Shown here: piece by piece, positions 1 through 64,000 of the stretch | Layout of the letters: every line of letters starts with the position of its first letter | How positions within the stretch are numbered: position 1 is the stretch's first letter | From: Gemmatimonas sp. | Lineage (GTDB): Bacteria; Gemmatimonadota; Gemmatimonadetes; Gemmatimonadales; Gemmatimonadaceae | Assembly (NCBI RefSeq): GCF_027531815.1 | Contig: NZ_JAPZSK010000005.1 | Coordinates: 1 to 64,000, forward strand | Length of the DNA stretch: 64,000 nucleotides | Reading direction: 5' to 3' | Translations under genes and position numbers: made by a program | Notes under the pieces: generated by a model | The model's input: the letters and a program-made list of their open reading frames with translations, nothing else | Databases searched by the model: none | What the model was told of the DNA's origin: nothing

Positions 1-247
1 CCCCCGCCTCCTGCCTCCTGCTCCCTGCCCCCTCCCTTTTCACCCCCAAGCGGGGGCCCCCCCCGGCGCGCCCCACAAAAAAAAACACAAAAGCCCCCCC
101 GAAATTTACATAAACCCCGCAACAAACGAAAGGGACCCCCAACGCGCCGGGCGGCGGGGGTGTGTTGGGTGGGCCGGCCCCCCCGGGGGGCGCCCCGCTT
201 GGGGGTGAAAAGGGAGGGGGCAGGGAGCAGGAGGCAGGAGGCGGGGG
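1..247. repeat. Perfect 55-bp inverted repeat made of C/G-rich heptads
   Basis: Bases 1-55 are the exact reverse complement of 193-247, and the left arm may continue beyond the window edge. Each arm contains four C-rich heptads (GCCTCCT twice, GCTCCCT, GCCCCCT) on one strand and their G-rich complement on the other. The spacer of about 137 bases contains A-rich runs and two short GC palindromes. No gene is visible here. It belongs to the intergenic heptad family also seen near 0.8, 5.4 and 60.5 kb. Confidence 0.85.
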
Positions 248-278
248 GCAGACGGTGCGACTCTGCTTCCGGCGTTCT

Positions 279-332
279 GCTCCCTGCTCCCTCCCCCCTC
301 CCTGGTCATCAAAACCGCGCCGCGTGGCGCGG
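279..332. repeat. C-rich heptads ending in a GC hairpin
   Basis: Two GCTCCCT heptads and degenerate C-rich copies (279-304) run into the border sequence GGTCATCAAAA. A 7-bp perfect hairpin follows, CCGCGCC (315-321) and GGCGCGG (326-332). The same order of C-rich heptads, (G)GTCAt..AA and GC hairpin recurs at 5490-5533 and 60580-60636. The remaining bases up to the gene at 402 hold nothing else I can support. Confidence 0.7.
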
Positions 333-401
333 CAACTCCACCCGTCCGTGCGGTGTATCACGGCACGAAACCCGCAGCCGCGCTATTTCGTCAGCATACA
401 T

Positions 402-761
402 ATGTCCATCCTCAGCAAGCTCTTTCCGGAAACCCTCTTCCCCCGCAAGCTGTCGGCCGACGCCGAGCAGCGGCTGCGGCTCGCCCAGGCGCGCGCGGAA
501 GAGGCGCTCATTCGGGCGCACGTGGACAACGCGCTGCTGTTCGTGGATACGCTCGCCACCGACGTGAGCTACGAGCGCGCACTCGACATTTACGTGCGGG
601 AGCTTGCCGTGCCGGAGCCGCTGGCCAGTGTGGTCGTGACCCGCGCGCTGGTAGCGCTGGGCGAGGCGCTGGTGCCCGACGCCGGCGCAACCGCGGAACA
701 GGCGGCGCCCATGCCGGCACTGCGGCTGGACGAGGCGGCCGCGCGGCGGAGGCGGGCGTAA
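402..761 (+). CDS. Hypothetical protein, 119 aa
   Basis: I do not recognise this protein. It is 119 residues, acidic to neutral and predicted mostly helical, with no signal peptide, membrane segment or cysteine motif. The charged middle (residues 20-75, rich in Ala, Glu, Arg and Leu) could form a helical bundle. The ATG at 402 was chosen because upstream codons in the frame read through repeat DNA. It faces the thioredoxin-fold gene at 950 convergently across a repeat element, with a GC hairpin 7 bases after the stop. Codon usage is GC-rich like the neighbours, which supports a real gene. No function is proposed. Confidence 0.6.
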   Translation: MSILSKLFPETLFPRKLSADAEQRLRLAQARAEEALIRAHVDNALLFVDTLATDVSYERALDIYVRELAVPEPLASVVVTRALVALGEALVPDAGATAEQAAPMPALRLDEAAARRRRA

Positions 762-768
762 TGGCGAA

Positions 769-944
769 GGGCCGCGCTGTCGCGCGGCCCGTGTGTATAC
801 GAGGCAGGTAGCAGGAGGCAGGTAGCAGGAGGCAGGTAGTAGGAAACAGGAATCAGGGGGTAAGGGCATTCCCGTTTCCCCCGGATGGCCTTCCCCCTGC
901 CCCCTGCCGTGTCAACCCAAGCGGCGCGCCCTGTGGCGCGCCGC
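769..944. repeat. Convergent-gene heptad element with a hairpin at each end
   Basis: The element fills the gap between two convergent genes. The left hairpin is GGGCCGCG (769-776) with CGCGGCCC (783-790). The right hairpin is a perfect 10-bp stem, 921-930 with 935-944, loop CTGT. Between them lie G-rich heptads of the form GGCAGGT/AGCAGGA (about 812-866) and inverted C-rich heptads CCCCTGC (about 893-908). Each hairpin sits just past one stop codon, so the element may act as a two-way terminator. Confidence 0.8.
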
Positions 945-949
945 CGTCC

Positions 950-1675
950 TTACTGCTTCGCCGCCGTGTCCGTTGCCGGCGCCGCCGCACCCGCGCCCGC
1001 CGCCGTCAGCGAATCCACCAGCTTCTTGATGCCGTCGGCGGTGAGGCCGCCCGGGTAGATCTTGTTCGCCACAATGATGGTGGGGGTGCTGTTCACGCCG
1101 CGCGACTGCCCCTCGGTAGCATTGGCCTGAATGCGCGGGAGGTGCTTCTGCTCATCCATGCAGCTGTTGTACGTCGCCATGTCGAGCCCAACCGCGGTGG
1201 CGTACGCCTCGATCACCTTGCGCGGGTTGGTTGTGGCCATCGTGCTCCAGTCGGGCTGGTTGGCGAAGAGCTGGTCGTGCATCTCCCAGAACTTCCCCTG
1301 ATCGTTCGCGCACGCCGCCGCCAGGTGCGCGAAGAGCGTGTTGGCGTGAATCGACGTGAGCGGGAAGTCGTAGAAGCGGAAGTTCGCGAGCCCGGCGTCG
1401 ATGATGCGCGCCTTGATGTCGGGGCCCTGAATGGTGGCGAACTGGCCGCACCCCGGGCACTCGAAGTCGGCGAACTCGATGATCGTGATGGGCGCATCCG
1501 GGTTGCCGCGCAGGTACCCCTCGGCCTTCATCGCCGGCGCATCCTTGGGCAGCTCAATGGGCTTGGGCTTGTTCTGCATCGTGCCCCACAGCACGCCACC
1601 ACCCACCAGCAACAGCACCCCGATCACCGCCAGGAATCCGGTGTTCGACTTCTTCTTCGGCGTCACCTTGGCCAC
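950..1675 (-). CDS. Membrane-anchored DsbA-like thioredoxin-fold oxidoreductase
   Basis: This 241-aa protein probably catalyses disulfide exchange in the periplasm. A lysine-rich start is followed by one membrane segment (residues 13-31), so the rest should lie outside the cytoplasm. The thioredoxin fold spans about 55-220, with the redox motif CPGC at 73-76 inside FADFECPGCGQF. The cis-proline loop is visible as STPTIIV near residue 195. This is the DsbA/DSBA_2 layout of small secreted oxidoreductases. The C-terminus is a low-complexity Ala/Thr tail. It is transcribed alone, divergent from the alpha/beta hydrolase gene and ending at a GC hairpin. The partner is unknown, and I see no dsbB-like gene nearby. 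Confidence 0.85.
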   Translation of the reverse strand: MAKVTPKKKSNTGFLAVIGVLLLVGGGVLWGTMQNKPKPIELPKDAPAMKAEGYLRGNPDAPITIIEFADFECPGCGQFATIQGPDIKARIIDAGLANFRFYDFPLTSIHANTLFAHLAAACANDQGKFWEMHDQLFANQPDWSTMATTNPRKVIEAYATAVGLDMATYNSCMDEQKHLPRIQANATEGQSRGVNSTPTIIVANKIYPGGLTADGIKKLVDSLTAAGAGAAAPATDTAAKQ

Positions 1676-1798
1676 TCGCTCTCCTCGTCGTCATCCGGCC
1701 GCGGCCGGTGGGGTCCAGGACCTGCAGAGCGGCGGCGCCGGGCGCCATCGCTCCGAAATAGCATGCGGGAAGCTACGCGCCCGGTGGTTCGGTGCGCC

Positions 1799-2674
1799 AT
1801 GGTGCACTATCCTCCCCACGTGTACACCGAACACCTGCGCATTCCCGTGGGCAGCGGCGCCCTGCATGTCGAGCGCGTCGGACGCGCCGGACGGGCGGTG
1901 GTGCTGTTGCACGGGTTCGGCACCTGTGCCTTCCTCTGGCGGGCCGTCGCGCCGGCGCTGGCCAGCGCCGGGCGCACCGTGGTCAGCATCGACCTGCTCG
2001 GCTTCGGCGAATCCGATCGCCCGGCCGATGTGCCCTACTCCCTGCCGGCGCAGGCCGAATACGTGGACCGGGCACTCACGGCGCTCCGCCTCGGCGCGGT
2101 GTGCGTGGCCGGACAGGATACGGGGGCGCTGGTGGCGCTGCTGCTGGCGGCGCAGGCGCCCGACCGGGTGCGGAAGCTGGCGCTGCTCGAACCGCCGGCC
2201 CCCGACGATCTCCCGGGAGCGGCCATCCGGTCGCTGCAGCGGACCTCGGCGCTTTCGGCGCTGAGCGCCAACAGCCTGTTCGGGGCCCGCCCCCTGCTCG
2301 AGCCGCTGCTCACCGACGCGGTGGGGGAGCGCGAGCGCATGCCCGAGCGCCTGGTGATGCGCTACCTGGCCCCGTGGGTTGGGGGCAACGGGGCGGCGGA
2401 GCTGCTGCAGCTCGCCAGTAGCGTGTCCATGACCCCCAATCCAGGACAGCCCGAGCCCGATCTGGCGGCGGTGCGCGGCGACGTCCTGCTCTGGTGCGGC
2501 GGCGATACCCCGCCCCGCAGCCGCGAGGATGCGGCGGCACGGTCGGTGGCATGGCAGCGCCTGCTCCCGCGGGCGCGGGTGACGCCCCTCATCACGGCGC
2601 GCCCCCCCGGCATGCTGGTCGCCGAGGACACCCCCGACGCCCTCGTGGCAGCGCTCCTGCCGTGGAGCGCGTAA
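1799..2674 (+). CDS. Alpha/beta-hydrolase-fold protein with Asp nucleophile and no catalytic His
   Basis: This 291-aa protein has the alpha/beta hydrolase fold. The oxyanion motif LLHGFG is at 37-42, and the nucleophile elbow reads G105-Q-D107-T-G109. Asp at the nucleophile position is typical of epoxide hydrolases and haloalkane dehalogenases. The usual C-terminal GH(F/M)P motif is replaced by ARPPGMLVAEDTP. No histidine occurs anywhere after the nucleophile, so the normal triad cannot form. It may be a pseudoenzyme or use altered chemistry. The ATG at 1799 is preferred; an in-frame ATG at 1763 would add 12 residues. It is divergent from the DsbA-like gene. Confidence 0.75.
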   Translation: MVHYPPHVYTEHLRIPVGSGALHVERVGRAGRAVVLLHGFGTCAFLWRAVAPALASAGRTVVSIDLLGFGESDRPADVPYSLPAQAEYVDRALTALRLGAVCVAGQDTGALVALLLAAQAPDRVRKLALLEPPAPDDLPGAAIRSLQRTSALSALSANSLFGARPLLEPLLTDAVGERERMPERLVMRYLAPWVGGNGAAELLQLASSVSMTPNPGQPEPDLAAVRGDVLLWCGGDTPPRSREDAAARSVAWQRLLPRARVTPLITARPPGMLVAEDTPDALVAALLPWSA

Positions 2675-2798
2675 GGAGTGGGAGTGACTGAGCCCCGGCG
2701 GCACCCTTCGCCCCTAGGATCCCCGTTTCTCATCGGTTAGATTTTCCATTCTGCACCGGATACGCCGGGCAGCCTGTTCGACGCACTACCCAGAGGAA

Positions 2799-3062
2799 AT
2801 GGCCAAGCCCAAGCTTCGTCCGCGTCGTGACGCCATGGTCCCCTCCCCCTATCAGGAGGCCCGTGACGAGCTCTTCCAGCAGATCATGCAGTGCGGTGTG
2901 ATCGGGTGTCATCCCGAAGATCAGAAGGAGTGGTTTGACGCCACCATGGTCTACCTTCAGGACCGGTATTCCGAGCTCAAGCCGACGGAATTCGCGGAAC
3001 TGCGTACGCTTGGCGAGCGCTTCGCGCAGCCGGCCAAGAAGCAGGAACCCGCCTCGGTCTGA
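2799..3062 (+). CDS. Hypothetical small protein, 87 aa
   Basis: I do not recognise the family. The 87-residue protein is charged and predicted helical, with a basic start (KPKLRPRR) and two cysteines spaced as CGVIGC near residues 32-37. It has no signal peptide or membrane segment. A preceding GAGG (2794-2797) touches the ATG, so the true ribosome binding site is unclear. A strong rho-independent terminator lies 32 bases after the stop, so this is a single-gene transcript. The terminator and normal coding composition make it a likely real gene. The paired cysteines could bind metal, but that is a guess. Confidence 0.7.
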   Translation: MAKPKLRPRRDAMVPSPYQEARDELFQQIMQCGVIGCHPEDQKEWFDATMVYLQDRYSELKPTEFAELRTLGERFAQPAKKQEPASV

Positions 3063-3093
3063 CCGCCGCAGACATAGACGCCAGTAGATGTGC

Positions 3094-3128
3094 GAACGCC
3101 CTCGGGTTTCCCCCGGGGGCGTTCTTTT
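3094..3128 (+). terminator. Rho-independent terminator
   Basis: A GC-rich inverted repeat pairs 3094-3107 with 3111-3124 (GAACGCCCTCGGG against CCCGGGGGCGTTC, approximately) around a short TTT loop. A T run follows. It ends the 87-aa gene transcript. Confidence 0.9.
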
Positions 3129-3130
3129 GC

Positions 3131-3194
3131 TCCGCGCCTCCCCTTCTCCGCGCCTCCCCTTCTCCGTGCCTCGCGGTCTCCGCGCCTCGCCCTT
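3131..3194. repeat. Four tandem 16-bp repeats abutting a stop codon
   Basis: Four consecutive 16-17-bp units start at 3131, 3147, 3163 and 3179. The first two are identical (TCCGCGCCTCCCCTTC) and the last two are degenerate. The array fills the gap between convergent genes and directly touches the stop codon of the phosphatidyltransferase gene on the minus strand. Confidence 0.85.
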
Positions 3195-3734
3195 CTACCG
3201 CCGCACCCGCTCCCGCCAGAGCATGAGCGTGTAGTCGATCGTGGCGGCCGCCCCCACGCCAAAGACCACCCACACCATGCCGTCGGTGGCGGCGGGCCAG
3301 AGAAGCACCACGAGAAAGGTGGCCAACTGCAGGCCGGTGACGGCCTTGCCCAGCAATCGCGCCTTGAAGGTGATGGGGCGCAGCCAACTGACATTGCGGG
3401 CCACGAACCAGCCCACGATGGACATCAGGTCGCGAAACATGAGCGCCACGGCCTGCCACACGCTCAGCTGCGCGCTGGCCACGAAGCCAATCACGACGCA
3501 CAGCGCGAAGAAGCGGTCGGCCACCGGGTCCACCAGTGCGCCGAGGCGCGACGACGCCTGGGTACGTCGCGCGAGCCACCCGTCGAGAAAGTCGGTGAGC
3601 GACGCGATGGCGATGAGCGCCAACCGCGGCATGACCGCCTCCGTCACGAGAAACCCGAACCCCAGCACCACCCGGGAGGTGGAGACGAGATTGGGCAACG
3701 TGACGAGTGCAGTGCCATTCGACGCGCGTGTCAT
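3195..3734 (-). CDS. CDP-alcohol phosphatidyltransferase family protein
   Basis: This 179-aa integral membrane enzyme transfers a phosphatidyl group from CDP-diacylglycerol to an alcohol in phospholipid synthesis. The full family signature Dx2DGx2ARx8Gx3Dx3D is present: D48, D51-G52, A55-R56, G65, D69 and D73. All four metal-binding aspartates are kept. Hydrophobic segments lie at about 18-45, 74-97, 98-115 and 128-165. The length fits the PgsA/cardiolipin synthase-like subgroup, but the acceptor alcohol cannot be read from sequence. It is divergent from the gene at 3803, and its 3' end abuts a 16-bp tandem repeat array. Confidence 0.85.
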   Translation of the reverse strand: MTRASNGTALVTLPNLVSTSRVVLGFGFLVTEAVMPRLALIAIASLTDFLDGWLARRTQASSRLGALVDPVADRFFALCVVIGFVASAQLSVWQAVALMFRDLMSIVGWFVARNVSWLRPITFKARLLGKAVTGLQLATFLVVLLWPAATDGMVWVVFGVGAAATIDYTLMLWRERVRR

Positions 3735-3802
3735 GCAGGTAAGCTACCCGGGCACGCCCCCGGGGTGCCAGCGATCCCCGGTGGCCGTTATCGTCACCAC
3801 AC

Positions 3803-5347
3803 ATGCTCGAACCGCTGCTGCGCAACGTTCTGCGTGATCCCCTGCCGCTGGTGGTGGTGGGCATTGCCGCTGCCGTGCTCGCCTGGGATGTGGCGCTCGC
3901 CGGGTGGATGTCGGCGCGCCGCGAGGCGCCGCGGGCGTTCACGCAGTTGGCGGCCTTCTGCGGGCTGCTGGTGGTGCCAGCCCTGGTGGTAGGCATCGCG
4001 TCGGCCACCGAAACCGGCTCGCGCACCATTGCCGGGATCACGTGGATCATTCCTGCCGTGGCGATCGCCTTTGCCCTGCAGGTGAGCTACGCGCTGGTGG
4101 CGCGACTGGTGTCGGTGCTGGTGGGCATCCCCATCCTGCTCTACGACCTCATCCTGGTGGCCATCGCCATTGGGGACTATCTCGTGGCGCAGCGGGGACA
4201 GGCTCCGGAGGCGCTGCAGGCGGTGCTCTCGGCGCGCGACGTGGTCGTGGGCATGACGGTGGGGCGCGCCGCGCTCGTCTCGCCACTCACGGCACTGGTG
4301 CCCATGCTCGCGCCCGCGTATCCGGCGCGCTGGCGGCTGTCGGGGGCGGTGCGCGCCCTGCTCGTGCTGGCGGCCACGGCGCTCACCACGCTGCTGGTCA
4401 TCGAATGGCCGCGCGGCGTGGCCGCCGTGCGCAGCTACCGCGTGGCCTACGCGGAGCCCATGCAGGCGCGCCCCCGTGGCGACTTCGTGCTCGGGGTGCG
4501 CCTCTACCCCGCCCTCGATGGCGCGCCGCCGGCGCGGGCCGTGCGGGCAGACGGCGCGTTGGTGGAGGCGTTTGCCCCCAACGTGGTGTTCCTGCTGCTC
4601 GAGCATGACGGCACGCGCGCCGCGGCGCTCGACTCACTCTCGCGGGTGCTGGACCCGTTGCGCGCAGACAGCGTGCGCATTGCCATTGGCCTGCGGGTCG
4701 ATGGGCGCCCCGGCCCCGCCGATGACGCCGAGCGGGTGGCGAGCCTTGCCCGCGTCCTGCAGCGCGTGCGCCCCGATGTGCTTTTCCCCGCCGTGGCGCC
4801 GCCGCTGCCGCGCTGGTTCTTCGCCGCGCCGCCGTCCGTGACGTGGTGGCGCGACATCCTCACGCGCAGCGCGCGCGAGGTGGAGCGCGTACGCCCGCGC
4901 ACCGTGCTGGGGTGGAGCGCGGCCCGGCTCGACGTCATCGACAGCGCCGTGTACCGTTGGGCCACCCAGCCGCAGTCGCCGGTGGAGCTGGTGGGGGCGT
5001 CCATCTACCCCAGCTTCTCGGGGCTCCCCGCCGTGGATGGGCGCCTGCGGGCCCTGGAGCGCTGGCATGCGCAGGCCGTGCAGCGCGGGGGGGGCGCGCA
5101 GCCGCACTGGCTTGTGAACGTGGGTGGCCTGCCGCACGCGCACGGGGATGCCGCCCAGACCGCCGCCATCCGCCGCACCCTCGCCTGGGGCTCCCGTCAG
5201 CCGTGGATCGGTGCCGCCATTATCGGCGAACCCGCCGACTACGACGGCTGGCTGGGACTACGCGCCGCCAATGGCCGCGAGCGCGCCGCGGTGAGCGCCA
5301 TTGGCCTGGCCGCCCGCCGTATGCGCGAGGTGCGCGCGACGCCGTAG
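3803..5347 (+). CDS. Polytopic membrane protein with a glycosidase-like extracytoplasmic domain
   Basis: I do not recognise this 514-aa protein as a named family. The N-terminal third has about five membrane segments (residues 15-37, 47-67, 78-100, 103-125, 184-202). Residues 220-514 form a soluble domain with alternating strands and helices that resembles a TIM-barrel glycosidase of clan GH-A. Suggestive strands are VELVGASIYPSFSG and, near the end, HWLVNVGG followed by an aligned helix and GEPADYDGW. In active GH-A enzymes a catalytic Glu usually sits where this protein has VNVGG, so activity is doubtful. It stands alone between divergent and convergent neighbours. Confidence 0.6.
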   Translation: MLEPLLRNVLRDPLPLVVVGIAAAVLAWDVALAGWMSARREAPRAFTQLAAFCGLLVVPALVVGIASATETGSRTIAGITWIIPAVAIAFALQVSYALVARLVSVLVGIPILLYDLILVAIAIGDYLVAQRGQAPEALQAVLSARDVVVGMTVGRAALVSPLTALVPMLAPAYPARWRLSGAVRALLVLAATALTTLLVIEWPRGVAAVRSYRVAYAEPMQARPRGDFVLGVRLYPALDGAPPARAVRADGALVEAFAPNVVFLLLEHDGTRAAALDSLSRVLDPLRADSVRIAIGLRVDGRPGPADDAERVASLARVLQRVRPDVLFPAVAPPLPRWFFAAPPSVTWWRDILTRSAREVERVRPRTVLGWSAARLDVIDSAVYRWATQPQSPVELVGASIYPSFSGLPAVDGRLRALERWHAQAVQRGGGAQPHWLVNVGGLPHAHGDAAQTAAIRRTLAWGSRQPWIGAAIIGEPADYDGWLGLRAANGRERAAVSAIGLAARRMREVRATP

Positions 5348-5353
5348 GCGGAT

Positions 5354-5533
5354 GCGCGCTGACGCGCGCGATGGGTTCGCAAGGCAGGGAGCAGGGAGCA
5401 GGGAGCAGGGAGCAGGGAGCAGGGAGCAGGGAGCAGGGGGCAGGGAGCAGGGAGCAGGGAGCCGGGTGCCTTCTTCCTGCTTCCTGCCCCCTGCCCCCTT
5501 CCTTGTCATATAAAGGCGCGTCCCCGACGCGCC
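5354..5533. repeat. GGGAGCA heptad array with C-rich arm and terminal hairpin
   Basis: The gap between two convergent genes holds a small GC hairpin (about 5354-5367) and about eleven tandem 7-bp units GCAGGGA (5384-5462). An inverted C-rich arm (TTCCTGC, CCCCTGC) runs to about 5502. The border TTGTCATATAAA and the hairpin GGCGCGT/ACGCGCC (5515-5533) complete it. Repeated GGG tracts separated by four bases match a G-quadruplex pattern on the plus strand. Confidence 0.85.
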
Positions 5534-5538
5534 GTTCC

Positions 5539-8199
5539 TCACCCCCCGCGCACGATCCCCTCCGCCAGTCGCGACGGATCGAAGTACCGCGCCGCCAGCG
5601 CCTGCACATCGTGCGCGGTGACCGCGGCCAACTGTGCCGTGACTTCGTGCCGTTCGTGCAGCCCTTCGCCGAACATCCACGCGTCCACCAGCTCGGAGAG
5701 CACGGCGCCTCCCGACTGCTGGGCAATGGCGTGGGTCCCAATCAGATAGCGCCGTGCCCGCGCGAGTTCGTCGGCGGTGGGGGGCTGCTCCACGAACTTC
5801 GCGAACTCCGCCAGCAGGCCGGCGCGGGCCTCCTCTTCGCGCGCGGGGCTCGTGGCGATGTACGCCCCGAAGGCGCCGCCCGCCACGCGCTCCAGGGGAA
5901 ACGCCTGCACCGTGTACGCCAGCGACTGCTTGTCACGCAGCTGCTCGAAGAAACGTCCCCCCAGCCCACTCGCGATGGCCGCCAGCACGCGCGCGGCAAA
6001 CCGCGCGACGTCACCGCGCGAGGCACCCGGGAAGAACAGCGCGAGCGCCGTCTGCTGGCGCGCGCGCGTGTCGGCGCGCACCACATGCGCGGCCGGCCAC
6101 ACGTGCATGGGGAGCGCGGCGACAGGCGCGTCGTGCAGCGGGCGCAGGTGCCGCTGCACCAGCTGGGCCACATCGTCGGGCTGCACGTCGCCCACCACTG
6201 CCACCACCGAGGCCCCACGCTGCACGTGCCGTGCATGGAAGTCGCGCACCATCTCGCCGGTGAGCGCCGCCAGGGAGTGGTCATTCCCCAGCACCGAGCG
6301 CGCGTACGCATGGCCGTCGAACGCGGCCAACGTGGCCAGCCGCGTGGGCCAGCGCTGCATGTCGTCGCGCAGTCGCGCCACTTCGGCCAGCGCCAGTGTG
6401 CGCTCGGTGTCGATCGAGTCGGCCGCGAAGGTGGGGTGCAGCACCACGTCACCCAGCAGCTCGGTGGCGGCCGGGAGATGGCGCGCCGGCACCGACATGC
6501 TCCACCCCAGACTCTCGAGTGACGCGCTCACCCCGATACTGCTGCCCAGCTCCTCGGCGGCTTCGGCCAGCTGCGCCCCCGAGCGCACCCGCGTGCCTTT
6601 GAGCGAGGCCTGCAGCGCCAGACGCGCCAGCCCTTCGTGCGCCTCGTCGTTGAGCGTGGCGCCCCCACGCTGGAAGACGCCCACATGCACCAGCGGCGCC
6701 CCCGCGCGCGGCAGCACCAGCACCGGAACGCCCTGCGTGGTGCGGTACACATGCACGTCACCCTGCCTCTCGGCGGTGAGCGCCACATGCACCGCCGGCG
6801 CCGCCACCACGCGCGGCGACGCGGAGGGCGTGGCCACACCCGACGACGGCATCACGGCGCTCCCCAACCCGGCCTCCTCGTGGAGCAGCGCCTGCAGCGC
6901 CTCGTCGCTGAGCACGAGCGGCTCGCTGCCGTCGGGACGGTACGACACCAGCGATACCTGCGCCGCATCGAGGTGACGCTGCGCGGCCGCCTGCACCGCC
7001 GCGGCGTCGAGGGAGAGCAGCGCGTCGTAGTACTGCGACGCCACCTCAAGACCGCCGTCGGCCTCCCAGCCCGCCAGATACTGCGCCTGGCCATCCATGC
7101 TTTCGAGTCGACGTAGCCAGCGCGCCTCCAGGATGCGCTGCGCGCGCAGGATCTCGCTGCGCCGGAACCCTTCGTGGCGGGCGGCCTGCACTTCGCGCCA
7201 CGTGGCGCGCATCGCGTCACGCGCGGTACTGGCGGCGCCCTCGCTGTGCGTCACGAACACGCCCACGTCGCCCGCGGTGTAATGCCAGGCGCTCACGCTG
7301 CTGGCGAGTTGCTGTTCACGCACGGCCCGGTAGAGACGCGACGCCCGGCCGGTACCCAGCGCAATGCCCGCGAGGTCCAGCGCCGGGGTGTCCGGGTGAT
7401 CGAGCGCGGGGGCGCGCCACCCGAGAGCCAGCTGCTGCTGGGTCACATCACCACTCCACTCCTGCCGCCGCACCCCCGGCAATCCCGCTTCCCGCGGGCC
7501 ACGATCGCGCGCGGGTGTTCCCGGCGCGAGCGTGCCGTGCCGCGCCAGCACCTCCCGGCGAACGTCGTCGACATGCACATCGCCCACCACACACAACACC
7601 GTGTTGTCAGGGCGATACCAGGCGCGGTAGAAGCCCATGAGCTGGTCGCGGGTGAGTGCCCGCAGCGGCGCTTCCTCGCCAATGCGCCAGCGACGGATGC
7701 GATGCCGGTCGTGCAACAGTGCGTACAACGTTTCGATGGCCACCGCCTGCGGCGTGTCGCGCTTGCGCTTGGCCTCCTGGATGATGACCTCGAGCTCCCG
7801 CGCCAGTTCGTCGGCATCGATGACGCTGCGCGCGTAGGCATCGAACTGGATCTCCAACCCCGCCACGAAGCTGGCCGAGGGGAGCACCGTGTAGTAACTG
7901 GTGTGATCGTAGATCGTGTGCGCGTTGAGATAGCCGCCGTTGGCCTTGGTCTCGCGCGCAATCTGTCCCACGCCGCGCGTGGGCGTGCCCTTGAAGAACA
8001 TGTGCTCCAGCACATGCGCAATACCGACGATGTCGTCGGTTTCGTCGAAGTAGCCGGCCTTCACATACGTCACGATGGCCACCACGGGGGCCGACGCATC
8101 ACGGCGCACCAGCAGCGTGAGGCCGTTGGGGAGCACTTCCCGATGGGTGTCGTGATGCAGGGCAATGGCGTCGCTGGGACGCCGCAGCGTGTCGGTCAT
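5539..8199 (-). CDS. M16 family zinc metallopeptidase, both halves fused
   Basis: This 886-aa protein is an insulysin/pitrilysin-family peptidase with the active and inactive halves in one chain. The inverted zinc motif HxxEH is H62-VL-E65-H66. The third zinc ligand is probably a Glu in ELEVIIQEAKR near residue 140. The C-terminal half has the substrate-binding RDKQSLAYTV pattern but no second zinc motif, as expected. No signal peptide is visible, so it is cytoplasmic or exported another way. The ATG at 8199 overlaps the stop of the upstream TPR gene by four bases (ATGA), which fixes the start and implies translational coupling. The 3' end runs into a heptad repeat element. Confidence 0.9.
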   Translation of the reverse strand: MTDTLRRPSDAIALHHDTHREVLPNGLTLLVRRDASAPVVAIVTYVKAGYFDETDDIVGIAHVLEHMFFKGTPTRGVGQIARETKANGGYLNAHTIYDHTSYYTVLPSASFVAGLEIQFDAYARSVIDADELARELEVIIQEAKRKRDTPQAVAIETLYALLHDRHRIRRWRIGEEAPLRALTRDQLMGFYRAWYRPDNTVLCVVGDVHVDDVRREVLARHGTLAPGTPARDRGPREAGLPGVRRQEWSGDVTQQQLALGWRAPALDHPDTPALDLAGIALGTGRASRLYRAVREQQLASSVSAWHYTAGDVGVFVTHSEGAASTARDAMRATWREVQAARHEGFRRSEILRAQRILEARWLRRLESMDGQAQYLAGWEADGGLEVASQYYDALLSLDAAAVQAAAQRHLDAAQVSLVSYRPDGSEPLVLSDEALQALLHEEAGLGSAVMPSSGVATPSASPRVVAAPAVHVALTAERQGDVHVYRTTQGVPVLVLPRAGAPLVHVGVFQRGGATLNDEAHEGLARLALQASLKGTRVRSGAQLAEAAEELGSSIGVSASLESLGWSMSVPARHLPAATELLGDVVLHPTFAADSIDTERTLALAEVARLRDDMQRWPTRLATLAAFDGHAYARSVLGNDHSLAALTGEMVRDFHARHVQRGASVVAVVGDVQPDDVAQLVQRHLRPLHDAPVAALPMHVWPAAHVVRADTRARQQTALALFFPGASRGDVARFAARVLAAIASGLGGRFFEQLRDKQSLAYTVQAFPLERVAGGAFGAYIATSPAREEEARAGLLAEFAKFVEQPPTADELARARRYLIGTHAIAQQSGGAVLSELVDAWMFGEGLHERHEVTAQLAAVTAHDVQALAARYFDPSRLAEGIVRGG

Positions 8200-9287
8200 G
8201 CCGGGGGAGGTGGCGGATAGCCGGGCGCGCCGGAGGGCCCGGGTGCCGGGGGTGGCAGCGGCGGCACACACGGCTGCCACTCCCCCGGACCGGCGCGCTC
8301 GACCCATCGCCGGGCTTCGTCGTAACGCTGCAGCCGGTACAGGGCGCAGCCAAGGAATCCCTGTGCCGTGCGATCGGCCGGGTCGATTTCGAGTGCGCGC
8401 ACGTAGAAGCGGCGCGCGATTTCCGGCTGTCCATCAGCCAGCATGAGTGCCGCCAGCTCACGGGCAGCGAGGCTGCTGCCAGGCGCCACGCGCACGGCAG
8501 TGGTGAGAAAACGCCGCGCCCGGGCCAGGTCACCCTCTTCGCGCGAAATACGCCCCAGGTAGATCAGCGGGCGGGCGTCATTGGGATCGAGCTGCGCCGC
8601 CTTGGCGAACGCCACCCGCGCGGCCTCACGCGAGCCGGCCCGATACGCCTCGGCGCCCGCCTGGAATTCACGCCCGGCGCGACCGCTGTACCACCACACC
8701 CAACCCGCTGCCCCCACCACGATCACCACCAGCGCGCTGAGTGCCAGCAGAAAGCGCCTCCGGTGGGGCGCCGTGGCCGCCACCACCTCGTAGGCGGGAT
8801 CGGGCGCTGGCGCGTTGGCAGCGGTGGCGTTCCCCCCAGCAGCCCCAGCGGGGCCAGCGTTCCCGGCGGCGGCGGCAGCGCCCCACGGCGACGGCGGCGC
8901 GGAGGCCCCGGGCACCGGCGGTGCAAACGGCGACACGGGCGCGGCCACTCTGGGTGCCGCGGCGTTGGCCACGGCGTGATCGAGCGCCATCCAGGCTTCG
9001 CGCGCAATGAGTCGCTCGGACTCGTTCGTCGCGGCCACCGCCGAGCGGTCCGCCCACGTGGCCAGCGCCACGAGGGCGTGCGCATCACTGAGGGTGATGG
9101 CCCCCTGCTGGCGCACCTCGGCCACCAGTGCCTGCCCGGTGAGCGACGGGCGGGCGATGACCTGCTGCAGCACGTGCTGCGCCGCGCTCCACAGCGCCGG
9201 CGCCGCCGCGGAATTGCCGAAGACGACACGCGCCGCATCGAGCGCGGCGCGAGGGGTGGGAGGAGAGGCGTCGGGTGCGGCAGTCAT
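8196..9287 (-). CDS. TPR protein with one membrane segment
   Basis: This 363-aa protein probably acts as a scaffold. The N-terminal region (1-110) is helical. An Ala/Pro/Gly-rich linker (about 110-165) leads to one membrane segment at 179-199. Tetratricopeptide repeats follow at about 205-330 (AYRAGSREAARVAFAKAAQLDPNDA, for example, is one unit). The C-terminus is proline-rich. The stop overlaps the M16 peptidase start by four bases, so the two products are made together and the TPR domain may present or regulate the peptidase. That partnership is inferred from context only. The tail CVPPLPPPAPG is low complexity. Confidence 0.75.
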   Translation of the reverse strand: MTAAPDASPPTPRAALDAARVVFGNSAAAPALWSAAQHVLQQVIARPSLTGQALVAEVRQQGAITLSDAHALVALATWADRSAVAATNESERLIAREAWMALDHAVANAAAPRVAAPVSPFAPPVPGASAPPSPWGAAAAAGNAGPAGAAGGNATAANAPAPDPAYEVVAATAPHRRRFLLALSALVVIVVGAAGWVWWYSGRAGREFQAGAEAYRAGSREAARVAFAKAAQLDPNDARPLIYLGRISREEGDLARARRFLTTAVRVAPGSSLAARELAALMLADGQPEIARRFYVRALEIDPADRTAQGFLGCALYRLQRYDEARRWVERAGPGEWQPCVPPLPPPAPGPSGAPGYPPPPPA

Positions 9288-9345
9288 GAGGAGGGGTGCG
9301 GACGGCGGCGACCCATGGTCACCGCTTCACGCGGCGTTCCGCAGC

Positions 9346-10539
9346 TCAGCGCACGATGCGCAACATGCCCGCGTCGGCGCTGCCGCGGAGGAACGCTTCG
9401 GGTGCATGCGACGCCACGCGCATGCCGGTGGCACCATAGAAGCGGCGTGCCTCCATGGCCATGTATTCGTCGAGTGGGCGGCCAGCATCGCGCGCGTCGC
9501 GCAGCGCCTGCACGATCTCCTCCCACGAGCCCTCGAAAGCGCTGCCGTCGCGCATGATCACGCGGTGCGTGCCATTGTCGGCCATGAGCACATCGGTCGT
9601 GGCCGCGCCCGGTTCATTGGCCTGCCCACTGCCCTGCTCGCCGGGAGACTCCCCGGCCTGCTGCTGACCGACGAGGCCGGTCAGCAGCGAGCCGAGCGCT
9701 TCCAGTTGATCCTGCGATGGGTGCCCGTCTTCGGTGTCGGCCTCGACGGCCGCCTGCTCCACCTCGGCGAGCAGTTCATCGATGGGGTCGGGTTCACCTG
9801 CCAGCTCCACCAGACGGGCCTCCCACGGCTTCAGCTCGCCGTCGGAGTCCTTGAGCTTGTACACCGACTTCTTGAGCTCGATGAGCCGCCAGATGCCGAG
9901 CTCGTCCCAGTGATCTTCGGGTGTCGTCTGCTCGAACTCCAGCAGCGCGGCGTCGAGATCGCCGGCGTCGTAGAGCAGGTTGGCGATGTACACCCGCGCT
10001 TCCGCGAACTTGGGATCGAGCACGAGCGCGCGGCGCAGCGCCACCATGGCTTCGACATCGTTCCCCAGCCGGTGCTGCGCATACCCGATGCACGCGACCG
10101 CCTCGGCCGAGTCCTCGGCGTTGCGCACGGCGCGCTCGAAGAAGGTCAGCGAGTGCTCCACGAACCCCTCGCGAAAGAGGGCCCGGCCGATCTGCAGCAT
10201 GAGGTCCACATCGTCCTCATAGCCGAGTTCGATGGTGCGATCGTAGGCACGCAGCCCCGCCTCGACCTGGCCGAACTTGAGCAGCACTTCGCCAAGGCCG
10301 GCCAGCGCGTCTTCGTGTTCGGGGTCGTGCATGAGCGCCTCCTCGAAGCTGCGGCGCGCCCAGGCATACTCTTCCCGCGCCAGGCGCGCGTAGCCGGCGC
10401 CCACGTGCAACTCCACCGCCTGCGGGTACCGCGTGAGTCCCTCGCGCAGCAACTCAAGCGCCTCGTCGTACCGCGCCTCGTTGTAGAGGGCATGGGCGCG
10501 CTCGTCGTATTCCTCGGAACTCAGGAACGGGTTGGTCAT
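9346..10539 (-). CDS. Cytoplasmic TPR repeat protein
   Basis: This 397-aa acidic protein has about six tetratricopeptide repeats in its first 240 residues (for example ALYNEARYDEALELLREG and LGEVLLKFGQVEAGLRAYDR). An acidic linker follows (about 265-315), then a conserved-looking C-terminal segment (HRVIMRDGSAFEGSWEEIVQ, then MEARRFYG) that may be a small separate domain. There is no signal peptide or membrane helix, so it should be a soluble interaction scaffold. The ATG at 10539 (MTNPFLS) is chosen because upstream frame codons read as non-coding. It lies 58 bases upstream of the membrane TPR gene on the same strand and could share a transcript. The partner is unknown. Confidence 0.75.
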   Translation of the reverse strand: MTNPFLSSEEYDERAHALYNEARYDEALELLREGLTRYPQAVELHVGAGYARLAREEYAWARRSFEEALMHDPEHEDALAGLGEVLLKFGQVEAGLRAYDRTIELGYEDDVDLMLQIGRALFREGFVEHSLTFFERAVRNAEDSAEAVACIGYAQHRLGNDVEAMVALRRALVLDPKFAEARVYIANLLYDAGDLDAALLEFEQTTPEDHWDELGIWRLIELKKSVYKLKDSDGELKPWEARLVELAGEPDPIDELLAEVEQAAVEADTEDGHPSQDQLEALGSLLTGLVGQQQAGESPGEQGSGQANEPGAATTDVLMADNGTHRVIMRDGSAFEGSWEEIVQALRDARDAGRPLDEYMAMEARRFYGATGMRVASHAPEAFLRGSADAGMLRIVR

Positions 10540-10628
10540 TGCGAGACTGGCCTCCGGATCGAGCGGGTTACCGGATAGTACCGTGATCGACGGCTTTCGT
10601 TCAACGCTGGACCGACATGGAGCGGGGT

Positions 10629-11588
10629 TTACGGCTCCGCACGGGGGGAACCGGCGGAGGTGGAGGGATCCGACTGCATCGCCACGGCAATCTCGCCGGC
10701 CAGCCGGGCGTTGTGCTCGAGGAGCGCCAGATTGGCATGCACCGAGCGCCCGTTGGTGAGCTGCTGGATGCGGGCGAGCAGAAAGGGCGTCACGGCGGCG
10801 CCGCGCACCCCGGCCTCCCGGGCTGCCGCGAGCGCCTGCGCCGTGGCCTGCGCCACCACCTCCTCGGGGAGGGCATGCTCCGCTGGCGGGGGCTGCACCA
10901 CGAGCATGGCGCTCGTGCGCCCCAGCGCGCGGTGCGCCCGCCAGGCGCGGGCAATGGCGGCCGGGGTATCCAGGCGCGCCGACAGCCGCAGGCCGGTGGT
11001 CACCGAGAAGAAGCCGGGCAACTCGTCGGTGCCGTAACCCACCACCGGGACACCGAGGGTTTCCAGACGCTCGAGCGTGGCCGGCAGGTCGAGAATGGAC
11101 TTGGCCCCCGCGCACACCACGATGACGGGGCTCCGGGCCAGCTCCACGAGGTCGGCCGATTCGTCGAAGGGGGCGTCTCGGTGCACGCCGCCAATACCCC
11201 CGGTGGCGAAGAGCTCGATGTTGGACCGCTGGCACAGCGCCAGCGTGGCCGCCACGGTGGTCGCCCCATCGGCACCGTCAGCCATGGCGATGCCGAGGTC
11301 GCGCGCCGACACCTTGCGCACGCCGTCGCGGGCGAGGAACCGCTCGAGGTCGGCTGCTTCGAGCCCCAGCGACGGTTCACCACGCACGATGGCGGTGATG
11401 GCGGGGGTGGCTCCCGTTTGCTCGACGGCGCGCATCATGCGCGCCGCGGCCTCGCGGTTGAAGGGCGGCATCAGCCCTTGCGCCAGCACGGAACTCTCGA
11501 GCGCGACGACCGCGCCTCCGCGCTCGAGCGCGGCCGTGATGATGTCGGTACTGCGGAGGCGCAGCGGGCGTTGACTCACACTGGCCAT
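10629..11588 (-). CDS. psuG: Pseudouridine-5'-phosphate glycosidase
   Basis: PsuG reversibly cleaves pseudouridine 5'-phosphate to uracil and ribose 5-phosphate in nucleoside recycling. The 319-aa product matches the family along its length. Visible conserved stretches include VALESSVLAQG, RDLG, TTVAATL, FATGGIGGVHR, CAGAKSILDL and TNGRSVHANLALLEHNA. The usual partner kinase psuK is not adjacent, so the phosphorylated substrate must come from a gene elsewhere. The ATG at 11588 is preferred; a longer frame begins at 11627 but would run through the palindromic region just upstream. That region (11596-11638) may regulate the gene. Confidence 0.92.
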   Translation of the reverse strand: MASVSQRPLRLRSTDIITAALERGGAVVALESSVLAQGLMPPFNREAAARMMRAVEQTGATPAITAIVRGEPSLGLEAADLERFLARDGVRKVSARDLGIAMADGADGATTVAATLALCQRSNIELFATGGIGGVHRDAPFDESADLVELARSPVIVVCAGAKSILDLPATLERLETLGVPVVGYGTDELPGFFSVTTGLRLSARLDTPAAIARAWRAHRALGRTSAMLVVQPPPAEHALPEEVVAQATAQALAAAREAGVRGAAVTPFLLARIQQLTNGRSVHANLALLEHNARLAGEIAVAMQSDPSTSAGSPRAEP

Positions 11589-11595
11589 ACTACAG

Positions 11596-11638
11596 CGCGG
11601 TGCACCGTGGGGCAACGGCCGCCACACGGTGCACCGCG
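11596..11638. promoter_or_regulatory. Perfect 14-bp inverted repeat before psuG
   Basis: CGCGGTGCACCGTG (11596-11609) is the exact reverse complement of 11625-11638. Each arm contains the palindrome GGTGCACC, with centres 29 bp apart, close to three helical turns. It lies 7 bases upstream of the psuG start and 54 bases after the upstream gene. It could be a paired operator for psuG or a terminator hairpin. There is no T run, which favours the operator. Confidence 0.55.
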
Positions 11639-11692
11639 TTGTCTGCTACGCCATGCGCGCAACGGCCCGCGCGTGGCCGTTGGCGTCACCCG

Positions 11693-11929
11693 TCAGGACG
11701 TGGCGTCCTCGAAGGCATCCGCCTTGCGATTCTCGATCAGTTCCCAGTCGCTCGACGTCGGATCGGTGACGGCGAGCAGCTTGATCGTCTCACCGGCCCA
11801 GGCGTCGAACTCCTTGCCTTCGTTCTGGTAGACCTTGATCTGATGACCGCTCTCGAACTTGAGGACGATCAGCGGGTGCGTGGAGTTGGTGAACTGCTTG
11901 CGCAGCTTCTTCGGGGGCTGGAGGCTCAT
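11693..11929 (-). CDS. Hypothetical small basic protein, 78 aa
   Basis: I do not recognise the family. The product from the ATG at 11929 (MSLQPPKKLRKQF) is 78 residues, starts strongly basic and then appears to be a small beta-rich domain (HPLIVLKFESGHQIKVYQNE). This could fit an Sm-like or nucleic-acid-binding barrel, but no diagnostic motif is present. There is no signal peptide. It lies between psuG and the RND pump on the same strand, with about 100 bases to each. A longer start at 11947 (GTG or similar) is possible. The gene is probably real because its composition matches the neighbours. Confidence 0.6.
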   Translation of the reverse strand: MSLQPPKKLRKQFTNSTHPLIVLKFESGHQIKVYQNEGKEFDAWAGETIKLLAVTDPTSSDWELIENRKADAFEDATS

Positions 11930-12037
11930 CGTCGTCTTCGGGGGCAAGGGGACTCGAAGGAACAGGTCAAGTTGGCGCCAAACCGTCGATCCCGCCAGCG
12001 GGGACTGGCAGCTTTGCCCCCGCGGCCGCCCCCCGGT

Positions 12038-15000
12038 TCATGCTGCCGGTTGCCGGTGGCCGCGCGCCGCCCGGGCAGCCCCACGCCGCGTCTCGAGCCA
12101 TGCGTACAACACCGGCAGCACGAACAGCGTGAGCACCGTGCTCGTCACGAGCCCGCCAATCACCACGCTCGCGAGCGGCCGTTGCACCTCACTGCCCGGG
12201 GTCGTGCTGATGGCCATGGGCACGAACCCCAGGCTCGCCACCAGCGCCGTCATGAGTACCGGGCGCAGCCGGTCGGAGGCCCCGCGCTCCACGCGGTCAT
12301 CCACCGGTTCCGGAACCTCCCCGCCATCGCCCTGCCCCTCGTGACGCAGGTGGTTGAGATGTTCCACCATTACCACGCCGTTGAGCACCGCAATGCCGAA
12401 GAGGGCGATGAAGCCGATGCTGGCCGACAGGCTGAGATTGAGTCCGCGCAGCCACAGCGCCGCAATGCCGCCCACCAGCGCGAACGGCACATTGGAGAGC
12501 ACCAGCACGGCCTGCGACACCGAACGGAACGACAGGTACAGCAACCCGAAGATGAGCAGCAGCGCGAGCGGCACGACCACGGTCAGCCGCCCCATGGCCC
12601 GCTGCTGATTCTCGTACTGACCGCCCCACTCGAGAAACACCCCGGCCGGCAACGGCACCTCGCGCGCCACGCGGGCGCGCACCTCTTCCGCGAAGCTCCC
12701 CAGGTCACGCCCGCGCACGTTGCTCAGCACGAGGGAGCGACGCTGCGCATCTTCGTGGCCAATGAGCTCAGGCCCCGTGGTGCTCTGCACACTGGCCACC
12801 GCCGTCAGCGGCAGCAGCTCTCCACCGGGCGCACGAATGGTGAGCCGCCCCACGGCGGCCGCATCACTGCGATACGCCTCCGGCATACGCACCACGATGT
12901 CCACGCGCCGGAAGCCATCGATCAGCTCCGCCGCCTTCTGCGAGCCCATGGCCATGTCGATGGCGTCGCGCACATCCGCCACCGACAGCCCGTACTGCGC
13001 CAGCGCTTCGCGGCGAATCTGCATGCGGACCTGCCCGCTCCCCTCCGCCACCTCCACGGCCACGTCGGCACTCCCCGGCACCGTGGCCACCACGCGCCGA
13101 ATCCGCTCGGCCAATGCCTCGTTCTGGCCAAGATCGGGGCCCACCACCTTGATCCCCAGATCGGTCTTGATGCCGCTCTCCGCCTCATCGAGACGCATGG
13201 CCAGGGGCTGCGTGAACGCCACCTCGAGCCCCGGCACCACGCGCAGCGCCGAGTCGAACTTCGTGACCAGCTCCTCGGTGCTCGAGGCGCTGGTCCACTT
13301 CTCGCGCGGCTTGAGAATGACGTACATGTCGCCTTCGAAGAGCCCCATGGCCTCCGTGGCCAGGTCGGGGCGCCCTTCCTTGGTGACCGTCGTGATCACC
13401 TCGGGGAACCGCTGCACGATGCGCTCGGCGGCCAGTGACAGCCGCGTCGCATCGGCGAGGTCCACGCTCGGCATGCGCCGGGTGGTGATGAGAATGGAGC
13501 CCTCGTCCAGTTTGGGCATGAACTCGGTGCCAATACGGGTGAGCGAGTAGATCGCCACCACCACCAGCACCGCCGAAACGCCCAGCACCGGACGCGGCGC
13601 ACGCAACACGTTACCCAGCACCCGCCGATAGCTCTCGGTGAGCCGTCGCATCCACGCCGCCGGTTCCCCATGGCCGCCACGCAGCGCCCAGCTGGAGACC
13701 GCCGGCACGTACGTGAGCGCGAGGAAGAGCGACCCCAGCACGGCACACACGACAGTGAAGGCCATGGGCTTGAACATGCGCCCTTCCATGCCGTCGAGCG
13801 TGAAGATGGGGATGTACACGGCCACGATGATGGCGATGCCGAACAGGATGGGGCGTCCCACCTCCACGGCGGCACGTTCGAACAGCCCGTCGCGGTTGAG
13901 GCCGCGGTGTCCTTCCATGCGCCGGATGAAACTCTCCACCATGACCACCGACGCGTCCACGATGAGCCCGAAGTCGAGCGCGCCCAGGCTCATGAGGTTG
14001 GCGCTGTAGCCGAAGAGCGCCATGCCCACGAAGGCGATGAGCATGGAGATGGGAATGACCGACGCCACGATGAGCGCCGCGCGCACGTTGCGCAGGAACA
14101 GGAAGAGCACCGCAATGACGAGCAGCCCGCCCTCGATGAGATTCTTGACGATCGTGTTGGTGGTGCGCGCCACGAGGTCGGTCTGGTCGTAGAAGGGGAC
14201 GACCTTCACGTGGGCCGGCAGCGCCTTCTTGATCTCCTCCATGCGTGCGCGCACGTCGGCAATGACGCGGCGGGAATCGGCGCCCTTGAGCTTGAGCACC
14301 ATGCCGCTCACCACCTCACCCTCCCCGCCCTTGGTCACGGCGCCATTGCGGGGCAATGCGCCCAGCTGCACCGTGGCCACGTCACCCACACGCACCGGTG
14401 CCCCGCGATGCGAGCCAATGACCACCCGCTCCACCTCCGCGGCGTTCTCCACACGCCCCAGGCCGCGCAGCGTGAATCGTTCGCCGCCATGCTCGAGATA
14501 ACTGCCGCCGAACGCCAGCGTGTTGCGGGCGAGGGCCTCGTGCACATCCACCACGGTGTGCTGATAGCCGGCCAGGCGAACCGGGTCGACCACCACTTCC
14601 ACGCGCTCCGTGAGGCCGCCCCACGAGTTCACCTCGCTCACCCCGGGCACCGTGCGCAGGCGGGGGCGCACGACGTAGTCGTGCAGCGTCTTGAGGTCGG
14701 TGAGCGACAGCGAGTCGCTGGTGAGCACGTACTGGTACAGCTCGCCCATGGGGGTGGACACGGGCCCCAGCGCCGGTTCCACCCCCACCGGCAACGCGCC
14801 CTTGGCGTCGGTGAGGCGCTGCTGCACCAGTTGGCGCGCGAAGTACACGTCGACGTTGTCGGGGAAGGGCACGATCACGAGCGACAGCCCGAACTTCGAG
14901 ACCGAGCGCACCCCCTGCGCGCCGGGCACTCCCATGAGACTCGACTCGATGGGATACGTGACCAGCCGCTCCACCTCCTCCGGTGCCATCCCCGGCGCGG

Positions 15001-15151
15001 TGGTGATGACTTCCACCCGCGTGCCCGTAAGGTCGGGGAAGGCATCGAAGGGAATGTGCTGCAAGGCGTACAACCCCGCGGCCATGAGCGCGAGCGTGAA
15101 ACCCACGACCGCGCCCCGTCGCCGGAGCGCGAAGTGAATGAGGGCTTTCAT
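12038..15151 (-). CDS. Heavy-metal efflux RND pump, inner-membrane subunit (CzcA/CusA family)
   Basis: This 1037-aa proton antiporter is the inner-membrane motor of a tripartite metal exporter. The length, the N-terminal membrane helix (residues 12-30), two large periplasmic loops and twelve-helix layout fit the HME-RND family. Helix 4 reads ALDFGLIVDASVVMVE with acidic residues D393, D399 and E406, the pattern of divalent-cation pumps such as CzcA rather than the monovalent Cu/Ag pump CusA. The stop is followed on the minus strand by a gap and the 78-aa gene. It is the last gene of the czcC-B-A-like operon, three bases after the adaptor gene. Zn, Co, Cd or Ni are likely substrates, by inference. 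Confidence 0.9.
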   Translation of the reverse strand: MKALIHFALRRRGAVVGFTLALMAAGLYALQHIPFDAFPDLTGTRVEVITTAPGMAPEEVERLVTYPIESSLMGVPGAQGVRSVSKFGLSLVIVPFPDNVDVYFARQLVQQRLTDAKGALPVGVEPALGPVSTPMGELYQYVLTSDSLSLTDLKTLHDYVVRPRLRTVPGVSEVNSWGGLTERVEVVVDPVRLAGYQHTVVDVHEALARNTLAFGGSYLEHGGERFTLRGLGRVENAAEVERVVIGSHRGAPVRVGDVATVQLGALPRNGAVTKGGEGEVVSGMVLKLKGADSRRVIADVRARMEEIKKALPAHVKVVPFYDQTDLVARTTNTIVKNLIEGGLLVIAVLFLFLRNVRAALIVASVIPISMLIAFVGMALFGYSANLMSLGALDFGLIVDASVVMVESFIRRMEGHRGLNRDGLFERAAVEVGRPILFGIAIIVAVYIPIFTLDGMEGRMFKPMAFTVVCAVLGSLFLALTYVPAVSSWALRGGHGEPAAWMRRLTESYRRVLGNVLRAPRPVLGVSAVLVVVAIYSLTRIGTEFMPKLDEGSILITTRRMPSVDLADATRLSLAAERIVQRFPEVITTVTKEGRPDLATEAMGLFEGDMYVILKPREKWTSASSTEELVTKFDSALRVVPGLEVAFTQPLAMRLDEAESGIKTDLGIKVVGPDLGQNEALAERIRRVVATVPGSADVAVEVAEGSGQVRMQIRREALAQYGLSVADVRDAIDMAMGSQKAAELIDGFRRVDIVVRMPEAYRSDAAAVGRLTIRAPGGELLPLTAVASVQSTTGPELIGHEDAQRRSLVLSNVRGRDLGSFAEEVRARVAREVPLPAGVFLEWGGQYENQQRAMGRLTVVVPLALLLIFGLLYLSFRSVSQAVLVLSNVPFALVGGIAALWLRGLNLSLSASIGFIALFGIAVLNGVVMVEHLNHLRHEGQGDGGEVPEPVDDRVERGASDRLRPVLMTALVASLGFVPMAISTTPGSEVQRPLASVVIGGLVTSTVLTLFVLPVLYAWLETRRGAARAARGHRQPAA

Positions 15152-15154
15152 GCG

Positions 15155-16396
15155 CTACTCCCCGCCAGCGCTGCGACGCTTCAGCAGTTCCGCCTTGGCA
15201 ATCGCCACGCCGCGTACCACCACGATGGCCCCCTCCTGCAGCCCCGCCAGCACTTCCACCCGCTCCGACGAGCGCCGACCGATACGCACCGGCGTCGCGC
15301 GCACGTGCATGCCCGCCCCCCGCTGCCCGGCCACGAACACCACGGTGTCGCCGTCGATCGTCTGCAGCGCGCCATCGGGAATGACCAGCGCCGGCGTGGT
15401 GCCGCGGCCGCTGATGTCCGCCTGCACGAACGTTTCCGCGCGCCCTGCCGGGCGTCCGGTGAGCCGGGCGATGACCTGCACGGTGCGACTGAGCGTGTCC
15501 ACCGTGGGCGCCACGCGCATGACCACCGCGTCGTAGCGCTGGTCCGGGCGGTCGGTGAGGGCGTAGCGCACGCTGGCCCCCACCTCGATCCCCACCGCCT
15601 GCTGCTCGGGGAGATGCATCTCCAGCTGCAGCCGATCCGGGCTGCCCACCGTGAGCAGCGGGGTGCCGGGGAGCACCACCGTGCCCGGCTGCGCTTCGCG
15701 GCCGGTCACCACGCCGGCAATGGGCGTGCGAACGATGACGTCGTGCTCGTCGGCGCCTGCCGGCAGCGGCCCCGTGCCCGCCAGGTGCTCCACAAGCGCC
15801 GTGGCGCGGTCGCGCTCGGCCAGCGCCTCGGTGTAGTGGGATTCCGCCACCCGCCGGTTGACGACGGCACGCTCGAGTTCCGCGCGTGACATGGCCTTGT
15901 TGTCGAAGAGGCGCTGCGCACGCTCCGCCGCCGAGATGGCCAGATCGCGCTCGGCCTCCATGGCCGTGACCCGCGCCAGACTGGCCTTGAGGGTGCTGCG
16001 GGCGTCCATGATCTCGTGACTGTGCACCATGACGAGCGCCTGCCCCGCGGCCACGCGGTCGCCCACACGCACCGTCACGTGCGTAATGCGCCCCTCGGTG
16101 ATGGAGCCGATGGTCTCGAGGCTACTTGGATCCAGCTCCAGCCGCCCAGGTACGGTTACCGCGGCGCGCCACGGCACGGTGCGCGCGGTGTCGATGGTGA
16201 AGCCGGCGATTTGCACGGCGTCGGCCGACAGGGTGGCCGTATCCATGGCCGGCGGCGCATTCCCGGCCAACGCCGTGGCGCCGTCACCGCCGCCATCGGC
16301 TGCCCCGCTGCACGCCGCGAGCAACGCGGTGCCGGCCAGCAGGGCGCGTCGTCCGGTGGCAGACGACGGGAGGACGAAGTGGGCGGTCATGGTCAT
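15155..16396 (-). CDS. RND efflux periplasmic adaptor (CzcB/CusB family) lipoprotein
   Basis: This 413-aa membrane-fusion protein links the pump to the outer-membrane channel. The start resembles a lipoprotein signal (RRALLAGTALLAAC, Cys near residue 28). Then come a barrel-sandwich half (VPGRLELDPSSLETIGSITEGRI), a coiled-coil hairpin of about residues 135-205 and the second lipoyl half (VVTGREAQPGTVV). The beta-barrel ends near residue 340. The ATG at 16396 overlaps the channel gene stop by four bases (ATGA). The start at 16390 is also possible. No Met- or His-rich metal-binding segment is seen. Confidence 0.88.
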   Translation of the reverse strand: MTMTAHFVLPSSATGRRALLAGTALLAACSGAADGGGDGATALAGNAPPAMDTATLSADAVQIAGFTIDTARTVPWRAAVTVPGRLELDPSSLETIGSITEGRITHVTVRVGDRVAAGQALVMVHSHEIMDARSTLKASLARVTAMEAERDLAISAAERAQRLFDNKAMSRAELERAVVNRRVAESHYTEALAERDRATALVEHLAGTGPLPAGADEHDVIVRTPIAGVVTGREAQPGTVVLPGTPLLTVGSPDRLQLEMHLPEQQAVGIEVGASVRYALTDRPDQRYDAVVMRVAPTVDTLSRTVQVIARLTGRPAGRAETFVQADISGRGTTPALVIPDGALQTIDGDTVVFVAGQRGAGMHVRATPVRIGRRSSERVEVLAGLQEGAIVVVRGVAIAKAELLKRRSAGGE

Positions 16397-17718
16397 GGAC
16401 GGGGAGGAAGTGGAGCGAGGACGGGCAGATCCAGGGGACTGTCGCGGTCGAGGCGCGCGCCGAGCGCCCGTTCGAGTTCGAGGCGGGCCAGCCAGGCATC
16501 GGCCGCCCACCGCAGCTGCTGCTGCAACGCCTCCGCGGCGGCGCGCTCGGCGTCGAGCAGTTCGGTGAGGGTGACGTGACCCTCGCGGTAGGAGAGCCGC
16601 GCAATGCGGGCCACCTCGCGGCCGCGGGCATCGAACGAGGCCGCCGCGCCAGCGGCCCCCTGCACGTCGCGGTAGTGCGCGAGCGCGCGCAAGACGGTCA
16701 CGCGAACCGCCAACCGCAGATCGTCGCGCAGCACCCGCGCTTCGCTTACCTGCCCCGCCGCCCGCTGCCGCGCGCCACTGTTGCGGTTGAACACCGGCAT
16801 GGGCATGGCCAACCCCAGCTGTCCGGTCATGAAGCCACCGGTTTCCTTGGTGCCCCCCTGCAGCTGTACCTCCCCCAAAACGGCACGCTGCTCGGCGGCC
16901 AGCCGCTTCTGGGTTTCGCGCAACGCGGCGTCGCGCGCCTGCACGTCGGGGCGCCGCATCATGGCCGCCTGCAGGGCGTCGGCGGTGTCGGGGGCCGCCG
17001 GGAAGGCCGGCGTGGTGAGTGGCGCGACCGCGGGAGGTGACGCATCGGCCACGCCGATGAGGCGCGCCAGTTCGGCACGTGCCGCGGCGGCCTCGTTGCG
17101 GGCCGCCACGAGTGCCACCCGCGAGCGGTCGGCCTCCAGCGAGGTGCGCAGCCCCACGGCCTCGCTCACCAGCCCCTCGCGCAGCCGCTCGGCGTCCACC
17201 CGCGCGATTTCCCGCAGCGCCTCGTACTGCTGCGCCACGATGTCCACGCTCCCCTGCGCCAGCGCCGCGCGCAGCCAGACGCGCGCCACCTGCAACTCGG
17301 CGTCGCGGAGGTCGTTTACGGCATCGGCGGTGACGCGTTCGCGCCCGGCGGATGCGGCCTGCCGCAAGGCAAACCGCCGTCCCGAGAAGTCGAACGGCAG
17401 GTACAGCGTGGCAAAGATGTCCGGCAGCAGCGGGCTGCCGAGATTCTCGCGCCGCCATTCGAACGTGGGGTTGAGCCACTGCGTGCTTTCGCCCACCTGG
17501 CCCAGCCCCACCTGACGGCGCGCCTCGGTGAGCCGCTTGAGCGGTCCGGTGTTGCGTGCCACCGCAAGCGCCTGCGGCAGATCCAAGGCGGCAGAGGCCG
17601 CTGGCGGCGCCTGGGCGGCGGCGGCAACCGGCAGCAGGGCCGCCAGCAGCACCCAGGTGCCAGCGCGCCTGATGCCCCGACGGAACCGGGGTGGGGTAAC
17701 GAGAGGGGGAGCGTCCAT
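16393..17718 (-). CDS. TolC/CzcC-family outer-membrane efflux channel
   Basis: This 441-aa protein is the outer-membrane channel of the metal efflux complex. A signal peptide (about residues 17-40, ending in AAAAQA) precedes two outer-membrane efflux repeats of long coiled-coil helices, beginning DLPQALAVARNTGPL and again near the middle with a similar helical pattern. The length fits CzcC/CusC. It is the first gene of the three-gene operon and overlaps the adaptor gene by four bases. The ATG at 17718 gives a compact signal peptide; an ATG at 17742 would add eight residues. The gene is divergent from the FliS-like gene. Confidence 0.85.
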   Translation of the reverse strand: MDAPPLVTPPRFRRGIRRAGTWVLLAALLPVAAAAQAPPAASAALDLPQALAVARNTGPLKRLTEARRQVGLGQVGESTQWLNPTFEWRRENLGSPLLPDIFATLYLPFDFSGRRFALRQAASAGRERVTADAVNDLRDAELQVARVWLRAALAQGSVDIVAQQYEALREIARVDAERLREGLVSEAVGLRTSLEADRSRVALVAARNEAAAARAELARLIGVADASPPAVAPLTTPAFPAAPDTADALQAAMMRRPDVQARDAALRETQKRLAAEQRAVLGEVQLQGGTKETGGFMTGQLGLAMPMPVFNRNSGARQRAAGQVSEARVLRDDLRLAVRVTVLRALAHYRDVQGAAGAAASFDARGREVARIARLSYREGHVTLTELLDAERAAAEALQQQLRWAADAWLARLELERALGARLDRDSPLDLPVLAPLPPRP

Positions 17719-17901
17719 GATGCCAAGGTACGAGTCGATCATGAACGGCTCGTGAATACCACATGGCGGTCGCCGACGGCCAATCGTGCATTTCGTCACA
17801 CGGCGGGCGATGACGCACTCAAGAAGTGCGCGACGAGCGCCGATCTCTTCAGGTGTGGCGGAGTTTCCTACCGCCGTGTGCTCTCTCCAGCTCCCCCCGA
17901 C

Positions 17902-18255
17902 GTGCCCGTACCTACGCCCCTGCTCGCCAACGCGGTGATCGATGCCGATCATCACGCGCCCGACCCACTCGTCCTGCTCGTTCGCGCCTACGACCGCGCC
18001 ATCGGCGCGTGTGAGATGTTCGACCTTGCGGGAGCGCGGCAGGCCATTGCCGTGCTGCGCGAAGCGCTCGACCTCGAATCGCCGGCGTCGCGCAGCTTCG
18101 ACGCGCTGTACGCCTGGTGCGAGGAGTGCGTGGATGTCCGGGACTTCGTGGCCGCCGCGCAGTGTCTGCGCACGCTGCGAGATGCGTGGCGCCGCGCAGG
18201 GCAGATGCCCCCGGTGGGCTCGCCGACACGGTGGTGCGATTTGCCGGTGTGCTGA
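17902..18255 (+). CDS. FliS-like helical protein, orphan
   Basis: This 117-aa protein resembles the flagellin export chaperone FliS: residues 20-95 carry the pattern DPLVLLVRAYDRAIGACEMF followed by helices with LREALD and AAQCLRTLRDAWRRA. FliS normally binds flagellin in the cytoplasm, but no flagellar gene occurs in the window. The similarity is by eye and modest. The start is uncertain: GTG at 17902 is used, with GTG 17878 and an ATG-like start at 17752 as alternatives. It faces the histidine kinase convergently across an AACT heptad element. It may have another chaperone or scaffold role. Confidence 0.5.
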   Translation: MPVPTPLLANAVIDADHHAPDPLVLLVRAYDRAIGACEMFDLAGARQAIAVLREALDLESPASRSFDALYAWCEECVDVRDFVAAAQCLRTLRDAWRRAGQMPPVGSPTRWCDLPVC

Positions 18256-18264
18256 GGGGGGAAA

Positions 18265-18362
18265 AGAACTGACAACTAAGAACTTTCACTACGAACTAGA
18301 AACTCCCCGCGGTCGGCGAGAAGTTGGTAGTTCCTGGTTCTAGTCGGTAGTTCAAAGTTCCG
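18265..18362. repeat. AACT heptad element with inverted arms
   Basis: Heptads of the form GAACTnn run from about 18265 to 18305. Their imperfect reverse complements (TAGTTCn, AAGTTCC) run from about 18320 to 18362, around a GC centre (CCCCGCGGTCGGCG). The element fills the whole gap between convergent genes. The same family occurs at 24685 and 59643. Confidence 0.75.
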
Positions 18363-18374
18363 AAGCGACAATCA

Positions 18375-19754
18375 TCAGTCGCCGGTTCCCCGCCCCAACT
18401 CCACGACAAAGCTCGCCCCGCCGAGTGCACTGTCGTCCACCCGGATCGTGCCACCGTGACGCCGCACGATCCACGCAGCAATCGCGAGGCCGAGCCCGCT
18501 GCCGTCGGCCCGGCGATGCCGCGCCTCCTCGCCGCGGAAGAAGCGATCGAAGATGCGCGTCCGGTCTGCCACTGGCACCCCGCGGCCGTTGTCGTCCACC
18601 GTGAGCACCACGAGGTCGGAGCGTGCCTGCACGGACACACGCACCGCGCCGGGCGTACCGCTGTAGCGCAACGCGTTATCCATGAGTACGCCGCAGAGGC
18701 GCGCCAGCAGCACGGCGTCGCCGCGCACGGCGGCCTCCTCCAGCGCGCCCACGGTGAGCGTGACCCCGAGCTGCTCGGCCTGCGGCTGCCAGCGCGGCAG
18801 CTGATCGGCGACGAGGTCGTCGAGAAAGAGCCGCTCGGCGTGGGCGACCGCCTCGTCGCCCGCCGCATCGGCGCGGGCCAGCTGCAGCAGCTCGTCGACC
18901 TGATGCGTGATGGCGCGCAGTTCGGCGTCGAGCGCGCGCAGAATCTCCGTGCGATCGGCACCCGTGGCGACGTCGGGGGCCTTGAGCAGGGCGAGCTCCA
19001 CCCGCGCGCGCATGCGGGCAATGGGGGTGCGCAGTTCATGGGCCGCGTCGGCGATGAACTGCCGCTGCTGCGCCAGTGCTCCGTCGAGCCGGTCGAGCAG
19101 CGCATTGAAGCGCGTCCCGAGCCGGCCAAGCTCGTCGTCGGGATTGGTGACCGGCAGGCGGGTACCACTGGCGGGGGCAATACGCGCCGCCGCGTCGGCC
19201 ATGCTTCCCATCGGCGAGAGCGTCCGCCCGGTCAGCCACCACCCGGCCACCGCCGCCGTGAGTACGAGCAGGGGAATGCCAAAGAGGAACCAGCGGTCGA
19301 TGCGCGCCTGCAGGGCCAGCATGTTGGTCATGCTCGCATCCACCTCCACCTGCCACCCCGGCGCCAGGTCGGCGTCGAGGGGGAAGCGCACCGACTGCAG
19401 GGGCGTGCGGAGCGCCGGCACCGCGGGGGTGGCCAGCACACGATTGCCGCGGAAGCGCCGCCCGTCGGGCGCCCGGTAGCGAATGATGCGGTCCTCGAAG
19501 ACCAGCTCACCGGAAATGTGCGTGAGGGTGGCCTCGATGGTGCGATACTCGTTGACCTCCGTGCGGAAGAACTGGGTGACCAGCCCCGCCGACGCGCGCA
19601 CCGATTCCTCGAACTCGCGCTGCAGGGTGGCGCGCAGGGCAAAGCGCAGCACCGTGGCCGCCCCCACGAGCACCACCAGCAGCGTCGCGGCATAGAGCGC
19701 GGTGAAGCGGAGGCGAATGCGCGGGCGGCTGGCCTCCGTGGCGACCGGACTCAC
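18375..19754 (-). CDS. Sensor histidine kinase, OmpR-partner type
   Basis: This 459-aa membrane sensor autophosphorylates and passes phosphate to the response regulator encoded just upstream. It has a membrane segment at 19-40, a periplasmic sensor of about 115 residues, a second membrane segment at 157-177 and a HAMP domain. The HisKA box has phospho-acceptor H239 in AAHELRTPIARM. The ATPase domain keeps its N box (DNALRYS), DNGRGV and GSGLGLAIA. The GTG at 19754 starts 29 bases after the regulator. The sensor loop lacks a Met- or His-rich site, so a metal signal is not obvious despite the metal pump nearby. Confidence 0.9.
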   Translation of the reverse strand: MSPVATEASRPRIRLRFTALYAATLLVVLVGAATVLRFALRATLQREFEESVRASAGLVTQFFRTEVNEYRTIEATLTHISGELVFEDRIIRYRAPDGRRFRGNRVLATPAVPALRTPLQSVRFPLDADLAPGWQVEVDASMTNMLALQARIDRWFLFGIPLLVLTAAVAGWWLTGRTLSPMGSMADAAARIAPASGTRLPVTNPDDELGRLGTRFNALLDRLDGALAQQRQFIADAAHELRTPIARMRARVELALLKAPDVATGADRTEILRALDAELRAITHQVDELLQLARADAAGDEAVAHAERLFLDDLVADQLPRWQPQAEQLGVTLTVGALEEAAVRGDAVLLARLCGVLMDNALRYSGTPGAVRVSVQARSDLVVLTVDDNGRGVPVADRTRIFDRFFRGEEARHRRADGSGLGLAIAAWIVRRHGGTIRVDDSALGGASFVVELGRGTGD

Positions 19755-19782
19755 GAGACCAACTCCGGCACGACGCGGCGAC

Positions 19783-20460
19783 TCACGGGCGCGGCGCCGC
19801 CAGCCGGTACCCGGCCCCGCGCACGGTACTGAGCAGCGGTTCGTCTTCCGGGCCGTCCACCTTGCGCCGCAGCCGGGCGATATACACGTCGATGACGTTG
19901 CTCGAGGGATCGAAGTTGTCGTCCCAGGCGTGCTCGCCGATGTACTCGCGGGTGAGCACGCGGCCGGCGGCGCGCATGAGGACCTCCAGCACCGCAAACT
20001 CCTTGGTGGTGAGGGCCATCACCCGCGCCCCGCGGCGGGCTTCTCGCGTGGCCGGATCGAGCACCAGGTCGTGCACCCGCAACACCGTGGGCGCGGCATG
20101 ATCGGGGCGGCGCAGCAACGCGCGCACGCGGGCCACGAGCTCCCCGAGCGCATAGGGCTTCACGAGGTAGTCGTCGGCGCCGAGATCGAGGCCGGCAATG
20201 CGATCCTCCACCCCGTCCCGCGCCGTGGCCATGAGAATGCGGGGGGCTGGTACCCGGCGCCGAAACAGGGTACACAGGGCAAACCCGTCGTCGTCGGGGA
20301 GCCGCACATCCAGCACGACGGCGTCGTAGGGGCTGACGGCGGCGAGTTCTCGCGCCATCGTCCCGGTGGCGGCAGGATCCACGGCAAACCCCGACGCGCG
20401 CAGGTACGCCGTAGCACTGTCGCGCAAGGTATCGTCGTCTTCCACCAGCAGGACGCGCAT
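19783..20460 (-). CDS. OmpR/PhoB-family response regulator
   Basis: This 225-aa DNA-binding regulator has a receiver domain (1-118) with acidic pocket E7-D8-D9, phospho-acceptor D51 in VVLDVRLP and the conserved K in DYLVKPY. A winged-helix DNA-binding domain follows (about 130-222), ending in the typical VIDVYIARLRRKVD and VRGAGYRL. It is co-transcribed with the downstream kinase. By position the pair could control the czcCBA-like efflux operon at 12-17.7 kb, but an oppositely oriented gene and a repeat element lie between. That link is an inference. Confidence 0.92.
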   Translation of the reverse strand: MRVLLVEDDDTLRDSATAYLRASGFAVDPAATGTMARELAAVSPYDAVVLDVRLPDDDGFALCTLFRRRVPAPRILMATARDGVEDRIAGLDLGADDYLVKPYALGELVARVRALLRRPDHAAPTVLRVHDLVLDPATREARRGARVMALTTKEFAVLEVLMRAAGRVLTREYIGEHAWDDNFDPSSNVIDVYIARLRRKVDGPEDEPLLSTVRGAGYRLAAPRP

Positions 20461-20574
20461 CGCTGGGAATCTAGGGCCGGTAGCGCCGGCCCGCATGTCG
20501 GCTGGCATGCCGGGGCGAGGCCACGCCCATGGGCCCCGCCGCAGCCGGAGCCACCCGCGCCGGCCACGCCGGGC

Positions 20575-20630
20575 TTGCGCATTCGCTACGTGTACGTAAT
20601 ACTATGCGAACCCAACACTACGTACACGTA
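20575..20630 (+). promoter_or_regulatory. Promoter with a perfect inverted operator for the SRPBCC-marR pair
   Basis: TACGTGTACGTA (20587-20598) and TACGTACACGTA (20619-20630) are exact reverse complements, with starts 32 bp apart. A weak sigma-70-like promoter overlaps the first arm: TTGCGC at 20575-20580 and TAATAC at 20597-20602, spacing 16. The downstream gene set includes a MarR-family regulator, so this is a likely autoregulatory operator. Confidence 0.7.
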
Positions 20631-20646
20631 TCATCTAGGAGCCACC

Positions 20647-21105
20647 GTGCCGTGGGTCACTGCTGCCACCGCCACCACGTCGGCCTCGGCCGACGCCGTC
20701 TGGGCCTGCTATCGCGACCCGGCCACCTGGGCGGCCTGGGACGACGATGTCCAGGGCGCCTCCATCGACGGCCCGTTCGCCACCGGCGTCACCGGGTCCC
20801 TGCGCCCCGCAGCCGGCCCCCCGCTGCGCTTCCTCATGGAGCGCTGTGACCCTGGGCACGGGTTCGACACCCTGACCCTCGTGCCGCATCGCCGACTGCC
20901 CCTGGTTCGCATCCGCTTTCGCCACGAGCTCACGCCGCTCGCCGGCGGCGGCTGCGAGATCATGCACCGGGTGGAGATGGCGGGCCCGCTGGCCGCGCTC
21001 TTCGCCCGCCTCATGGGCCCCGGCTTTCAGCGGGGGCTTCCTCACACCGTGCGCAGGCTGGCCGAGTATGCGGCGGCGCGCACCGCGCCTGACCATGCCC
21101 GCTGA
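20647..21105 (+). CDS. SRPBCC-fold protein (START-like)
   Basis: This 152-aa protein has the SRPBCC helix-grip fold used to bind small hydrophobic ligands. The opening (TTSASADAVWACYRDPATWAAWDDDV) is typical of polyketide cyclase/START-like proteins, and the C-terminal helix (RGLPHTVRRLAEYAA) closes the pocket. It has no signal peptide. The GTG start at 20647 has an AGGAG five bases upstream, which decides the start. Its last 11 bases overlap the marR gene. The pair lies behind a palindromic operator, so the ligand or its metabolism may be tied to what MarR senses. The ligand is unknown. Confidence 0.8.
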   Translation: MPWVTAATATTSASADAVWACYRDPATWAAWDDDVQGASIDGPFATGVTGSLRPAAGPPLRFLMERCDPGHGFDTLTLVPHRRLPLVRIRFRHELTPLAGGGCEIMHRVEMAGPLAALFARLMGPGFQRGLPHTVRRLAEYAAARTAPDHAR

Positions 21106-21595
21106 CAACGCGTCCCTCTCCCGCTTCCCCGAGCCCAGTGCCAGCCCGGGATTCGTGCTCTGGCAGGTGGCCATCACCTGGCAGCGTGCCATTCGGCACG
21201 CCCTCGAGCCACTCGGCCTCACGCACGCCCAGTTCGTGCTGCTGGCCAGCAGCGCGTGGCTCACCCGCGAGCGGGGCCACCCGCCGGTGACGCAGCGCGA
21301 CATCGCCGAGCACGCCCGAACCGACGCCGTCATGACCTCCGAGGTCCTGCGCGCCCTCGAGAAGATGGGGTATCTGGAGCGACAACCGCACCCCGACGAC
21401 GCCCGCGCCCGCTGCATCGAGGTCACCGCCACCGGCCGCCGTCTCGCCCGGCGGGCCTTCCCGGTCGTTGAGGCCGTCGATGCCCGCTTTTTTGCCACTG
21501 CCACGCCCGAGCTCCGGGCCCTGGCCGGTCTCCTGAGCCCGGTCGCCGCCCCCCCCGCAGCGAATTCCCGCGCACCCGCCGATATTTCCCGGTAG
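21095..21595 (+). CDS. MarR-family transcriptional regulator
   Basis: This 166-aa regulator has the winged helix-turn-helix of the MarR family: recognition region QRDIAEHARTDAVMTSEVLRALEKMGYLER, then the wing HPDDARARCIEVTATGRR. A single cysteine in the wing (about residue 109) could be redox-sensitive, but this is speculative. The gene overlaps the SRPBCC gene by 11 bases, so they are translated together. The perfect inverted repeat 450 bases upstream at the operon promoter is the natural binding site. MarR proteins usually repress until they bind a phenolic or oxidising ligand. Confidence 0.88.
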   Translation: MPADNASLSRFPEPSASPGFVLWQVAITWQRAIRHALEPLGLTHAQFVLLASSAWLTRERGHPPVTQRDIAEHARTDAVMTSEVLRALEKMGYLERQPHPDDARARCIEVTATGRRLARRAFPVVEAVDARFFATATPELRALAGLLSPVAAPPAANSRAPADISR

Positions 21596-21706
21596 CCTCG
21601 TCGGTACCGGGCCCTTCCGCGGGGAGGGCGGCGGCGCGATGAGTGGCTCCACTGCGAACGCGCGTGGCCGCCCGAGGGGTCGGCGCGCGCCGGACACTCC
21701 CCCTGC

Positions 21707-24391
<2,685 letters not shown>

Positions 24392-24404
24392 TCGTTGCGA
24401 TGGC

Positions 24405-24446
24405 GACACAACGGGCTCCGGGCTTCGGCTCGGGGCCCGTTGTGTC
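24405..24446 (+). terminator. Terminator hairpin after acnA
   Basis: GACACAACGGGC (24405-24416) pairs perfectly with GCCCGTTGTGTC (24435-24446). An inner GC-rich stem lies in the loop. Only a short T-rich stretch follows (TTCA), so efficiency is uncertain. Confidence 0.8.
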
Positions 24447-24460
24447 TTCAGCCGTTTGCT

Positions 24461-24720
24461 GGTCGTGGGTCGTAGGTCGTGGCGTGTGCGGGCGACACGC
24501 CCCGCCTGCTCCCGCTCACCCCGTTCGCTGCTCTCTTCGGGGGTGGCCGTGCGCCCTCCGTCGCTCCGCTCCTCCGGGCGCCGGCGTCACCCCCTCAGGG
24601 ATCCGCTCACGGGGCGGCGGGGCTGGCGGGGCTGCCTCGCGCGCGGGAACCGGCGGGCGGACGTTTCCGCTGGTGCATTAGGCTCGAAACTCAGCACTCC
24701 AACTCATAACTCGGAACTGA
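24461..24720. repeat. Gap with two heptad arrays (GGTCGTG and AACT types)
   Basis: The 333-base gap after acnA holds the terminator, then GGTCGTG/GGTCGTA/GGTCGTG heptads (24461-24481). A GC-rich unmarked stretch follows. Five heptads of the AACT type (CGAAACT, CAGCACT, CCAACTC, ATAACTC, GGAACTG) run to 24720, touching the start of the peroxiredoxin gene. No gene is visible between. The second array has the same unit family as at 18265 and 59643. Confidence 0.7.
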
Positions 24721-24724
24721 TCCG

Positions 24725-25285
24725 TTGCCCGGCACACTCCGCACACTCCGCACACTGCTCCCGCTGGCGCTGCTGTTCGCCGCGCATCCCCTCGCCGCCC
24801 AGTCGCTCAAGGTGGGCGACCTCGCGCCCGACTTCACCGTCACCACCGTGACGGCCAAGGGCGCCGATACGGTGCCGTTCACGCTGTCGGCGCACCGTGG
24901 TGAGACCGTCGTGCTGGCCTTCTTCCCGCAGGCGGGAACCCCCGGGTGCACCACCCAGATGGAGGCGTACCGCGACCGCTACGCGACGCTGTTCAAGGGT
25001 GGCCAGCAGGTCACGCTCGTGGGGGTGAGCACCGACGACGCTGCGGACCTCACCGGTTGGGCGCGCAAGAAGAGTTTCCCGTTCCGCTTCGCCACCGACG
25101 GCAACAAGGCGGTTGGCAAGAGCTACGGCGCCAGCGGCATGCTCTGGCACAAGCGGCACCTGTACGTGATCGACCCGCAGGGGCGCATTGCCTACATCGC
25201 GCGGCCGTTCAACCAGATGTCCGAAACCGCGTATGACGCGCTCGCCGCCGCCGTGACGGCGGCGAGCCCGGCACACACCCGCTGA
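24725..25285 (+). CDS. Secreted 1-Cys peroxiredoxin (AhpC/TSA family)
   Basis: This 186-aa peroxiredoxin reduces peroxides. A signal peptide (LLPLALLFAAHPLAAQ, about residues 11-26) sends it to the periplasm. The AhpC/TSA domain (28-180) has the active site GTPGC with peroxidatic C75 (motif P-x3-T-x2-C). No second cysteine occurs in the mature protein, so it is a 1-Cys type needing an external thiol. The start is a TTG at 24725, four bases after an AACT heptad array, and the ribosome binding site is weak. A close paralogue is encoded at 27472. Confidence 0.88.
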   Translation: MPGTLRTLRTLLPLALLFAAHPLAAQSLKVGDLAPDFTVTTVTAKGADTVPFTLSAHRGETVVLAFFPQAGTPGCTTQMEAYRDRYATLFKGGQQVTLVGVSTDDAADLTGWARKKSFPFRFATDGNKAVGKSYGASGMLWHKRHLYVIDPQGRIAYIARPFNQMSETAYDALAAAVTAASPAHTR

Positions 25286-25382
25286 CGCGGCGTTCAGCGG
25301 TCGTCGCGTCCTTGCCGTTCCGGCGGCAGCTTGGCTCGTAACACCGAGCCCCTCCACTTCACCCGTTCCCATCCCGCCCCCT

Positions 25383-26273
25383 GTGATTGCCCTCATCGTG
25401 AACCCGGCAGCAGGACGCGGCGCGGCACAGGCGCGGGCCACGGCGGTCGAGCAGGCCCTGCGCACGCTGGGGCCGCTGCGGCGCTACGACACGCGCGCCG
25501 CCGGTGATGAACGTCGCTGCGCACGCACCGCCTGCGAGGATGGCGCCACCGTGGTGGCGGTAGTGGGCGGTGACGGGTCGGTGCACCACACCGTGCGTGG
25601 CCTGCTCGAGGCGGCGGGGCCGGCACCGGCGCACACCATTCCGCTCGCCATCTACGCCGCGGGAACCGGCAACGATCTCGTGAAGTCGCTCGGCACGCCT
25701 GCACACGACGTGCGGGCCATGACCGAGCTGGTCGCTCGCAGAGAAACCCGCCACCTCGACGTGGGATACATCGACGACGTGCCCTTCGTGAATGCCGCCG
25801 GGCTGGGCTTCGACGTGGAGGTGCTGGAACGCATGCAGCACCAGCGCTGGCTGTCGGGGACCGCCGCCTATGTCGTGACCGCCCTGCGCGCACTCTTCGG
25901 CTATACCGGCTACCACGCCTCGCTGGTCACGCCGCAGACTCGGCAGGACGGACCGCATCTGCTCACGGTCTTTGCCAACGGGCACACCTTCGGGGGCACG
26001 TTTCGCATTGCACCGCGCGCCCGGCTCGATGACGGCATGCTCGCGTGCGTGAACATTCGCGCCGTGTCGCCGCTGCAACGCCCCGGGGTGTTCCTGCGCG
26101 CCGTGCGCGGTACGCATCTCGCCCACGCCTCGGTGACGCACGACACGGGCGACACGTTCACCATCGTTTCCCCTGGCCCGCTCCCCTTTGAAGCCGACGG
26201 TGAGCGCTATCGCAGTCGCGGTGCCAAGATTCACATTCGCGTGGAACCGCGACGACTCACCGTGATCACGTGA
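25383..26273 (+). CDS. YegS/diacylglycerol-kinase-like lipid kinase
   Basis: This 296-aa kinase probably phosphorylates a lipid alcohol such as diacylglycerol. The DAGK catalytic domain begins MIALIVNPAAGRG, with the nucleotide-binding GGDGSVH (about residue 62) and GTGNDLVKSLG (about residue 97). The length fits the YegS/DgkB group. The start is GTG at 25383. Its last codons (ATC ACG TGA) are part of the heptad array CACGTGA, so the stop codon lies inside the repeat. It is convergent with the glycine-zipper lipoprotein gene. The lipid acceptor is not known. Confidence 0.88.
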   Translation: MIALIVNPAAGRGAAQARATAVEQALRTLGPLRRYDTRAAGDERRCARTACEDGATVVAVVGGDGSVHHTVRGLLEAAGPAPAHTIPLAIYAAGTGNDLVKSLGTPAHDVRAMTELVARRETRHLDVGYIDDVPFVNAAGLGFDVEVLERMQHQRWLSGTAAYVVTALRALFGYTGYHASLVTPQTRQDGPHLLTVFANGHTFGGTFRIAPRARLDDGMLACVNIRAVSPLQRPGVFLRAVRGTHLAHASVTHDTGDTFTIVSPGPLPFEADGERYRSRGAKIHIRVEPRRLTVIT

Positions 26274-26308
26274 CACGTGAGACGTGACACGTGAGACGTG
26301 ACACGTAC
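26267..26308. repeat. Six CACGTGA/GACGTGA heptads starting inside a gene
   Basis: Six heptads run without interruption: CACGTGA, CACGTGA, GACGTGA, CACGTGA, GACGTGA, CACGTAC. The first heptad supplies the last codons and stop of the lipid kinase gene. CACGTG is itself palindromic. Confidence 0.9.
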
Positions 26309-26392
26309 CCGCCGAAAACCGCAGCACCGACACCACGGAATTTCACGGAGCGACACGGACGGTCGGCCACCCCTGCGGCCCGGAGCAGGGGC

Positions 26393-26434
26393 AAACGGCT
26401 AACGGCGAACGGCGAACGGCGAACGGCAAACGAC
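26393..26434. repeat. Six GAACGGC-type heptads
   Basis: Six heptads: AAACGGC, TAACGGC, GAACGGC three times, AAACGAC. They lie in the 400-base gap between the convergent lipid kinase and glycine-zipper genes. The rest of that gap (to 26673) shows no gene, though GGAATTTCACGGAGCGACAC-like short repeats of ACGGA occur around 26331-26362. Confidence 0.85.
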
Positions 26435-26673
26435 CCGGGTGACGACCTCGCCCCCACGCGATTGGTCGTTCCGGGTCGTCCCCCGTTCGGTGCCCCCTCC
26501 ACGAAGCGGCCGAACACCTGCTGTCCTCTCCCTGCAACTCTTCTGACACCACAACCGCTTGGACGGTTGCCGTTGTCAGCTCCCACTGCCCTGGTTGTAC
26601 CCGTGGCACACGGGACGTGCCGCCCGTTTGGTGACGTACATCCCCGTCGCGAACACGCCCTGCGCCGAGCGCG

Positions 26674-27240
26674 TCAACGCGGCGTGCGCACCTGATGGCC
26701 AATCATGCCCCCCAGCACCGCACCGCCGAGCGCACCAATGGCCGCGCCCTTCGCCCGGTCACGCGAGGAGATCACGCCAATGGCCGCACCGCTCGCCGCG
26801 CCGATGATGGCGCCCTTCTGCGTGTTGCGACGCTCCTCGTACACCACGCCGCGGCCGTCGCTCGCGCCGCCACTGCCCCCCACGGTACCGGCGCGGCGCA
26901 CGGTACCCTGCTGCGGCACATAGACCACCCGCGCCGGCGTCGGATACGGAGCCGGATAGGCCTGCGCGGGATACGGTGGCGGATACCCCTGCGGATACGC
27001 GCCTGGATACGGCGCGTAGCCCTGCGGGTATCCAGGAGCGTACCCCTGCGGAAGCCCAAGTTCCGCTGGACTCATGAACTGCTGACGGTTCGCCGGGGCC
27101 TGCGACGCGGCCATGAGGTCGGCCCGCAGCTGATCGTCCACGCGGCGGTCATTGCCACTGCATGCGGTGAGCACGCCAAAGGCAACGGGAGCCAGCAGGG
27201 GCATCGCCGCCAAGCGAAGACGGGAAACGAGCGCGGACAT
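26674..27240 (-). CDS. Glycine-zipper lipoprotein with Pro/Gly/Tyr-rich repeats
   Basis: This 188-aa protein has a lipobox-like signal (FGVLTAC, Cys near residue 27) and is probably attached to the outer membrane. The middle (about 63-112) is a low-complexity QGYAPGYPQGYAPYPG type repeat. The C-terminus (about 143-185) has a glycine-zipper pair (AIIGAASGAAIG and AAIGALGGAVLGGMIG), as in SlyB/OmpA-associated lipoproteins. The ATG at 27240 has GAGGAGG five to eleven bases upstream, so the start is firm. It is divergent from the second peroxiredoxin gene. Confidence 0.85.
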   Translation of the reverse strand: MSALVSRLRLAAMPLLAPVAFGVLTACSGNDRRVDDQLRADLMAASQAPANRQQFMSPAELGLPQGYAPGYPQGYAPYPGAYPQGYPPPYPAQAYPAPYPTPARVVYVPQQGTVRRAGTVGGSGGASDGRGVVYEERRNTQKGAIIGAASGAAIGVISSRDRAKGAAIGALGGAVLGGMIGHQVRTPR

Positions 27241-27471
27241 GGAATCCTCCTCGAGAGATCGGGGCGGGCACCGTGCACCGCCAACATCCTCGTCCAAGGC
27301 AGGGGTCATGCCACCGCCAAATCGCCGGTTTTGCCACGGAAACCCCTGTTTCCGGGCGGTCGTTGTCCTCCAGCGCGGTCACGGTCCCGTTCCACACGTG
27401 GACAATCGACGCCCCTGTGGGGTAGCCTTCCTGCAGTCCGTTCCGGTCCGTCTCAACCTTCAGGAGTTCCG

Positions 27472-28038
27472 ATGTCCTTCCGTTCGCGTTGCGTTTCGCG
27501 CCTGGCCGTGCTGGTGGCCGCCGTCACCATGGTTCCCGCGTTCGCCGGGGCACAGACGGCCCTCAAGGTCGGCGATGCCGCACCCGACTTCTCCGTGACC
27601 ACCGTTACCGCCAAGGGAGTGGACGCCAAGCCGTTCAAGCTCTCCGAGCACAAGGGCGAAACGGTCGTCCTGGCCTTCTTCCCCAAGGCACGCACCAGCG
27701 GGTGCACCGTGCAGATGGAGTCGTACCGTGACAAGTACGCCGATCTGTTCAAGGGGGGGAAGAAGGTCACGCTGGTGGGCGTGAGCATCGACCCCGACAC
27801 GGCGCTCGTTTCGTGGGCCAAGGACGCCAAGTTCCCCTTCCACTTCGCCGCCGACACGGAGCGCAAGGTGGGGGTGGCCTACGGCGCCAATGCCGGCACC
27901 GGCTACCACAAGCGGCACCTCTACGTGATCGACCCGCAGGGCAAGATCGCGTACATCACCACGCCGTTCAATCAGATGTCGGCCGATGCCTACACGCAGC
28001 TGGGTGACGCCATCACCAAGTCCGCCGGCACGAAGTAA
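27472..28038 (+). CDS. Secreted 1-Cys peroxiredoxin, second copy
   Basis: This 188-aa protein is a close paralogue of the one at 24725. It shares a signal peptide (LVAAVTMVPAFAGAQ), the sequences LKVGDAAPDF and SVTTVTAKG, and the tail ending RHLYVIDPQGKIAYI. The peroxidatic C78 is in RTSGC, where Ser replaces the Pro of TPGC. No resolving cysteine is present in the mature part. An AGGAG lies 7 bases before the ATG. The two copies flank the lipid kinase and lipoprotein genes, so a local duplication is likely. It should detoxify periplasmic peroxide. Confidence 0.9.
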   Translation: MSFRSRCVSRLAVLVAAVTMVPAFAGAQTALKVGDAAPDFSVTTVTAKGVDAKPFKLSEHKGETVVLAFFPKARTSGCTVQMESYRDKYADLFKGGKKVTLVGVSIDPDTALVSWAKDAKFPFHFAADTERKVGVAYGANAGTGYHKRHLYVIDPQGKIAYITTPFNQMSADAYTQLGDAITKSAGTK

Positions 28039-28062
28039 CCGGGTAGCGGTGTCGACACTGCC

Positions 28063-29631
28063 GTGACCCAGTTGTCCAACCCCCGCGCCCTGCTCACCGT
28101 CCTGCACGAGGCGGCCGTGCAGGGCGCGGCGCCGTTTGCGCGCACCCGCAACGCCGTGCATGCCTGGTGGAGCGCCGCGGCACTCACGCCGGCGCTCACA
28201 CAACCGGTGTACCTCATTGCGCTCGGCAAGGCCGCGCCGGCGATGGCCGCCGGTGCCTTCGCCGCCCTCACCGAGCAGCGCACGCCGGTGACCGGCGGGA
28301 TCGTCGTGGCCGCACATGAACCCCAGCGCAGCGAGTGGCACGGCCTGCCGGTCACCGACACGCTGCGCGTGATGCAGGGCGATCACCCCGTGCCCGGGCC
28401 GCGGTCGCTGGCCGCCGCCGAAGCACTGGAGGATCTGCTCCAGAACATGGAGCCCGACGCGGTGGTGCTGGTTCTCCTCTCGGGAGGCACCACGGCGCTG
28501 TGCGCGGCCCCCATTGCCGCGCTCTCGCAAGCCGTGGGCTCTGCCGAGGCCGCGCAGGCGCACCTCGCCAATCTGGCGCAGACGCTGCTCGAAAGCGGGC
28601 TCGCCATTCACGAGATGAACGCCATTCGCCGTCGCGTGTTGCGCTTCGGCGCCGGACGGCTGGCCACCGCGCTGGCCGCGCGCGACGCGCGCCGCATCGC
28701 CACGTTCGCCATCAGCGATGTCATTGGCGACGATCCGGCGGTGATCGGTTCCGGTCCCTGCTCCCCCGATCCGCTCGACGATGCCACGTTCCTGGCGCTG
28801 CTCGACGCACATGACATGCGCGCGCGCCTGCAGCGAGCCACGTCGCAGGTCCTGGGCCTCACCGGCACCGGTACACCGCCCGCCACCGCCGCGCCGTCGC
28901 ACCCCGCCTTTGCGCGTGTGACCTACACGCTCGTGGCGCGCAACGCCGACGCCGTCAATGCCCTGGCCACGCGCGCCCGCGAGGCGGGGCTTACGCACGT
29001 GCAGGTGGATGACGAACCGCTGGCGGGCGACGCGGCCGCGCTGGGCGATCTGCTGGCCCGCCGCGCCCTGGCCATTGCGCGCCTGCTCCCCGCCGGCGAA
29101 ACGGCGCTGCTCGTGGCCGGGGGAGAACCGGTCGTGCATCTGCGCGACACCATCGAACGGGCGCTGCAGGTCAGCGACGACGATGACGCGCGCCGCGATG
29201 CAGCGGAGCGCGAAGCCCACGCCGCGCACCTGCCGCTCACCGACGACCTGGACGCCCTGCTGCCGCCCGGCGCAATGGTGGCCAGCGCCGCGGCCGTGGC
29301 CGACGAGCCCCTGCGCGGCGGCCGCATGCAGGTGCTCGCCCTGTCGGCGGCGCTCACGCTCGAGCAGGCCACCGCACGTGGTGACCGCCATGCGTGGCGC
29401 ACCATGGTGCTGGCCGCCGGCACCGACGGCCGCGACGGCCCCACCGATGCGGCCGGCGCCATCGTGGATGCCGCGGTGCCCGCCCTCGCCCGCCGCGCCG
29501 GTCGCGTCCCGGAAGAAGATCTGGCCACCGGACGCTCCTGGTATTCACTCGATGGGGCCGACGCGCTGCTGCGCACCGGCCCCACGGGCACCAACGTCAT
29601 GGACGTGGTGGCGGTCCTCGTACGGGGATAA
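28063..29631 (+). CDS. Glycerate 2-kinase (MOFRL family)
   Basis: This 522-aa enzyme phosphorylates D-glycerate to 2-phosphoglycerate, linking serine, hydroxypyruvate or tartronate metabolism to glycolysis. The N-terminal kinase domain has GKAAPAMA, GDHPVPG, LLSGGTTALCAAP and AISDVIGDDPAVIGSGP. The C-terminal MOFRL domain has AGTDGRDGPTDAAGA and the ending GTNVMDVVAVLV. The length is at the long end for GckA/TtuD. The start is GTG 28063, 24 bases after the peroxiredoxin stop. A family-wide ambiguity is whether some members use other substrates. Confidence 0.88.
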   Translation: MTQLSNPRALLTVLHEAAVQGAAPFARTRNAVHAWWSAAALTPALTQPVYLIALGKAAPAMAAGAFAALTEQRTPVTGGIVVAAHEPQRSEWHGLPVTDTLRVMQGDHPVPGPRSLAAAEALEDLLQNMEPDAVVLVLLSGGTTALCAAPIAALSQAVGSAEAAQAHLANLAQTLLESGLAIHEMNAIRRRVLRFGAGRLATALAARDARRIATFAISDVIGDDPAVIGSGPCSPDPLDDATFLALLDAHDMRARLQRATSQVLGLTGTGTPPATAAPSHPAFARVTYTLVARNADAVNALATRAREAGLTHVQVDDEPLAGDAAALGDLLARRALAIARLLPAGETALLVAGGEPVVHLRDTIERALQVSDDDDARRDAAEREAHAAHLPLTDDLDALLPPGAMVASAAAVADEPLRGGRMQVLALSAALTLEQATARGDRHAWRTMVLAAGTDGRDGPTDAAGAIVDAAVPALARRAGRVPEEDLATGRSWYSLDGADALLRTGPTGTNVMDVVAVLVRG

Positions 29632-29664
29632 CCCCGCTCCGTACTGGCAATTCGTCGAGTACAG

Positions 29665-29868
29665 GTGGTCGGGGGGTAGTCGGGGTCAGGGTAGTCGGGG
29701 TAGTCGGGGTCTGACCCCAGCTCTGACCCCAGCTCTGACCCGGTAGTCGGGGTCTGACCCCAGCTCTGACCCCAGCTCTGACCCCAGCTCTGACCCCAGC
29801 TCTGACCCCAGCTCTGACCCCAGCTCTGACCCCAGCTCTGACCCCAGCTCTGGACCCCAGCTCTGCCC
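29665..29868. repeat. Tandem 12-bp repeat (TGACCCCAGCTC) and GGTAGTCGG units
   Basis: Two blocks of the 12-bp unit TGACCCCAGCTC, about three and nine copies, each begin with the palindrome GGGGTCTGACCCC. Before each block lie GGTAGTCGG units. The array is about 200 bases in the 331-base gap before the TetR gene. No gene is visible. This array does not follow the 7-bp period of the other intergenic repeats. Confidence 0.9.
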
Positions 29869-29962
29869 CGGTCGACAACGGGGCATCGCCGTGACCTGAC
29901 ACGGGGAGATCTTGACGGTCGCGTCATGTTGTCAACGCCCGCTGCCGGCCGTAACGTGCCGA

Positions 29963-30739
29963 ATGCCTCCTCGCCCCGACGATTCCGCACCACCGCCGGC
30001 GCGGGCCTCCGGCACGGCTTCCCGTCCGGTCGGCGACCCCGACACCGGCTCAGCGGCCGTCGAGCCTGGTGCTCCGGACGCCTATCGCCGGCGCCCCCGC
30101 CAGTCGCGCGGCCAGAAGCGCGTGGAGCTGCTGCTCGACGCCGCGGCCACCGTCATTGCCGAGCAGGGGCTGGGGGCCGCCACCGCCGAAGCGATCGCGG
30201 CCAAGGCCCGCACCGCCAAGGGGTCGCTCTACCAGTTCTTCCCCAACCGCGACGCCGTGCTCGCGGCGCTCGCGCTGCGCTACGCCGACGAGATGCGCGC
30301 CATTCACGAGCGCGCCTTCCCCATTGATGCGCACGACCTGCCACTCGAGCGCCTCATCGATCGCATCGTGAAGCCGCTCGCCGAATTCCACGACCGCAAT
30401 CCGGCGTTCCGGCGCGTCTTCGCCAGCGCCGACGGTCCGGCCGACGACACGCGATCGGCGCCGGCACGGCTGCGGGCGCAGCTGTTCGAGTCGTTCGTCG
30501 ATCGCCTCGATGTGCTCTTCGCCTCGCGCAATCCGCGCCTGGCAACCCGCGAACGGCGCCGCGCCGCCCTGGTGGCCGCCAGCATTGGGCAGGTGCTGCT
30601 CGCGCGACGGGCCCGCGCGCAGGCTGCCGAGAAGAAGCCACTCGTGGACGATCTGCGGCGCGTGCTGTTGGCCTATCTGCAGCCGCTGCTGGGGCCGGAG
30701 GCCCCCGCCGCGAAACGCCCACGTAGGAAAGTGAACTGA
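29963..30739 (+). CDS. TetR-family transcriptional regulator
   Basis: This 258-aa regulator has an N-terminal disordered stretch of about 50 residues, then a TetR helix-turn-helix (RVELLLDAAATVIAEQGLGAATAEAIAAKARTAKGSLYQFFPN). The helical ligand domain follows (85-245), and the C-terminus is basic (AAKRPRRKVN). The ATG at 29963 is preferred; an earlier start at 29912 would add 17 unlikely residues. The gene is convergent with the nickel permease. Neither promoter nor ligand is visible. Confidence 0.85.
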   Translation: MPPRPDDSAPPPARASGTASRPVGDPDTGSAAVEPGAPDAYRRRPRQSRGQKRVELLLDAAATVIAEQGLGAATAEAIAAKARTAKGSLYQFFPNRDAVLAALALRYADEMRAIHERAFPIDAHDLPLERLIDRIVKPLAEFHDRNPAFRRVFASADGPADDTRSAPARLRAQLFESFVDRLDVLFASRNPRLATRERRRAALVAASIGQVLLARRARAQAAEKKPLVDDLRRVLLAYLQPLLGPEAPAAKRPRRKVN

Positions 30740-30740
30740 A

Positions 30741-30788
30741 GAGGGCACCCTGTTCCCGGTCCCCGTCACCGCGAAACGCCGTGCCCTC
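30741..30788. terminator. Hairpin between convergent tetR and nickel-permease genes
   Basis: GAGGGCAC (30741-30748) pairs with GTGCCCTC (30781-30788), with a 32-base loop. It starts two bases after the TetR stop. No T run is seen, so terminator activity is a guess. Confidence 0.5.
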
Positions 30789-30859
30789 AGCCAGCGCGGC
30801 TCCGTCCACGCCCGACGAGACCGATCGGGGCGGGGAAGGGATGCAGCATGGCCGCCAGA

Positions 30860-31534
30860 TCACGTGCCCATCATGACGCTCCACCCAAGCATCACGCCTA
30901 CGACCGTGCTCGCCATCGCGGCCAGCACACGTATCGACGTCGCCCAGTGCCGGCTCTTCGCGACGGCGAGACCAGCGAGACCGCTCACAAGCAGCGACAC
31001 CACACTCATCCCGCCTATCGTGCCAATTCCGAACGCCAGCAGATAGGTGAGTTGCGCCTGGATAGTCGAGGCCGCAGCCACCAGGAGCACGATCATGGCA
31101 CCACTGCCCGCGAGACCATGCGCAATGCCAAAGGTAAAGGCGCCACGCGCACTCCGCATTCGGTCGGGGTGCTGGTGTGCGATGTGCGCCGAATGGGCAT
31201 GCGCGTGCGCATCGCCCAATCCGCGCCGGTGCCGTCGCGCTTCTGCCATGAGCGTTGAGACGCCAAGGAAGATCAGCATGGCCGCTACCACCAACTCGAA
31301 CAGGGCGGCAATCGCAGGCGGCATACGAATGCCGAGCACCGCAATGACCATCGTGACGACGGCGACGCTCGCCGTGTGCCCGGCCCCCCAGGACAGCCCG
31401 AGCATGGCCGCCGAGCGCAGGCCGCGTTCGCGCGTAGCCAGCATGCTCACCGCAGCGAGATGATCGGGCTCGAAGGCGTGACGGAAACCAACCAGGAAGC
31501 CGATGCCGATGAAGGCAACATGACCGAAGTTCAT
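30860..31534 (-). CDS. Nickel permease (NiCoT/UreH-like family)
   Basis: This 224-aa membrane protein probably imports Ni2+ for the hydrogenase active site. It has the NiCoT helix II signature H19-AFEP-D24-H25 (HX4DH) and a second conserved GAGHTA motif near residue 51. About six membrane segments are visible. A cytoplasmic loop is rich in histidine (DAHAHAHSAHIAHQH, about 108-122), typical for nickel carriers. Its start overlaps the hypF stop by four bases (ATGA), so it is translationally coupled to maturation. The protein is shorter than classical HoxN. Confidence 0.85.
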   Translation of the reverse strand: MNFGHVAFIGIGFLVGFRHAFEPDHLAAVSMLATRERGLRSAAMLGLSWGAGHTASVAVVTMVIAVLGIRMPPAIAALFELVVAAMLIFLGVSTLMAEARRHRRGLGDAHAHAHSAHIAHQHPDRMRSARGAFTFGIAHGLAGSGAMIVLLVAAASTIQAQLTYLLAFGIGTIGGMSVVSLLVSGLAGLAVAKSRHWATSIRVLAAMASTVVGVMLGWSVMMGT

Positions 31535-33858
31535 GACGGCTCCGCCTGCGCGGCAACCATCGCCTGCCCCAGCGCGATCCCGCCATCGTTGGGTGGGACA
31601 GCGCGGTGCGTGAGCACGGTGAAACCTGCCTTTTGCAAACGTTGAACAGTAAGTGTGAGCAAGAGCACGTTCTGAAACACTCCGCCGGTGAGTCCGACTG
31701 TCTGCGTTTCTGTCATGTCGCGCACGCGTCGCGCGACGGTCACGATGGCCTCGGCCAGGGCGCCGTGCACATCCAGCGCGATACTCCGGCGGTCGCGTCC
31801 TTTCCGAACGTCATACACAACCTGACGCCAGAAATCATGCAATTCCAGCTGCATTGGGGCCTCGTTGCTCTCCGGCTCAATAACAGCCATTGGATAATGC
31901 CGACCGACGCCGAGTGGCGCCTGCGCGGCCAGCGCCTCGAACTCGATGGCCGCCTGGCCCTCGTAACTTACCGACTGCCGGACACCACAGAGTGAGGCGC
32001 ATGCGTCAAGCAGGCGCCCCGCCGAGGTGGTGACAGAAGTGTGCAGGTGCCGTGCGAACTGCTGCCGCAGAATACGGCGCGTTTCCTCGTTGAGCGCACG
32101 TACCGGCGCCAGGTCGTCGGACCACGGAATACCGACGGTGTGAAGATGCGCCAAAGCAAGGCGGGACGGGTGCCTCACCCCCATATCGCCGCCAGCCAGC
32201 TGGGTCGGCGCGAAGTGGGCGACCCGGGTGAAGCGGCGATAGTCCGCCAGCAGGAACTCTCCGCCCCAGATGGTGCCGTCACTGCCATAACCAGTACCAT
32301 CGAAAGCAACGCCCAGTACCTTCGTGTCACCAATGAGCCCGTGCTCCGCCATCAGCGATGCCACGTGCGCGTGATGATGCTGCACGCGAACGAGCCTGAG
32401 CCCGCGCTCGGTGGCGAATCGGTCGGCCCATATTGCACTGCGGTACACCGGGCTCTGGTCCGCCGCCACCAGCTGTGGGCGTACTTCAAAGAGTTGCTCG
32501 AGGTGCGTTACCGCACGTGTCAAGGCCCGCTCAGTCTCAAGATTCTCCACATCGCCAACGTGCGGCGAAAGGAAAGCGTACGAGTCACGAACAAAACAGA
32601 CGGTCGCCTTCAATTCCCCGCCCACAGCCAGCACAGGGCGCATTGGGGCCGGCAGGGATACGGGATAGGGCGCGTACCCGCGCGACCGGCGAATCGGGAG
32701 CTCCGCACCAAGAGCAACGCGCATGACCGAATCATCAGCGGGCGCGTGAATCGGTCGGTCATGGCAAAGCATGCCATCCACAAGCCCGGCGAATCGCTGC
32801 TGCGCATCGCTGGTGGTGAAAGCGATCGGTTCGTCAGCGAGGTTTCCGGAGGTGAAGACCAGGGGCCCCGCTTCCGTTAGCAGGTGGTGCACTGGAGCGT
32901 AGGCGAGCATCACCCCAATCGTGGTCTGCCCTGGAGCAACCGAGGGCGAGAGGCCGGATTCGAGGCGGCGTTCCAGCAGCACTATCGGATGTGCCGGTGA
33001 GGTGAGGAGTGCGGCCTCTGCCGGCGACATCCTGGCCAGCAGGCCAGCCGCCGCCACGTCGCGCACGAGGACCGCCAGCGGCTTTTCTGGGCGGCGCTTA
33101 CGCTCCCGCAGCCGCCGAACAGCGGCGTCCTGGTCAGCGCGACAGGCAATGTGAAAGCCACCAATCCCCTGCACCGCGATGATCCCGCCCTCCAGCAGTA
33201 CAGCGACCGCGGCAGCGAGCGCGTGCTCCCCTCGGAGGCTGAAGGTGCCCGAGATACCATCGCACCACGACAGCGACGGCCCACAGTCAGGGCAGGCATT
33301 CGGCTGGGCATGAAAGCGTCGATCGGCGGGGTCGGCGTACTCGGTCGCACACGACGCGCACATCATGAAGCCGGCCATCGTCGTCGAGGCCCGGTCGTAC
33401 GGCAGCGCCGTGACGATGCTGTAGCGCGGTCCGCAGTTGGTACAGTTGATGAACGGGTAGCGGTGCCTGCGATCGGCGGGATCGTACAGCTCGCGCAGGC
33501 AGTCGGCACAGGTCGCCACATCGGGGGCGACCGGGGTGATGTGCGCCGGGTCACGTCGGCTATCGACAATGGTAAAGCCGGACGCGCCGGTGATGGGCAG
33601 TGGCGCGTCGTCGATGGCATCGATGCGAGCGAGCGGTGGGGCGTCGGTCCGCAGCGCGTCGAGAAAGCTGGCGATCGCCCCCAGGTCGCCTTCCACTTCA
33701 ATAAAGACCCCGTCCGAGTCGTTGCCCACGAAACCACCCAGACGGAATCGGCCCGCCAATCCATAGACGAACGGCCGGAAACCCACCCCCTGCACGCCGC
33801 CACGGACACGCACGGCCCGCCGCGCGACGGCGGCCAAAGAAGAGGAAGTGCCGAACAT
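31531..33858 (-). CDS. hypF: Hydrogenase maturation carbamoyltransferase HypF
   Basis: HypF uses carbamoyl phosphate and ATP to make the thiocarbamate on HypE, the precursor of the CN ligands at the active-site iron. The 775-aa product has an acylphosphatase domain (VRGGVQGVGFRPFVYG, about 18-33) and zinc motifs CADC, CTNC, CASC and CPDC. A YrdC-like domain (KRRPEKPLAVLV) and the Kae1-like carbamoyltransferase domain with HHHAHVASLMAEHG follow. The ATG at 33858 is used; a GTG at 33888 would add ten residues. It is divergent from the main hydrogenase operon and coupled to the nickel permease. Confidence 0.95.
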   Translation of the reverse strand: MFGTSSSLAAVARRAVRVRGGVQGVGFRPFVYGLAGRFRLGGFVGNDSDGVFIEVEGDLGAIASFLDALRTDAPPLARIDAIDDAPLPITGASGFTIVDSRRDPAHITPVAPDVATCADCLRELYDPADRRHRYPFINCTNCGPRYSIVTALPYDRASTTMAGFMMCASCATEYADPADRRFHAQPNACPDCGPSLSWCDGISGTFSLRGEHALAAAVAVLLEGGIIAVQGIGGFHIACRADQDAAVRRLRERKRRPEKPLAVLVRDVAAAGLLARMSPAEAALLTSPAHPIVLLERRLESGLSPSVAPGQTTIGVMLAYAPVHHLLTEAGPLVFTSGNLADEPIAFTTSDAQQRFAGLVDGMLCHDRPIHAPADDSVMRVALGAELPIRRSRGYAPYPVSLPAPMRPVLAVGGELKATVCFVRDSYAFLSPHVGDVENLETERALTRAVTHLEQLFEVRPQLVAADQSPVYRSAIWADRFATERGLRLVRVQHHHAHVASLMAEHGLIGDTKVLGVAFDGTGYGSDGTIWGGEFLLADYRRFTRVAHFAPTQLAGGDMGVRHPSRLALAHLHTVGIPWSDDLAPVRALNEETRRILRQQFARHLHTSVTTSAGRLLDACASLCGVRQSVSYEGQAAIEFEALAAQAPLGVGRHYPMAVIEPESNEAPMQLELHDFWRQVVYDVRKGRDRRSIALDVHGALAEAIVTVARRVRDMTETQTVGLTGGVFQNVLLLTLTVQRLQKAGFTVLTHRAVPPNDGGIALGQAMVAAQAEPS

Positions 33859-33982
33859 GGCGGGAGTCTGGGAATCAGGGACGACCACGGGAATAGCAAT
33901 ATCACGCTATAACCAGCCGCCGTACCGGTGCGTACCGTGTGTGAACATGGCAGGCACCCCAGCAGGAATGGAGAGATCAATC
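33859..33982. promoter_or_regulatory. Divergent control region of the hydrogenase locus
   Basis: This 124-base gap separates hypF (minus) from the main operon (plus). It contains the most AT-rich patch nearby (33890-33912), with TATAAC (33908-33913) as a candidate -10 for the plus operon. No clean -35 partner is evident. GGTGCGTACC near 33928 is a short imperfect palindrome. GGAGAG at 33970-33975 is the ribosome binding site of the DUF1641 gene. Confidence 0.45.
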
Positions 33983-34765
33983 ATGGCGTTCGGGCTGGCA
34001 GACGGGAACACCGAGCGACAAGAGCAGCTACTCGCTCGCTTGTCGGATCCGCAGACGGTGGAGTCGTTGAACAAGCTCCTCGATCGGATGGACATCATCG
34101 TTTTCGCGGTGGAGGCGCTGGATGGCTTTCTCAGCCGAGCGGACACCATTGCCGACAACGTATCGGACTCGGTAGGTGATATCCGGACCCTGATGACAGA
34201 GTCTGGGACGACCGGGCTGATGGAGAAGCTGCCGCAGCTGGCGCGCGCCGGCGCCCAGGTGGCTGACATCTCGGCCACGCCGGCCTTTCAGCGGCTGGCC
34301 AGCTCGGGGCTGATCGACCAGCTCGGAGAGCCCAAGACGATCGAAACGGTGCGCGCCCTCATTGCCAAGCTCGATCTGGCGGCCTTTGCACTGGAGTCGA
34401 TGGACGGCTTCCTGCGCCGTGGTGACGAGATCGCCGAAGGGATCGCTGACGGCGTAAACGACCTGCGCAATGCCGGCTCGACGCTGGACCTGGCGGAGAT
34501 GCGGCGGACGATGCAGTCCCTGCCCAAGCTGGTACAGGCGGGAAACGAGCTGGTCGCATCCGGTATCCTCGACCCGGTGGTGGTCGGACAGCTGGCCGAG
34601 GTGGGCCACCTGTTCGCTCGGGCCTACAGCACCGCAAAGGAAACCCATCCCCGGCAGCATGGTATGATCGGACTGGCCTTGAAGCTCCGAGACCCGGACG
34701 TGAATCGTGCCATCAATTTCGCGCTCCGTCTCGCCAAGGCGTTCGGGAAGAACCTCAACAAGTAG
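33983..34765 (+). CDS. DUF1641 protein with an internal duplication
   Basis: This 260-aa helical protein belongs to the DUF1641 group that occurs with hydrogenases. Residues 23-69 and 117-163 are a clear duplication: both read PxT(V/I)E followed by a helix, then FAxEx(L/M)DGFLxR(A/G)D and a helix ending in D(I/L)R. It has no signal peptide or cysteines. It opens the main operon. Amphipathic helices could mediate membrane or complex docking. HucM, which tethers the related mycobacterial enzyme to quinone, has no counterpart visible here, so this protein may play a similar linking role. That is inference. Confidence 0.8.
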   Translation: MAFGLADGNTERQEQLLARLSDPQTVESLNKLLDRMDIIVFAVEALDGFLSRADTIADNVSDSVGDIRTLMTESGTTGLMEKLPQLARAGAQVADISATPAFQRLASSGLIDQLGEPKTIETVRALIAKLDLAAFALESMDGFLRRGDEIAEGIADGVNDLRNAGSTLDLAEMRRTMQSLPKLVQAGNELVASGILDPVVVGQLAEVGHLFARAYSTAKETHPRQHGMIGLALKLRDPDVNRAINFALRLAKAFGKNLNK

Positions 34766-34776
34766 GACCGTTCGGC

Positions 34777-35124
34777 ATGCACGAGCTTGGACTGGCCCGT
34801 GGGATCGTGGACCTCGCTCAAGCGGCCGCCGTAGAAGCGGCGGCCGCGAAGGTGGCCGCCGTGCATGTGCTGGTCGGGCGTCTGGCTGGTGTTGAAGCTG
34901 GCGCCCTGCTGTTTTCGTTTGATATTGCCGCCGAGGGCACCCGCGTTGCCGGTGCACGGCTGGTGATCACCGACGTTCCGGTGGCGATTTGGTGTATGAC
35001 GTGCAATGCTGAGCGGGAGCTGGCCGGGGTCAACCGCTTTCGCTGCCCCGTGTGTGAAACCCCGAGCGGCGACATTCGCCGCGGCAGAGAACTGGAAGTG
35101 TCGTCAATCGAGGTGGAGTTGTGA
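34777..35124 (+). CDS. hypA: Hydrogenase nickel insertion protein HypA
   Basis: HypA binds nickel and delivers it with HypB to the hydrogenase large subunit precursor. The 115-aa product starts with the nickel-binding M-H2-E3 motif and has a zinc site C73-MT-C76 and C90-PV-C93, as in the family. The length is standard. The ATG at 34777 is 11 bases after the DUF1641 stop. The gene overlaps hypB by four bases (GTGA), so HypA and HypB are co-translated. Confidence 0.95.
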   Translation: MHELGLARGIVDLAQAAAVEAAAAKVAAVHVLVGRLAGVEAGALLFSFDIAAEGTRVAGARLVITDVPVAIWCMTCNAERELAGVNRFRCPVCETPSGDIRRGRELEVSSIEVEL

Positions 35125-35807
35125 GCGGAACACGGATCGTTGAGGTGCGCGCTGGCATCCTCAAGAAGAATGACGAGCTGGCGCGGGCGCTGCGGCAGCG
35201 GTTTGAGATGGCGGGCGTCTATGTGGTCAACCTCGTCTCCAGTCCCGGTACCGGGAAAACCGCGCTGCTGGAACGGACGATGCGTGAACTGGTCGCGGGT
35301 GGGTCACGCGTGGCGGCCCTCGTGGGTGATCTCGAGACCGACAACGACGCCCGTCGTCTGGCCCGCAGTGGTGCGGACGTCCGGCAGATCAACACACACG
35401 GACGCTGCCATCTCGAAGCGGAGATGATCGGCGACTTCCTCGATGCGTGGGATCTCTCGCAACTGGACTATCTGTTCATCGAAAACGTCGGCAACCTGGT
35501 CTGCCCATCCAGTTACGACCTGGGCGAAGCCACCCGCGTGGTCTTGCTCTCGGTGACCGAAGGGGAAGACAAGCCACTCAAGTACCCGACGATCTTCAAC
35601 TCGGCAGACGTGGCGATCATCACGAAGATGGACCTGGCCGAGGCATGCGACTTCGACGCGGCAGCGGCGCAGGCCGCCATCGAGGCGGTACGGCCGGGGA
35701 TGCGGATTCTTTCGCTCTCATCCAAGACCGGCGTGGGCATGGGTACCTGGCTCGATGCGCTGTATTCGGGTCGCCGCACCCTGGCGGCCACGAATACGCC
35801 CGCGTGA
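35121..35807 (+). CDS. hypB: Hydrogenase nickel GTPase HypB
   Basis: HypB is the GTPase that drives nickel insertion. The 228-aa product has the P-loop SSPGTGKT (40-47). It has the metal-site GRCHLEAEMI, the conserved ENVGNLVCPSSYDLGE, and the G4-like ITKMDLAE. The N-terminus is short and has no histidine-rich nickel store, so nickel storage must be elsewhere; the His-rich loop of the permease is one candidate. The GTG start overlaps hypA by four bases, and its own stop overlaps the next gene by three bases. Confidence 0.95.
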   Translation: MSGTRIVEVRAGILKKNDELARALRQRFEMAGVYVVNLVSSPGTGKTALLERTMRELVAGGSRVAALVGDLETDNDARRLARSGADVRQINTHGRCHLEAEMIGDFLDAWDLSQLDYLFIENVGNLVCPSSYDLGEATRVVLLSVTEGEDKPLKYPTIFNSADVAIITKMDLAEACDFDAAAAQAAIEAVRPGMRILSLSSKTGVGMGTWLDALYSGRRTLAATNTPA

Positions 35808-37528
35808 CGGTACGGTCGGCAGAGGTGACGCAGCCTCCGCTGCCGTCAGCGGTACCCGCTGGGACAGCGACGGCCGCCGCCGTCACCGAGGCCTTGTACG
35901 AGTGCGCGCGTGCATCCGTCAGCGAGCCCGATGTCCTGGCGCTGGCCCGGGCGTTGGCGGCCGCCCTGGTTCGGACGTTTCGTGCGGATGACGTCATCGT
36001 CGCCGCAGTCGTGGACAGCACCCTCTCCAGCAAAGCGCGCATCCGGCGCAAGATGCTGGTGTCGGGTCCTTCCCTGACTCGTGAGGAACGGACCTTCATC
36101 GACTGGCTGCTGCGACACCGGCAACCCTTCGCGGCGCATGCCGACAGCCCCCGAGTGGCGCGTGCACCGGCGTCACCCTGGCCCGACGTCATCGCCGTTC
36201 CGGCGCTGCACCACCAAGGGCACCCCGTCGCGCTCCTGCTGGTGGCGGCGCGATGCGGACACGGGAGGTTCGGGACGCCCGACCTGCGCGTGCTCGAGAC
36301 GATTGCGCAGCAGGCAGCCGTCGCGTTCGATCGGGCGCAACTGCTGGCGCAGCTTGAGAACTGGGCGCGCGGCCTCGAAGCGCTCTTCAAGTTCAGCGCG
36401 GCCGTGAGCAGCGAACGCGATCCGGTCAGCCTGGTGCGCGATATGGCGGAGCATGCGGCGCGTTTGCTCAAGGCCGACGGGGGCCATGGCGGACTCGTCG
36501 TCCCAGGGGACGGTCCCGAAGAGAACGTCATGGAGTCGTTGGCATACTGGTGCGACGGCATGTGGCTGGAGCGGCGGCGCCGTTGGCCCCGGAACGTCGG
36601 TATCCCGGGGGTGGTGCTGGAAACCGAGTTTCCGTACCTCTCTGCCGACTACGCGCAGGATCCCGCGCGCGAGCCGCCCGACGACCTCGGGGAGATCATG
36701 TACGCGATTGCCGTGCCGATCAGGACCGGCGCGGACGTGGTGTTGGGATTCTTCGAGTTGCACCGTCGGGACAGCAACGGCCCCTTCAACTGGCAAGATG
36801 CGGCCTTCCTGGAGTCGGTGGCCAACATGGCGGCGGTTGCCATTGAGAATGCCCGCCTGGGGGCTGCGCTGGCGCACAAGACGCAGGAAATGCGCGCGCT
36901 CTCTGCCCGTCACGTAATGCGGCTCGAGGAGGAGCGGCAGCACATTGCCCGCGAGCTGCACGATGAGGCCGGTCAGGCACTGGTCGGGGTCAAGCTCTCG
37001 CTGCAGGCGATGGGACGGCTGATGCCGACCGAAGTGCCGGCGCTGCGCGAGCAGCTCGCGCACCTCCGGACGCAAGTGAATAACGCCGCCACCCGCCTCA
37101 AGGTCCTGGCCCGCCGCCTTCGCCCGCCGACGCTCGATCGGCTCGGTCTCGACATGGCGCTGCAGCAGCTGGCCCACGAGAGCGGTGAGCATTTCGGATT
37201 CGAGATCCACCTGCTGATGCAGCCACTCGACGAACGCCTGCCCACCGAGCTGGAAACCGCGCTCTTTCGCGTGACGCAGGAAGCGCTGACGAACGTGGCA
37301 GCCCACGCCGAGGCGACGCGTGTCGAGATCCGCGTGGCCATCAGCGACCGCAACACGCTCGAGCTGTGCGTTGCGGACAACGGCGTGGGGTTCGACCCGA
37401 GCGAACGATCGTCCGGTCTCGGGTTGCTGGGCATGCGCGAGCGCATCACGATGCTGGGGGGCCAGTTTGCCGTCACCTCCGCTCCCGGCGAAGGCACCAC
37501 CATTCGGGTCACGGCACCTATCGTATGA
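35804..37528 (+). CDS. NarL-type sensor histidine kinase with two GAF domains
   Basis: This 574-aa soluble kinase is the likely sensor for the hydrogenase locus. It has two GAF-like domains (about 20-185 and 195-350). A HisKA_3 dimerisation box has the phospho-acceptor His near 386 in ARELHDEAGQALVG. The ATPase domain has TQEALTNVAAHAEAT and ADNGVGFDPSE. There is no signal peptide or membrane segment, so it senses an internal signal, possibly redox or a small ligand through GAF. The GTG at 35804 overlaps the hypB stop. It overlaps the regulator gene by four bases (ATGA), so the pair is coupled. Confidence 0.88.
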   Translation: MTVRSAEVTQPPLPSAVPAGTATAAAVTEALYECARASVSEPDVLALARALAAALVRTFRADDVIVAAVVDSTLSSKARIRRKMLVSGPSLTREERTFIDWLLRHRQPFAAHADSPRVARAPASPWPDVIAVPALHHQGHPVALLLVAARCGHGRFGTPDLRVLETIAQQAAVAFDRAQLLAQLENWARGLEALFKFSAAVSSERDPVSLVRDMAEHAARLLKADGGHGGLVVPGDGPEENVMESLAYWCDGMWLERRRRWPRNVGIPGVVLETEFPYLSADYAQDPAREPPDDLGEIMYAIAVPIRTGADVVLGFFELHRRDSNGPFNWQDAAFLESVANMAAVAIENARLGAALAHKTQEMRALSARHVMRLEEERQHIARELHDEAGQALVGVKLSLQAMGRLMPTEVPALREQLAHLRTQVNNAATRLKVLARRLRPPTLDRLGLDMALQQLAHESGEHFGFEIHLLMQPLDERLPTELETALFRVTQEALTNVAAHAEATRVEIRVAISDRNTLELCVADNGVGFDPSERSSGLGLLGMRERITMLGGQFAVTSAPGEGTTIRVTAPIV

Positions 37529-38181
37529 CACTGGAACGGCCTACGGTCCTGCTGGTCGATGACCACGCCCTGGTGCGCCGCGGCCTCGCACTCCTCTTGG
37601 CCAGCGATGGACGGTATCGGGTGATCGCGGAAGCGAGCAACGGCGCGATGGCGCTGGACCTCATCGCCCGGCACCGGCCGACGTTGGTCCTCCTCGACCT
37701 GTCGATGCCCAAGCTGGATGGCCTTGGGGCGTTGCGCCAACTCCGCAAGATGCCGCGTCGACCGCGTATCCTGGTGCTGTCGATGTACGACGATGACCAG
37801 TTTGTCGCCCAGGCCATGAGCGATGGTGCCGACGGCTACTTGCTGAAAGATGCGATGGACGACGAGCTCTTCGAGGCGATGAACGCGGTGCTGGCGGGGC
37901 AGCGGTATCTGGCGTCCGGCATCAACCAGAGACGCCTGGAAAACGTCTCGGTGCAATCCAGCGACCTCACCGCGCGCGAGCGTGAAGTGCTGCAACTGAT
38001 TGCCAATGGGCAGACGACCTCCCAGGCAGCGGAACAGCTCGCCATCTCCCCGCACACGGCCACGCGGCACCGCGCGAACCTGATGCGGAAGCTGGGGGTG
38101 CACAATCAGGCCGAGCTGGTGCGGACGGCGGTCCAGCGCGGGCTGATCGTCTTTGGGCGCACCAGCAGCGGACGGGAGTGA
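37525..38181 (+). CDS. NarL/FixJ-family response regulator
   Basis: This 218-aa regulator has a receiver domain with D12-D13 and phospho-acceptor D58 in LLDLSMPKLDG, and the conserved K in YLLKDAM. A LuxR-type helix-turn-helix follows (about 150-210; LTAREREVLQLIANGQTTSQAAEQLAIS is the start). It is coupled to the upstream kinase. It ends 153 bases before hupS, and this pair sits between hypB and the structural genes, so it is the obvious candidate to control the hydrogenase promoter. A palindrome GATTGtgctgCAATC at 38281 may be its site. Confidence 0.88.
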   Translation: MTLERPTVLLVDDHALVRRGLALLLASDGRYRVIAEASNGAMALDLIARHRPTLVLLDLSMPKLDGLGALRQLRKMPRRPRILVLSMYDDDQFVAQAMSDGADGYLLKDAMDDELFEAMNAVLAGQRYLASGINQRRLENVSVQSSDLTAREREVLQLIANGQTTSQAAEQLAISPHTATRHRANLMRKLGVHNQAELVRTAVQRGLIVFGRTSSGRE

Positions 38182-38280
38182 AGCCCGGCTGTCCGGGGTC
38201 CGGGGCTGGCCACGGTGACATGCCGCCGGAGCTCACCCGACTAGCCAGAACATGCTATTGCTGGCCTTTGTGCACGGGCC

Positions 38281-38295
38281 GATTGTGCTGCAATC
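38281..38295. promoter_or_regulatory. Palindrome upstream of hupS
   Basis: GATTG (38281-38285) and CAATC (38291-38295) form a dyad with a 5-base centre, 40 bases before the hupS ATG. A second small dyad AACCT/AGGTT (38308-38320) lies closer. The 153-base gap carries no gene. It could be the binding site for the NarL-type regulator. No sigma-54 pattern was found. Confidence 0.4.
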
Positions 38296-38334
38296 AACGG
38301 ATGGCTCAACCTCGAAGGTTCTGGAGAGGACGCA

Positions 38335-39306
38335 ATGGCGACCGTGTTGTGGCTGCAGGGCGGTGCGTGTTCGGGTAACACGATGTCGTTTCTGAATGCT
38401 GAGGAACCGACCGCGGTCGACCTCGTGACGGACTTTGGAGTCGACCTACTGTGGCACCCGTCGATCGGGATGGAAATGGGCGAGAACGCCCAGCGCCTCT
38501 TCCATGACCTGGCCTCGGGCAAGAAGCAGCTCGACATCTTCGTCTTCGAGGGAACCGTCATCCTCGGCCCCAACGGAACGGGGCGGTTCAACATGTTCGC
38601 TGACCGCCCGATGAAGGACTGGGTGGCCGAGCTGTCGGCGCAGGCTGGCGCCGTCGTGGCCATTGGCGACTGTGCCTGCTGGGGCGGTATCCCCGCCACG
38701 GAACCGAACCCGGTGGACAACGTCGGCCTGCAATACCTGAAGCGAAAGCAGGGCGGATTCCTCGGCGCCGACTTCGTGTCGAAGTGGGGGCTCCCGGTCA
38801 TCAACATTCCCGGCTGTCCGGCGCATCCGGACTGGATCACGCAGATCCTCGTGGCGATCGCGGCCGGCCGTGCCGGCGACATTGCGCTCGACGAACTGCA
38901 GCGCCCGCAGACGTTCTTCAAGACCTTCACGCAGACCGGCTGCACGCGGGTGCAGTACTTCGAGTACAAGCAGAGTACCGTGGAGTTCGGTCAGGGCACG
39001 CGTCAGGGGTGCCTCTTCTACGAAATGGGCTGCCGCGGCCCAATGACGCGCTCTCCATGCAACCGCATCCTCTGGAACCGACAGAGCTCCAAGACGCGCG
39101 CCGGCATGCCCTGCACCGGCTGCACCGAACCCGAGTTCCCGTTCCACGAGCTCAAGCCCGGCACCGTGTTCAAGACGCAGAAGATCAGTGGCACGATCCC
39201 GAAGGAAGTACCGACCGGCTCCGACCACGTGTCCTACATGGCACATGCCGCTGCCGCGCGCGTCGCAGCGCCGAAGTGGTCGAAAGAAGACATGTTCGTG
39301 GTCTGA
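38335..39306 (+). CDS. hupS: Group 2a [NiFe] uptake hydrogenase, small subunit
   Basis: The small subunit carries the iron-sulfur relay that takes electrons from H2 oxidation. The 323-aa product has no Tat signal, so the enzyme is cytoplasmic or on the inner side of the membrane. Its start MATVLWLQGGACSGNTMSFL is a group 2a signature. C12-S-G-N15 replaces the usual CxxC of the proximal [4Fe-4S] cluster, which matches the all-[3Fe-4S] chain known for Huc. Other ligands sit in GDCACWGG, GCPAHP, GCTR, GCLFYEMGC, PC and CTGCTEPEFP. GGAGAGGA lies 5-12 bases before the ATG. Confidence 0.96.
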   Translation: MATVLWLQGGACSGNTMSFLNAEEPTAVDLVTDFGVDLLWHPSIGMEMGENAQRLFHDLASGKKQLDIFVFEGTVILGPNGTGRFNMFADRPMKDWVAELSAQAGAVVAIGDCACWGGIPATEPNPVDNVGLQYLKRKQGGFLGADFVSKWGLPVINIPGCPAHPDWITQILVAIAAGRAGDIALDELQRPQTFFKTFTQTGCTRVQYFEYKQSTVEFGQGTRQGCLFYEMGCRGPMTRSPCNRILWNRQSSKTRAGMPCTGCTEPEFPFHELKPGTVFKTQKISGTIPKEVPTGSDHVSYMAHAAAARVAAPKWSKEDMFVV

Positions 39307-39336
39307 CCCCTCTATTCCCACCGGAGTTCAATCACA

Positions 39337-40968
39337 GTGGCAACGTCAACACTGCCCATGCCGGACAAGATGCGCATCAGCCCGCTCGGACGCGTCGAGG
39401 GTGACCTCGACCTGCGCGTCACGCTGCGAGATGGTGTTGTCACGGATGCGTGGACGGAAGCATCGATGTTTCGCGGGTTCGAAATCATTCTTCGCGGCAA
39501 GGACCCGCAGGCCGGCCTGATCGTCACACCACGCATCTGCGGCATCTGCGGCGGTTCGCACCTGTACAAGGCGTGTTATGCCCTCGACACCGCGTGGCGC
39601 ACGCACGTGCCGCGCAACGCAACGCTCATCCGCAACATCGCGCAGGCCTGCGAGACACTGCTGAGTATCCCGCGCTGGTTTTACGCCCTGTTCGCGATCG
39701 ACCTCACCAACAAGAATTACGCCCACCTGCCGGAATACGACGAAGTGGTGCGCCGCTTCGCCCCGTTTGTCGGCACCAGCTATGAGCCCGGCGTCACGCT
39801 CTCAGGCAAACCAGTCGAGATCTACGCCCTGTTCGGTGGACAGTGGCCACACTCGAGCTTCATGATCCCCGGTGGCGTCATGTGCGCCCCGACGCTCTCT
39901 GATGTCACCCGCGCGATCGCGATCCTCGACTACTGGAAGCGCGAATGGCTGGAGAAGCAGTGGCTTGGGTGCTCGGTCGAGCGCTGGATGGAGATAAAGA
40001 GCTGGAACGACCTGTTGGTGTGGGCCGACGAGAACGACAGCCAACGGAATTCCGACTGCGGCCTGTTCCTGCGCTTCGCCTTGCGGGCGGGCCTCGACAA
40101 GTTTGGCCAGGGATGCGGCTCGTTCATCGCCACCGGTACCTACTTCAAGCCGGAACTGTACGAAAACCCGACCGTCGATGGCCGGAACGCGGCGCTGATC
40201 AGCCGCTCCGGCATCTACGATGGCAGCAAGAAGGCGTTCCATGACTTCGACCACCTTAACGTACGCGAAGACATCACGAACTCCTTCTACCGTGGCCAGA
40301 GCCTGCTGCACCCGTGGCAAGGCGAGACCGATCCCATCGATCCACTCGATGGCCACAAGCAGGGCAAGTACTCGTGGGCCAAATCGCCGCGCTACAATGT
40401 GCCGAATGTGGGGACCATGCCACTCGAGGCCGGCCCGCTCTCGCGCCAGATCATCGCCGGCCGCGCCGCTGACGCCAGCCATCAGGACTACGATCCGTTC
40501 ATCCTCGACGCGGTCAACACCATCGGTCCGAACGTGCTGACCCGTGTCATGGCCCGCATGCACGAAGCGCCCAAGTACGCCGTCTGGGTGCGTCAGTGGC
40601 TCGATCAGCTCGACCTGCACGACAAGTTCTATACCAAGCCCATTGAGCACACCGAAGGGCGCGGTTTTGGTGCCACGGAAGCGGCCCGCGGCTCGCTGTC
40701 AGACTGGATCGTGATCAGCAATGGTCGCATCGAGAACTATCAGGTGATCACACCGACCGCGTGGAACATCGGCCCGCGCGATGGCACCGGCATCAACGGA
40801 CCCATGGAGCAAGCGTTCATCGGTGCGGAAATCAAGGATCCCACCGATCCGGTCGAGATGGGCATCGTGGCCCGCTCGTTCGATTCGTGCCTGGTGTGCA
40901 CGGTACACGCCTACGACGAAAAGACCGGCAAGGAACTGTCGAGCTTCCGTATCGGCGAGATGGGATGA
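39337..40968 (+). CDS. hupL: Group 2a [NiFe] uptake hydrogenase, large subunit
   Basis: The large subunit binds the NiFe(CN)2CO centre that splits H2. The 543-aa product has the L1 motif RIC68-GIC71-GGSH and the L2 motif C518-LV-C521-TVH524. The protease should cleave after H524, releasing 19 residues. Both cysteine pairs are intact. Sequence around L1, for example SPLGRVEGDLDLRVTL, fits the cyanobacterial/mycobacterial (Hup/Huc) group rather than group 1. The start is GTG 39337, 30 bases after hupS, and it overlaps the protease gene by four bases. Confidence 0.96.
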   Translation: MATSTLPMPDKMRISPLGRVEGDLDLRVTLRDGVVTDAWTEASMFRGFEIILRGKDPQAGLIVTPRICGICGGSHLYKACYALDTAWRTHVPRNATLIRNIAQACETLLSIPRWFYALFAIDLTNKNYAHLPEYDEVVRRFAPFVGTSYEPGVTLSGKPVEIYALFGGQWPHSSFMIPGGVMCAPTLSDVTRAIAILDYWKREWLEKQWLGCSVERWMEIKSWNDLLVWADENDSQRNSDCGLFLRFALRAGLDKFGQGCGSFIATGTYFKPELYENPTVDGRNAALISRSGIYDGSKKAFHDFDHLNVREDITNSFYRGQSLLHPWQGETDPIDPLDGHKQGKYSWAKSPRYNVPNVGTMPLEAGPLSRQIIAGRAADASHQDYDPFILDAVNTIGPNVLTRVMARMHEAPKYAVWVRQWLDQLDLHDKFYTKPIEHTEGRGFGATEAARGSLSDWIVISNGRIENYQVITPTAWNIGPRDGTGINGPMEQAFIGAEIKDPTDPVEMGIVARSFDSCLVCTVHAYDEKTGKELSSFRIGEMG

Positions 40969-41510
40969 CTCCGGAGGTGCGTGCGCCATCCGTTTCGGCG
41001 GTACATCACGAGGCGTCGGGCCCGGTGAAGGATGCCGGGCCCGTTCGCACGTTGATCATCGGATGTGGAAACATCCTGCGCGGCGACGATGCCGTTGGGC
41101 CGGTGTTCATTCGTTCCCTGTGGGAACGCGGCGTGCCCGCTGGCGTGCGCTGCGCCGATGGCGGCACGGGTGGCATGGATGTCGCCTTTCAGATGCGAGG
41201 TGTGCCGCACGTCATCCTGGTGGACGCCTGTCGTAGCGGCTCGGAACCCGGCGCACTGTTCAAACTGCCTGGCAGCGAGGTGGAGCATCTCCCACCGCTG
41301 GCCGGCATCAACCTGCATGCCTTTCGTTGGGACCACGCGCTGGCCTTTGCGCGCTGGCTGCTGAAAGAAGAGTACCCGAAGACCATCACGGTGTACCTGA
41401 TCGAGGGACAGCACTTCACCGTGGGGGAGGCGCTGTCGCCGGCCGTCGAGGCGTCCATGCACCGTCTGGCGGACCTGCTGCTGGCGGAGTTGCACGATGC
41501 AGCGGCGTGA
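40965..41510 (+). CDS. Hydrogenase maturation protease (HupD/HucD)
   Basis: This 181-aa endopeptidase removes the HupL C-terminal tail after nickel insertion. Family features are IIGCGNILRGDDAVGP (about 31-46), the ILVDAC strand and a late His in GQHFTVGEALSPAVEASM. Metal-binding acidic residues of the family are retained (D in RGDDAVG, D in VDAC). About 28 extra residues at the start (MTPEVRAPSVSAVHHEASG) precede the core and may be a start-site artefact. The ATG overlaps the hupL stop by four bases, and the gene overlaps the next one by 14 bases. Confidence 0.92.
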   Translation: MTPEVRAPSVSAVHHEASGPVKDAGPVRTLIIGCGNILRGDDAVGPVFIRSLWERGVPAGVRCADGGTGGMDVAFQMRGVPHVILVDACRSGSEPGALFKLPGSEVEHLPPLAGINLHAFRWDHALAFARWLLKEEYPKTITVYLIEGQHFTVGEALSPAVEASMHRLADLLLAELHDAAA

Positions 41511-41799
41511 CGTCGAATTCACGGACCACGGCTACCTCGTCCTGCGCGCCGAGGTGGCGCAGGAGTTCTTCCCGTTCAACGTGCTGGTCGCGCTGCGACG
41601 CGGACCGGAACTGTGGTTGCTGCCCACCCGCGGGGCCGCAGCCGGTGGGCTGATCCTGAAGCAGCGCAACCTGCGTGGCGACCGGAGCGTGCTTGTTCGC
41701 GAGACGCTCGACGACGTGATCCCACACGGCACCCGGCCGGCCTTCTGGGACGACGCCAACGGGGCGTTGCGCGTGGCCCTGGTCGAGCCTGATGCCTGA
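41497..41799 (+). CDS. Small hydrogenase-cluster protein, 100 aa
   Basis: I do not recognise a named family. The 100-aa protein starts inside the protease gene (14-base overlap) and is predicted beta-rich: FFPFNVLVALRRGPELWLLP. No cysteines are present. It lies between the maturation protease and the TPR gene, a position where group 2a clusters usually have small conserved proteins. By context it could assist folding or large-subunit maturation, but no catalytic motif supports this. The next gene overlaps its end by eight bases. Confidence 0.7.
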   Translation: MQRRDVEFTDHGYLVLRAEVAQEFFPFNVLVALRRGPELWLLPTRGAAAGGLILKQRNLRGDRSVLVRETLDDVIPHGTRPAFWDDANGALRVALVEPDA

Positions 41800-42022
41800 G
41801 CCTCTCCGCTCATCCGAGGCCATCGACTGTCGTGCGATTATCACCGAGGAACAGGGACGTTTTGTGCTGACCCTCGAGATTCTGATGGTGCCAGACCGGC
41901 CGGACTACATCGTACGTCATCGAATTGCCGACTACCCCACGCGTCAGCGCGCCGAGGTAGCCGCGAAGTGGACGGTAAATGCCGCCAACCGAAATCTCCC
42001 GCACCCTCCTCTGGGGTTCTGA
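41792..42022 (+). CDS. Small hydrogenase-cluster protein, 76 aa
   Basis: This 76-aa protein is not recognised. It has a central strand pair (GRFVLTLEILMVPDRPDYIVRHRIADYPT) and a C-terminal helix (QRAEVAAKWTVNAANRNL). It has one cysteine (CRAI, residue 13). It overlaps the 100-aa gene by eight bases and its stop TGA overlaps the next ATG by one base. The tight spacing argues it is a genuine translated gene of the hydrogenase operon. Function unknown. Confidence 0.65.
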   Translation: MPEPLRSSEAIDCRAIITEEQGRFVLTLEILMVPDRPDYIVRHRIADYPTRQRAEVAAKWTVNAANRNLPHPPLGF

Positions 42023-43284
42023 TGTCTGTGTCTCTCTCGCATCCGCAGCCGCTCGGCATCTTTCCATACCCGGCGGGCCTGCTACTGCTTCCCGACTGCA
42101 CCGAGCCCACGGCTGACGCGGCGCGCGCCGCCCTCATGCGCGGCGCCGTACCGGACGTCATGCCCACCGCCTGGCACTTCATGGGCGATGCGCTGGAGGG
42201 GCAGATCGACGCAGCGCTGGCGGCGCTGCGTGACGACCCGTCGCCACTGGCCGGCTACAACCGCTTCGTGCTCGGTGGCGATGAGGCGGGCTGCCGGCGC
42301 GCACTGAACAGTGGCGATGCCGTGCTGCAGGCCATGACGGCCACCGCGATGTTCGTGCAGGGCGCGGTCGACGAGCTGCCCAGTGACACTCTCGTTCACG
42401 GCGAACTCCGCGCCAATGTGCTGATGGCTCGTGCGGCGGCCAGTATCGACGCCGGGCACGAGGCCGACGCGGCGGCGCGGCTCGCCGAGGGCATCGCCGC
42501 CTGCCAACACAGCTCCCCCGTACTGGCCGCCCAGCTTACCGCTCAGCTCGCGCAACTCCAGCCCAACCTTCCCGAAGCCTCGGTGCAGCGCACGGTGTCG
42601 CTCTGGCGCAGCGCCATCGCGCTCGCGGGTGATACACCGTTACCGCATCTGCGCGGCGACCTGCGTATCGGGCTCGCCATCACGTTGCACGAAGCCTCGG
42701 GCGAGCGCCGCGACATGCTCGTCGAGGCCGTCAAGACGTACCAGGATGCTCTGCACCATGGCATCACGCTGGAGGACACGCCGGAGACGTACGCGCTGGC
42801 CCAGAACAATATCGGGCTTGCCTATCTCAGCATGCCGATGACCGACGCAGGCGACAAACTGCGACACGCGGTGGCGGTGCAGAGCTTCCGCGAGGCGCTC
42901 AAGGTGTACACGCCAGAGACACATCTCGAAGCGTGGGCCAGCACGATGCTCAACATGGCCAACGCGCTGCAGTACCTGCCCTCGGCACGCCCGGAAGAAC
43001 ACCTGATCCAGGCCGTCGAGACCTACGAACAGCTGCTCGAGGTCCGCAATAGGGCCATGGACCCGCTCGGCTACGCCCGCCTCCTCGCCAACCAGGCCAA
43101 CGCGCTCGCACACCTCGGGATGTTTCAGCCCGCCACCGAAAAATTCACCGAAGCGCACAAGCTGCTCCATTGGCATGGCGAAGCCGAGCTGGCCGCGTCC
43201 ATTCTCGAGCAGCTCGAGCGGATCAATGCCCAACTGTCCACCGTGGCTTCCGGCAGCGACGCGACCACCGGAGGCGGCGCCTGA
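42022..43284 (+). CDS. TPR-like hydrogenase-cluster protein
   Basis: This 420-aa helical protein has tetratricopeptide-like repeats over about 125-400 (ALAQNNIGLAYLSMP and ARLLANQANALAHLGMFQPATEKFTEAHKLL, for example). The first 100 residues form another helical domain with an opening GIFPYPAGLLLLPDC. It has no signal peptide. A TPR-type scaffold occurs in several group 2a loci, where it may bring maturation factors to the large subunit. Its start overlaps the previous stop by one base and its stop overlaps the next ATG by one base. Confidence 0.75.
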   Translation: MSVSLSHPQPLGIFPYPAGLLLLPDCTEPTADAARAALMRGAVPDVMPTAWHFMGDALEGQIDAALAALRDDPSPLAGYNRFVLGGDEAGCRRALNSGDAVLQAMTATAMFVQGAVDELPSDTLVHGELRANVLMARAAASIDAGHEADAAARLAEGIAACQHSSPVLAAQLTAQLAQLQPNLPEASVQRTVSLWRSAIALAGDTPLPHLRGDLRIGLAITLHEASGERRDMLVEAVKTYQDALHHGITLEDTPETYALAQNNIGLAYLSMPMTDAGDKLRHAVAVQSFREALKVYTPETHLEAWASTMLNMANALQYLPSARPEEHLIQAVETYEQLLEVRNRAMDPLGYARLLANQANALAHLGMFQPATEKFTEAHKLLHWHGEAELAASILEQLERINAQLSTVASGSDATTGGGA

Positions 43285-43661
43285 TGGATATCCACGCACG
43301 GCAGCAGTTCGATTTCTTCTTCAATGCGGCCATCGAACGGTTTGTCGACCGCGTCGAGCAGCGCTGCGGGGGCCCCGTGCCGGCGCTCGAAAGGCTGCGC
43401 ACCGACCCCAATGGCGCGGGCGTTTGGCTTGAGGAGTTCACGGCCGCGCTATTCCGCGACTTTCTGCTCGACAACGTCGCCGGGTCAGCGTTCATCCTGC
43501 AGGCGCTGGCACGGCGGCCCAACACCGCCACACTCATGCCGGACATGACCGTCGAGCAGGCCATGAGCGCCATGGCTCGGAGTGCCTTCGCGGCAGTGCT
43601 GCGCATCAAGACCGACGAGCAGTTGGAGCAGCGCCTCGCGTTTCAGGTGGTGGACGAATGA
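43284..43661 (+). CDS. Hydrogenase-cluster helical protein, 125 aa
   Basis: This 125-aa protein is not recognised. It is predicted all-helical (HARQQFDFFFNAAIERFVDRV and EQAMSAMARSAFAAVLRIKTDEQLEQRL), with one cysteine near residue 28 and no signal peptide or membrane segment. The ATG at 43284 overlaps the TPR stop by one base. It is followed by NifU-Rieske with a four-base overlap. The tight coupling shows it belongs to the operon. It may be a partner or chaperone of the NifU-Rieske protein. Function unknown. Confidence 0.65.
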   Translation: MDIHARQQFDFFFNAAIERFVDRVEQRCGGPVPALERLRTDPNGAGVWLEEFTAALFRDFLLDNVAGSAFILQALARRPNTATLMPDMTVEQAMSAMARSAFAAVLRIKTDEQLEQRLAFQVVDE

Positions 43662-44545
43662 GTCAGGCCACCGCGATCCCACCAGCGAGCTCCCCCGTGA
43701 CGGCAGACTCCGAACTCGCGCTGCGCGCCAAGGCGGTGGAAGCAGCGCTCACTGACGTGAAGGGGATGCCAATTGACCACCGGACGCGCGCGGTCGCACT
43801 CAAAGATGCCGTCGAGGCCTTCCACAAGGCTGGGCTCACCCAAATCGTGCGCACCCTGAAGGCCGATCCGCGCGGAATGGAACTGCTGCTCGAACTGGTG
43901 GACGACCCGAATGTCTACGCCCTCTTTGCCATGCACGGCATCGTGAAGGCCGACTTGCGCACCCGTGTCGCCAACGTCGTGGAGACGGTCCGGCCGTACA
44001 CGCAGTCGCACGGCGGTGACGTGGAGCTGGTCGACGTGAAGGACGGCACCGTATACGTGAAGATGGCCGGTGCCTGCAACGGCTGCAGCATGAGCGCGGT
44101 GACCCTGCGCAATGGCGTCGAAGAGGCCCTCCGGGAGCAGTGCCCGGAAATCACCGCCATCGAAGTCGTCCCTAACGAGCCAACGGCCGCCGTGATCCCG
44201 CTGGTGGCACTCCAGCGCGGCGGCGCCAACGCCGGCTGGCTCTCCGGACCAGCGGTGACCGACCTGACGGAAGGGAAGCCGTTCCGTATGGAGCTCACGA
44301 ACGGCAAGAGTCTGGTGTTGCTGCGCTTCGAGAACCAGATCTCCGCCTTCCACAACGCGTGCGCCCATCAGGGGCTACCAATTGATGGGGGGATGGTGGA
44401 CATGGAATCGCGAACCATCACCTGTCCGTGGCACGGCTTTCGTTTTGATTGCCTCTCCGGCGAATGCCTTACCGCACCGCAGGCACAACTGGAGCAGGTC
44501 CCCGTCCGCGTGGACGGTGGCCAGGTCATGGTGCGCCCGGAATGA
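43658..44545 (+). CDS. NifU-domain and Rieske-domain fusion protein
   Basis: This 295-aa fusion has an N-terminal helical part (1-95), a NifU C-terminal domain (about 100-175) with C140-NG-C143, and a Rieske [2Fe-2S] domain (about 195-295). The Rieske ligands are C235-A-H237 and C256-PW-H259. The NifU part may carry or deliver an iron-sulfur cluster and the Rieske part may transfer electrons. Since no cytochrome b or separate electron carrier is encoded in the locus, this protein is a plausible link between hydrogenase and respiratory chain. That role is inferred. It is coupled to neighbours on both sides. Confidence 0.9.
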   Translation: MSQATAIPPASSPVTADSELALRAKAVEAALTDVKGMPIDHRTRAVALKDAVEAFHKAGLTQIVRTLKADPRGMELLLELVDDPNVYALFAMHGIVKADLRTRVANVVETVRPYTQSHGGDVELVDVKDGTVYVKMAGACNGCSMSAVTLRNGVEEALREQCPEITAIEVVPNEPTAAVIPLVALQRGGANAGWLSGPAVTDLTEGKPFRMELTNGKSLVLLRFENQISAFHNACAHQGLPIDGGMVDMESRTITCPWHGFRFDCLSGECLTAPQAQLEQVPVRVDGGQVMVRPE

Positions 44546-45660
44546 AGCCGCTGGTGCGCCTCGGCGCCGCATCGCCATTCGGCCTGGCTCTCCCCTCGGC
44601 GCAACCGACCGCGTCGCAGATGTACGGCCCGCGCGGCGTCTGGTTCAACGACGATGTGCTCATCGTGGCCGATTCCGGTAATCATCGCGTGATGATCTGG
44701 CACGGCATTCCCGGGCACGATGGTGCCGACGCCGACGTAGTGCTCGGTCAGCCCGACTTCACCTCCGAGGGGCCGCGCGACGCGATCGACGGCGTGCACC
44801 TGCCCACCGGTGTACTCGTGGTGGGCGGCCACCTCTGTGTTGCCGATGCCTGGCATCACCGCGTGCTGGTGTGGGACGGCATCCCCACCGTCTCCGGCAC
44901 GGCGCCCGCCTATGCCATTGGCCAGCACCAGCTCACCGATGCGCAGCCAAACCGCGGTGGCAGCGTCACTGCGGCCGGCCTCTATTGGCCGTACGGTATT
45001 GGCTGGCACGCCGGCGTCTTCTGGATCGCTGACACTGGCAACCGTCGGGTGCTGGGGTGGCATGGGCTACCAACCGCAGACCAGCCGGCGGACATTGTGC
45101 TCGGCCAGCCTGACTTCACCTCGAGCGATGAGAATCGTGGCGCCGACGTGAGCGCCAGCTCCTTTCGCTGGCCGCACGCCATTACCGGCATCGGTGAAAC
45201 GCTGTACGTGGCGGATGCGGGCAACCACCGCGTGCTGGGGTGGAATCCGGTACCGCTGGTAGATGGGCCAGCCACTGCGGTCATTGGCCAGCCCGACTTT
45301 ACCTCCAATGCAGAACTGCCACATCGCAGGCAGGGAGCACACCGCATGCGTTTCCCGTATGGACTGGCCAGCAACGGCGACCTGCTCGCGGTGGGGGATA
45401 CGGCCAACAACCGCGTGCTCTTTTGGCCCGCGCCGCCTACGCAGGGCGCAGGATCGCTTGCGCAGAGCGTGATCGGGCAGGAAAACTTCGATGCAGCTGG
45501 TGAGAACCGGTGGAAGGCGGTCGCGGACGACACCCTCTGTTGGCCGTATGGACTCTGGATGCACGATGGCCGCATGGCTATCGCGGATTCCGGCAACAAC
45601 CGCGTGATGCTCTGGGCCACCGCCGACATCACCGCAGACCTTCTTACGTCACAGAGCTGA
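44542..45660 (+). CDS. NHL-repeat beta-propeller protein
   Basis: This 372-aa protein contains about five NHL repeats (variants of ADSGNHRVMIWHGIP, ADTGNRRVLGWHGLP, ADAGNHRVLGWNPVP and similar), each followed by VLGQPDFTS-type turns. It should form a beta-propeller for protein binding. There is no signal peptide. It overlaps the NifU-Rieske gene by four bases and ends two bases before hypC. NHL proteins occur in group 2a clusters and probably help assembly, but the partner is unknown. Confidence 0.85.
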   Translation: MKPLVRLGAASPFGLALPSAQPTASQMYGPRGVWFNDDVLIVADSGNHRVMIWHGIPGHDGADADVVLGQPDFTSEGPRDAIDGVHLPTGVLVVGGHLCVADAWHHRVLVWDGIPTVSGTAPAYAIGQHQLTDAQPNRGGSVTAAGLYWPYGIGWHAGVFWIADTGNRRVLGWHGLPTADQPADIVLGQPDFTSSDENRGADVSASSFRWPHAITGIGETLYVADAGNHRVLGWNPVPLVDGPATAVIGQPDFTSNAELPHRRQGAHRMRFPYGLASNGDLLAVGDTANNRVLFWPAPPTQGAGSLAQSVIGQENFDAAGENRWKAVADDTLCWPYGLWMHDGRMAIADSGNNRVMLWATADITADLLTSQS

Positions 45661-45662
45661 CC

Positions 45663-45965
45663 ATGTGCCTCGCCGTTCCCGGAAAAATCGTGGATATCTT
45701 CGAAGCCAATGGGACCCGTATGGCGAAGCTCGACTTCGGCGGGATCCAGAAGCAGGTCTGCCTGGCGTACCTCCCCGATGCCATCGTCGGTGACTACGCC
45801 ATCGTACACGTGGGCTTCGCCATCAGCCGTATCGACGAAGCCTCCGCGCAGGAAACACTGCGGCATTTCCGCGAGCTCGGCATCCTTGAGGAGGAGCTGG
45901 GGGAAGCAACGCCGGAGGAGTACGCGGCCCCCCATGGCGAGAGCTGCGACCTGGTGCTGCCGTGA
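45663..45965 (+). CDS. hypC: Hydrogenase maturation chaperone HypC
   Basis: HypC binds the iron being assembled with HypD and delivers it to the large subunit precursor. The 100-aa product has the essential N-terminal C2 in MCLAVPGKI and the conserved [12 protein letters not shown]. The C-terminal helix ([16 protein letters not shown]) is longer than in some homologues. The ATG at 45663 follows the NHL stop by two bases, and the stop overlaps hypD by four bases. Confidence 0.95.
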
Positions 45966-47077
45966 AGTATCTCGCCGAGTTCCGCGACGGCGACATGGCA
46001 CAGAAGCTGGCCCGGGAGATCCGGGCCATGACGACCAAGCCCTGGGCGATCATGGAAGTGTGCGGAGGCCAGACGCACAGCATCCTGCGCAACGGCATCG
46101 ATCAGCTCCTCCCGCCGGAGATCGAACTCATTCACGGCCCCGGATGCCCGGTGTGCGTGACCCCGCTCGACATGATCGACAAGGCGCTGACCATCGCGGC
46201 GCTGCCAGACGTGATTTTCACCAGCTTCGGTGACATGCTGCGCGTGCCAGGCAGCGACCGCGATCTGTTCCGCGTAAAGAGTGACGGCGGGGATGTCCGC
46301 ATCGTCTATTCGCCCCTTGATGCCGTGCAAATCGCGCGCGAAAACCCGGCCAAGCAGGTGGTGTTCTTTGGCATTGGCTTCGAGACCACCGCGCCGGCGA
46401 ATGCGATGGCCGTACATATCGCGAAGCGCGAAGGGTTGAAGAACTTCTCCATGCTCGTCTCGCACGTGCTGGTGCCACCCGCCATCGACGCGATCATGTC
46501 GGCGCCAGGCAACCGCGTGCAGGCGTTCCTTGCGGCTGGCCATGTGTGCAGCGTGATGGGGTTCTGGCAGTATCCGCCGCTGGCCGCACGTCACCAGGTA
46601 CCGATCGTGATTACCGGCTTCGAACCGCTGGACGTGCTGGAAGGGATTCGCCGCACCGTGCAGTGCCTCGAGAACGACGAAGCGCGGGTGGACAATGCCT
46701 ATGCACGCGTGGTCACCTTCGACGGCAACGCGCCCGCTCAGGCGCTGCTCGAAGAGGTGTTTGCGGTCACCGACCGTGCCTGGCGCGGCATTGGTGTCAT
46801 TCCGGCCAGCGGTTGGCGCCTCAGCGACGCGTATGCGGACTACGACGCCGAGCACCGGTTCAATGTCGGTGCCATTCGCACGACGGAAAGCTCGCTCTGT
46901 CGCGCTGGGGAGGTGCTGCAGGGCGCGATCAAGCCGAGTCAGTGCGAGGCGTTTGGCAAGCAGTGTACGCCGCGTGCACCGCTTGGCGCCACGATGGTGT
47001 CCAGTGAGGGGGCCTGCGCCGCGTACTTCAATTATGGTCGCTTCCACACCCTCGAACGGGCCACGTCCATTGCCTGA
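45962..47077 (+). CDS. hypD: Hydrogenase maturation iron-sulfur protein HypD
   Basis: HypD holds the [4Fe-4S] cluster and assembles Fe(CN)2CO with HypC. The 371-aa product has [25 protein letters not shown], and the C-terminal [23 protein letters not shown] region with cluster cysteines. The length is standard. The start is GTG 45962, overlapping the hypC stop by four bases. The last codons overlap the probable TTG start of hypE by eight bases. Confidence 0.95.
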
Positions 47078-48125
47078 AGCGATTGGCACCACCTGGACGT
47101 GTCCGCTGCCGCTGCGTGATTATCCTACCATCGTGATCGGGCACGGCGGCGGCGGGCAGTTGGGCAACGAGCTCGTCGAGCACCTGTTCAGGCCGGCGTT
47201 CAGCAACGACGTGCTGGATCGCATGGCCGATTCGGCGGTGCTTACACTGCCGCCGGGCCGCCTTGCGTATTCCACGGACAGTTTCGTGGTGCGTCCGCTC
47301 GAATTTCCGGGTGGCAGCATTGGCGCGCTGGCTGTGAACGGCACTGTGAACGACCTCGCGATGAGTGGTGCCACGCCGCTGTATCTGAGTGTGGGCTTCA
47401 TTTTGGAAGAAGGGCTGCCCATGGCGACCCTTGGCCGCATCGTGAGTGACATGGCGCAGGCCGCGAAGGACGCTGGCATACGCATCGTCACCGGAGACAC
47501 CAAGGTCGTGGAACGCGGCCATGGAGACGGCTGCTACATCAACACGTCGGGTATCGGCGTGATCGCCGACCACGTGCGCATTGCGCCGCAACGTGCGCAG
47601 GTGGGTGACCGGGTGATCGTCAGCGGCACCATTGGCGATCACGGCATGGCCATCATGAGCGTGCGCCAAGGACTCGAGTTCGACACCACCATCGTGAGCG
47701 ACTGTGCGCCGCTGAACGGTCTGGTGGAGTCCATGCTGAGCGTGACGACCGACATCCACGTGCTCCGCGACCCCACGCGCGGCGGGGTGGCGTCATCGCT
47801 GAACGAAATTGCGAGTGCTGCCGGGGTGGGTATCGTCATCCGCGAAGCGGCGTTGCCGGTGCTGCCGCAGGTCGCCTCGGCGTGCGAGATCCTGGGCATG
47901 GACCCCATCTTCGTTGCCAATGAAGGGAAGCTGCTGGCCATTGTTCCGCCAGAGCACGCGGAGGCTGTGCTGGCCGCTATGCGGGCGCATCCACGGGGCG
48001 CGAACGCGGCCATTATCGGTGAGGTCACGTCCGCACATCCAGGGATGTTGGTGGCCCGAACAGCCATTGGTGCCCAGCGGGTGATCGCCATGCAGATTGG
48101 CGAGCAGCTCCCGCGGATTTGCTGA
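47070..48125 (+). CDS. hypE: Hydrogenase maturation protein HypE
   Basis: HypE dehydrates the C-terminal thiocarboxamide to a thiocyanate, the CN donor. The 351-aa product ends with the required PRIC, so C351 is the acceptor. The ATP-binding domain has [13 protein letters not shown] and [16 protein letters not shown] 47070 is the probable start; it overlaps hypD by eight bases and no ATG or GTG fits the N-terminus better. It is the last gene of the main hydrogenase operon. A GC hairpin (48153-48177) follows. Confidence 0.93.
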
Positions 48126-48152
48126 CCGTCTAGCCGTGTGCGGTCCAGGCCC

Positions 48153-48177
48153 CGGCCCCGTCCGCAAGAAGGGGCCG
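48153..48177 (+). terminator. Hairpin after hypE
   Basis: CGGCCCC (48153-48159) pairs with GGGGCCG (48171-48177), loop 11 bases. It lies 28 bases after hypE. No T run follows, so it is a weak terminator candidate. Confidence 0.45.
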
Positions 48178-48257
48178 AGGTGCGGACGCGAGGACAGGTG
48201 GTCGCCGCTGGCGTGCCGTGGGTCTCGCGGCGCTCCGATTTGACTAAGTTTCGGGGT

Positions 48258-49178
<921 letters not shown>

Positions 49179-50237
49179 GTGAGCACCGCGCTGCGCATGC
49201 CCGCCGAATGGGAGCGTCACGACGCCACCTGGATTGGCTGGCCGCATCACGAGCCCGATTGGCCCGGCAAGTTCGCCCCCATTCCCTGGGTGTACACCGA
49301 AATCGTGCGGGCCCTCGGCCGGTTCGAGCGCGTGGAAATTCTTTGCCACAACGCGCAGGTGGCCGAGGAGGCGCGCGCGTGTCTCACGCTGCACGGCGTT
49401 GAGGAGGGGCAGTATCGCCTGCATCTGCAGCCCACCGATCGCGTGTGGCTGCGTGACTCGGGCGCCACCGGCGTGCACCGCGCCGACGGCAGCACCGCGC
49501 TCGTGCGCTGGGGCTTCAACGCGTGGGCCAAGTACGACAACTTCGCGCTCGACGCCGAGGTGCCGGCGCGCATGGCGGCGATCAGCGGCCTGCCGGTCAT
49601 CACCGCCGTGCGCCACGACAACGGCCAGCCGCTCATCCTCGAAGGCGGCGGCATTGAGACGGACGGGGCCGGCACACTGCTCGTGACCGAGGAGTGGCTG
49701 CTCAGCGATGTGCAGGTGCGCAACCCGGGGTACACCCGCGGCGACTACGAGCGCGCCTTTCGCGAGTATCTGGGCATCACCCACACCATCTGGCTGGGCG
49801 AAGGGTGCGTGGGTGACGACACGCACGGACACATCGACGACATCGCCCGCTTCGTCGCGCCGGGTGTCGTGGTGCTCGCGCACGAGGAAGACGCGAGCGA
49901 CGAGAACCACTCGCGCTCGCTCGGCAACCTGCATCGCCTGCAGCGGGCGCACGATGCAGGGGGCCGGCCGCTCGAGGTGGTCACCCTGCCCTTCCCGCGC
50001 GCCGTGATCATGGACGGCATGCGCCTCCCGGCCAGCTACGCGAACTTCTACGTAGCCAACGGCGTATGCATAGTGCCCACGTTCAACGACCGGAACGATC
50101 GGCGGGCGCTCGATATCCTTGCCGATCTCATGCCCCGGCACGAGATCGTGGGTATTCATGCGGTGGATCTGGTGTGGGGGCTGGGCACACTGCACTGCCT
50201 GTCGCAGCAGCAGCCCGCAGCACGGAGCGGATCATGA
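49179..50237 (+). CDS. aguA: Agmatine deiminase
   Basis: AguA converts agmatine to N-carbamoylputrescine, the step before AguB. The 352-aa product has the guanidine-group hydrolase fold with WLRDSGAT, EGGGIE, GDDTHGHIDD and the catalytic C340 in GTLHCLSQQQP. The start GTG at 49179 is immediately after the aguB stop. Its stop overlaps the next gene by four bases. The order amidase then deiminase makes a complete agmatine to putrescine route. Confidence 0.95.
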   Translation: MSTALRMPAEWERHDATWIGWPHHEPDWPGKFAPIPWVYTEIVRALGRFERVEILCHNAQVAEEARACLTLHGVEEGQYRLHLQPTDRVWLRDSGATGVHRADGSTALVRWGFNAWAKYDNFALDAEVPARMAAISGLPVITAVRHDNGQPLILEGGGIETDGAGTLLVTEEWLLSDVQVRNPGYTRGDYERAFREYLGITHTIWLGEGCVGDDTHGHIDDIARFVAPGVVVLAHEEDASDENHSRSLGNLHRLQRAHDAGGRPLEVVTLPFPRAVIMDGMRLPASYANFYVANGVCIVPTFNDRNDRRALDILADLMPRHEIVGIHAVDLVWGLGTLHCLSQQQPAARSGS

Positions 50238-50839
50238 ACGGTGACGACATGCGCGAACCGGAGAGCGCCGGGGCATCGAAGCCCAACGACCCGGAGTTGC
50301 CGCGGTGGGCGCGACAGACGCCCGCCGGCGACGACTTCAGCGAGGAGCGCATGGCCGCGTACTTCGGTCCCAAGTGGGAATCGTCGTACAAGCGCAAGCT
50401 CGCGCCGTTCCTGGCCGATCCCAGCTTCGTGCCCACGTGGAACTGGCCGGCGGCCATCGCCTTCCCGCCCGCCTGGTTCCTGTACCGCAAGCTGTACGTG
50501 CCCTTCACGCTCTTCTTCCTGGTGCCGGGATTCGTCTTCCGGTGGCTCACCGGGTCGGACACGCCGCAAACGGTGGTGGAGCTGTCGAAGCCGGAAAACG
50601 AGTGGCTGCAGGTGATGAGCGTGGCCGTGTTCGTGTCGTCGAGCCTCGCCGCCGGGGGGACCGCCAACTGGTTTCTCTTTCGACGTGCCCGCGCCGCCAG
50701 CCGACTGGTATCCATGCAGGGGGTCTCCAGCAGCGAAGCGCTCGACCTGATGCGGCGCATCGGCGGCGTGAACCGCACGGCCACCTCGCTCTTCGTGGTC
50801 CTCATGATCGTGGTCACCCTCATGCAGTTCGGGGGATGA
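50234..50839 (+). CDS. DUF2628 membrane protein
   Basis: This 201-aa protein resembles DUF2628. After an acidic start (1-35), FGPKWESSYKRKLAPFL and FVPTWNWPAAIAFPPAWFLYRKLY match the domain's motif pattern (W..Y, nW.A..F...W.lYRK). Three hydrophobic segments follow (about 75-100, 128-148, 182-200). The function of DUF2628 is unknown. It is translationally coupled to aguA by a four-base overlap, although nothing connects it with polyamines except the position. The ECF operon begins 114 bases later. Confidence 0.7.
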   Translation: MNGDDMREPESAGASKPNDPELPRWARQTPAGDDFSEERMAAYFGPKWESSYKRKLAPFLADPSFVPTWNWPAAIAFPPAWFLYRKLYVPFTLFFLVPGFVFRWLTGSDTPQTVVELSKPENEWLQVMSVAVFVSSSLAAGGTANWFLFRRARAASRLVSMQGVSSSEALDLMRRIGGVNRTATSLFVVLMIVVTLMQFGG

Positions 50840-50953
50840 CGGCCCGCGGCCCCGGGGTGATCGGCCGCACGCGTGGTGCGCGAGGCGGTCGGGGTGGGCA
50901 GGTCGGTCTCGAGGGTGAGGTGACGCCCCCTCAGGGTACGCTGTTGTCCCACG

Positions 50954-51499
50954 ATGACTGACGCCGAGTTGGTCGTCCGCACCCGGGCCGGTGATCCGGA
51001 GGCGTTCGGATCGCTGGTGGCACGGTATTACGACGCGTGCTGGCGGTTCGCGTACCACATGCTGGGAGAGCGCGCCGATGCCGAGGACGTGGTTCAGGAC
51101 AGCTTTCTGCGCGCGTATCTGGCCATTGGCCGCTACGACGAGCGCGATCAGTTCCGTGGCTGGCTCTTCCGCATCCTGACCAACCAGTGCCGCAACTACC
51201 TCACGTCGCGCGGACGGCGCACCAAACGGTTCGTGCAGGACGACCTCGCCATCGAGTCGGCCGCGGCGCCCCCGCCGGGGCTGGCGCCCGGTGTGGAAGA
51301 CGACGTGCTTATCCGGGCGCTGGCGCAACTCGATCCGCTGCAGCGGGAGGCGTTGCTGCTCAAGTACGCCGAGGGGCTCGAGTACGCCGAAATGTCCGCC
51401 ATGACGGGGGCCGGCGAATCGGCGCTCAAGATGCGCGTCAAGCGCGGCAGCGAGCGGTTGCGCGCCATGCTGTCGGCTTCGCCGGAGCAATCGTCGTGA
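50954..51499 (+). CDS. ECF-subfamily RNA polymerase sigma factor
   Basis: This 181-aa sigma factor has region 2 (FGSLVARYYDACWRFAYHMLGERADAEDVVQDSFLRAYL) with the DAEDVVQDSF motif, and region 4 (LDPLQREALLLKYAEGLEYAEMSAMTG, then KMRVKRGSERL). It lacks extra domains. Typically an adjacent gene encodes an anti-sigma factor; here the next gene is a single-pass membrane protein without the zinc anti-sigma motif. It opens a four-gene operon that includes glycogen-binding-type proteins, so its regulon may involve carbohydrate or envelope sensing. Confidence 0.93.
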   Translation: MTDAELVVRTRAGDPEAFGSLVARYYDACWRFAYHMLGERADAEDVVQDSFLRAYLAIGRYDERDQFRGWLFRILTNQCRNYLTSRGRRTKRFVQDDLAIESAAAPPPGLAPGVEDDVLIRALAQLDPLQREALLLKYAEGLEYAEMSAMTGAGESALKMRVKRGSERLRAMLSASPEQSS

Positions 51500-51595
51500 T
51501 ACGGCGTATTATTGCGATCATGCCTGCGTTCCCGGGCGGCACCGCCGCCATGCCGCTATCCCCAAGGGTGCCCATCGCGGGGCCCGGGAGGCGTC

Positions 51596-52285
51596 GTGAC
51601 CGCTGACGACCGACACGGTCCGGCCCCCGAGGGCGTGCATGATCTGCACGATCTGCACGACCCGTACGCCGAGGCCATCACCGCTCGGCTTCGCCGCTCG
51701 TACGAGGCGCAGGCGCCCCATGGCGGGGAGCACGTGGCGCAGGTGGTGCGGGCCGTGATCGCCGCCGCGGCCGCGGCCGCCGCGCCCGCGGCCGCTGTCC
51801 CACGCGCCGCCCCTTCCGCCGGGGTGTCCTCGCGCACCGCTCCCCCCCGCTGGTGGTGGGGAGCGGCGGCGGCAGCCGTGCTCATGATCGTGGTGGCGCG
51901 GCCGTGGCGCCCCGACGTGCACCAGCGCGAGGCCGATAGCGCCCTGGCGGTGGGGGGTGCGCGTTCGCTGCCCTCACCCGCGGCGCCGGCAGCGCCCGCC
52001 GCGCGCGAGGGCACTGTGCGCTTCACCTTGTCGGTGGCCGACAACGCGCGGGCGGTGGCGCTCGTGGGTGATTTCAACGGCTGGGACACCGCCGCGACCC
52101 CCATGGTGCAGCAGGGAACCGACGGGAGCTGGACGGCGCAGGTGCCGCTCGAACCCGGTCGTCACGAGTACGCCTTCGTGGTGGACGGCGAGCGGTGGCT
52201 GGTCGATCCGCTGGCGCCGCAGGTGGAGAATGCCGGGTTCGGCCCCACCAACGCGATGGTGGTGAACGGGCGAGGCGGCAAATGA
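51596..52285 (+). CDS. Single-pass membrane protein with a glycogen-binding (AMPK/CBM48-like) domain
   Basis: This 229-aa protein has an N-terminal cytoplasmic part (1-80), one membrane segment (86-101) and an extracytoplasmic glycogen-binding-like domain (141-223). That domain reads VALVGDFNGWDTAATPM, GSWTAQVPLEPGRHEYAFVVDGERWLVDP, the E-set pattern of AMPK-beta and isoamylase N-terminal domains. Its position after the sigma gene and its topology suggest an anti-sigma factor, but no zinc HxxxCxxC motif is present. GTG 51596 has GGGAGG five bases upstream. It overlaps the next gene by four bases. Confidence 0.75.
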   Translation: MTADDRHGPAPEGVHDLHDLHDPYAEAITARLRRSYEAQAPHGGEHVAQVVRAVIAAAAAAAAPAAAVPRAAPSAGVSSRTAPPRWWWGAAAAAVLMIVVARPWRPDVHQREADSALAVGGARSLPSPAAPAAPAAREGTVRFTLSVADNARAVALVGDFNGWDTAATPMVQQGTDGSWTAQVPLEPGRHEYAFVVDGERWLVDPLAPQVENAGFGPTNAMVVNGRGGK

Positions 52286-53001
52286 CGCTGTCCACGGTGT
52301 GGCTGCTCGCCGCCCAACTGGCCAGCGCCACCACGCCGGCGGGATCGGCCGACACCATTCTCGTGCCCCCCGCACGCGCGCCCGCCTCGCAAACGGCGGT
52401 GGCGCGGCGCGACCAGCAGGCCTTCGACGGCAGCCGCTTCGATTCGCTCACCGCCAATGCGCTGCGGGCGCTGTTCGACGATGCGGCCGCAGCCGGACTG
52501 CCGGTGCGGCCGCTGGTGAACCGCGCACTGGAAGGGGCGGCGCGACGTACCACGAGCGAGCGCATCCTGCGTGTGGTGCGCGAGCATGCGCTGGCGCTGC
52601 GTGATGCCAAGCAGGCGTTGGGGGACCGCAGCAGCGACGATGAGCTCGAGGCCGGCGCCATTGCCCTGCGCGCCGGACTCGACCGTCGCGCCCTCGAGAT
52701 GGTGCGCAGCAGTCGCGCCAGGTCGCCGGTGGTCGTTCCCCTGGTGGTGCTCACCGACCTCGTGCGCCGCGGTGTACCGGCGGCCACCGCCCAGGAGGCG
52801 GTCGCCACGCTTGGCCGTGCCCCGCGTGCCGACGACACCCTGCTGGGGCTGCAGGCCACGGTGGCCAAGAACGCGCAGCGCGGTCCCGGGATGGCTGTCG
52901 ACGCCCTGAATCGTTACGTTAAGGCCGTGGTAGTGACGGCGCCCGAAGCGGCGGCGTCCACATCTTCCGACCGCAAACCGGTCCGCCCACCCACCCCGTG
53001 A
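52282..53001 (+). CDS. Hypothetical secreted protein, ECF operon
   Basis: I do not recognise this 239-aa protein. It has a possible signal peptide (TLSTVWLLAAQLASA) then a long helical region rich in Ala, Arg, Asp and Leu. The middle (60-170) has helices around NRALEGAARR, REHALALRDAKQAL and GAIALRAGLDRRALEM, with no cysteine. The tail is low complexity. It overlaps both neighbours by four bases, so it is coupled to the two glycogen-binding proteins and probably works with them in the periplasm. Function unknown. Confidence 0.65.
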   Translation: MTLSTVWLLAAQLASATTPAGSADTILVPPARAPASQTAVARRDQQAFDGSRFDSLTANALRALFDDAAAAGLPVRPLVNRALEGAARRTTSERILRVVREHALALRDAKQALGDRSSDDELEAGAIALRAGLDRRALEMVRSSRARSPVVVPLVVLTDLVRRGVPAATAQEAVATLGRAPRADDTLLGLQATVAKNAQRGPGMAVDALNRYVKAVVVTAPEAAASTSSDRKPVRPPTP

Positions 53002-54464
53002 CGCCTCGCCGCCGTTCCATCCGCGCGTCGCGCTGCCGCTCCCTGCCGAGCAGCGGATGGGTCATGCCGTGTGCGCTGCTGGCCGTCGGTAGCCCTGCCG
53101 AGCGGCTGCTGGCGCAGGTGCGGGGCGATGCCCCGATGGTGCCCGCCGCCACCATCGGTCCGGTCACCGATGCCCCCACCTTTTCGGTGCTCGGACTGGC
53201 GTCGCTCCCCGATGGCGGCGGCAGCGCGCTGTCGCAGCGCAACGATGTCTGGCTGGGCGCCACGCAGGCCGTGGGTCGACTGGGCCCCGTGCGCTTCGCG
53301 GCGCTGGCCAGCGGCAACGTGCGCGTGGAAGACGGCTTCTCGAATGGCCCCAACGCGCAGGGGCTGCTCACGCTGCGCGCACGGGCCCGAGTGGGTGAGA
53401 ACCGGCTGTGGAGCGCGGTGAGCTACGGCCGTTCGGCGTTCAACGGCAATCCTTCGGCGGGGCTCTACAACGACGCGCTCATGCCGTCGCCACGCGGCGG
53501 CAGCGACGTGGGCATCATGACGGCCGTTTCGAGTGCCATGTCCAGCGACACCACCGTGACCCGGCGCGTGGATGCAGGACAGCTGGCGCGACTCGAGGCG
53601 GGCATGGTCACCACGTACGCGGGCGTGGAGTTCGCCTTCGGCATGTCGTTCGAGCGTGCCACGCGTGTCACCACGCAAACCATGACACTCGATGTGCCGC
53701 GGGTGTCCATGAGCGTGCCATCCAGTGCGGGCGAGGTGATCAACACGGCCTCCCTGCGCACCATGCAGCGGCGCGATGTGGCCACCGGCATTGCGTCGGT
53801 GGGCTTCAACACCGGCCAGACGCAGTGGCTCATGTCGGTCACCGCCCCCGTGGCAAGCTGGGTGAACAACGACGCGCTCGCGCCACGCGCGCAGGCAGTG
53901 CCCACCGTGGCCTCGCTGGCCGTGGTGCAGCCCATCACCGGCTGGCTGTCGCTGGTGGGCGCCGCCGCCACCAACCCGGCCACGCTGGGCGGGGCGATGC
54001 TGCGCGACGAGCTGCGCGATCGCCACCGGTCGCGACTCTCCCCGGTGGTGGCGCTGGGGGTGCGGCTGTCGCGTTTGCCGTGGCGCGACCACGACGGTAC
54101 GCCCACCGGCATTCTCGCCTTCGAAACGCGCACGTTGGGCGTGGTGGACAGTGCGTCACTCGAGCAGGTGGACCATGGCCCCGAAGACAGCGCCATGGCC
54201 ACGCGCGACACGCTGCGCGTGGTGTTGCTGGTGGACGCGCCGCGCGCCGAAAGCGTGGAGCTCATGGGCGACGCCACGCAGTGGAGCGTGACGCGCCTGC
54301 GCCGCCTGCCCAATGGTCGCTGGCGCGCCGAGCTCAAGCTGCCCCCGGGCGCGCATCGTGTGGCGGTACGCGCCGACGGCGGCGCCTGGATTGCGCCGCC
54401 GGGGCTCCCCATTGGCAACGACGAGTTCGGCAGTCCCGTGGGGCTGCTGATCGTGCGGCGGTGA
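52998..54464 (+). CDS. Predicted outer-membrane barrel with C-terminal glycogen-binding-like domain
   Basis: This 488-aa protein has a basic N-terminus and a hydrophobic segment at about 20-40 that may be a signal. It then has a long region (about 55-385) of alternating hydrophobic and polar residues typical of a beta-barrel. The last 85 residues are an E-set/glycogen-binding domain: SVELMGDATQWSVTRLRRLPNG, RWRAELKLPPGAHRVAVRADGG. It overlaps the 239-aa gene by four bases (GTG start). A GC hairpin terminator (54571-54598) lies about 100 bases after the stop. It may sense or bind glucans at the surface. The barrel call is from pattern only. Confidence 0.65.
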   Translation: MTPRRRSIRASRCRSLPSSGWVMPCALLAVGSPAERLLAQVRGDAPMVPAATIGPVTDAPTFSVLGLASLPDGGGSALSQRNDVWLGATQAVGRLGPVRFAALASGNVRVEDGFSNGPNAQGLLTLRARARVGENRLWSAVSYGRSAFNGNPSAGLYNDALMPSPRGGSDVGIMTAVSSAMSSDTTVTRRVDAGQLARLEAGMVTTYAGVEFAFGMSFERATRVTTQTMTLDVPRVSMSVPSSAGEVINTASLRTMQRRDVATGIASVGFNTGQTQWLMSVTAPVASWVNNDALAPRAQAVPTVASLAVVQPITGWLSLVGAAATNPATLGGAMLRDELRDRHRSRLSPVVALGVRLSRLPWRDHDGTPTGILAFETRTLGVVDSASLEQVDHGPEDSAMATRDTLRVVLLVDAPRAESVELMGDATQWSVTRLRRLPNGRWRAELKLPPGAHRVAVRADGGAWIAPPGLPIGNDEFGSPVGLLIVRR

Positions 54465-54511
54465 GGGGGAGGCGAGGCGGCGGGGGCGTGTGTGCGCCGA
54501 AAAGCAAACAG

Positions 54512-54706
54512 CAGACGGCAGACGGCAGGAACAACAGTGGGCAGTACGGCAGGGATGTGGTCGAACAAAACGGGCGCCACTGCTTCGCAGGGCGCCCGAT
54601 TTCCTTTGCGGTGGGGACATCGGCGGCGGCGCGCAGCGCACGCCGCCGTGTTGTTCTTCCGCATTCCTGCGTACTGCGTGCTGTAGTTCCTGCCGTCTGC
54701 CGTCTG
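54512..54706. repeat. Inverted heptad element with terminator hairpins between convergent genes
   Basis: Bases 54512-54532 are the exact reverse complement of 54686-54706 (21 of 21). The unit is a 7-bp repeat GACGGCA, with further degenerate copies outside. Between the arms, CGGGCGCC (54571-54578) pairs with GGCGCCCG (54591-54598) around an inner CTGCttcGCAG stem. A second GC hairpin spans 54621-54648, followed by TGTTGTTCTT. The element fills the gap between the outer-membrane gene and the convergent secreted protein. Confidence 0.85.
54571..54605 (+). terminator. Terminator hairpin of the ECF operon
   Basis: A near-perfect stem (CGGGCGCC, one bulged A, inner CTGC/GCAG, GGCGCCCG) is followed by ATTTCCTTT. 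It lies about 107 bases after the last operon gene, inside the inverted heptad element. Confidence 0.7.
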
Positions 54707-54752
54707 GCGGGTTGCTCGCTGGCGCAGACTCACGCCGCCCCGCCGCCCCGCC

Positions 54753-56588
54753 TCACCGTCCCGGTCTCACGCGTATCCGCTGTGTGGTCGAATCGGTGAT
54801 GCCGGCGCCGCTCACCATGAGCGTAAGCTGATACTCGCCCGCCGGCACGCTGGGGAAATTGAAGGAGAGGCTGCGTCCCGCCCCGCCATCGGGGCGCCCG
54901 TTGTCGTTGTACTTGATGGACACGGGCGTGAGCGTCTTCGAAAGGCCAACGGAGGCGCCGAGCTTCTGCATGAAGCTCGCGCCGAGACGCGTGGTGCGGA
55001 GCGACACCTGCAGCGGCGCGTCCGGCGAGGCCGGTCGGTAGCTCTCCCAATAGATACCGATCTGCGTACCACCTTCGATGTCGAGCGAGCCATACGCCTG
55101 CCCCGCATTGCGCTCGAGGCTGGGCGTCGGTGATGGGTCACCGCGCTGCAGCAGCAGAAAATCGGAGAGGCGCACCTCCCCCGTGAGCGGCTGCACCGTG
55201 GTGCGCACCCGCGCCGCACGCTTGCCCACCGGCGCCAGCACCTCGAGGCTCGCCATGGCCTGACTCGTGAGCGGCACCAGCAGCGCCCCGTTGGCGCCGG
55301 CGCTGTCCCTGGTCACCGTGCGCGCGGCGGTGCCATCGAGGCGATCCACCGTGAGTCCCGCCGTGTACGGCGCGCGTCCCATTTCGAGTTCACGCATGAG
55401 CCGGTAACCACCTGCCAGCAGCGTGGTGTCGCCTCGGCGGAAACGCGCGAACTGGTGGGGCAGCGCCCCGTAGCCCGCCGCGTAGCGCGTGCTGTAGCGC
55501 ATGCGCGCCTTCTTGCGCCGCGGATCCCAGTCGGCCGGTGTGGAGGTGAGCGGGTTCTCGATCGCCTCCACCGTGGGCATGAAGTCGTAGCTGGGCGTGG
55601 GCTCGTGCCCGATCACCTGCGGCGGGCGCGGGTCGGCCACGCCACCGTTCTGCACCGACCACGCCGTGGGCCAGCCGTAGCGCACCTGCGACTCGAGCAG
55701 GTCGTCGCCCCACTGCAGGTCGTACGGAATACGCCCCAGCGCGTGCACCCGCGACATGGTGCGCCGCGCGTAGAACTCGTTGCGCAGGTCGTTCCCCGGC
55801 AGCATCCAGAGCGGCTGCGCAAGACGGAAAATGCGCTCGTTGCGCGCACGGCGACCCTCGCACCCCAGCGCCTTGTAGTTCGCGTGCTGGAACGGGTCGA
55901 GCCACATGGTGATATCGGTCCATTCACATCGCTGGTCGGCGGGCATGGCGGTGAGGGCCCGTTCGAAGGCCTGTCCGCTGGCGACATGCTGGTTGGCGTT
56001 GTGCAGCGCCAGTCCGCGCAGCGCCTGACACCACCACTCGGTACCGCCGCAGGCGCGCGCCGCCACGAGCGCGGTGTCCACGAAGCCGCCCTCGATGGCA
56101 TAGCGCACGCGCATGCCGCTCACCCAATCATCCTTGGGGTCCGCAGCCTGCGCGCGCCCCAGCAGCTCCATCAGCTGCTCACGCTCCAGCTTCGCATCGG
56201 CGCGCTCGGCCGGCGGCGGCACATCGCCGTTGTTGTTCCAGTAGCAGATGCGTCCCAGCGGCACTTCACAGGTGGCATCGGCGCCGCCGTTGTAGAAGCG
56301 CAGCCCCAACCGATGGTTGCGCTCGAAGGCATCCTGCAGCCCGCGCGCCTGCGACCCCACCGCGCCGACACTGCTCGCCGAGCCACGCAGCGGATCACGC
56401 GACGGCGCCGGGCGGACGCTGTCGGCGGCGGCGGGTGGCGTGTTGTTGGCCTGGGCCACGGCCGAACGCGCCGTGCCGGCGCCCGCCACGAGGGCAAGCA
56501 CCGGCAGCACCCGGTGAAGCAGACGGAGACGGGTGCGTCGCACGCCGCTGGCGCGATGCGATCCTGTGGTGAACGCGAGCTGATCCAC
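54753..56588 (-). CDS. Secreted protein with possible GWxTD-like region
   Basis: This 611-aa protein is not clearly recognised. A signal peptide (about 24-46, ending SAVAQA) sends it out of the cytoplasm. Four or more cysteines in the first 260 residues (CEVPLGRICYW, ACGGTEWWCQ, CEWTD, CEG) may form disulfides. A stretch near residues 275-315 (NDLRNEFYARRTMSRV, then WGDDLLESQVRYGWP) is reminiscent of GWxTD-domain proteins, where a similar layout precedes RxxxxxYG. The similarity is weak. A C-terminal beta-sandwich (about 520-605) is likely. It stands alone on the minus strand. GTG 56588 is used. Confidence 0.6.
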   Translation of the reverse strand: MDQLAFTTGSHRASGVRRTRLRLLHRVLPVLALVAGAGTARSAVAQANNTPPAAADSVRPAPSRDPLRGSASSVGAVGSQARGLQDAFERNHRLGLRFYNGGADATCEVPLGRICYWNNNGDVPPPAERADAKLEREQLMELLGRAQAADPKDDWVSGMRVRYAIEGGFVDTALVAARACGGTEWWCQALRGLALHNANQHVASGQAFERALTAMPADQRCEWTDITMWLDPFQHANYKALGCEGRRARNERIFRLAQPLWMLPGNDLRNEFYARRTMSRVHALGRIPYDLQWGDDLLESQVRYGWPTAWSVQNGGVADPRPPQVIGHEPTPSYDFMPTVEAIENPLTSTPADWDPRRKKARMRYSTRYAAGYGALPHQFARFRRGDTTLLAGGYRLMRELEMGRAPYTAGLTVDRLDGTAARTVTRDSAGANGALLVPLTSQAMASLEVLAPVGKRAARVRTTVQPLTGEVRLSDFLLLQRGDPSPTPSLERNAGQAYGSLDIEGGTQIGIYWESYRPASPDAPLQVSLRTTRLGASFMQKLGASVGLSKTLTPVSIKYNDNGRPDGGAGRSLSFNFPSVPAGEYQLTLMVSGAGITDSTTQRIRVRPGR

Positions 56589-56679
56589 GTGACTGTCCGG
56601 AGAAAGTGTCTGCCGCTGCAGAACGTACTACATGCAACCTACCGACCCGACGCCAGCACCGGGATCACGCGGCGCCTCG

Positions 56680-57306
56680 TCAGAAGCGCAGCTTCACACC
56701 CGCCGTCAGCGCCCAGTTGTGCGCCAGGTTGCCCTCGGCGCGAAACCCGATGGCGTCTTCCGAGTTGAACCGGCCAATCCAATCCTTCGCCTGGACGCGG
56801 ACCAGCAACCCGTCGGACACCCCTACATCCACCCCTACACCGGCGGTGTACGCGACGTTCGTGGCGCGGGTCTCGAAGACGCTCGCCCTGATGTCGTTGG
56901 TCATGCCGCCAATGCCGCCCTGCACGAACGGGGCGATACCCCTGGAACGACCGGCAAGGCCGCCAAGTTCGAGCGCCGCATCGTACATCCAGATAGTGGC
57001 CGACCCCACATTGACACCGCCGAACAGCGGCAACCCGATGCGCAGGTCCCCGGAGGCGTAGGCCAGATTACCCACCAGCGACACGCCACGGGTGAGCGGA
57101 ATGCCCCCCTGCACCCCCAGCATGGGGGCATTGGTGGCGGCAATGTTGGTACCCACCGGCCCGTCATACCAGTTGCCGGTGAGCAGCACGCCGGCGTACG
57201 GGGTAAGGTGCGCGCCCACGCCGGTCTGCGCGTCAAGGGCCGAGCCGGTGAGGAAAATGGTGGCGGCCGCGGTGCCGGCCGCGAAGCGAACGAACGAGAA
57301 CGTCAT
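56680..57306 (-). CDS. Outer-membrane beta-barrel protein, 208 aa
   Basis: This 208-aa protein has a signal peptide (GTAAATIFLTGSALDAQ) and the strand pattern of a small eight-strand barrel, ending in an aromatic residue (TAGVKLRF) as outer-membrane barrels do. Visible strands include YAGVLLTGNWYDG, ISLVGNLAYASG and AGVGVDVGVSDGLLVRVQAKDW. It belongs to the OmpA-/OprF-like barrel group by form only. The ATG at 57306 is preferred over an upstream start at 57372. It lies 154 bases downstream of the terC gene on the same strand. Confidence 0.75.
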   Translation of the reverse strand: MTFSFVRFAAGTAAATIFLTGSALDAQTGVGAHLTPYAGVLLTGNWYDGPVGTNIAATNAPMLGVQGGIPLTRGVSLVGNLAYASGDLRIGLPLFGGVNVGSATIWMYDAALELGGLAGRSRGIAPFVQGGIGGMTNDIRASVFETRATNVAYTAGVGVDVGVSDGLLVRVQAKDWIGRFNSEDAIGFRAEGNLAHNWALTAGVKLRF

Positions 57307-57459
57307 GGGGACTCCGAATTGAGTGACCCCCCCAACGACTTGCACGGGCGGCACCATCGGCGGCACCCACACAAACTGTTGAGCAGCAGCGCCTTGCGAA
57401 CACTGGAACGAATCGAACGTCCTCTGAAGAGGACACTCCGGCGATCATGCCGAGGGCGC

Positions 57460-58182
57460 TCAGGCTGCCTTTTCCCGCTTCCGCACCCGGATGTTCAGCA
57501 TCTCCACCAGGACCGAGAAGGCCATCGCGGCGTACGTGTAGCCCTTGGGGATGTGCTGCCCCATCCCCTCGGCCACCAGGTTGGTGCCGATCAGCACGAG
57601 GAACGCCAGCGCCAGCATCTTCACCGTGGGATGGCGATCCACGAAGTCGCTGATGGGGCGCGCCGCGACGAGCATTACCGCCAGCGCCACCACATTGGCG
57701 AGAATCATGATGCTCACCTCGTCGGCCATGCCCACCGCGGTGATCACGGAGTCGAGCGAGAAGACGATGTCGAGCACCATGATCTGGGCGATGGTGGTCC
57801 AGAGCGAGCGGACGGCGCGGGCGGCCTGCTCCTGCTCCTCGTCGGGTCCTTCCAGCTTGTGATGGATCTCCATGGTGGCCTTGCCGATCAGGAAGAGGCC
57901 ACCGAGCAGCAGGATGAGATCGCGCCCCGAGATGTCGTGCCCCAGCACCGCGAAGAGCGGCCGCGTGAGTTGCATGACCCAGGTGATGCTGAGCAGCAGC
58001 AGGATGCGCGTAACGAACGCCCCCGCCAGCCCCAGCGAACGGGCCTTGGGCTGCTCCTCCGGCGGCAACTTGCCGGAGAGAATGGAGATGAAAATGATGT
58101 TGTCGATGCCGAGTACGATCTCGAGCACCGACAGCGTGAGCAGGGAAATCCACGCCTGCGTATCGGAAATCCAATCGAACAT
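57460..58182 (-). CDS. TerC family integral membrane protein
   Basis: This 240-aa protein is a TerC/YkoY-type membrane protein, a family linked to Mn2+ or metal export and tellurium resistance. It has the signature SVLEIVLGIDNIIFISI (near residues 18-34) with the acidic D27-N motif, and DIVFSLDSVITAVG (about 145-158). Seven or so membrane segments are visible. The C-terminus is basic. No manganese riboswitch (yybP-ykoY type) was recognised in the 87 bases before it. It is divergent from queC. Confidence 0.88.
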   Translation of the reverse strand: MFDWISDTQAWISLLTLSVLEIVLGIDNIIFISILSGKLPPEEQPKARSLGLAGAFVTRILLLLSITWVMQLTRPLFAVLGHDISGRDLILLLGGLFLIGKATMEIHHKLEGPDEEQEQAARAVRSLWTTIAQIMVLDIVFSLDSVITAVGMADEVSIMILANVVALAVMLVAARPISDFVDRHPTVKMLALAFLVLIGTNLVAEGMGQHIPKGYTYAAMAFSVLVEMLNIRVRKREKAA

Positions 58183-58269
58183 GTGCGAACAGTCGTCAGG
58201 TCAGGTGGTCAGGGCAATCGGACGGCGAGCTCACGCCCGCCAGATGGCCCCCGTTAGTTTTCGCGCGAT

Positions 58270-58986
58270 ATGACTGGTGAATCGAACTCAGCTCCGACGG
58301 GGCGCCCCGCCGTCGTGCTGCTCTCCGGCGGGCTCGACTCCACCACGGTGCTGGCCGTGGCGAAGCGGGAAGGATACACGCCGCACGCCATGACCTTCCG
58401 GTACGGCCAGCGGCATTCGGTGGAGATTGAAGCGGCTCGGCGGGTGGCTTCCGCCATGGGGGTGGTGCATCACGTCGTGGTGGACATTGACCTGCGGCAG
58501 TGGGGCGGCTCGGCGCTCACCGCCGACGTGGCCGTGCCCAAGGACCGCGATGTGGACCAGACGGCCAACGAGATTCCGGTCACGTACGTGCCAGCACGCA
58601 ACACGATTTTCCTGTCGTTCGCGTTGGCGTGGGCGGAGGTGCTGGGGGCGGATGCCATCTTCATTGGCGTCAACGCGCTCGACTACTCGGGCTACCCCGA
58701 TTGCCGCCCCGAGTACGTGGCCGCCTTCGAGCACATGGCCAACCTCGCCACGGCAGCGGGCGTGCAGGGCACGTCACGGCTGCGCATCCACGCGCCGCTC
58801 CAGCATCTCACCAAGGCCCAGATCGTGGCCCTCGGCCACAGCCTGGGGGTGGACTACAGCCTCACCACGAGTTGCTACGACCCCGCAGCGGACGGTACCG
58901 CCTGTGGGCATTGCGACGCCTGCCAGCTGCGGCTGCGCGGCTTTGCCGACGCCGGCGCGCGCGACCCCATCGCCTACGCGAGCTGA
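58270..58986 (+). CDS. queC: 7-cyano-7-deazaguanine synthase
   Basis: QueC converts 7-carboxy-7-deazaguanine to preQ0 using ammonia and ATP, on the way to queuosine. The 238-aa product has the ATP pyrophosphatase loop LSGGLDSTT (19-26) and the zinc cysteines C202, C212, C215 and C218 in SCYD and CGHCDAC. Its length is standard. It is followed after two bases by queE, so the pair is co-transcribed. No preQ1 riboswitch was seen before it. Confidence 0.96.
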
Positions 58987-58988
58987 CG

Positions 58989-59627
58989 GTGGCGTACACG
59001 GTCAAGGAGTGTTTCTACACCCTGCAGGGCGAAGGGGTGAACGCCGGGCGGGCGGCGGTGTTTTGCCGCTTTTCGGGGTGCAATCTCTGGACGGGGCGCG
59101 AGGCCGATCGCGAGCAGGCGGTGTGCACCTTCTGCGATACCGATTTCGTGGGGGTGGGCCCCGATGGGGGCAAGTTCAGCACGGCCAAGGAGTTGGCGGC
59201 CTTCGTGAGGAGCCGGTGGCCGGCCGATGCGCCCGCCGACGTGAGGCCGTTCGTGGTGTGCACCGGGGGCGAGCCGCTGCTGCAGCTGGATGCCGAGGCG
59301 GTGGCAGCGCTGCACGCCGTGGGGTTCGAGGTGGCGGTCGAGACCAACGGCACGCAGCCGGCGCCCGATGGGCTCGACTGGGTGTGCGTGAGTCCCAAGG
59401 CCAACGCCCCGGTGGTGCTCACCACCGGGGACGAGCTCAAGCTGGTGTACCCGCAGCCGCTGGCCATGCCCGAGCGGTTCGAGGGGTTGGCGTTTCGCCA
59501 CTTTCTGCTGCAGCCCATGGACGGGCCGGACCAGGCGGCCAATACTCGCGCCGCGCTGGCATACTGCCTGGCGCACCCGCAGTGGAGGCTGAGCGTGCAG
59601 ACGCACAAGGTGGTGGGGATTCGGTAG
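58989..59627 (+). CDS. queE: 7-carboxy-7-deazaguanine synthase, CX14CX2C variant
   Basis: QueE is a radical SAM enzyme that makes 7-carboxy-7-deazaguanine from 6-carboxytetrahydropterin. In this 212-aa product the cluster cysteines are C31, C46 and C49, spaced CX14CX2C. The normal radical SAM spacing is CX3CX2C; the long spacing is a known QueE variant described for Burkholderia. YTLQGEGVNAGR, CDTDF and CTGGEPLLQLD match the family. GTG 58989 starts two bases after queC. queD is not in the window. It ends before an AACT heptad element. Confidence 0.95.
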   Translation: MAYTVKECFYTLQGEGVNAGRAAVFCRFSGCNLWTGREADREQAVCTFCDTDFVGVGPDGGKFSTAKELAAFVRSRWPADAPADVRPFVVCTGGEPLLQLDAEAVAALHAVGFEVAVETNGTQPAPDGLDWVCVSPKANAPVVLTTGDELKLVYPQPLAMPERFEGLAFRHFLLQPMDGPDQAANTRAALAYCLAHPQWRLSVQTHKVVGIR

Positions 59628-59642
59628 GGATGGCTGACCACT

Positions 59643-59747
59643 GGGAACTCCAACTATGAACTGCGAACTCCCCGGCAGATCGCGTGAGTCAGGGGGAGTT
59701 TCCAGTACGGAGTTCTAGTTTCTGGTTTTCAGATAGTTCACAACTGA
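59643..59747. repeat. AACT heptad element
   Basis: Heptads GGGAACT, CCAACTA, TGAACTG, CGAACTC run from 59643. A GC centre is followed by inverted heptads (GGAGTTT, GGAGTTC, TAGTTTC) to about 59747. It is the third copy of the AACT family and lies between queE and the NlpC/P60 gene. The remaining bases to 59883 show no gene. Confidence 0.75.
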
Positions 59748-59883
59748 GGCACCTCTGGTGTGCGCTCCCGTGCCCGCCACGTAACGCGACAGTCTGGTGC
59801 ATTCCCGCCCTCGTGCATAGTTTGCCTCGGTTCCTCTCTGGCGGGGCGCACCATTGCCCCCCGCTCACTTCGTCCGCAGCGCC

Positions 59884-60456
59884 ATGACGCCACGTCTTCG
59901 ACATCTGCTCCCCGTGCTCGCCGCCGCGCTCGTCGCGACGTCGTCGGCGCAGGCACAGAATGCCGGCGGGGTGCCGCTCGAATCGAAGAAGCCGTTTGCC
60001 GCCTTCAGCGCCTCCGCCGAGCGGATGCGCGACAGCATCGTGTCCAAGGCACGTGGGAGTGTGGGCACACGCTACAAGCTGGGTGGCACCAAGCCTGGTG
60101 TCGGTCTCGACTGCAGCGGCCTTGTTCGCTACGCCATGAGCGTGCTCGACGTGGTGCTGCCGCGCACCGCGCAGGGGCAAGCCGGCGTGGGCGCCGAGGT
60201 TCCCAAGGATGTGGCGGCGCTCAAGCCCGGTGACGTGCTCACCTTTGGTCGTGGCTCCCGCATCTCGCATGTGGGGATCTACGTGGGCGACGGCAAGATG
60301 ATTCACGCCAGCACCTCCAAGCGCCGCGTCATCGAGACCGCCATCAACAAGCGCAACCCGCTCATACGTCAGTGGAAGGGCGTGCGCCGGTTCGTCGACA
60401 CCAACACGGCACAGTTGCGCGACAGTATGCTGGCGATGGCGGACTCGCTGCGCTGA
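59884..60456 (+). CDS. Secreted NlpC/P60 peptidoglycan hydrolase
   Basis: This 190-aa enzyme probably cuts peptide stems of peptidoglycan. The signal peptide (LLPVLAAALVATSSAQAQ) precedes the NlpC/P60 domain (about 50-165) with catalytic C77 in LDCSGLV, H129 in ISHVGIYVG and H141 in MIHAS. The fold and order match the family. The ATG at 59884 is preferred over an upstream in-frame start at 59854. A strong hairpin with T run starts 30 bases after the stop. Confidence 0.92.
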   Translation: MTPRLRHLLPVLAAALVATSSAQAQNAGGVPLESKKPFAAFSASAERMRDSIVSKARGSVGTRYKLGGTKPGVGLDCSGLVRYAMSVLDVVLPRTAQGQAGVGAEVPKDVAALKPGDVLTFGRGSRISHVGIYVGDGKMIHASTSKRRVIETAINKRNPLIRQWKGVRRFVDTNTAQLRDSMLAMADSLR

Positions 60457-60485
60457 GGTCGTTCGCGGCCCATTGGGGGTGGTAC

Positions 60486-60514
60486 GCGGCGCGCCTTCGG
60501 CGTGCCGCTTTTTT
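60486..60514 (+). terminator. Rho-independent terminator after the NlpC gene
   Basis: GCGGCGCGCC (60486-60495) pairs with GGCGTGCCGC (60499-60508), one G-T wobble, followed by six T bases (60509-60514). It is also the left hairpin of a heptad element. Confidence 0.92.
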
Positions 60515-60517
60515 GTT

Positions 60518-60636
60518 GACAAGGGAGGAAGCAGGGGGAAGGGGATCAGGGGGAAGGAGGCCGTCGCGATCTTCCCCCTGAACGTCTTCCCCCTGCCCCC
60601 TCCCTTGTCATCGAAGGCCGCGCCGCAGGCGCGGCC
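60518..60636. repeat. Heptad element with mirrored arms and terminal hairpin
   Basis: The arm GACAAGGGAGG (60518-60528) is mirrored exactly by CCTCCCTTGTC at 60599-60609. Between them are AGCAGGG and ATCAGGG units and inverted TTCCCCC units. The element ends with TTGTCATCGAA and the perfect hairpin GGCCGCGCC (60616-60624)/GGCGCGGCC (60628-60636). It shares its border with the elements at 279-332 and 5354-5533. The bases to 60732 show no gene. Confidence 0.85.
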
Positions 60637-60732
60637 GTACCTTTCCCCCGTTGCGCCACGCCGCCACAGTGCACACCGTTGCGGCAGTGCCCGTACACAC
60701 GGGCATCCCGCCTCTACCGGAGATCCCTCCCG

Positions 60733-62790
60733 ATGCAGCAACTGACCCGTCCGTGGCGGCGCGTGTGGCTCGTGGCCGCGCTCGCCCTCCCCGCTACGCT
60801 CGCCCCGTCATCGCCCCTGCTGGCGCAGGGCGCGCCGCCCAAGGATCGCCTCACCATTGCCGACTACTTCAACTGGGAAGATGTCGCCAATCCCGCGCTC
60901 TCTCCTGATGGCCGGCAGGTGCTGTACACGCGCACATGGATTGACCAGCTGAACGACCGGCGCGAGTCGTCGGTGTGGATCATGAACGCCGACGGCACGA
61001 AGAACCGCTTCCTCGTGAAGGGGTCGGACGCCCGCTGGAGCCCCGACGGCACACGCATCGCCTACGTGGCCCCGGGTGAACCGGGGGGCGCGCAGCTGTG
61101 GGTGCGCTACATGGACGCCGAAGGCGCCACCACGCAGATCACGCGACTGACTGAATCGCCGAGCGAAGTCGAGTGGAGCCCCGACGGCAAGTCCATCGCC
61201 TTCGGCATGCTCGTACGGCAGAGCGACGAGTGGCGTATTGCCATGCCCGCCGCGCCACGTGGCGCGAAGTGGGTGGAACCGCCGCGCGTGGTGACCAAGG
61301 TGCGCTACCGCGCCGACCGGCAGGGCTTTCTGGAGAACGGGCTGCGTCAGCTGTTCACCGTGCCCGCCGATGGCGGCACGCCACGCCAGATCACCAGCGG
61401 CGAATGGCCCGCCAACGGCAACAGCTGGACGCCCGACGGCAAGGCGCTGCTCTTCACCTCCAACCGCGTGGCCGACGCCGAGTACACCTGGCGCCAGAGC
61501 GACATCTACAAGGTGGACGTGGCCAGCGGTGCCGTGACGCAGCTGACGAAGCGCAACGGCCCCGACGGCAGCCCCCTGCCCAGCCCCGATGGCCGCTTCA
61601 TCGCCTACACCGGGTACGACAGCACCGACGCCACCTGGAAGGATGCGGCGCTGTACGTGATGGATGCCGACGGCAGCAACCCGCGCGCGCTCACCGAAAA
61701 GCTCGATCGCTCGCCGGCCGGCATGATGTGGGCGCCTGATGCCTCGGGCGTGTACTTCAACGCCGAAAACGAAGGCGCCCGCAACCTGTACTTCGCGTCG
61801 CTCAAGGGCGACGTGCGTCAGGTGACCAAGGGGGCGCAGGTCCTCACCGTGAGCGACCTCGGCAAGTCGTTCCTCGCCGTGGGCACCATGAGCACCGCCT
61901 CGCGCCCCACCGATATCGTGGCGTTCGACGTGCGCACCCCGGCGCCGCGCTGGCTCACCGACGTGAACGGCGACGTGCTGGCCGGCAAGCAGCTCGCGAC
62001 CACCGAGGAGGTGTGGTACACCTCGGTCGACGGCTACAAGATCCAGGGGTGGATCGTGAAGCCTGCCGACTTCGATCCGAAGAAGAAGTACCCGCTCATG
62101 CTCGAGATTCATGGCGGCCCGCACAGCATGTACAACGTGGGCTTCAGCTTCGCGCGCCAGGATCACGCGGCCAACGGATATCTCATCCTGTACACCAATC
62201 CGCGCGGCAGCACCGGCTACGGCAGCGCCTTCGGCAACGCCATCAAGAACGCGTATCCCGGCAAGGACTACAACGATCTCATGGCCGGCGTGGATACGGT
62301 CATCAACCGCGGCTACGTGGACAGCAACCGCCTGTACGTCTTCGGCTGCTCGGGCGGCGGCGTACTCACCAGCTGGATCGTGGGGCACACGAACCGCTTC
62401 GCCGCGGCGAGCGCCAACTGCCCGGTCACGAACTGGCTGAGCTTCGTCGGCACCACCGACGGCTCCAGCTGGTACTACAACTTCGCCAAGTATCCGTGGG
62501 ATGACCCGAGCGAGCACCTCAAGCGCTCGCCGCTCATGTACGTGGGCAACGTGAAGACACCCACGATGCTCATGACGGGGGTGAACGACCTGCGCACCCC
62601 CATGGGACAGACCGAGGAATACTACGAGGCGCTCAAGATCCGCAAAGTGCCCACCGCGATGATCCGCTTCAACAATGAATGGCACGGCACGAGCTCGACC
62701 CCGTCCAACTTCCTGCGCACGCAGCTCTATCTGCGCAGCTGGTTCGAGAAGTACACCCAGCCGCCGGCGGCGAAGGTCACGCAGGAGTGA
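60733..62790 (+). CDS. Secreted S9-family prolyl oligopeptidase-like peptidase
   Basis: This 685-aa peptidase should cleave short peptides in the periplasm. A signal peptide (LVAALALPATLAPSSPLLAQ) precedes a beta-propeller (about 35-425, with repeated SPDG/TPDG motifs such as PALSPDGRQVLYTR). An alpha/beta hydrolase domain follows, with Ser540 in GCSGGG, D619 in VNDLRTP and H651 in NEWHGT. The usual nucleophile motif GGSYGG is changed to GCSGGG, but the Gx-Ser-xG elbow is kept. ATG 60733 is chosen over an earlier start at 60679. The subfamily resembles acylaminoacyl-peptidases. Confidence 0.92.
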   Translation: MQQLTRPWRRVWLVAALALPATLAPSSPLLAQGAPPKDRLTIADYFNWEDVANPALSPDGRQVLYTRTWIDQLNDRRESSVWIMNADGTKNRFLVKGSDARWSPDGTRIAYVAPGEPGGAQLWVRYMDAEGATTQITRLTESPSEVEWSPDGKSIAFGMLVRQSDEWRIAMPAAPRGAKWVEPPRVVTKVRYRADRQGFLENGLRQLFTVPADGGTPRQITSGEWPANGNSWTPDGKALLFTSNRVADAEYTWRQSDIYKVDVASGAVTQLTKRNGPDGSPLPSPDGRFIAYTGYDSTDATWKDAALYVMDADGSNPRALTEKLDRSPAGMMWAPDASGVYFNAENEGARNLYFASLKGDVRQVTKGAQVLTVSDLGKSFLAVGTMSTASRPTDIVAFDVRTPAPRWLTDVNGDVLAGKQLATTEEVWYTSVDGYKIQGWIVKPADFDPKKKYPLMLEIHGGPHSMYNVGFSFARQDHAANGYLILYTNPRGSTGYGSAFGNAIKNAYPGKDYNDLMAGVDTVINRGYVDSNRLYVFGCSGGGVLTSWIVGHTNRFAAASANCPVTNWLSFVGTTDGSSWYYNFAKYPWDDPSEHLKRSPLMYVGNVKTPTMLMTGVNDLRTPMGQTEEYYEALKIRKVPTAMIRFNNEWHGTSSTPSNFLRTQLYLRSWFEKYTQPPAAKVTQE

Positions 62791-62816
62791 CGTCGTGGTG
62801 AACAGCAGGAGCCGGG

Positions 62817-63656
62817 GTGAGTGATCTGCTTTTCCGGGGGCGCGGCGCCGATGTTGGCGTGCGCGCCCCCGCGTGGCGAGTCCGACTTGCGGGGGCGCTG
62901 CTGGGGCTGTTCCTCATGGAGCTGCTCTGGTCGCTCGGGGTGCTGTCGCTGCTGGGCGTGGGTGGTCTCACGACCCGCGCCGTGTTCCTGCTTGGCGGGG
63001 CATTGCTTGCCACCTCGGCCTGGGGGGCGTGGCTCTGGACGGCCACGGTGGGCGTGGTGCTGGTGCATGGCGTCGTGGCGTACACCCCGCTGGCGAGCAC
63101 CCTTTTTCAGCAGTTCGTGCGGCGTGACACACCGCTGGCCGGCGCCCCGCCCGATGCCGTGGTCGTCTTCTCCGGCACCGTGACGCCGGAAGGGCGCGTC
63201 ATGGGGCAGGCCCTGGAGCGGCTGCTGTCCGGCGTGAGCGAGGCCAAACGCCGCGCCATTCCCACCCTCGCGCTCTCCGTGGTGGGCAACGAGCGCGACG
63301 CCAGCATTCCCAATTCGGAGCGCGACCAGCGGGAGCTGGTGGGCGCCTTTGCCCCGGAGCTGCAGCTAAAGTTCGTGTACAACGTGCAGAGCTCGCGCGA
63401 CGAGGCACTGGCCTTCACGGCATTGGCGCGCACGCATCGCTGGCGTCGCGTGGTCGCCGTCACGTCGGCCTCGCACACCCGCCGCGCCTGTGCCGCCCTC
63501 GAGCATGAGGGGATGGCCGTGGAGTGCCTGCCGGCCGTTTCCCGCAGCTATGCTCCCTCGCGGCTGGAGAGCGCCAGCGACCGCCGCGCCGCCTTCCGCG
63601 AGGTCCTCCATGAAACGGCGGCCTCCCTGCTCTACCGCGCGCGGGGTTGGATGTAG
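62817..63656 (+). CDS. DUF218 (YdcF/SanA-like) membrane protein
   Basis: This 279-aa protein has two or three membrane segments in its first 100 residues and a DUF218 domain (about 112-275). DUF218 features are PDAVVVFSGTVTPEGR, ERLLSGVSEAKR, and VTSASHTRRACAALEHEGMAVECLPA. Homologues such as SanA and ElyC affect envelope integrity or peptidoglycan precursors, but exact activities are unclear. The GTG 62817 is 27 bases after the S9 peptidase stop, so they may be co-transcribed. A palindrome follows the gene. Confidence 0.85.
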   Translation: MSDLLFRGRGADVGVRAPAWRVRLAGALLGLFLMELLWSLGVLSLLGVGGLTTRAVFLLGGALLATSAWGAWLWTATVGVVLVHGVVAYTPLASTLFQQFVRRDTPLAGAPPDAVVVFSGTVTPEGRVMGQALERLLSGVSEAKRRAIPTLALSVVGNERDASIPNSERDQRELVGAFAPELQLKFVYNVQSSRDEALAFTALARTHRWRRVVAVTSASHTRRACAALEHEGMAVECLPAVSRSYAPSRLESASDRRAAFREVLHETAASLLYRARGWM

Positions 63657-63688
63657 CCTTGGCGTGTCAGCGCCGGCCCGGCTCATGA

Positions 63689-63703
63689 GAGGTGATTCAC
63701 CTC
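63689..63703. promoter_or_regulatory. Perfect 15-bp palindrome before the lipoprotein gene
   Basis: GAGGTGA-T-TCACCTC (63689-63703) is a perfect 7+1+7 dyad, 100 bases before the lipoprotein ATG and 33 bases after the DUF218 stop. It may be an operator or a small terminator hairpin. No T run follows. Confidence 0.45.
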
Positions 63704-63802
63704 ACAGGCCGAGGCGCGTTTTGTGACAGAAGGCACTTTCAGGTGGGAGCCGCGCCCGGTACGTTCTTCCGAACAACGGCTTTACTCTCCAACCCGTCAA
63801 TC

Positions 63803-64000
63803 ATGCACCGCTTCCGTCTTCGCCAGCGCGCCTCCGCCGCTGCGGTGTTTCTCTCCGCGCTGATCCTCGGCGCCTGCGCCGACACCGCGTCCCGTGCGCG
63901 CGCCGACTCCCTGGCCGCCGAGCTGGCGTCAGCTGCCGCGGAGCGTGACTCCCTGCAGGGGCTCGTGGCCGGCTCCGTGGCCGAAAAGGACCGGGCGCTC
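63803..64000 (+). CDS. Lipoprotein with coiled-coil start, cut by window edge
   Basis: Only the first 66 codons are in the window. The start MHRFRLRQRAS is basic, followed by a hydrophobic segment and the lipobox LILGAC (Cys near residue 25), so it should be a lipoprotein. After the cysteine the sequence is a heptad-patterned helix (ADSLAAELASAAAERDSLQGLVAG), likely a coiled coil. The family cannot be told from this part. The ATG at 63803 is well placed, about 147 bases after the DUF218 gene. Confidence 0.7.
   Translation, partial: MHRFRLRQRASAAAVFLSALILGACADTASRARADSLAAELASAAAERDSLQGLVAGSVAEKDRAL

Follow-up and report, generated by a model that had tools for sequence, protein, structure and literature searches.

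The window analysed here comprises 64,000 nucleotides from Gemmatimonas sp. and holds a locus for a group 2a-type hydrogenase, in which a kinase-regulator pair precedes the structural genes hupSL. The gene hypF (31531 to 33858) lies on the minus strand and probably starts at the ATG at 33858 rather than at the GTG at 33888 of the longest open reading frame; the other genes named here are on the plus strand. A gene for a DUF1641 protein (33983 to 34765) is the first of the operon that bears the pair, followed by hypA (34777 to 35124), hypB (35121 to 35807), the gene of a soluble histidine kinase (35804 to 37528), and that of a NarL/FixJ response regulator (37525 to 38181). The small-subunit gene hupS (hucS; 38335 to 39306) starts 153 bp downstream of the regulator gene, and is succeeded by the large-subunit gene hupL (hucL; 39337 to 40968), a hydrogenase maturation protease gene of the HycI/HupD type (40971 to 41510), and a gene for a NifU-Rieske protein of the HucE type (43658 to 44545). 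The start of the kinase gene overlaps the hypB stop by 4 bp (GTGA), and the start of the regulator gene overlaps the end of the kinase gene by another 4 bp (ATGA). Named genomes from four phyla show the same arrangement, which is therefore not a product of chance. A search of the whole genome with PF00374 matched two stretches, both within the one hupL; a second NiFe large subunit (HupUV/HoxBC) is absent, and the genome therefore has no HupUV-type sensor hydrogenase.

The kinase (574 amino acids, GTG start) consists of GAF1 (residues about 24-180), GAF2 (205-348), HisKA_3 (377-444) and HATPase_c (484-572). Pfam recognizes two GAF stretches (GAF_2, 6.7e-18), HisKA_3 (5.7e-14) and HATPase_c (8.7e-15), and the combination of a HisKA_3 phosphoacceptor/dimerisation domain with HATPase_c that marks HisKA_3 (HPK7-type) kinases is present. 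The phosphoacceptor His386 lies within RELHDEAGQ; His386, Asp387 and Gln391 are invariant in an alignment of 23 sequences, as is the DxxxQ motif that follows the phospho-His and that we take to be of the phosphatase type. With a 19-residue hydropathy mean of at most 1.45, the kinase shows no sign of a transmembrane segment, and we therefore regard it as soluble. The regulator (218 amino acids) joins a receiver domain (Response_reg, 6.3e-27, 94.4 bits) to a C-terminal GerE helix-turn-helix (2.7e-19, 69.0 bits), both over the Pfam cut-off, and so meets the definition of the NarL/FixJ family; its best PDB match is NarL (1a04), and Pfam gave no match to the AAA+ domain required of an NtrC-type regulator. 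The receiver carries DDH at residues 12-14 and the phosphoacceptor Asp58, while the recognition helix of the GerE domain, SPHTATRHRANLM (residues 175-187), is near-invariant among the hydrogenase-linked regulators and of other sequence in unlinked ones. The best-scoring NCBIfam models are MctS for the kinase (143.8 bits, core only) and MctR for the regulator (177.1 bits), both far below their curated cut-offs of 700 and 300. Domain matches, hydropathy and coordinates thus bear out what the earlier note had described from the letters alone, namely a soluble kinase with two GAF-like domains and a NarL-type regulator whose genes overlap hypB and each other directly before hupS.

The kinase-regulator pair belongs to the hydrogenase. 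Among 944 genomes drawn from four phyla, HupL occurs in 23 and the kinase clade in 12, in every case (12/12) with HupL on the same contig and within about 6 kb; four of these twelve were centre genomes picked for having both kinase and HupL, the remaining eight were not. In the kinase tree, which omits the short sequences L017 and L094, a single branch (SH-aLRT 100) separates the 29 hydrogenase-linked kinases from the rest, and the 30 hydrogenase-linked regulators are set apart likewise in the regulator tree. The absence of the pair from other group 2a loci had been named beforehand as an outcome that would refute the idea. This refutation fails for the Gemmatimonadota, the Acidobacteriota and most of the Planctomycetota examined, but holds in part for the Chloroflexota, where one of ten HupL genomes has the pair, and for the Actinomycetota. 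Since none of the Actinomycetota loci examined carries the pair, and 9 of the 10 HupL-bearing Chloroflexota genomes lack it too, a group 2a enzyme can do without the pair. Two Pirellulales loci (L029 and L033), nested among pair-bearing relatives, have neither the pair nor the site described below. The HupL tree offers only two independent contrasts on supported branches and four in all, too few for a sign test of significance. Some neighbouring systems were rejected as members: a kinase with a single GAF domain that, in 11 of 25 loci from actinobacteria, is encoded together with a NarL-type regulator at 3-8 kb from huc (outside the clade, no operator); a pair near hup in L078 (Pyrinomonadaceae), whose kinase belongs to a different type and does not fall in the clade, so that the locus was counted as pairless and removed from alignment A2; and a single intermediate kinase match (221.7 bits) in the Chloroflexota genome G938, which has a regulator 35% identical to that of the window and no HupL over the threshold.

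Upstream of hupS lies an inverted heptamer dyad of 7-2-7 form, TAGCCAG-aa-CATGCTA (operator 1, 38242 to 38257, plus strand), which abuts the TTG of the -35 element of a predicted hupS promoter (38258 to 38286, plus strand; -35 TTGCTG at 38258-38263, 17-bp spacer, -10 GATTGT at 38281-38286). All these elements (38242-38286) fall within 38182-38334, the interval in which binding of the regulator had been proposed. A second dyad, TAGCAAT-at-CACGCTA (operator 2, 33894 to 33909), is situated between the divergent hypF and DUF1641-hypA-hypB-kinase-regulator operon, with a -10-like element 23 bp past it on either side: TACCGT for the operon (33933 to 33938, plus strand) and CAGACT for hypF (33865 to 33870, minus strand). 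There are no binding data for either dyad; the evidence is comparative. TGCTATT is the top 7-mer of all in the regions upstream of hupS, occurring in 18 of 25 pair loci and in 0 of 53 others (shuffle maximum 10 in 100 shuffles), these 53 "pairless" regions including short contigs whose pair status is not knowable. When each locus was scored with a matrix built without its own site, at least 12 bits were reached in 22 of 23 pair-bearing loci versus 0 of 43 pairless ones (pairless maximum 5.4); 15 of 81 loci were left out of the scoring (L021, a duplicate of L020; L027, without hupS; and 13 with less than 3.5 kb upstream). The one miss, the pair-bearing Chloroflexota locus L063, has a weak dyad (12.7 bits) before hypA, outside the regions scored. 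On average the heptamers agree with the reverse complement at 5.06 of 7 positions, versus 1.85 +/- 0.30 when shuffled, a symmetry that satisfies the inverted-repeat half sites expected of NarL/FixJ targets; the dyads of pair-bearing Chloroflexota are poorly symmetric (2-3 of 7). In 17 of 23 distinct hupS promoters the A2/T6 signature of a -10 element follows the dyad at exactly 23 bp (any other offset at most 3), as it does in 12 of 15 DUF1641 promoters. The -35 elements of the hupS promoters are poor apart from the TTG, and the -10 elements only moderate; the idea that TGCTATTG is a sigma-54 or an extended -10 element was dropped once the -10 emerged at this fixed distance. In the 4.3-Mb genome the strict operator pattern has a single match, at hupS. 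As a prediction from sequence, 38242-38257 is probably the operator of the regulator.

We are confident, short of certainty, that the pair is a local two-component system devoted to the group 2a hydrogenase, activating hupSL together with the maturation genes and the operon that encodes the pair via the 7-2-7 dyads. The soluble kinase would sense a cytoplasmic cue through its tandem GAF domains and, to judge from the conserved catalytic residues, phosphorylate Asp58 of the regulator. A regulator dimer would then bind the dyads abutting the -35 at two places, the hupSL promoter and the divergent promoter of hypF and DUF1641-hypA-hypB-kinase-regulator (sites and promoters being derived from comparison, binding being inferred), and would recruit RNA polymerase from near -44. 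If the regulator acts as NarL does at ogt and yeaR, structural genes, maturation genes and the operon itself would thus be activated, in a positive loop. The signal is inferred to be growth or energy state more probably than H2.

It is conceivable that the regulator instead acts as a repressor or dual regulator at the same dyads, occluding polymerase, with a kinase that is mainly a phosphatase releasing it; the dyad does touch the -35 hexamer, and the DxxxQ motif is invariant. We consider this improbable: the dyad is upstream of the -35 and not over the -10 or +1, the weak promoter elements are as expected of activator-dependent promoters, and in the closest documented geometry, a 7-2-7 site centred at -44.5 and abutting the -35, NarL activates, according to PMC7419079. 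Nor can the dyad readily be ascribed to another factor, such as an alternative sigma factor or a global regulator, with the pair merely riding in the operon and controlling other genes. Such a hitch-hiking pair would co-occur with hupL as well, and the motif is a consensus site without binding data, but none of the 43 pairless loci has the site, the nested Pirellulales lack it along with the pair, it has the form of NarL-family sites, and a single strict-pattern match in the whole genome is contrary to the needs of a global factor; we give this reading very little credence. For a dedicated activator, the cue remains to be considered, and the internal signal suggested in the earlier note is only consistent with the evidence, that is, with a soluble GAF sensor and with the behaviour of Gemmatimonas aurantiaca. 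It is favoured because hucL of that organism changes 51-fold with growth phase and does not respond to 10% H2, as given in PMC7784904. The same source places hucL of C. aggregans under growth-phase control too; the genus lacks the pair at our loci (L041, L043-L045), so that such control does not require the pair. A kinase sensing H2 or O2, either as a DosS-like haem GAF kinase or as one informed by the hydrogenase itself, is unlikely. GAF2 aligns with DosS GAF-A (Z 16.9, rmsd 2.6, 138 residues), the kinase domains follow the same order as in DosS/DosT, and the ATPase domains of DosS/DosT in the PDB were matched too. Against this, many non-haem GAFs (PDE5A, PDE2A, fRMsr) match as high or higher; no His column exceeds 4 of 23 sequences in GAF2 residues 279-305, the DosS haem ligand stretch as inferred from the aligned range only; no second hydrogenase is there to sense H2; and the G. 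aurantiaca data show no H2 response. His137 of GAF1 is present in 19 of 23 sequences. A mycobacterial kinase gene chosen for a haem comparison (L142) lacked the look of a tandem GAF kinase of the DosS type and could not serve for it. The tandem GAFs also resemble those of PDE2A/PDE5A and adenylyl cyclase, a likeness of fold for which no ligand is claimed.

Two-component control dedicated to uptake hydrogenase genes is shared with HoxJ-HoxA/HoxBC and HupT-HupR/HupUV, which rely on a group 2b hydrogenase as sensor together with a regulator of the NtrC type. Unlike these, the present system has one NiFe large subunit, a NarL-type regulator and a sigma-70-like promoter, which supports the earlier suggestion of a distinct circuit. 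The accompanying list of known hydrogenase regulators (HupUV/HoxJA or Fnr-type) was incomplete, as RegBA, DosST/DosR and CRP-type regulators are also listed in PMC13098282, where the C. necator case of two-component control is named. The kinase meets the tandem GAF, HisKA_3 and HATPase_c order of mycobacterial DosS/DosT, and like them is joined to a NarL-type regulator; DosS/DosT-DosR has been linked to control of the M. smegmatis hydrogenases Hhy and Hyh, but governs more than 50 genes (PMC13098282). Moreover, the haem His of DosS/DosT is not seen at its inferred position, and the hydrogenase-linked clade of the kinase tree does not include the best mycobacterial kinases detected near huc. 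The NarL heptamer is TACYYMT, whereas that found here is roughly TRSCWWG, and the predicted regulon is one locus whereas NarL is global. NarX is a membrane-bound nitrate receptor; the membrane anchor and periplasmic sensor of NarX/NarQ are not met by our kinase, which is soluble, has GAF domains and contains no hydrophobic segment. The likeness to E. coli NarX/NarL at yeaR and ogt lies in the regulator type, the HisKA_3 core, and 7-2-7 heptamers abutting the -35 with a centre near -44 (PMC7419079).

For the huc genes of M. smegmatis, which have been studied best, no direct regulator had been identified by 2026, gel shifts with GylR, Crp1 and Crp2 having been negative (PMC13098282). Here a regulator, a predicted operator and a promoter can be named to the base in the lineage of G. 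aurantiaca, which is in culture and has been shown to take up H2 from the atmosphere; as predicted from sequence, the pair very probably turns on the enzyme that lets microbes use hydrogen from air. We lean, with some reserve, towards a wider reading: in Gemmatimonadota, Acidobacteriota, Planctomycetota and part of the Chloroflexota, kinase, regulator and 7-2-7 operators would form a portable control cassette that is passed on together with the group 2a (Huc) hydrogenase. The cassette would hold the first regulator identified as acting directly on transcription of this hydrogenase outside the Cyanobacteria, and its GAF domains would read a cytoplasmic metabolite and not H2, so that use of H2 from air would be set by energy or growth state. 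In the Actinomycetota, where the pair is missing, the huc loci have a conserved divergent gene of the AraC family, an obvious candidate for the missing huc regulator.

The hydrogenase genes of the window run rightward in the order DUF1641, hypA, hypB, kinase, regulator, hupS (from 38335), hupL, and maturation protease, followed by genes for a TPR-like protein, a NifU-Rieske protein, an NHL-repeat protein, hypD, and hypE; hypF lies on the minus strand, facing this series. The kinase gene (35804-37528, plus strand) overlaps hypB by 4 bp, and the regulator gene (37525-38181, plus strand) overlaps the kinase gene by 4 bp. Directly after the hyp genes, at 48138-50237, one gene encodes a carbon-nitrogen hydrolase and another a protein of the PAD_porph family; together they resemble an agmatine-to-putrescine pair. 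In this genome (4.31 Mb, 27 contigs), HupL matches that of locus L015 at 99%, and is 70-77% similar to those of Chloroflexus and mycobacterial loci. Judging from this similarity and from the Rieske and NHL neighbours given for group 2a (PMC7784904, section 14), but without a HydDB classification, the hydrogenase appears to be of group 2a.

The pair goes with the hydrogenase. Among 944 genomes surveyed, HupL occurs in 23 and a kinase of the window's clade in 12; all 12 also hold HupL, on the same contig and within about 6 kb, albeit that four of them were survey centres picked for having both. HupL was found in seven of 295 genomes of the window's class, and a full-length kinase (at least 441 bits) in six of these seven, G230 having HupL without the kinase; the next best kinase in the 295 genomes reached 151 bits over its C-terminal half only. 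The class Terriglobia (200 genomes; centred on G296, the genome of the Bryobacter locus L020) has HupL in two and the kinase in the same two; the class Planctomycetia (198 genomes; centred on G311, the genome of the Pirellula locus L030) has HupL in four and the kinase in three of them; and the phylum Chloroflexota (251 genomes; centred on G309) has HupL in ten and the kinase in one of them. When 20 named genomes were searched whole, a kinase of at least 347 bits occurred solely at the hup locus (seven genomes), and scores elsewhere were at most 165. The hupL of the fourth Planctomycetia genome with HupL (G537, locus L132) contains two in-frame TGA codons; this genome has no kinase of the window's clade.

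In a maximum-likelihood tree, a branch of support 100 separates 29 hup-linked kinases (Gemmatimonadota, Acidobacteriota, Planctomycetota, and Chloroflexota) from 11 kinases of mycobacterial or pseudonocardial origin and 25 homologues not linked to hup, most of which are the top scorer in their genome. Likewise, 30 linked regulators stand on one side of their tree (support 100), and their recognition helix ISPHTATRHRANLM is almost constant within the clade, unlike that of unlinked regulators. Because the linked sets were chosen for nearness to hup and, within the 80 named loci, additionally for regulator identity of at least 45%, the trees test cohesion rather than constitute a discovery. The pair would seem, from these sequences, to have one origin.

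A shared word became visible when the regulator-hupS gaps were compared side by side. Without any prior motif, the 300-bp regions upstream of hupS in 25 pair-bearing loci have TGCTATT as their most frequent 7-mer; it occurs in 18 of these regions and in none of 53 others, and the largest count in 100 shuffles was 10. Most lineages have TACCWAG-tt-CTTGCTA-TTG as the full site, Pirellulales have TGGTATG-aa-CATGCTA, and the window has TAGCCAG-aa-CATGCTA (operator 1, 38242-38257). Its halves are inverted heptamers: over 16 distinct sites, 5.06 of 7 positions match their own reverse complement, versus 1.85 (s.d. 0.30, largest 2.88) with permuted letters. When each locus was scored with a weight matrix built without that locus's own site, the site was detected at 22 of 23 pair-bearing and at 0 of 43 pairless loci (lowest positive score 14.2; best pairless score 5.4). 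By phylum, pair-bearing versus pairless loci with the site are 6/6 versus 0/3 in Planctomycetota, 3/4 versus 0/10 in Chloroflexota, and 7/7 versus 0/1 in Acidobacteriota; in Gemmatimonadota all six pair-bearing loci have it. Two Pirellulales loci nested among pair-bearing ones (L029, L033) lack both pair and site; as there are just two independent contrasts on well-supported branches, we claim no phylogenetic significance. In L029, the place that the pair has in relatives is taken by an ORF of 1345 aa (3438-7475) carrying a passenger-associated repeat. A larger inverted repeat, GCCAG-N12-CTGGC, surrounds operator 1 in the window (38239-38265), L009, and L015, and was not seen in other lineages.

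TTG follows the hupS dyad directly, and exactly 23 bp past the dyad 17 of 23 distinct promoters have a hexamer whose second base is A and whose sixth is T, found at any other offset in at most three. We read these as the predicted -35 and -10 with a 17-bp spacer, which would centre the dyad near -43.5 to -44.5. The weight matrix also places a second dyad between hypF and DUF1641 in all 15 pair-bearing loci of that layout examined (scores 11.5-27.3), with a -10 at 23 bp on the operon side in 12 and at 23 or 24 bp on the hypF side in ten. At the window's operator 2 (33894-33909) both sides fit (TACCGT and CAGACT). Within 33856-33870 of the window, the hypF ATG starts 7 nt after its predicted -10, so that the hypF message would be leaderless. 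The strict operator pattern has a single match in the whole genome, at hupS; allowing one mismatch adds five places, the hypF/DUF1641 site among them, and a reversed control pattern gives two matches. The predicted regulon is the hup/hyp locus.

In Escherichia coli, NarL on a single 7-2-7 site (inverted heptamers, 2-bp gap) just upstream of -35 suffices at yeaR; at ogt it activates, via the RNA polymerase alpha subunit, from a 7-2-7 that adjoins the -35 and has its centre at -44.5 (PMC7419079). Since the dyad/-35 geometry is the same, activation is our default reading of the window's regulator, inferred without binding or expression data. Operator 2 would also drive the operon holding kinase and regulator, whence a positive loop is to be expected.

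The kinase is soluble. Its two GAF domains are modelled with good confidence (the kinase as a whole has a mean pLDDT of 83) and in the predicted structure resemble GAF-A of DosS and fRMsr as well as the GAF tandems in PDE5A/PDE2A. The kinase has no conserved set of cysteines suggesting an Fe-S cluster, position 303 alone being shared by as many as 16 of 23 sequences, and no conserved histidine at the place predicted for the DosS haem ligand, a placement that is approximate. Genome G039, presumably Gemmatimonas aurantiaca T-27 (locus tag GAU_0412 agrees with the position of its hupL, about 471 kb), has the pair and the operator TACCTAG-tt-CTTGCTA-TTG. Between exponential and stationary phase, hucL of G. 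aurantiaca drops 51-fold, and it is unresponsive to 10% H2 (PMC7784904). As hucL there follows growth phase and not 10% H2, and G039 has the pair, an internal growth or energy cue is more likely than H2 as the signal. This should not be over-read, because C. aggregans is likewise under growth-phase control (same source), and the Chloroflexus loci compared lack the pair.

In full-text searches on the regulation of this hydrogenase, subscription papers mostly excluded, no title or abstract opening among the papers listed points to a two-component regulator of group 2a hydrogenases; nor is one mentioned for the group 2a enzyme in the accessible text of PMC7784904 (its supplementary operon figure, which may draw the genes, aside), PMC12342949, PMC5037454, PMC10581226, and PMC9381531. 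Direct huc regulators are stated to be unidentified (PMC13098282, abstract, sections 3, 17, 18). In Mycobacterium and other Actinomycetota (24 of 25 loci, among them L073 at 7078-8139, minus strand), a conserved AraC-family gene (AraC_binding_2 and HTH_18) stands immediately upstream of DUF1641-hupS in divergent orientation, and its product is a candidate for that regulator. Eleven of the 25 have a separate one-GAF HisKA_3 kinase and a NarL-type regulator 3-8 kb from huc (L073: 5178-7075); the kinase tree places this kinase outside the window's clade. The best, weak matrix match in actinobacterial hup promoters is a palindromic word (..CAGCATGCTGTAT) common to the upstream regions of L055, L072, and L075, possibly the site of another factor.

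Follow-up and report, generated by a model that had tools for sequence, protein, structure and literature searches.

Four adjacent genes in a Gemmatimonas sp. genome belong to a module that is real, widespread, and not unique to that genome, and the explanation that we favor as a whole, at a probability of roughly 0.7, is that they encode a self-regulating trans-envelope switch built on an ECF sigma factor. The module came to light in the window, by which we mean the whole 64,000-nucleotide stretch of DNA analyzed, where open reading frames place four genes on the forward strand (50954-54464) in the order S, T, G, and B. Their products would join a sigma factor in the cytoplasm to a barrel in the outer membrane, and it is likely that they represent a sigma/anti-sigma module that has an outer-membrane arm of its own. 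Such a module would probably inform the transcription machinery of the periplasmic state, for example of the presence of a sugar polymer or the condition of the outer membrane.

Operon layout and candidate promoter

The preliminary description had reported a sigma factor gene followed by three genes, with four-base overlaps among the last three, and this layout was confirmed. T and G overlap in ATGA and G and B in GTGA, which accounts for both overlaps, since S and T lie 96 nt apart in the window (Table 1). The GTG start of T corresponds to an ATG in its closest ortholog (locus L066), which is also 96 nt downstream of S. The mRNA structure of the S-T gap was not above that of shuffled sequences (z = 0.35).

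Table 1. Features of the four-gene operon, with positions in the window
Feature	Position	Strand	Length	Remarks
Candidate autoregulatory promoter, GTGAC-N17-TGTTG	50920..50946	+		Transcription start would fall at or beside the S ATG
S, ECF sigma factor	50954..51499	+	181 aa	Regions 2 and 4
T, putative zinc-free class I anti-sigma factor	51596 (GTG)..52285	+	229 aa	Predicted: cytoplasmic N terminus, one TM helix, periplasmic CBM48 at aa ~140-224
G, gene-3 family	52282..53001	+	239 aa	Secreted (signal peptide)
B, outer-membrane protein	52998 (GTG)..54464	+	488 aa	AlphaFold2 model: 12-stranded barrel at aa 61-358, C-terminal CBM48 at aa 405-487

Assignment of S to the ECF sigma factors draws on Pfam matches to PF04542 (Sigma70_r2; E = 2.8e-19) and PF08281 (r4_2; E = 7.4e-12), with region 3 absent from the 181-aa protein, and on a match to the sigma70-ECF model TIGR02937 (E = 2.4e-26). 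The bipartite sequence GTGAC-N17-TGTTG stops just short of the S start codon and is found at an identical position, with a constant spacer, in the window and in all 24 of the 24 genus orthologs examined. Phylum-wide, a dyad of the form GTGAC-N18-GTCT/GTTG, with spacing fixed at 18, lies ahead of S in 28 of 101 nonredundant loci; the same dyad is present in 9 of 3874 background windows, and 0.2 would be expected among the 101 loci. A bipartite promoter in this position suggests autoregulation, with S reading its own promoter. Across its own genome, the promoter pattern has 14 matches compared to 1 for a reversed control; use of these matches to define a regulon was dropped, and only the site of the operon itself was verified as promoter-like.

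Conservation in Gemmatimonadota and other phyla

The same four-family neighborhood was found in about 100 loci in the neighborhood survey, so that chance is an unlikely source of the grouping, and the gene order is conserved well outside this genome. The genome itself carries another copy of the four-gene module (L064), which has diverged from the first. In a set of 200 genomes sampled evenly across Gemmatimonadota, AMPK1_CBM matches were present in 120 and matches to B in 117, the latter mostly via CBM48 beyond the genus; all 30 of 30 genus genomes matched. Searching 140 loci with purpose-built HMMs for S, CBM48, and G yielded 118 S-T pairs from Gemmatimonadota, arranged as S-T-G-B (78 pairs), S-T-G (15), S-T-B-G (11), B-S-T-G (5), S-T-G-B-G (5), S-T (3), and S-T-B (1). 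G adjoins S-T in 114 of the 114 pairs with enough contig, and the four pairs lacking it are uninformative because the contig ends nearby in each. B is next in most loci and is sometimes relocated; for 7 of the 15 S-T-G loci, the opposite strand encodes a barrel of this family, mostly past a metE-like gene.

G, which a first reading of the operon had left outside the mechanism, is the most strictly conserved partner in the module. Neither the window protein nor its relatives match any Pfam or NCBIfam family, and a signal-peptide-like hydrophobic segment is present in 67 of 73 relatives. Eight genomes encode 2, 3, 2, 1, 3, 1, 2, and 1 copies of G, in each case the number of modules found there, which indicates that G is dedicated to the module. 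One locus (L128) carries a fusion of gene 3 to the barrel that is either real or due to a lost stop codon, and it was excluded from the evidence.

A T-alignment scan of 84,980 species genomes recovered S-T-G modules from Nitrospira (L225), Nitrospirae (L241), Eisenbacteria (L226), Salinivenus (L234), Myxococcales (L250), Chitinispirillaceae (L245), and a deltaproteobacterium (L237). Aside from the deltaproteobacterium, the phyla represented are Nitrospirota, Eisenbacteria, Rhodothermota, Myxococcota, and Fibrobacterota. In L237 and L245 gene 3 is matched only weakly, and single cases from outside Gemmatimonadota could be misbinned because most of these genomes are metagenome assembled. Some of these modules include a second CBM48 protein, which in L225 is a 135-aa lipoprotein-like protein in place of a barrel.

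Anti-sigma factor, CBM48 domains, and barrel

T very probably is a zinc-free class I anti-sigma factor, a role proposed in the preliminary description and now supported by homology. Its N terminus has a median of 66 residues ahead of the TM helix in Gemmatimonadota and follows the positive-inside rule in 91 of 118 sequences. Of 75 T relatives in the phylum, 18 match the NCBIfam model NF052375 (“anti-sigma factor”; best E = 1.7e-10), and outside it so do L241 (2.3e-8), L225 (2e-4), L245 (8e-4), and a deltaproteobacterial member, whereas none of 73 gene-3 proteins scanned likewise was matched; these matches lie below the curated cutoff and so show relatedness, not equivalence. The T protein of the window does not match this model, and its assignment rests on the family, as its own N terminus is too diverged for a direct match. 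A zinc-binding anti-sigma factor was ruled out for the window T, which has no cysteines. The HxxxCxxC zinc motif occurs in 0 of 118 Gemmatimonadota T N termini, none of which contains a CxxC, and it is kept in the T relatives of Fibrobacterota (L245) and the deltaproteobacterium (L237, whose T gene has an in-frame TAG in that assembly). Given the model matches and the motif-bearing homologs, the proteins of Gemmatimonadota have the appearance of class I anti-sigma domains from which zinc has been lost. An ECF sigma gene adjoins T in the 118 pairs, in keeping with the class I criterion, and the motif (HX3CX2C) is optional in class I anti-sigma factors, about 44% of which are without it (PMC7406223).

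S and T share one reading frame, with a TGA between them, in the window and six relatives, which made it possible to run AlphaFold2 on a single chain spanning S, the gap, and T, using an alignment assembled from seven genus loci read in frame, together with T sequences from the genus. The model had a pTM of 0.31, with pLDDT mostly >90 for the sigma factor and about 51-62 for the two pre-TM helices. Whereas the class I domain is a bundle of four helices that clamps sigma2 and sigma4, the model shows these two weakly predicted helices ahead of the TM region. Mean-field DCA on the 118 S-T pairs gave a top-10 interprotein score of 1.57, against nulls of 1.42 ± 0.05 for shuffling within 31 clusters and 1.07 ± 0.06 within 10; this covariation exceeded 12 of 12 within-cluster shuffles, though only modestly over the null. 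Several top pairs link sigma region 2 to the T helix preceding the TM segment, the contact that dominates class I sigma-anti-sigma pairs (PMC7406223), and the pattern is suggestive of a class I interface.

AMPK/CBM48-like domains had been described at the C termini of two products, and the E-set fold was upheld in both. T matches CBM_48 (PF02922; E = 1e-10), as do all 75 of its 75 relatives, and its profile matches 1z0n (4.6e-13). B matches AMPK1_CBM at an E value of 0.0016, under the curated cutoff, with matches in 65 of 73 relatives, and its modeled domain superimposes on the AMPK beta1 glycogen-binding domain (1z0m) with a Z of 12.4 and an rmsd of 1.3 Å over 80 residues. NCBIfam searches of the window proteins added only similarity to branching-enzyme CBM48 on this side. 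In a tree of the short domain, B forms a clade apart from T (support, 0.86-0.94) that does not include the second CBM48 protein of L225; the enzyme CBM48 clade has a support of 0.98.

We aligned 118 T and 124 B sequences on AMPK beta1, in whose numbering we take W100, K126, W133, and N150 to be the glycogen-ligand residues, with W100 and W133 stacking on sugar, as in the AMPK literature. Among T sequences, W100 is kept in 118/118, W133 in 97/118, N150 in 73/118, and K126, replaced by Ala or another residue, in 0/118. Among B sequences, W100 is kept in 124/124, W133 in 116/124, and N150 in 6/124; K126 is lost here too, and arginines are gained at R124 (88/124) and R128 (86/124). Conserved residues that depart from AMPK are R124, R128, P136, and G151 in B and A126, D136, and S151 in T. 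For the glucan sensing initially proposed, the aromatic platform W100/W133 stands, while the loss of K126 in both proteins and of N150 in B counts against it; sensing is plausible, and we hold a glucan as the natural ligand to be possible at somewhat less than even odds.

The prediction that B is an outer-membrane barrel held up. Modeled by AlphaFold2 with 73 relatives (mean pLDDT, 73.7), the protein has a barrel with an even number of strands and a separate C-terminal beta-sandwich (Table 1), and a hydrophobic signal segment is present in 59 of the 73 relatives. Foldseek and VIA-align match the barrel to the 12-strand outer-membrane proteins FapF, NanC, and VhGalP and to autotransporter units at Z of 16-18. 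In an even-stranded barrel with a C-terminal soluble domain, the soluble domain is generally periplasmic, so the CBM48 of B should lie in the periplasm. From this topology, both CBM48 domains should be periplasmic, one tethered to each membrane, and the trans-envelope architecture first suggested, with T in the inner and B in the outer membrane, is supported by these models and comparisons.

Known systems, mechanism, and alternatives

The layout had been thought to be without a described counterpart, and a literature search, with subscription papers mostly outside its coverage, likewise turned up neither a CBM48 anti-sigma factor nor this operon; Dma/Das and RsgI are nearest in design. Barrels of the FecA type have 22 strands and are TonB-dependent receptors that carry plug and signaling domains, whereas the B barrel has 12 strands, and the Pfam families listed for members of T and B include no FecR, STN, or plug/TonB-dependent receptor domain. 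What the FecI-FecR-FecA system shares with the module is an ECF sigma factor, an inner-membrane anti-sigma factor, and an outer-membrane barrel in series (PMC9249621). In Dma/Das of Bacteroides (ECF21), an anti-sigma domain, a TM helix, and an outer-membrane beta-barrel likewise join the cytosol to the outer membrane, and the three-gene operon is chiefly self-inducing, as is proposed for S-T-G-B; however, the anti-sigma domain and barrel of Dma are one polypeptide with a disordered tether (PMC13088901), whereas in the window and the surveyed loci they are separate genes, T and B each carry a CBM48, G is added, and the hosts belong to different phyla. The SigI/RsgI system of Clostridium thermocellum likewise has an anti-sigma factor in the membrane, one that senses polysaccharide through an extracytoplasmic carbohydrate-binding module, as well as a promoter before its own sigI-rsgI operon (PMC4711584). 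It differs in being Gram positive, in a SigI that is not an ECF factor, in the RsgI N-domain, in modules of the CBM3/PA14/GH10 type instead of CBM48, and in having no outer-membrane partner; no RsgI domain is among the Pfam families of T members, and S is an ECF factor. The AMPK beta and branching-enzyme CBM48 domains share the fold, W100, and W133, but here the domain is predicted to be extracytoplasmic, is joined in one case to an anti-sigma TM protein and in the other to a barrel, lacks K126, and falls in a separate clade.

In the mechanism that we propose, S would be held at the inner membrane by T at rest. Altered binding by the two CBM48 domains, to an alpha-glucan-like oligosaccharide and/or to each other through G, would open the periplasmic part of T to a protease, after which RseP, a homolog of which is encoded in this genome, would complete the cleavage and release S. 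Free S would then transcribe S-T-G-B from the GTGAC-N18-GTYT promoter, renewing both receptor and inhibitor.

In another reading, the CBM48 domains might be beta-sandwich contact modules only, with that of T docking on that of B via G when the barrel is properly assembled and loss of contact freeing S independently of sugar. Such sensing of outer-membrane integrity is a possibility that we take seriously while doubting it: the B and T domains form two groups apart from enzyme CBM48s, each with its own conserved non-AMPK residues and without K126, and G is obligatory, but both stacking tryptophans are near-invariant in T and B, and a pure contact module would need neither. We think it unlikely that B, with G, is instead an oligosaccharide porin and the output of the system, its CBM48 capturing cargo rather than signaling and T being the sole sugar sensor. 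The resemblance of the barrel to the 12-strand oligosaccharide porins NanC and VhGalP (Z, 16.7-18.1) and a putative promoter upstream of the entire operon would fit a regulated glycan channel; FapF and autotransporter barrels match equally, however, so that the fold does not specify a porin, and no glycan genes, hydrolases, or transporters were seen in the conserved module. That T is no anti-sigma factor at all, with S controlled otherwise and T, G, and B mere targets of S, seems very improbable. AlphaFold2 gave no confident S-T interface and the N terminus of the window T has no family match, as this reading would have it, but the NF052375 matches and zinc motif among relatives, the constant S-T adjacency, and the covariation argue against it.

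The trans-envelope switch that we favor would add a third design, alongside FecIRA and Dma, by which a sigma factor can receive a signal from the outer membrane, and the module brings a protein family (G) that is missing from Pfam and NCBIfam. Gemmatimonadota are common soil bacteria in which very little signaling has been characterized, and roughly 60% of the genomes sampled from the phylum encode CBM48 proteins of this type, with up to several modules each. The module would allow a test of whether a CBM48 serves bacteria as a monitor of periplasmic glucans or of barrel assembly.

Surroundings of the operon

Immediately 3′ of the barrel gene lies a nested inverted repeat, of which one pair of arms spans 37 nt at 89% complementarity and the other 41 nt at 76%. 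Its core of approximately 200 bp recurs in at least seven more near-full copies across the rest of the genome, where partial copies are also present, and we regard it as a MITE- or REP-like element. Upstream of the operon are two genes whose translations, the sole basis for this judgement, resemble a carbon-nitrogen hydrolase and, from the polyamine pathway, an agmatine deiminase.

Features in the window and in relative loci
Feature	Locus	Positions	Strand
Upstream gene pair	window	48138-50237	
Sigma factor and putative anti-sigma genes in one frame	window	50954-52282	
Nested inverted repeat	window	54452-54771	
Single 646-aa frame, gene 3 plus barrel	L128	2720-4657	(-)
CBM48 protein, lipobox-like N terminus (FLACV)	L225 (Nitrospira MAG)	2785-3189	(+)
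In-frame TAG	L237 (deltaproteobacterium)	3640-3760	

Reading frames within the module

The sigma factor and putative anti-sigma genes share a single frame, interrupted only by TGA stop(s), in the window and in six relatives (L066, L067, L069, L073, L077, and L182). The TAG in L237 falls inside the part of the putative anti-sigma gene that encodes the zinc anti-sigma domain and reflects a pseudogene, readthrough, or an assembly error. The L128 frame represents either a fusion or a lost stop codon.

Placement of the barrel gene in relatives

In most of seven loci (L188, L197, L199, L200, L201, L202, and L204), gene 3 is followed by a metE-like gene, past which the barrel gene lies convergently on the opposite strand. 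In the Nitrospira locus, the CBM48 protein whose N terminus is lipobox-like stands in place of the barrel, between the putative anti-sigma gene and gene 3.
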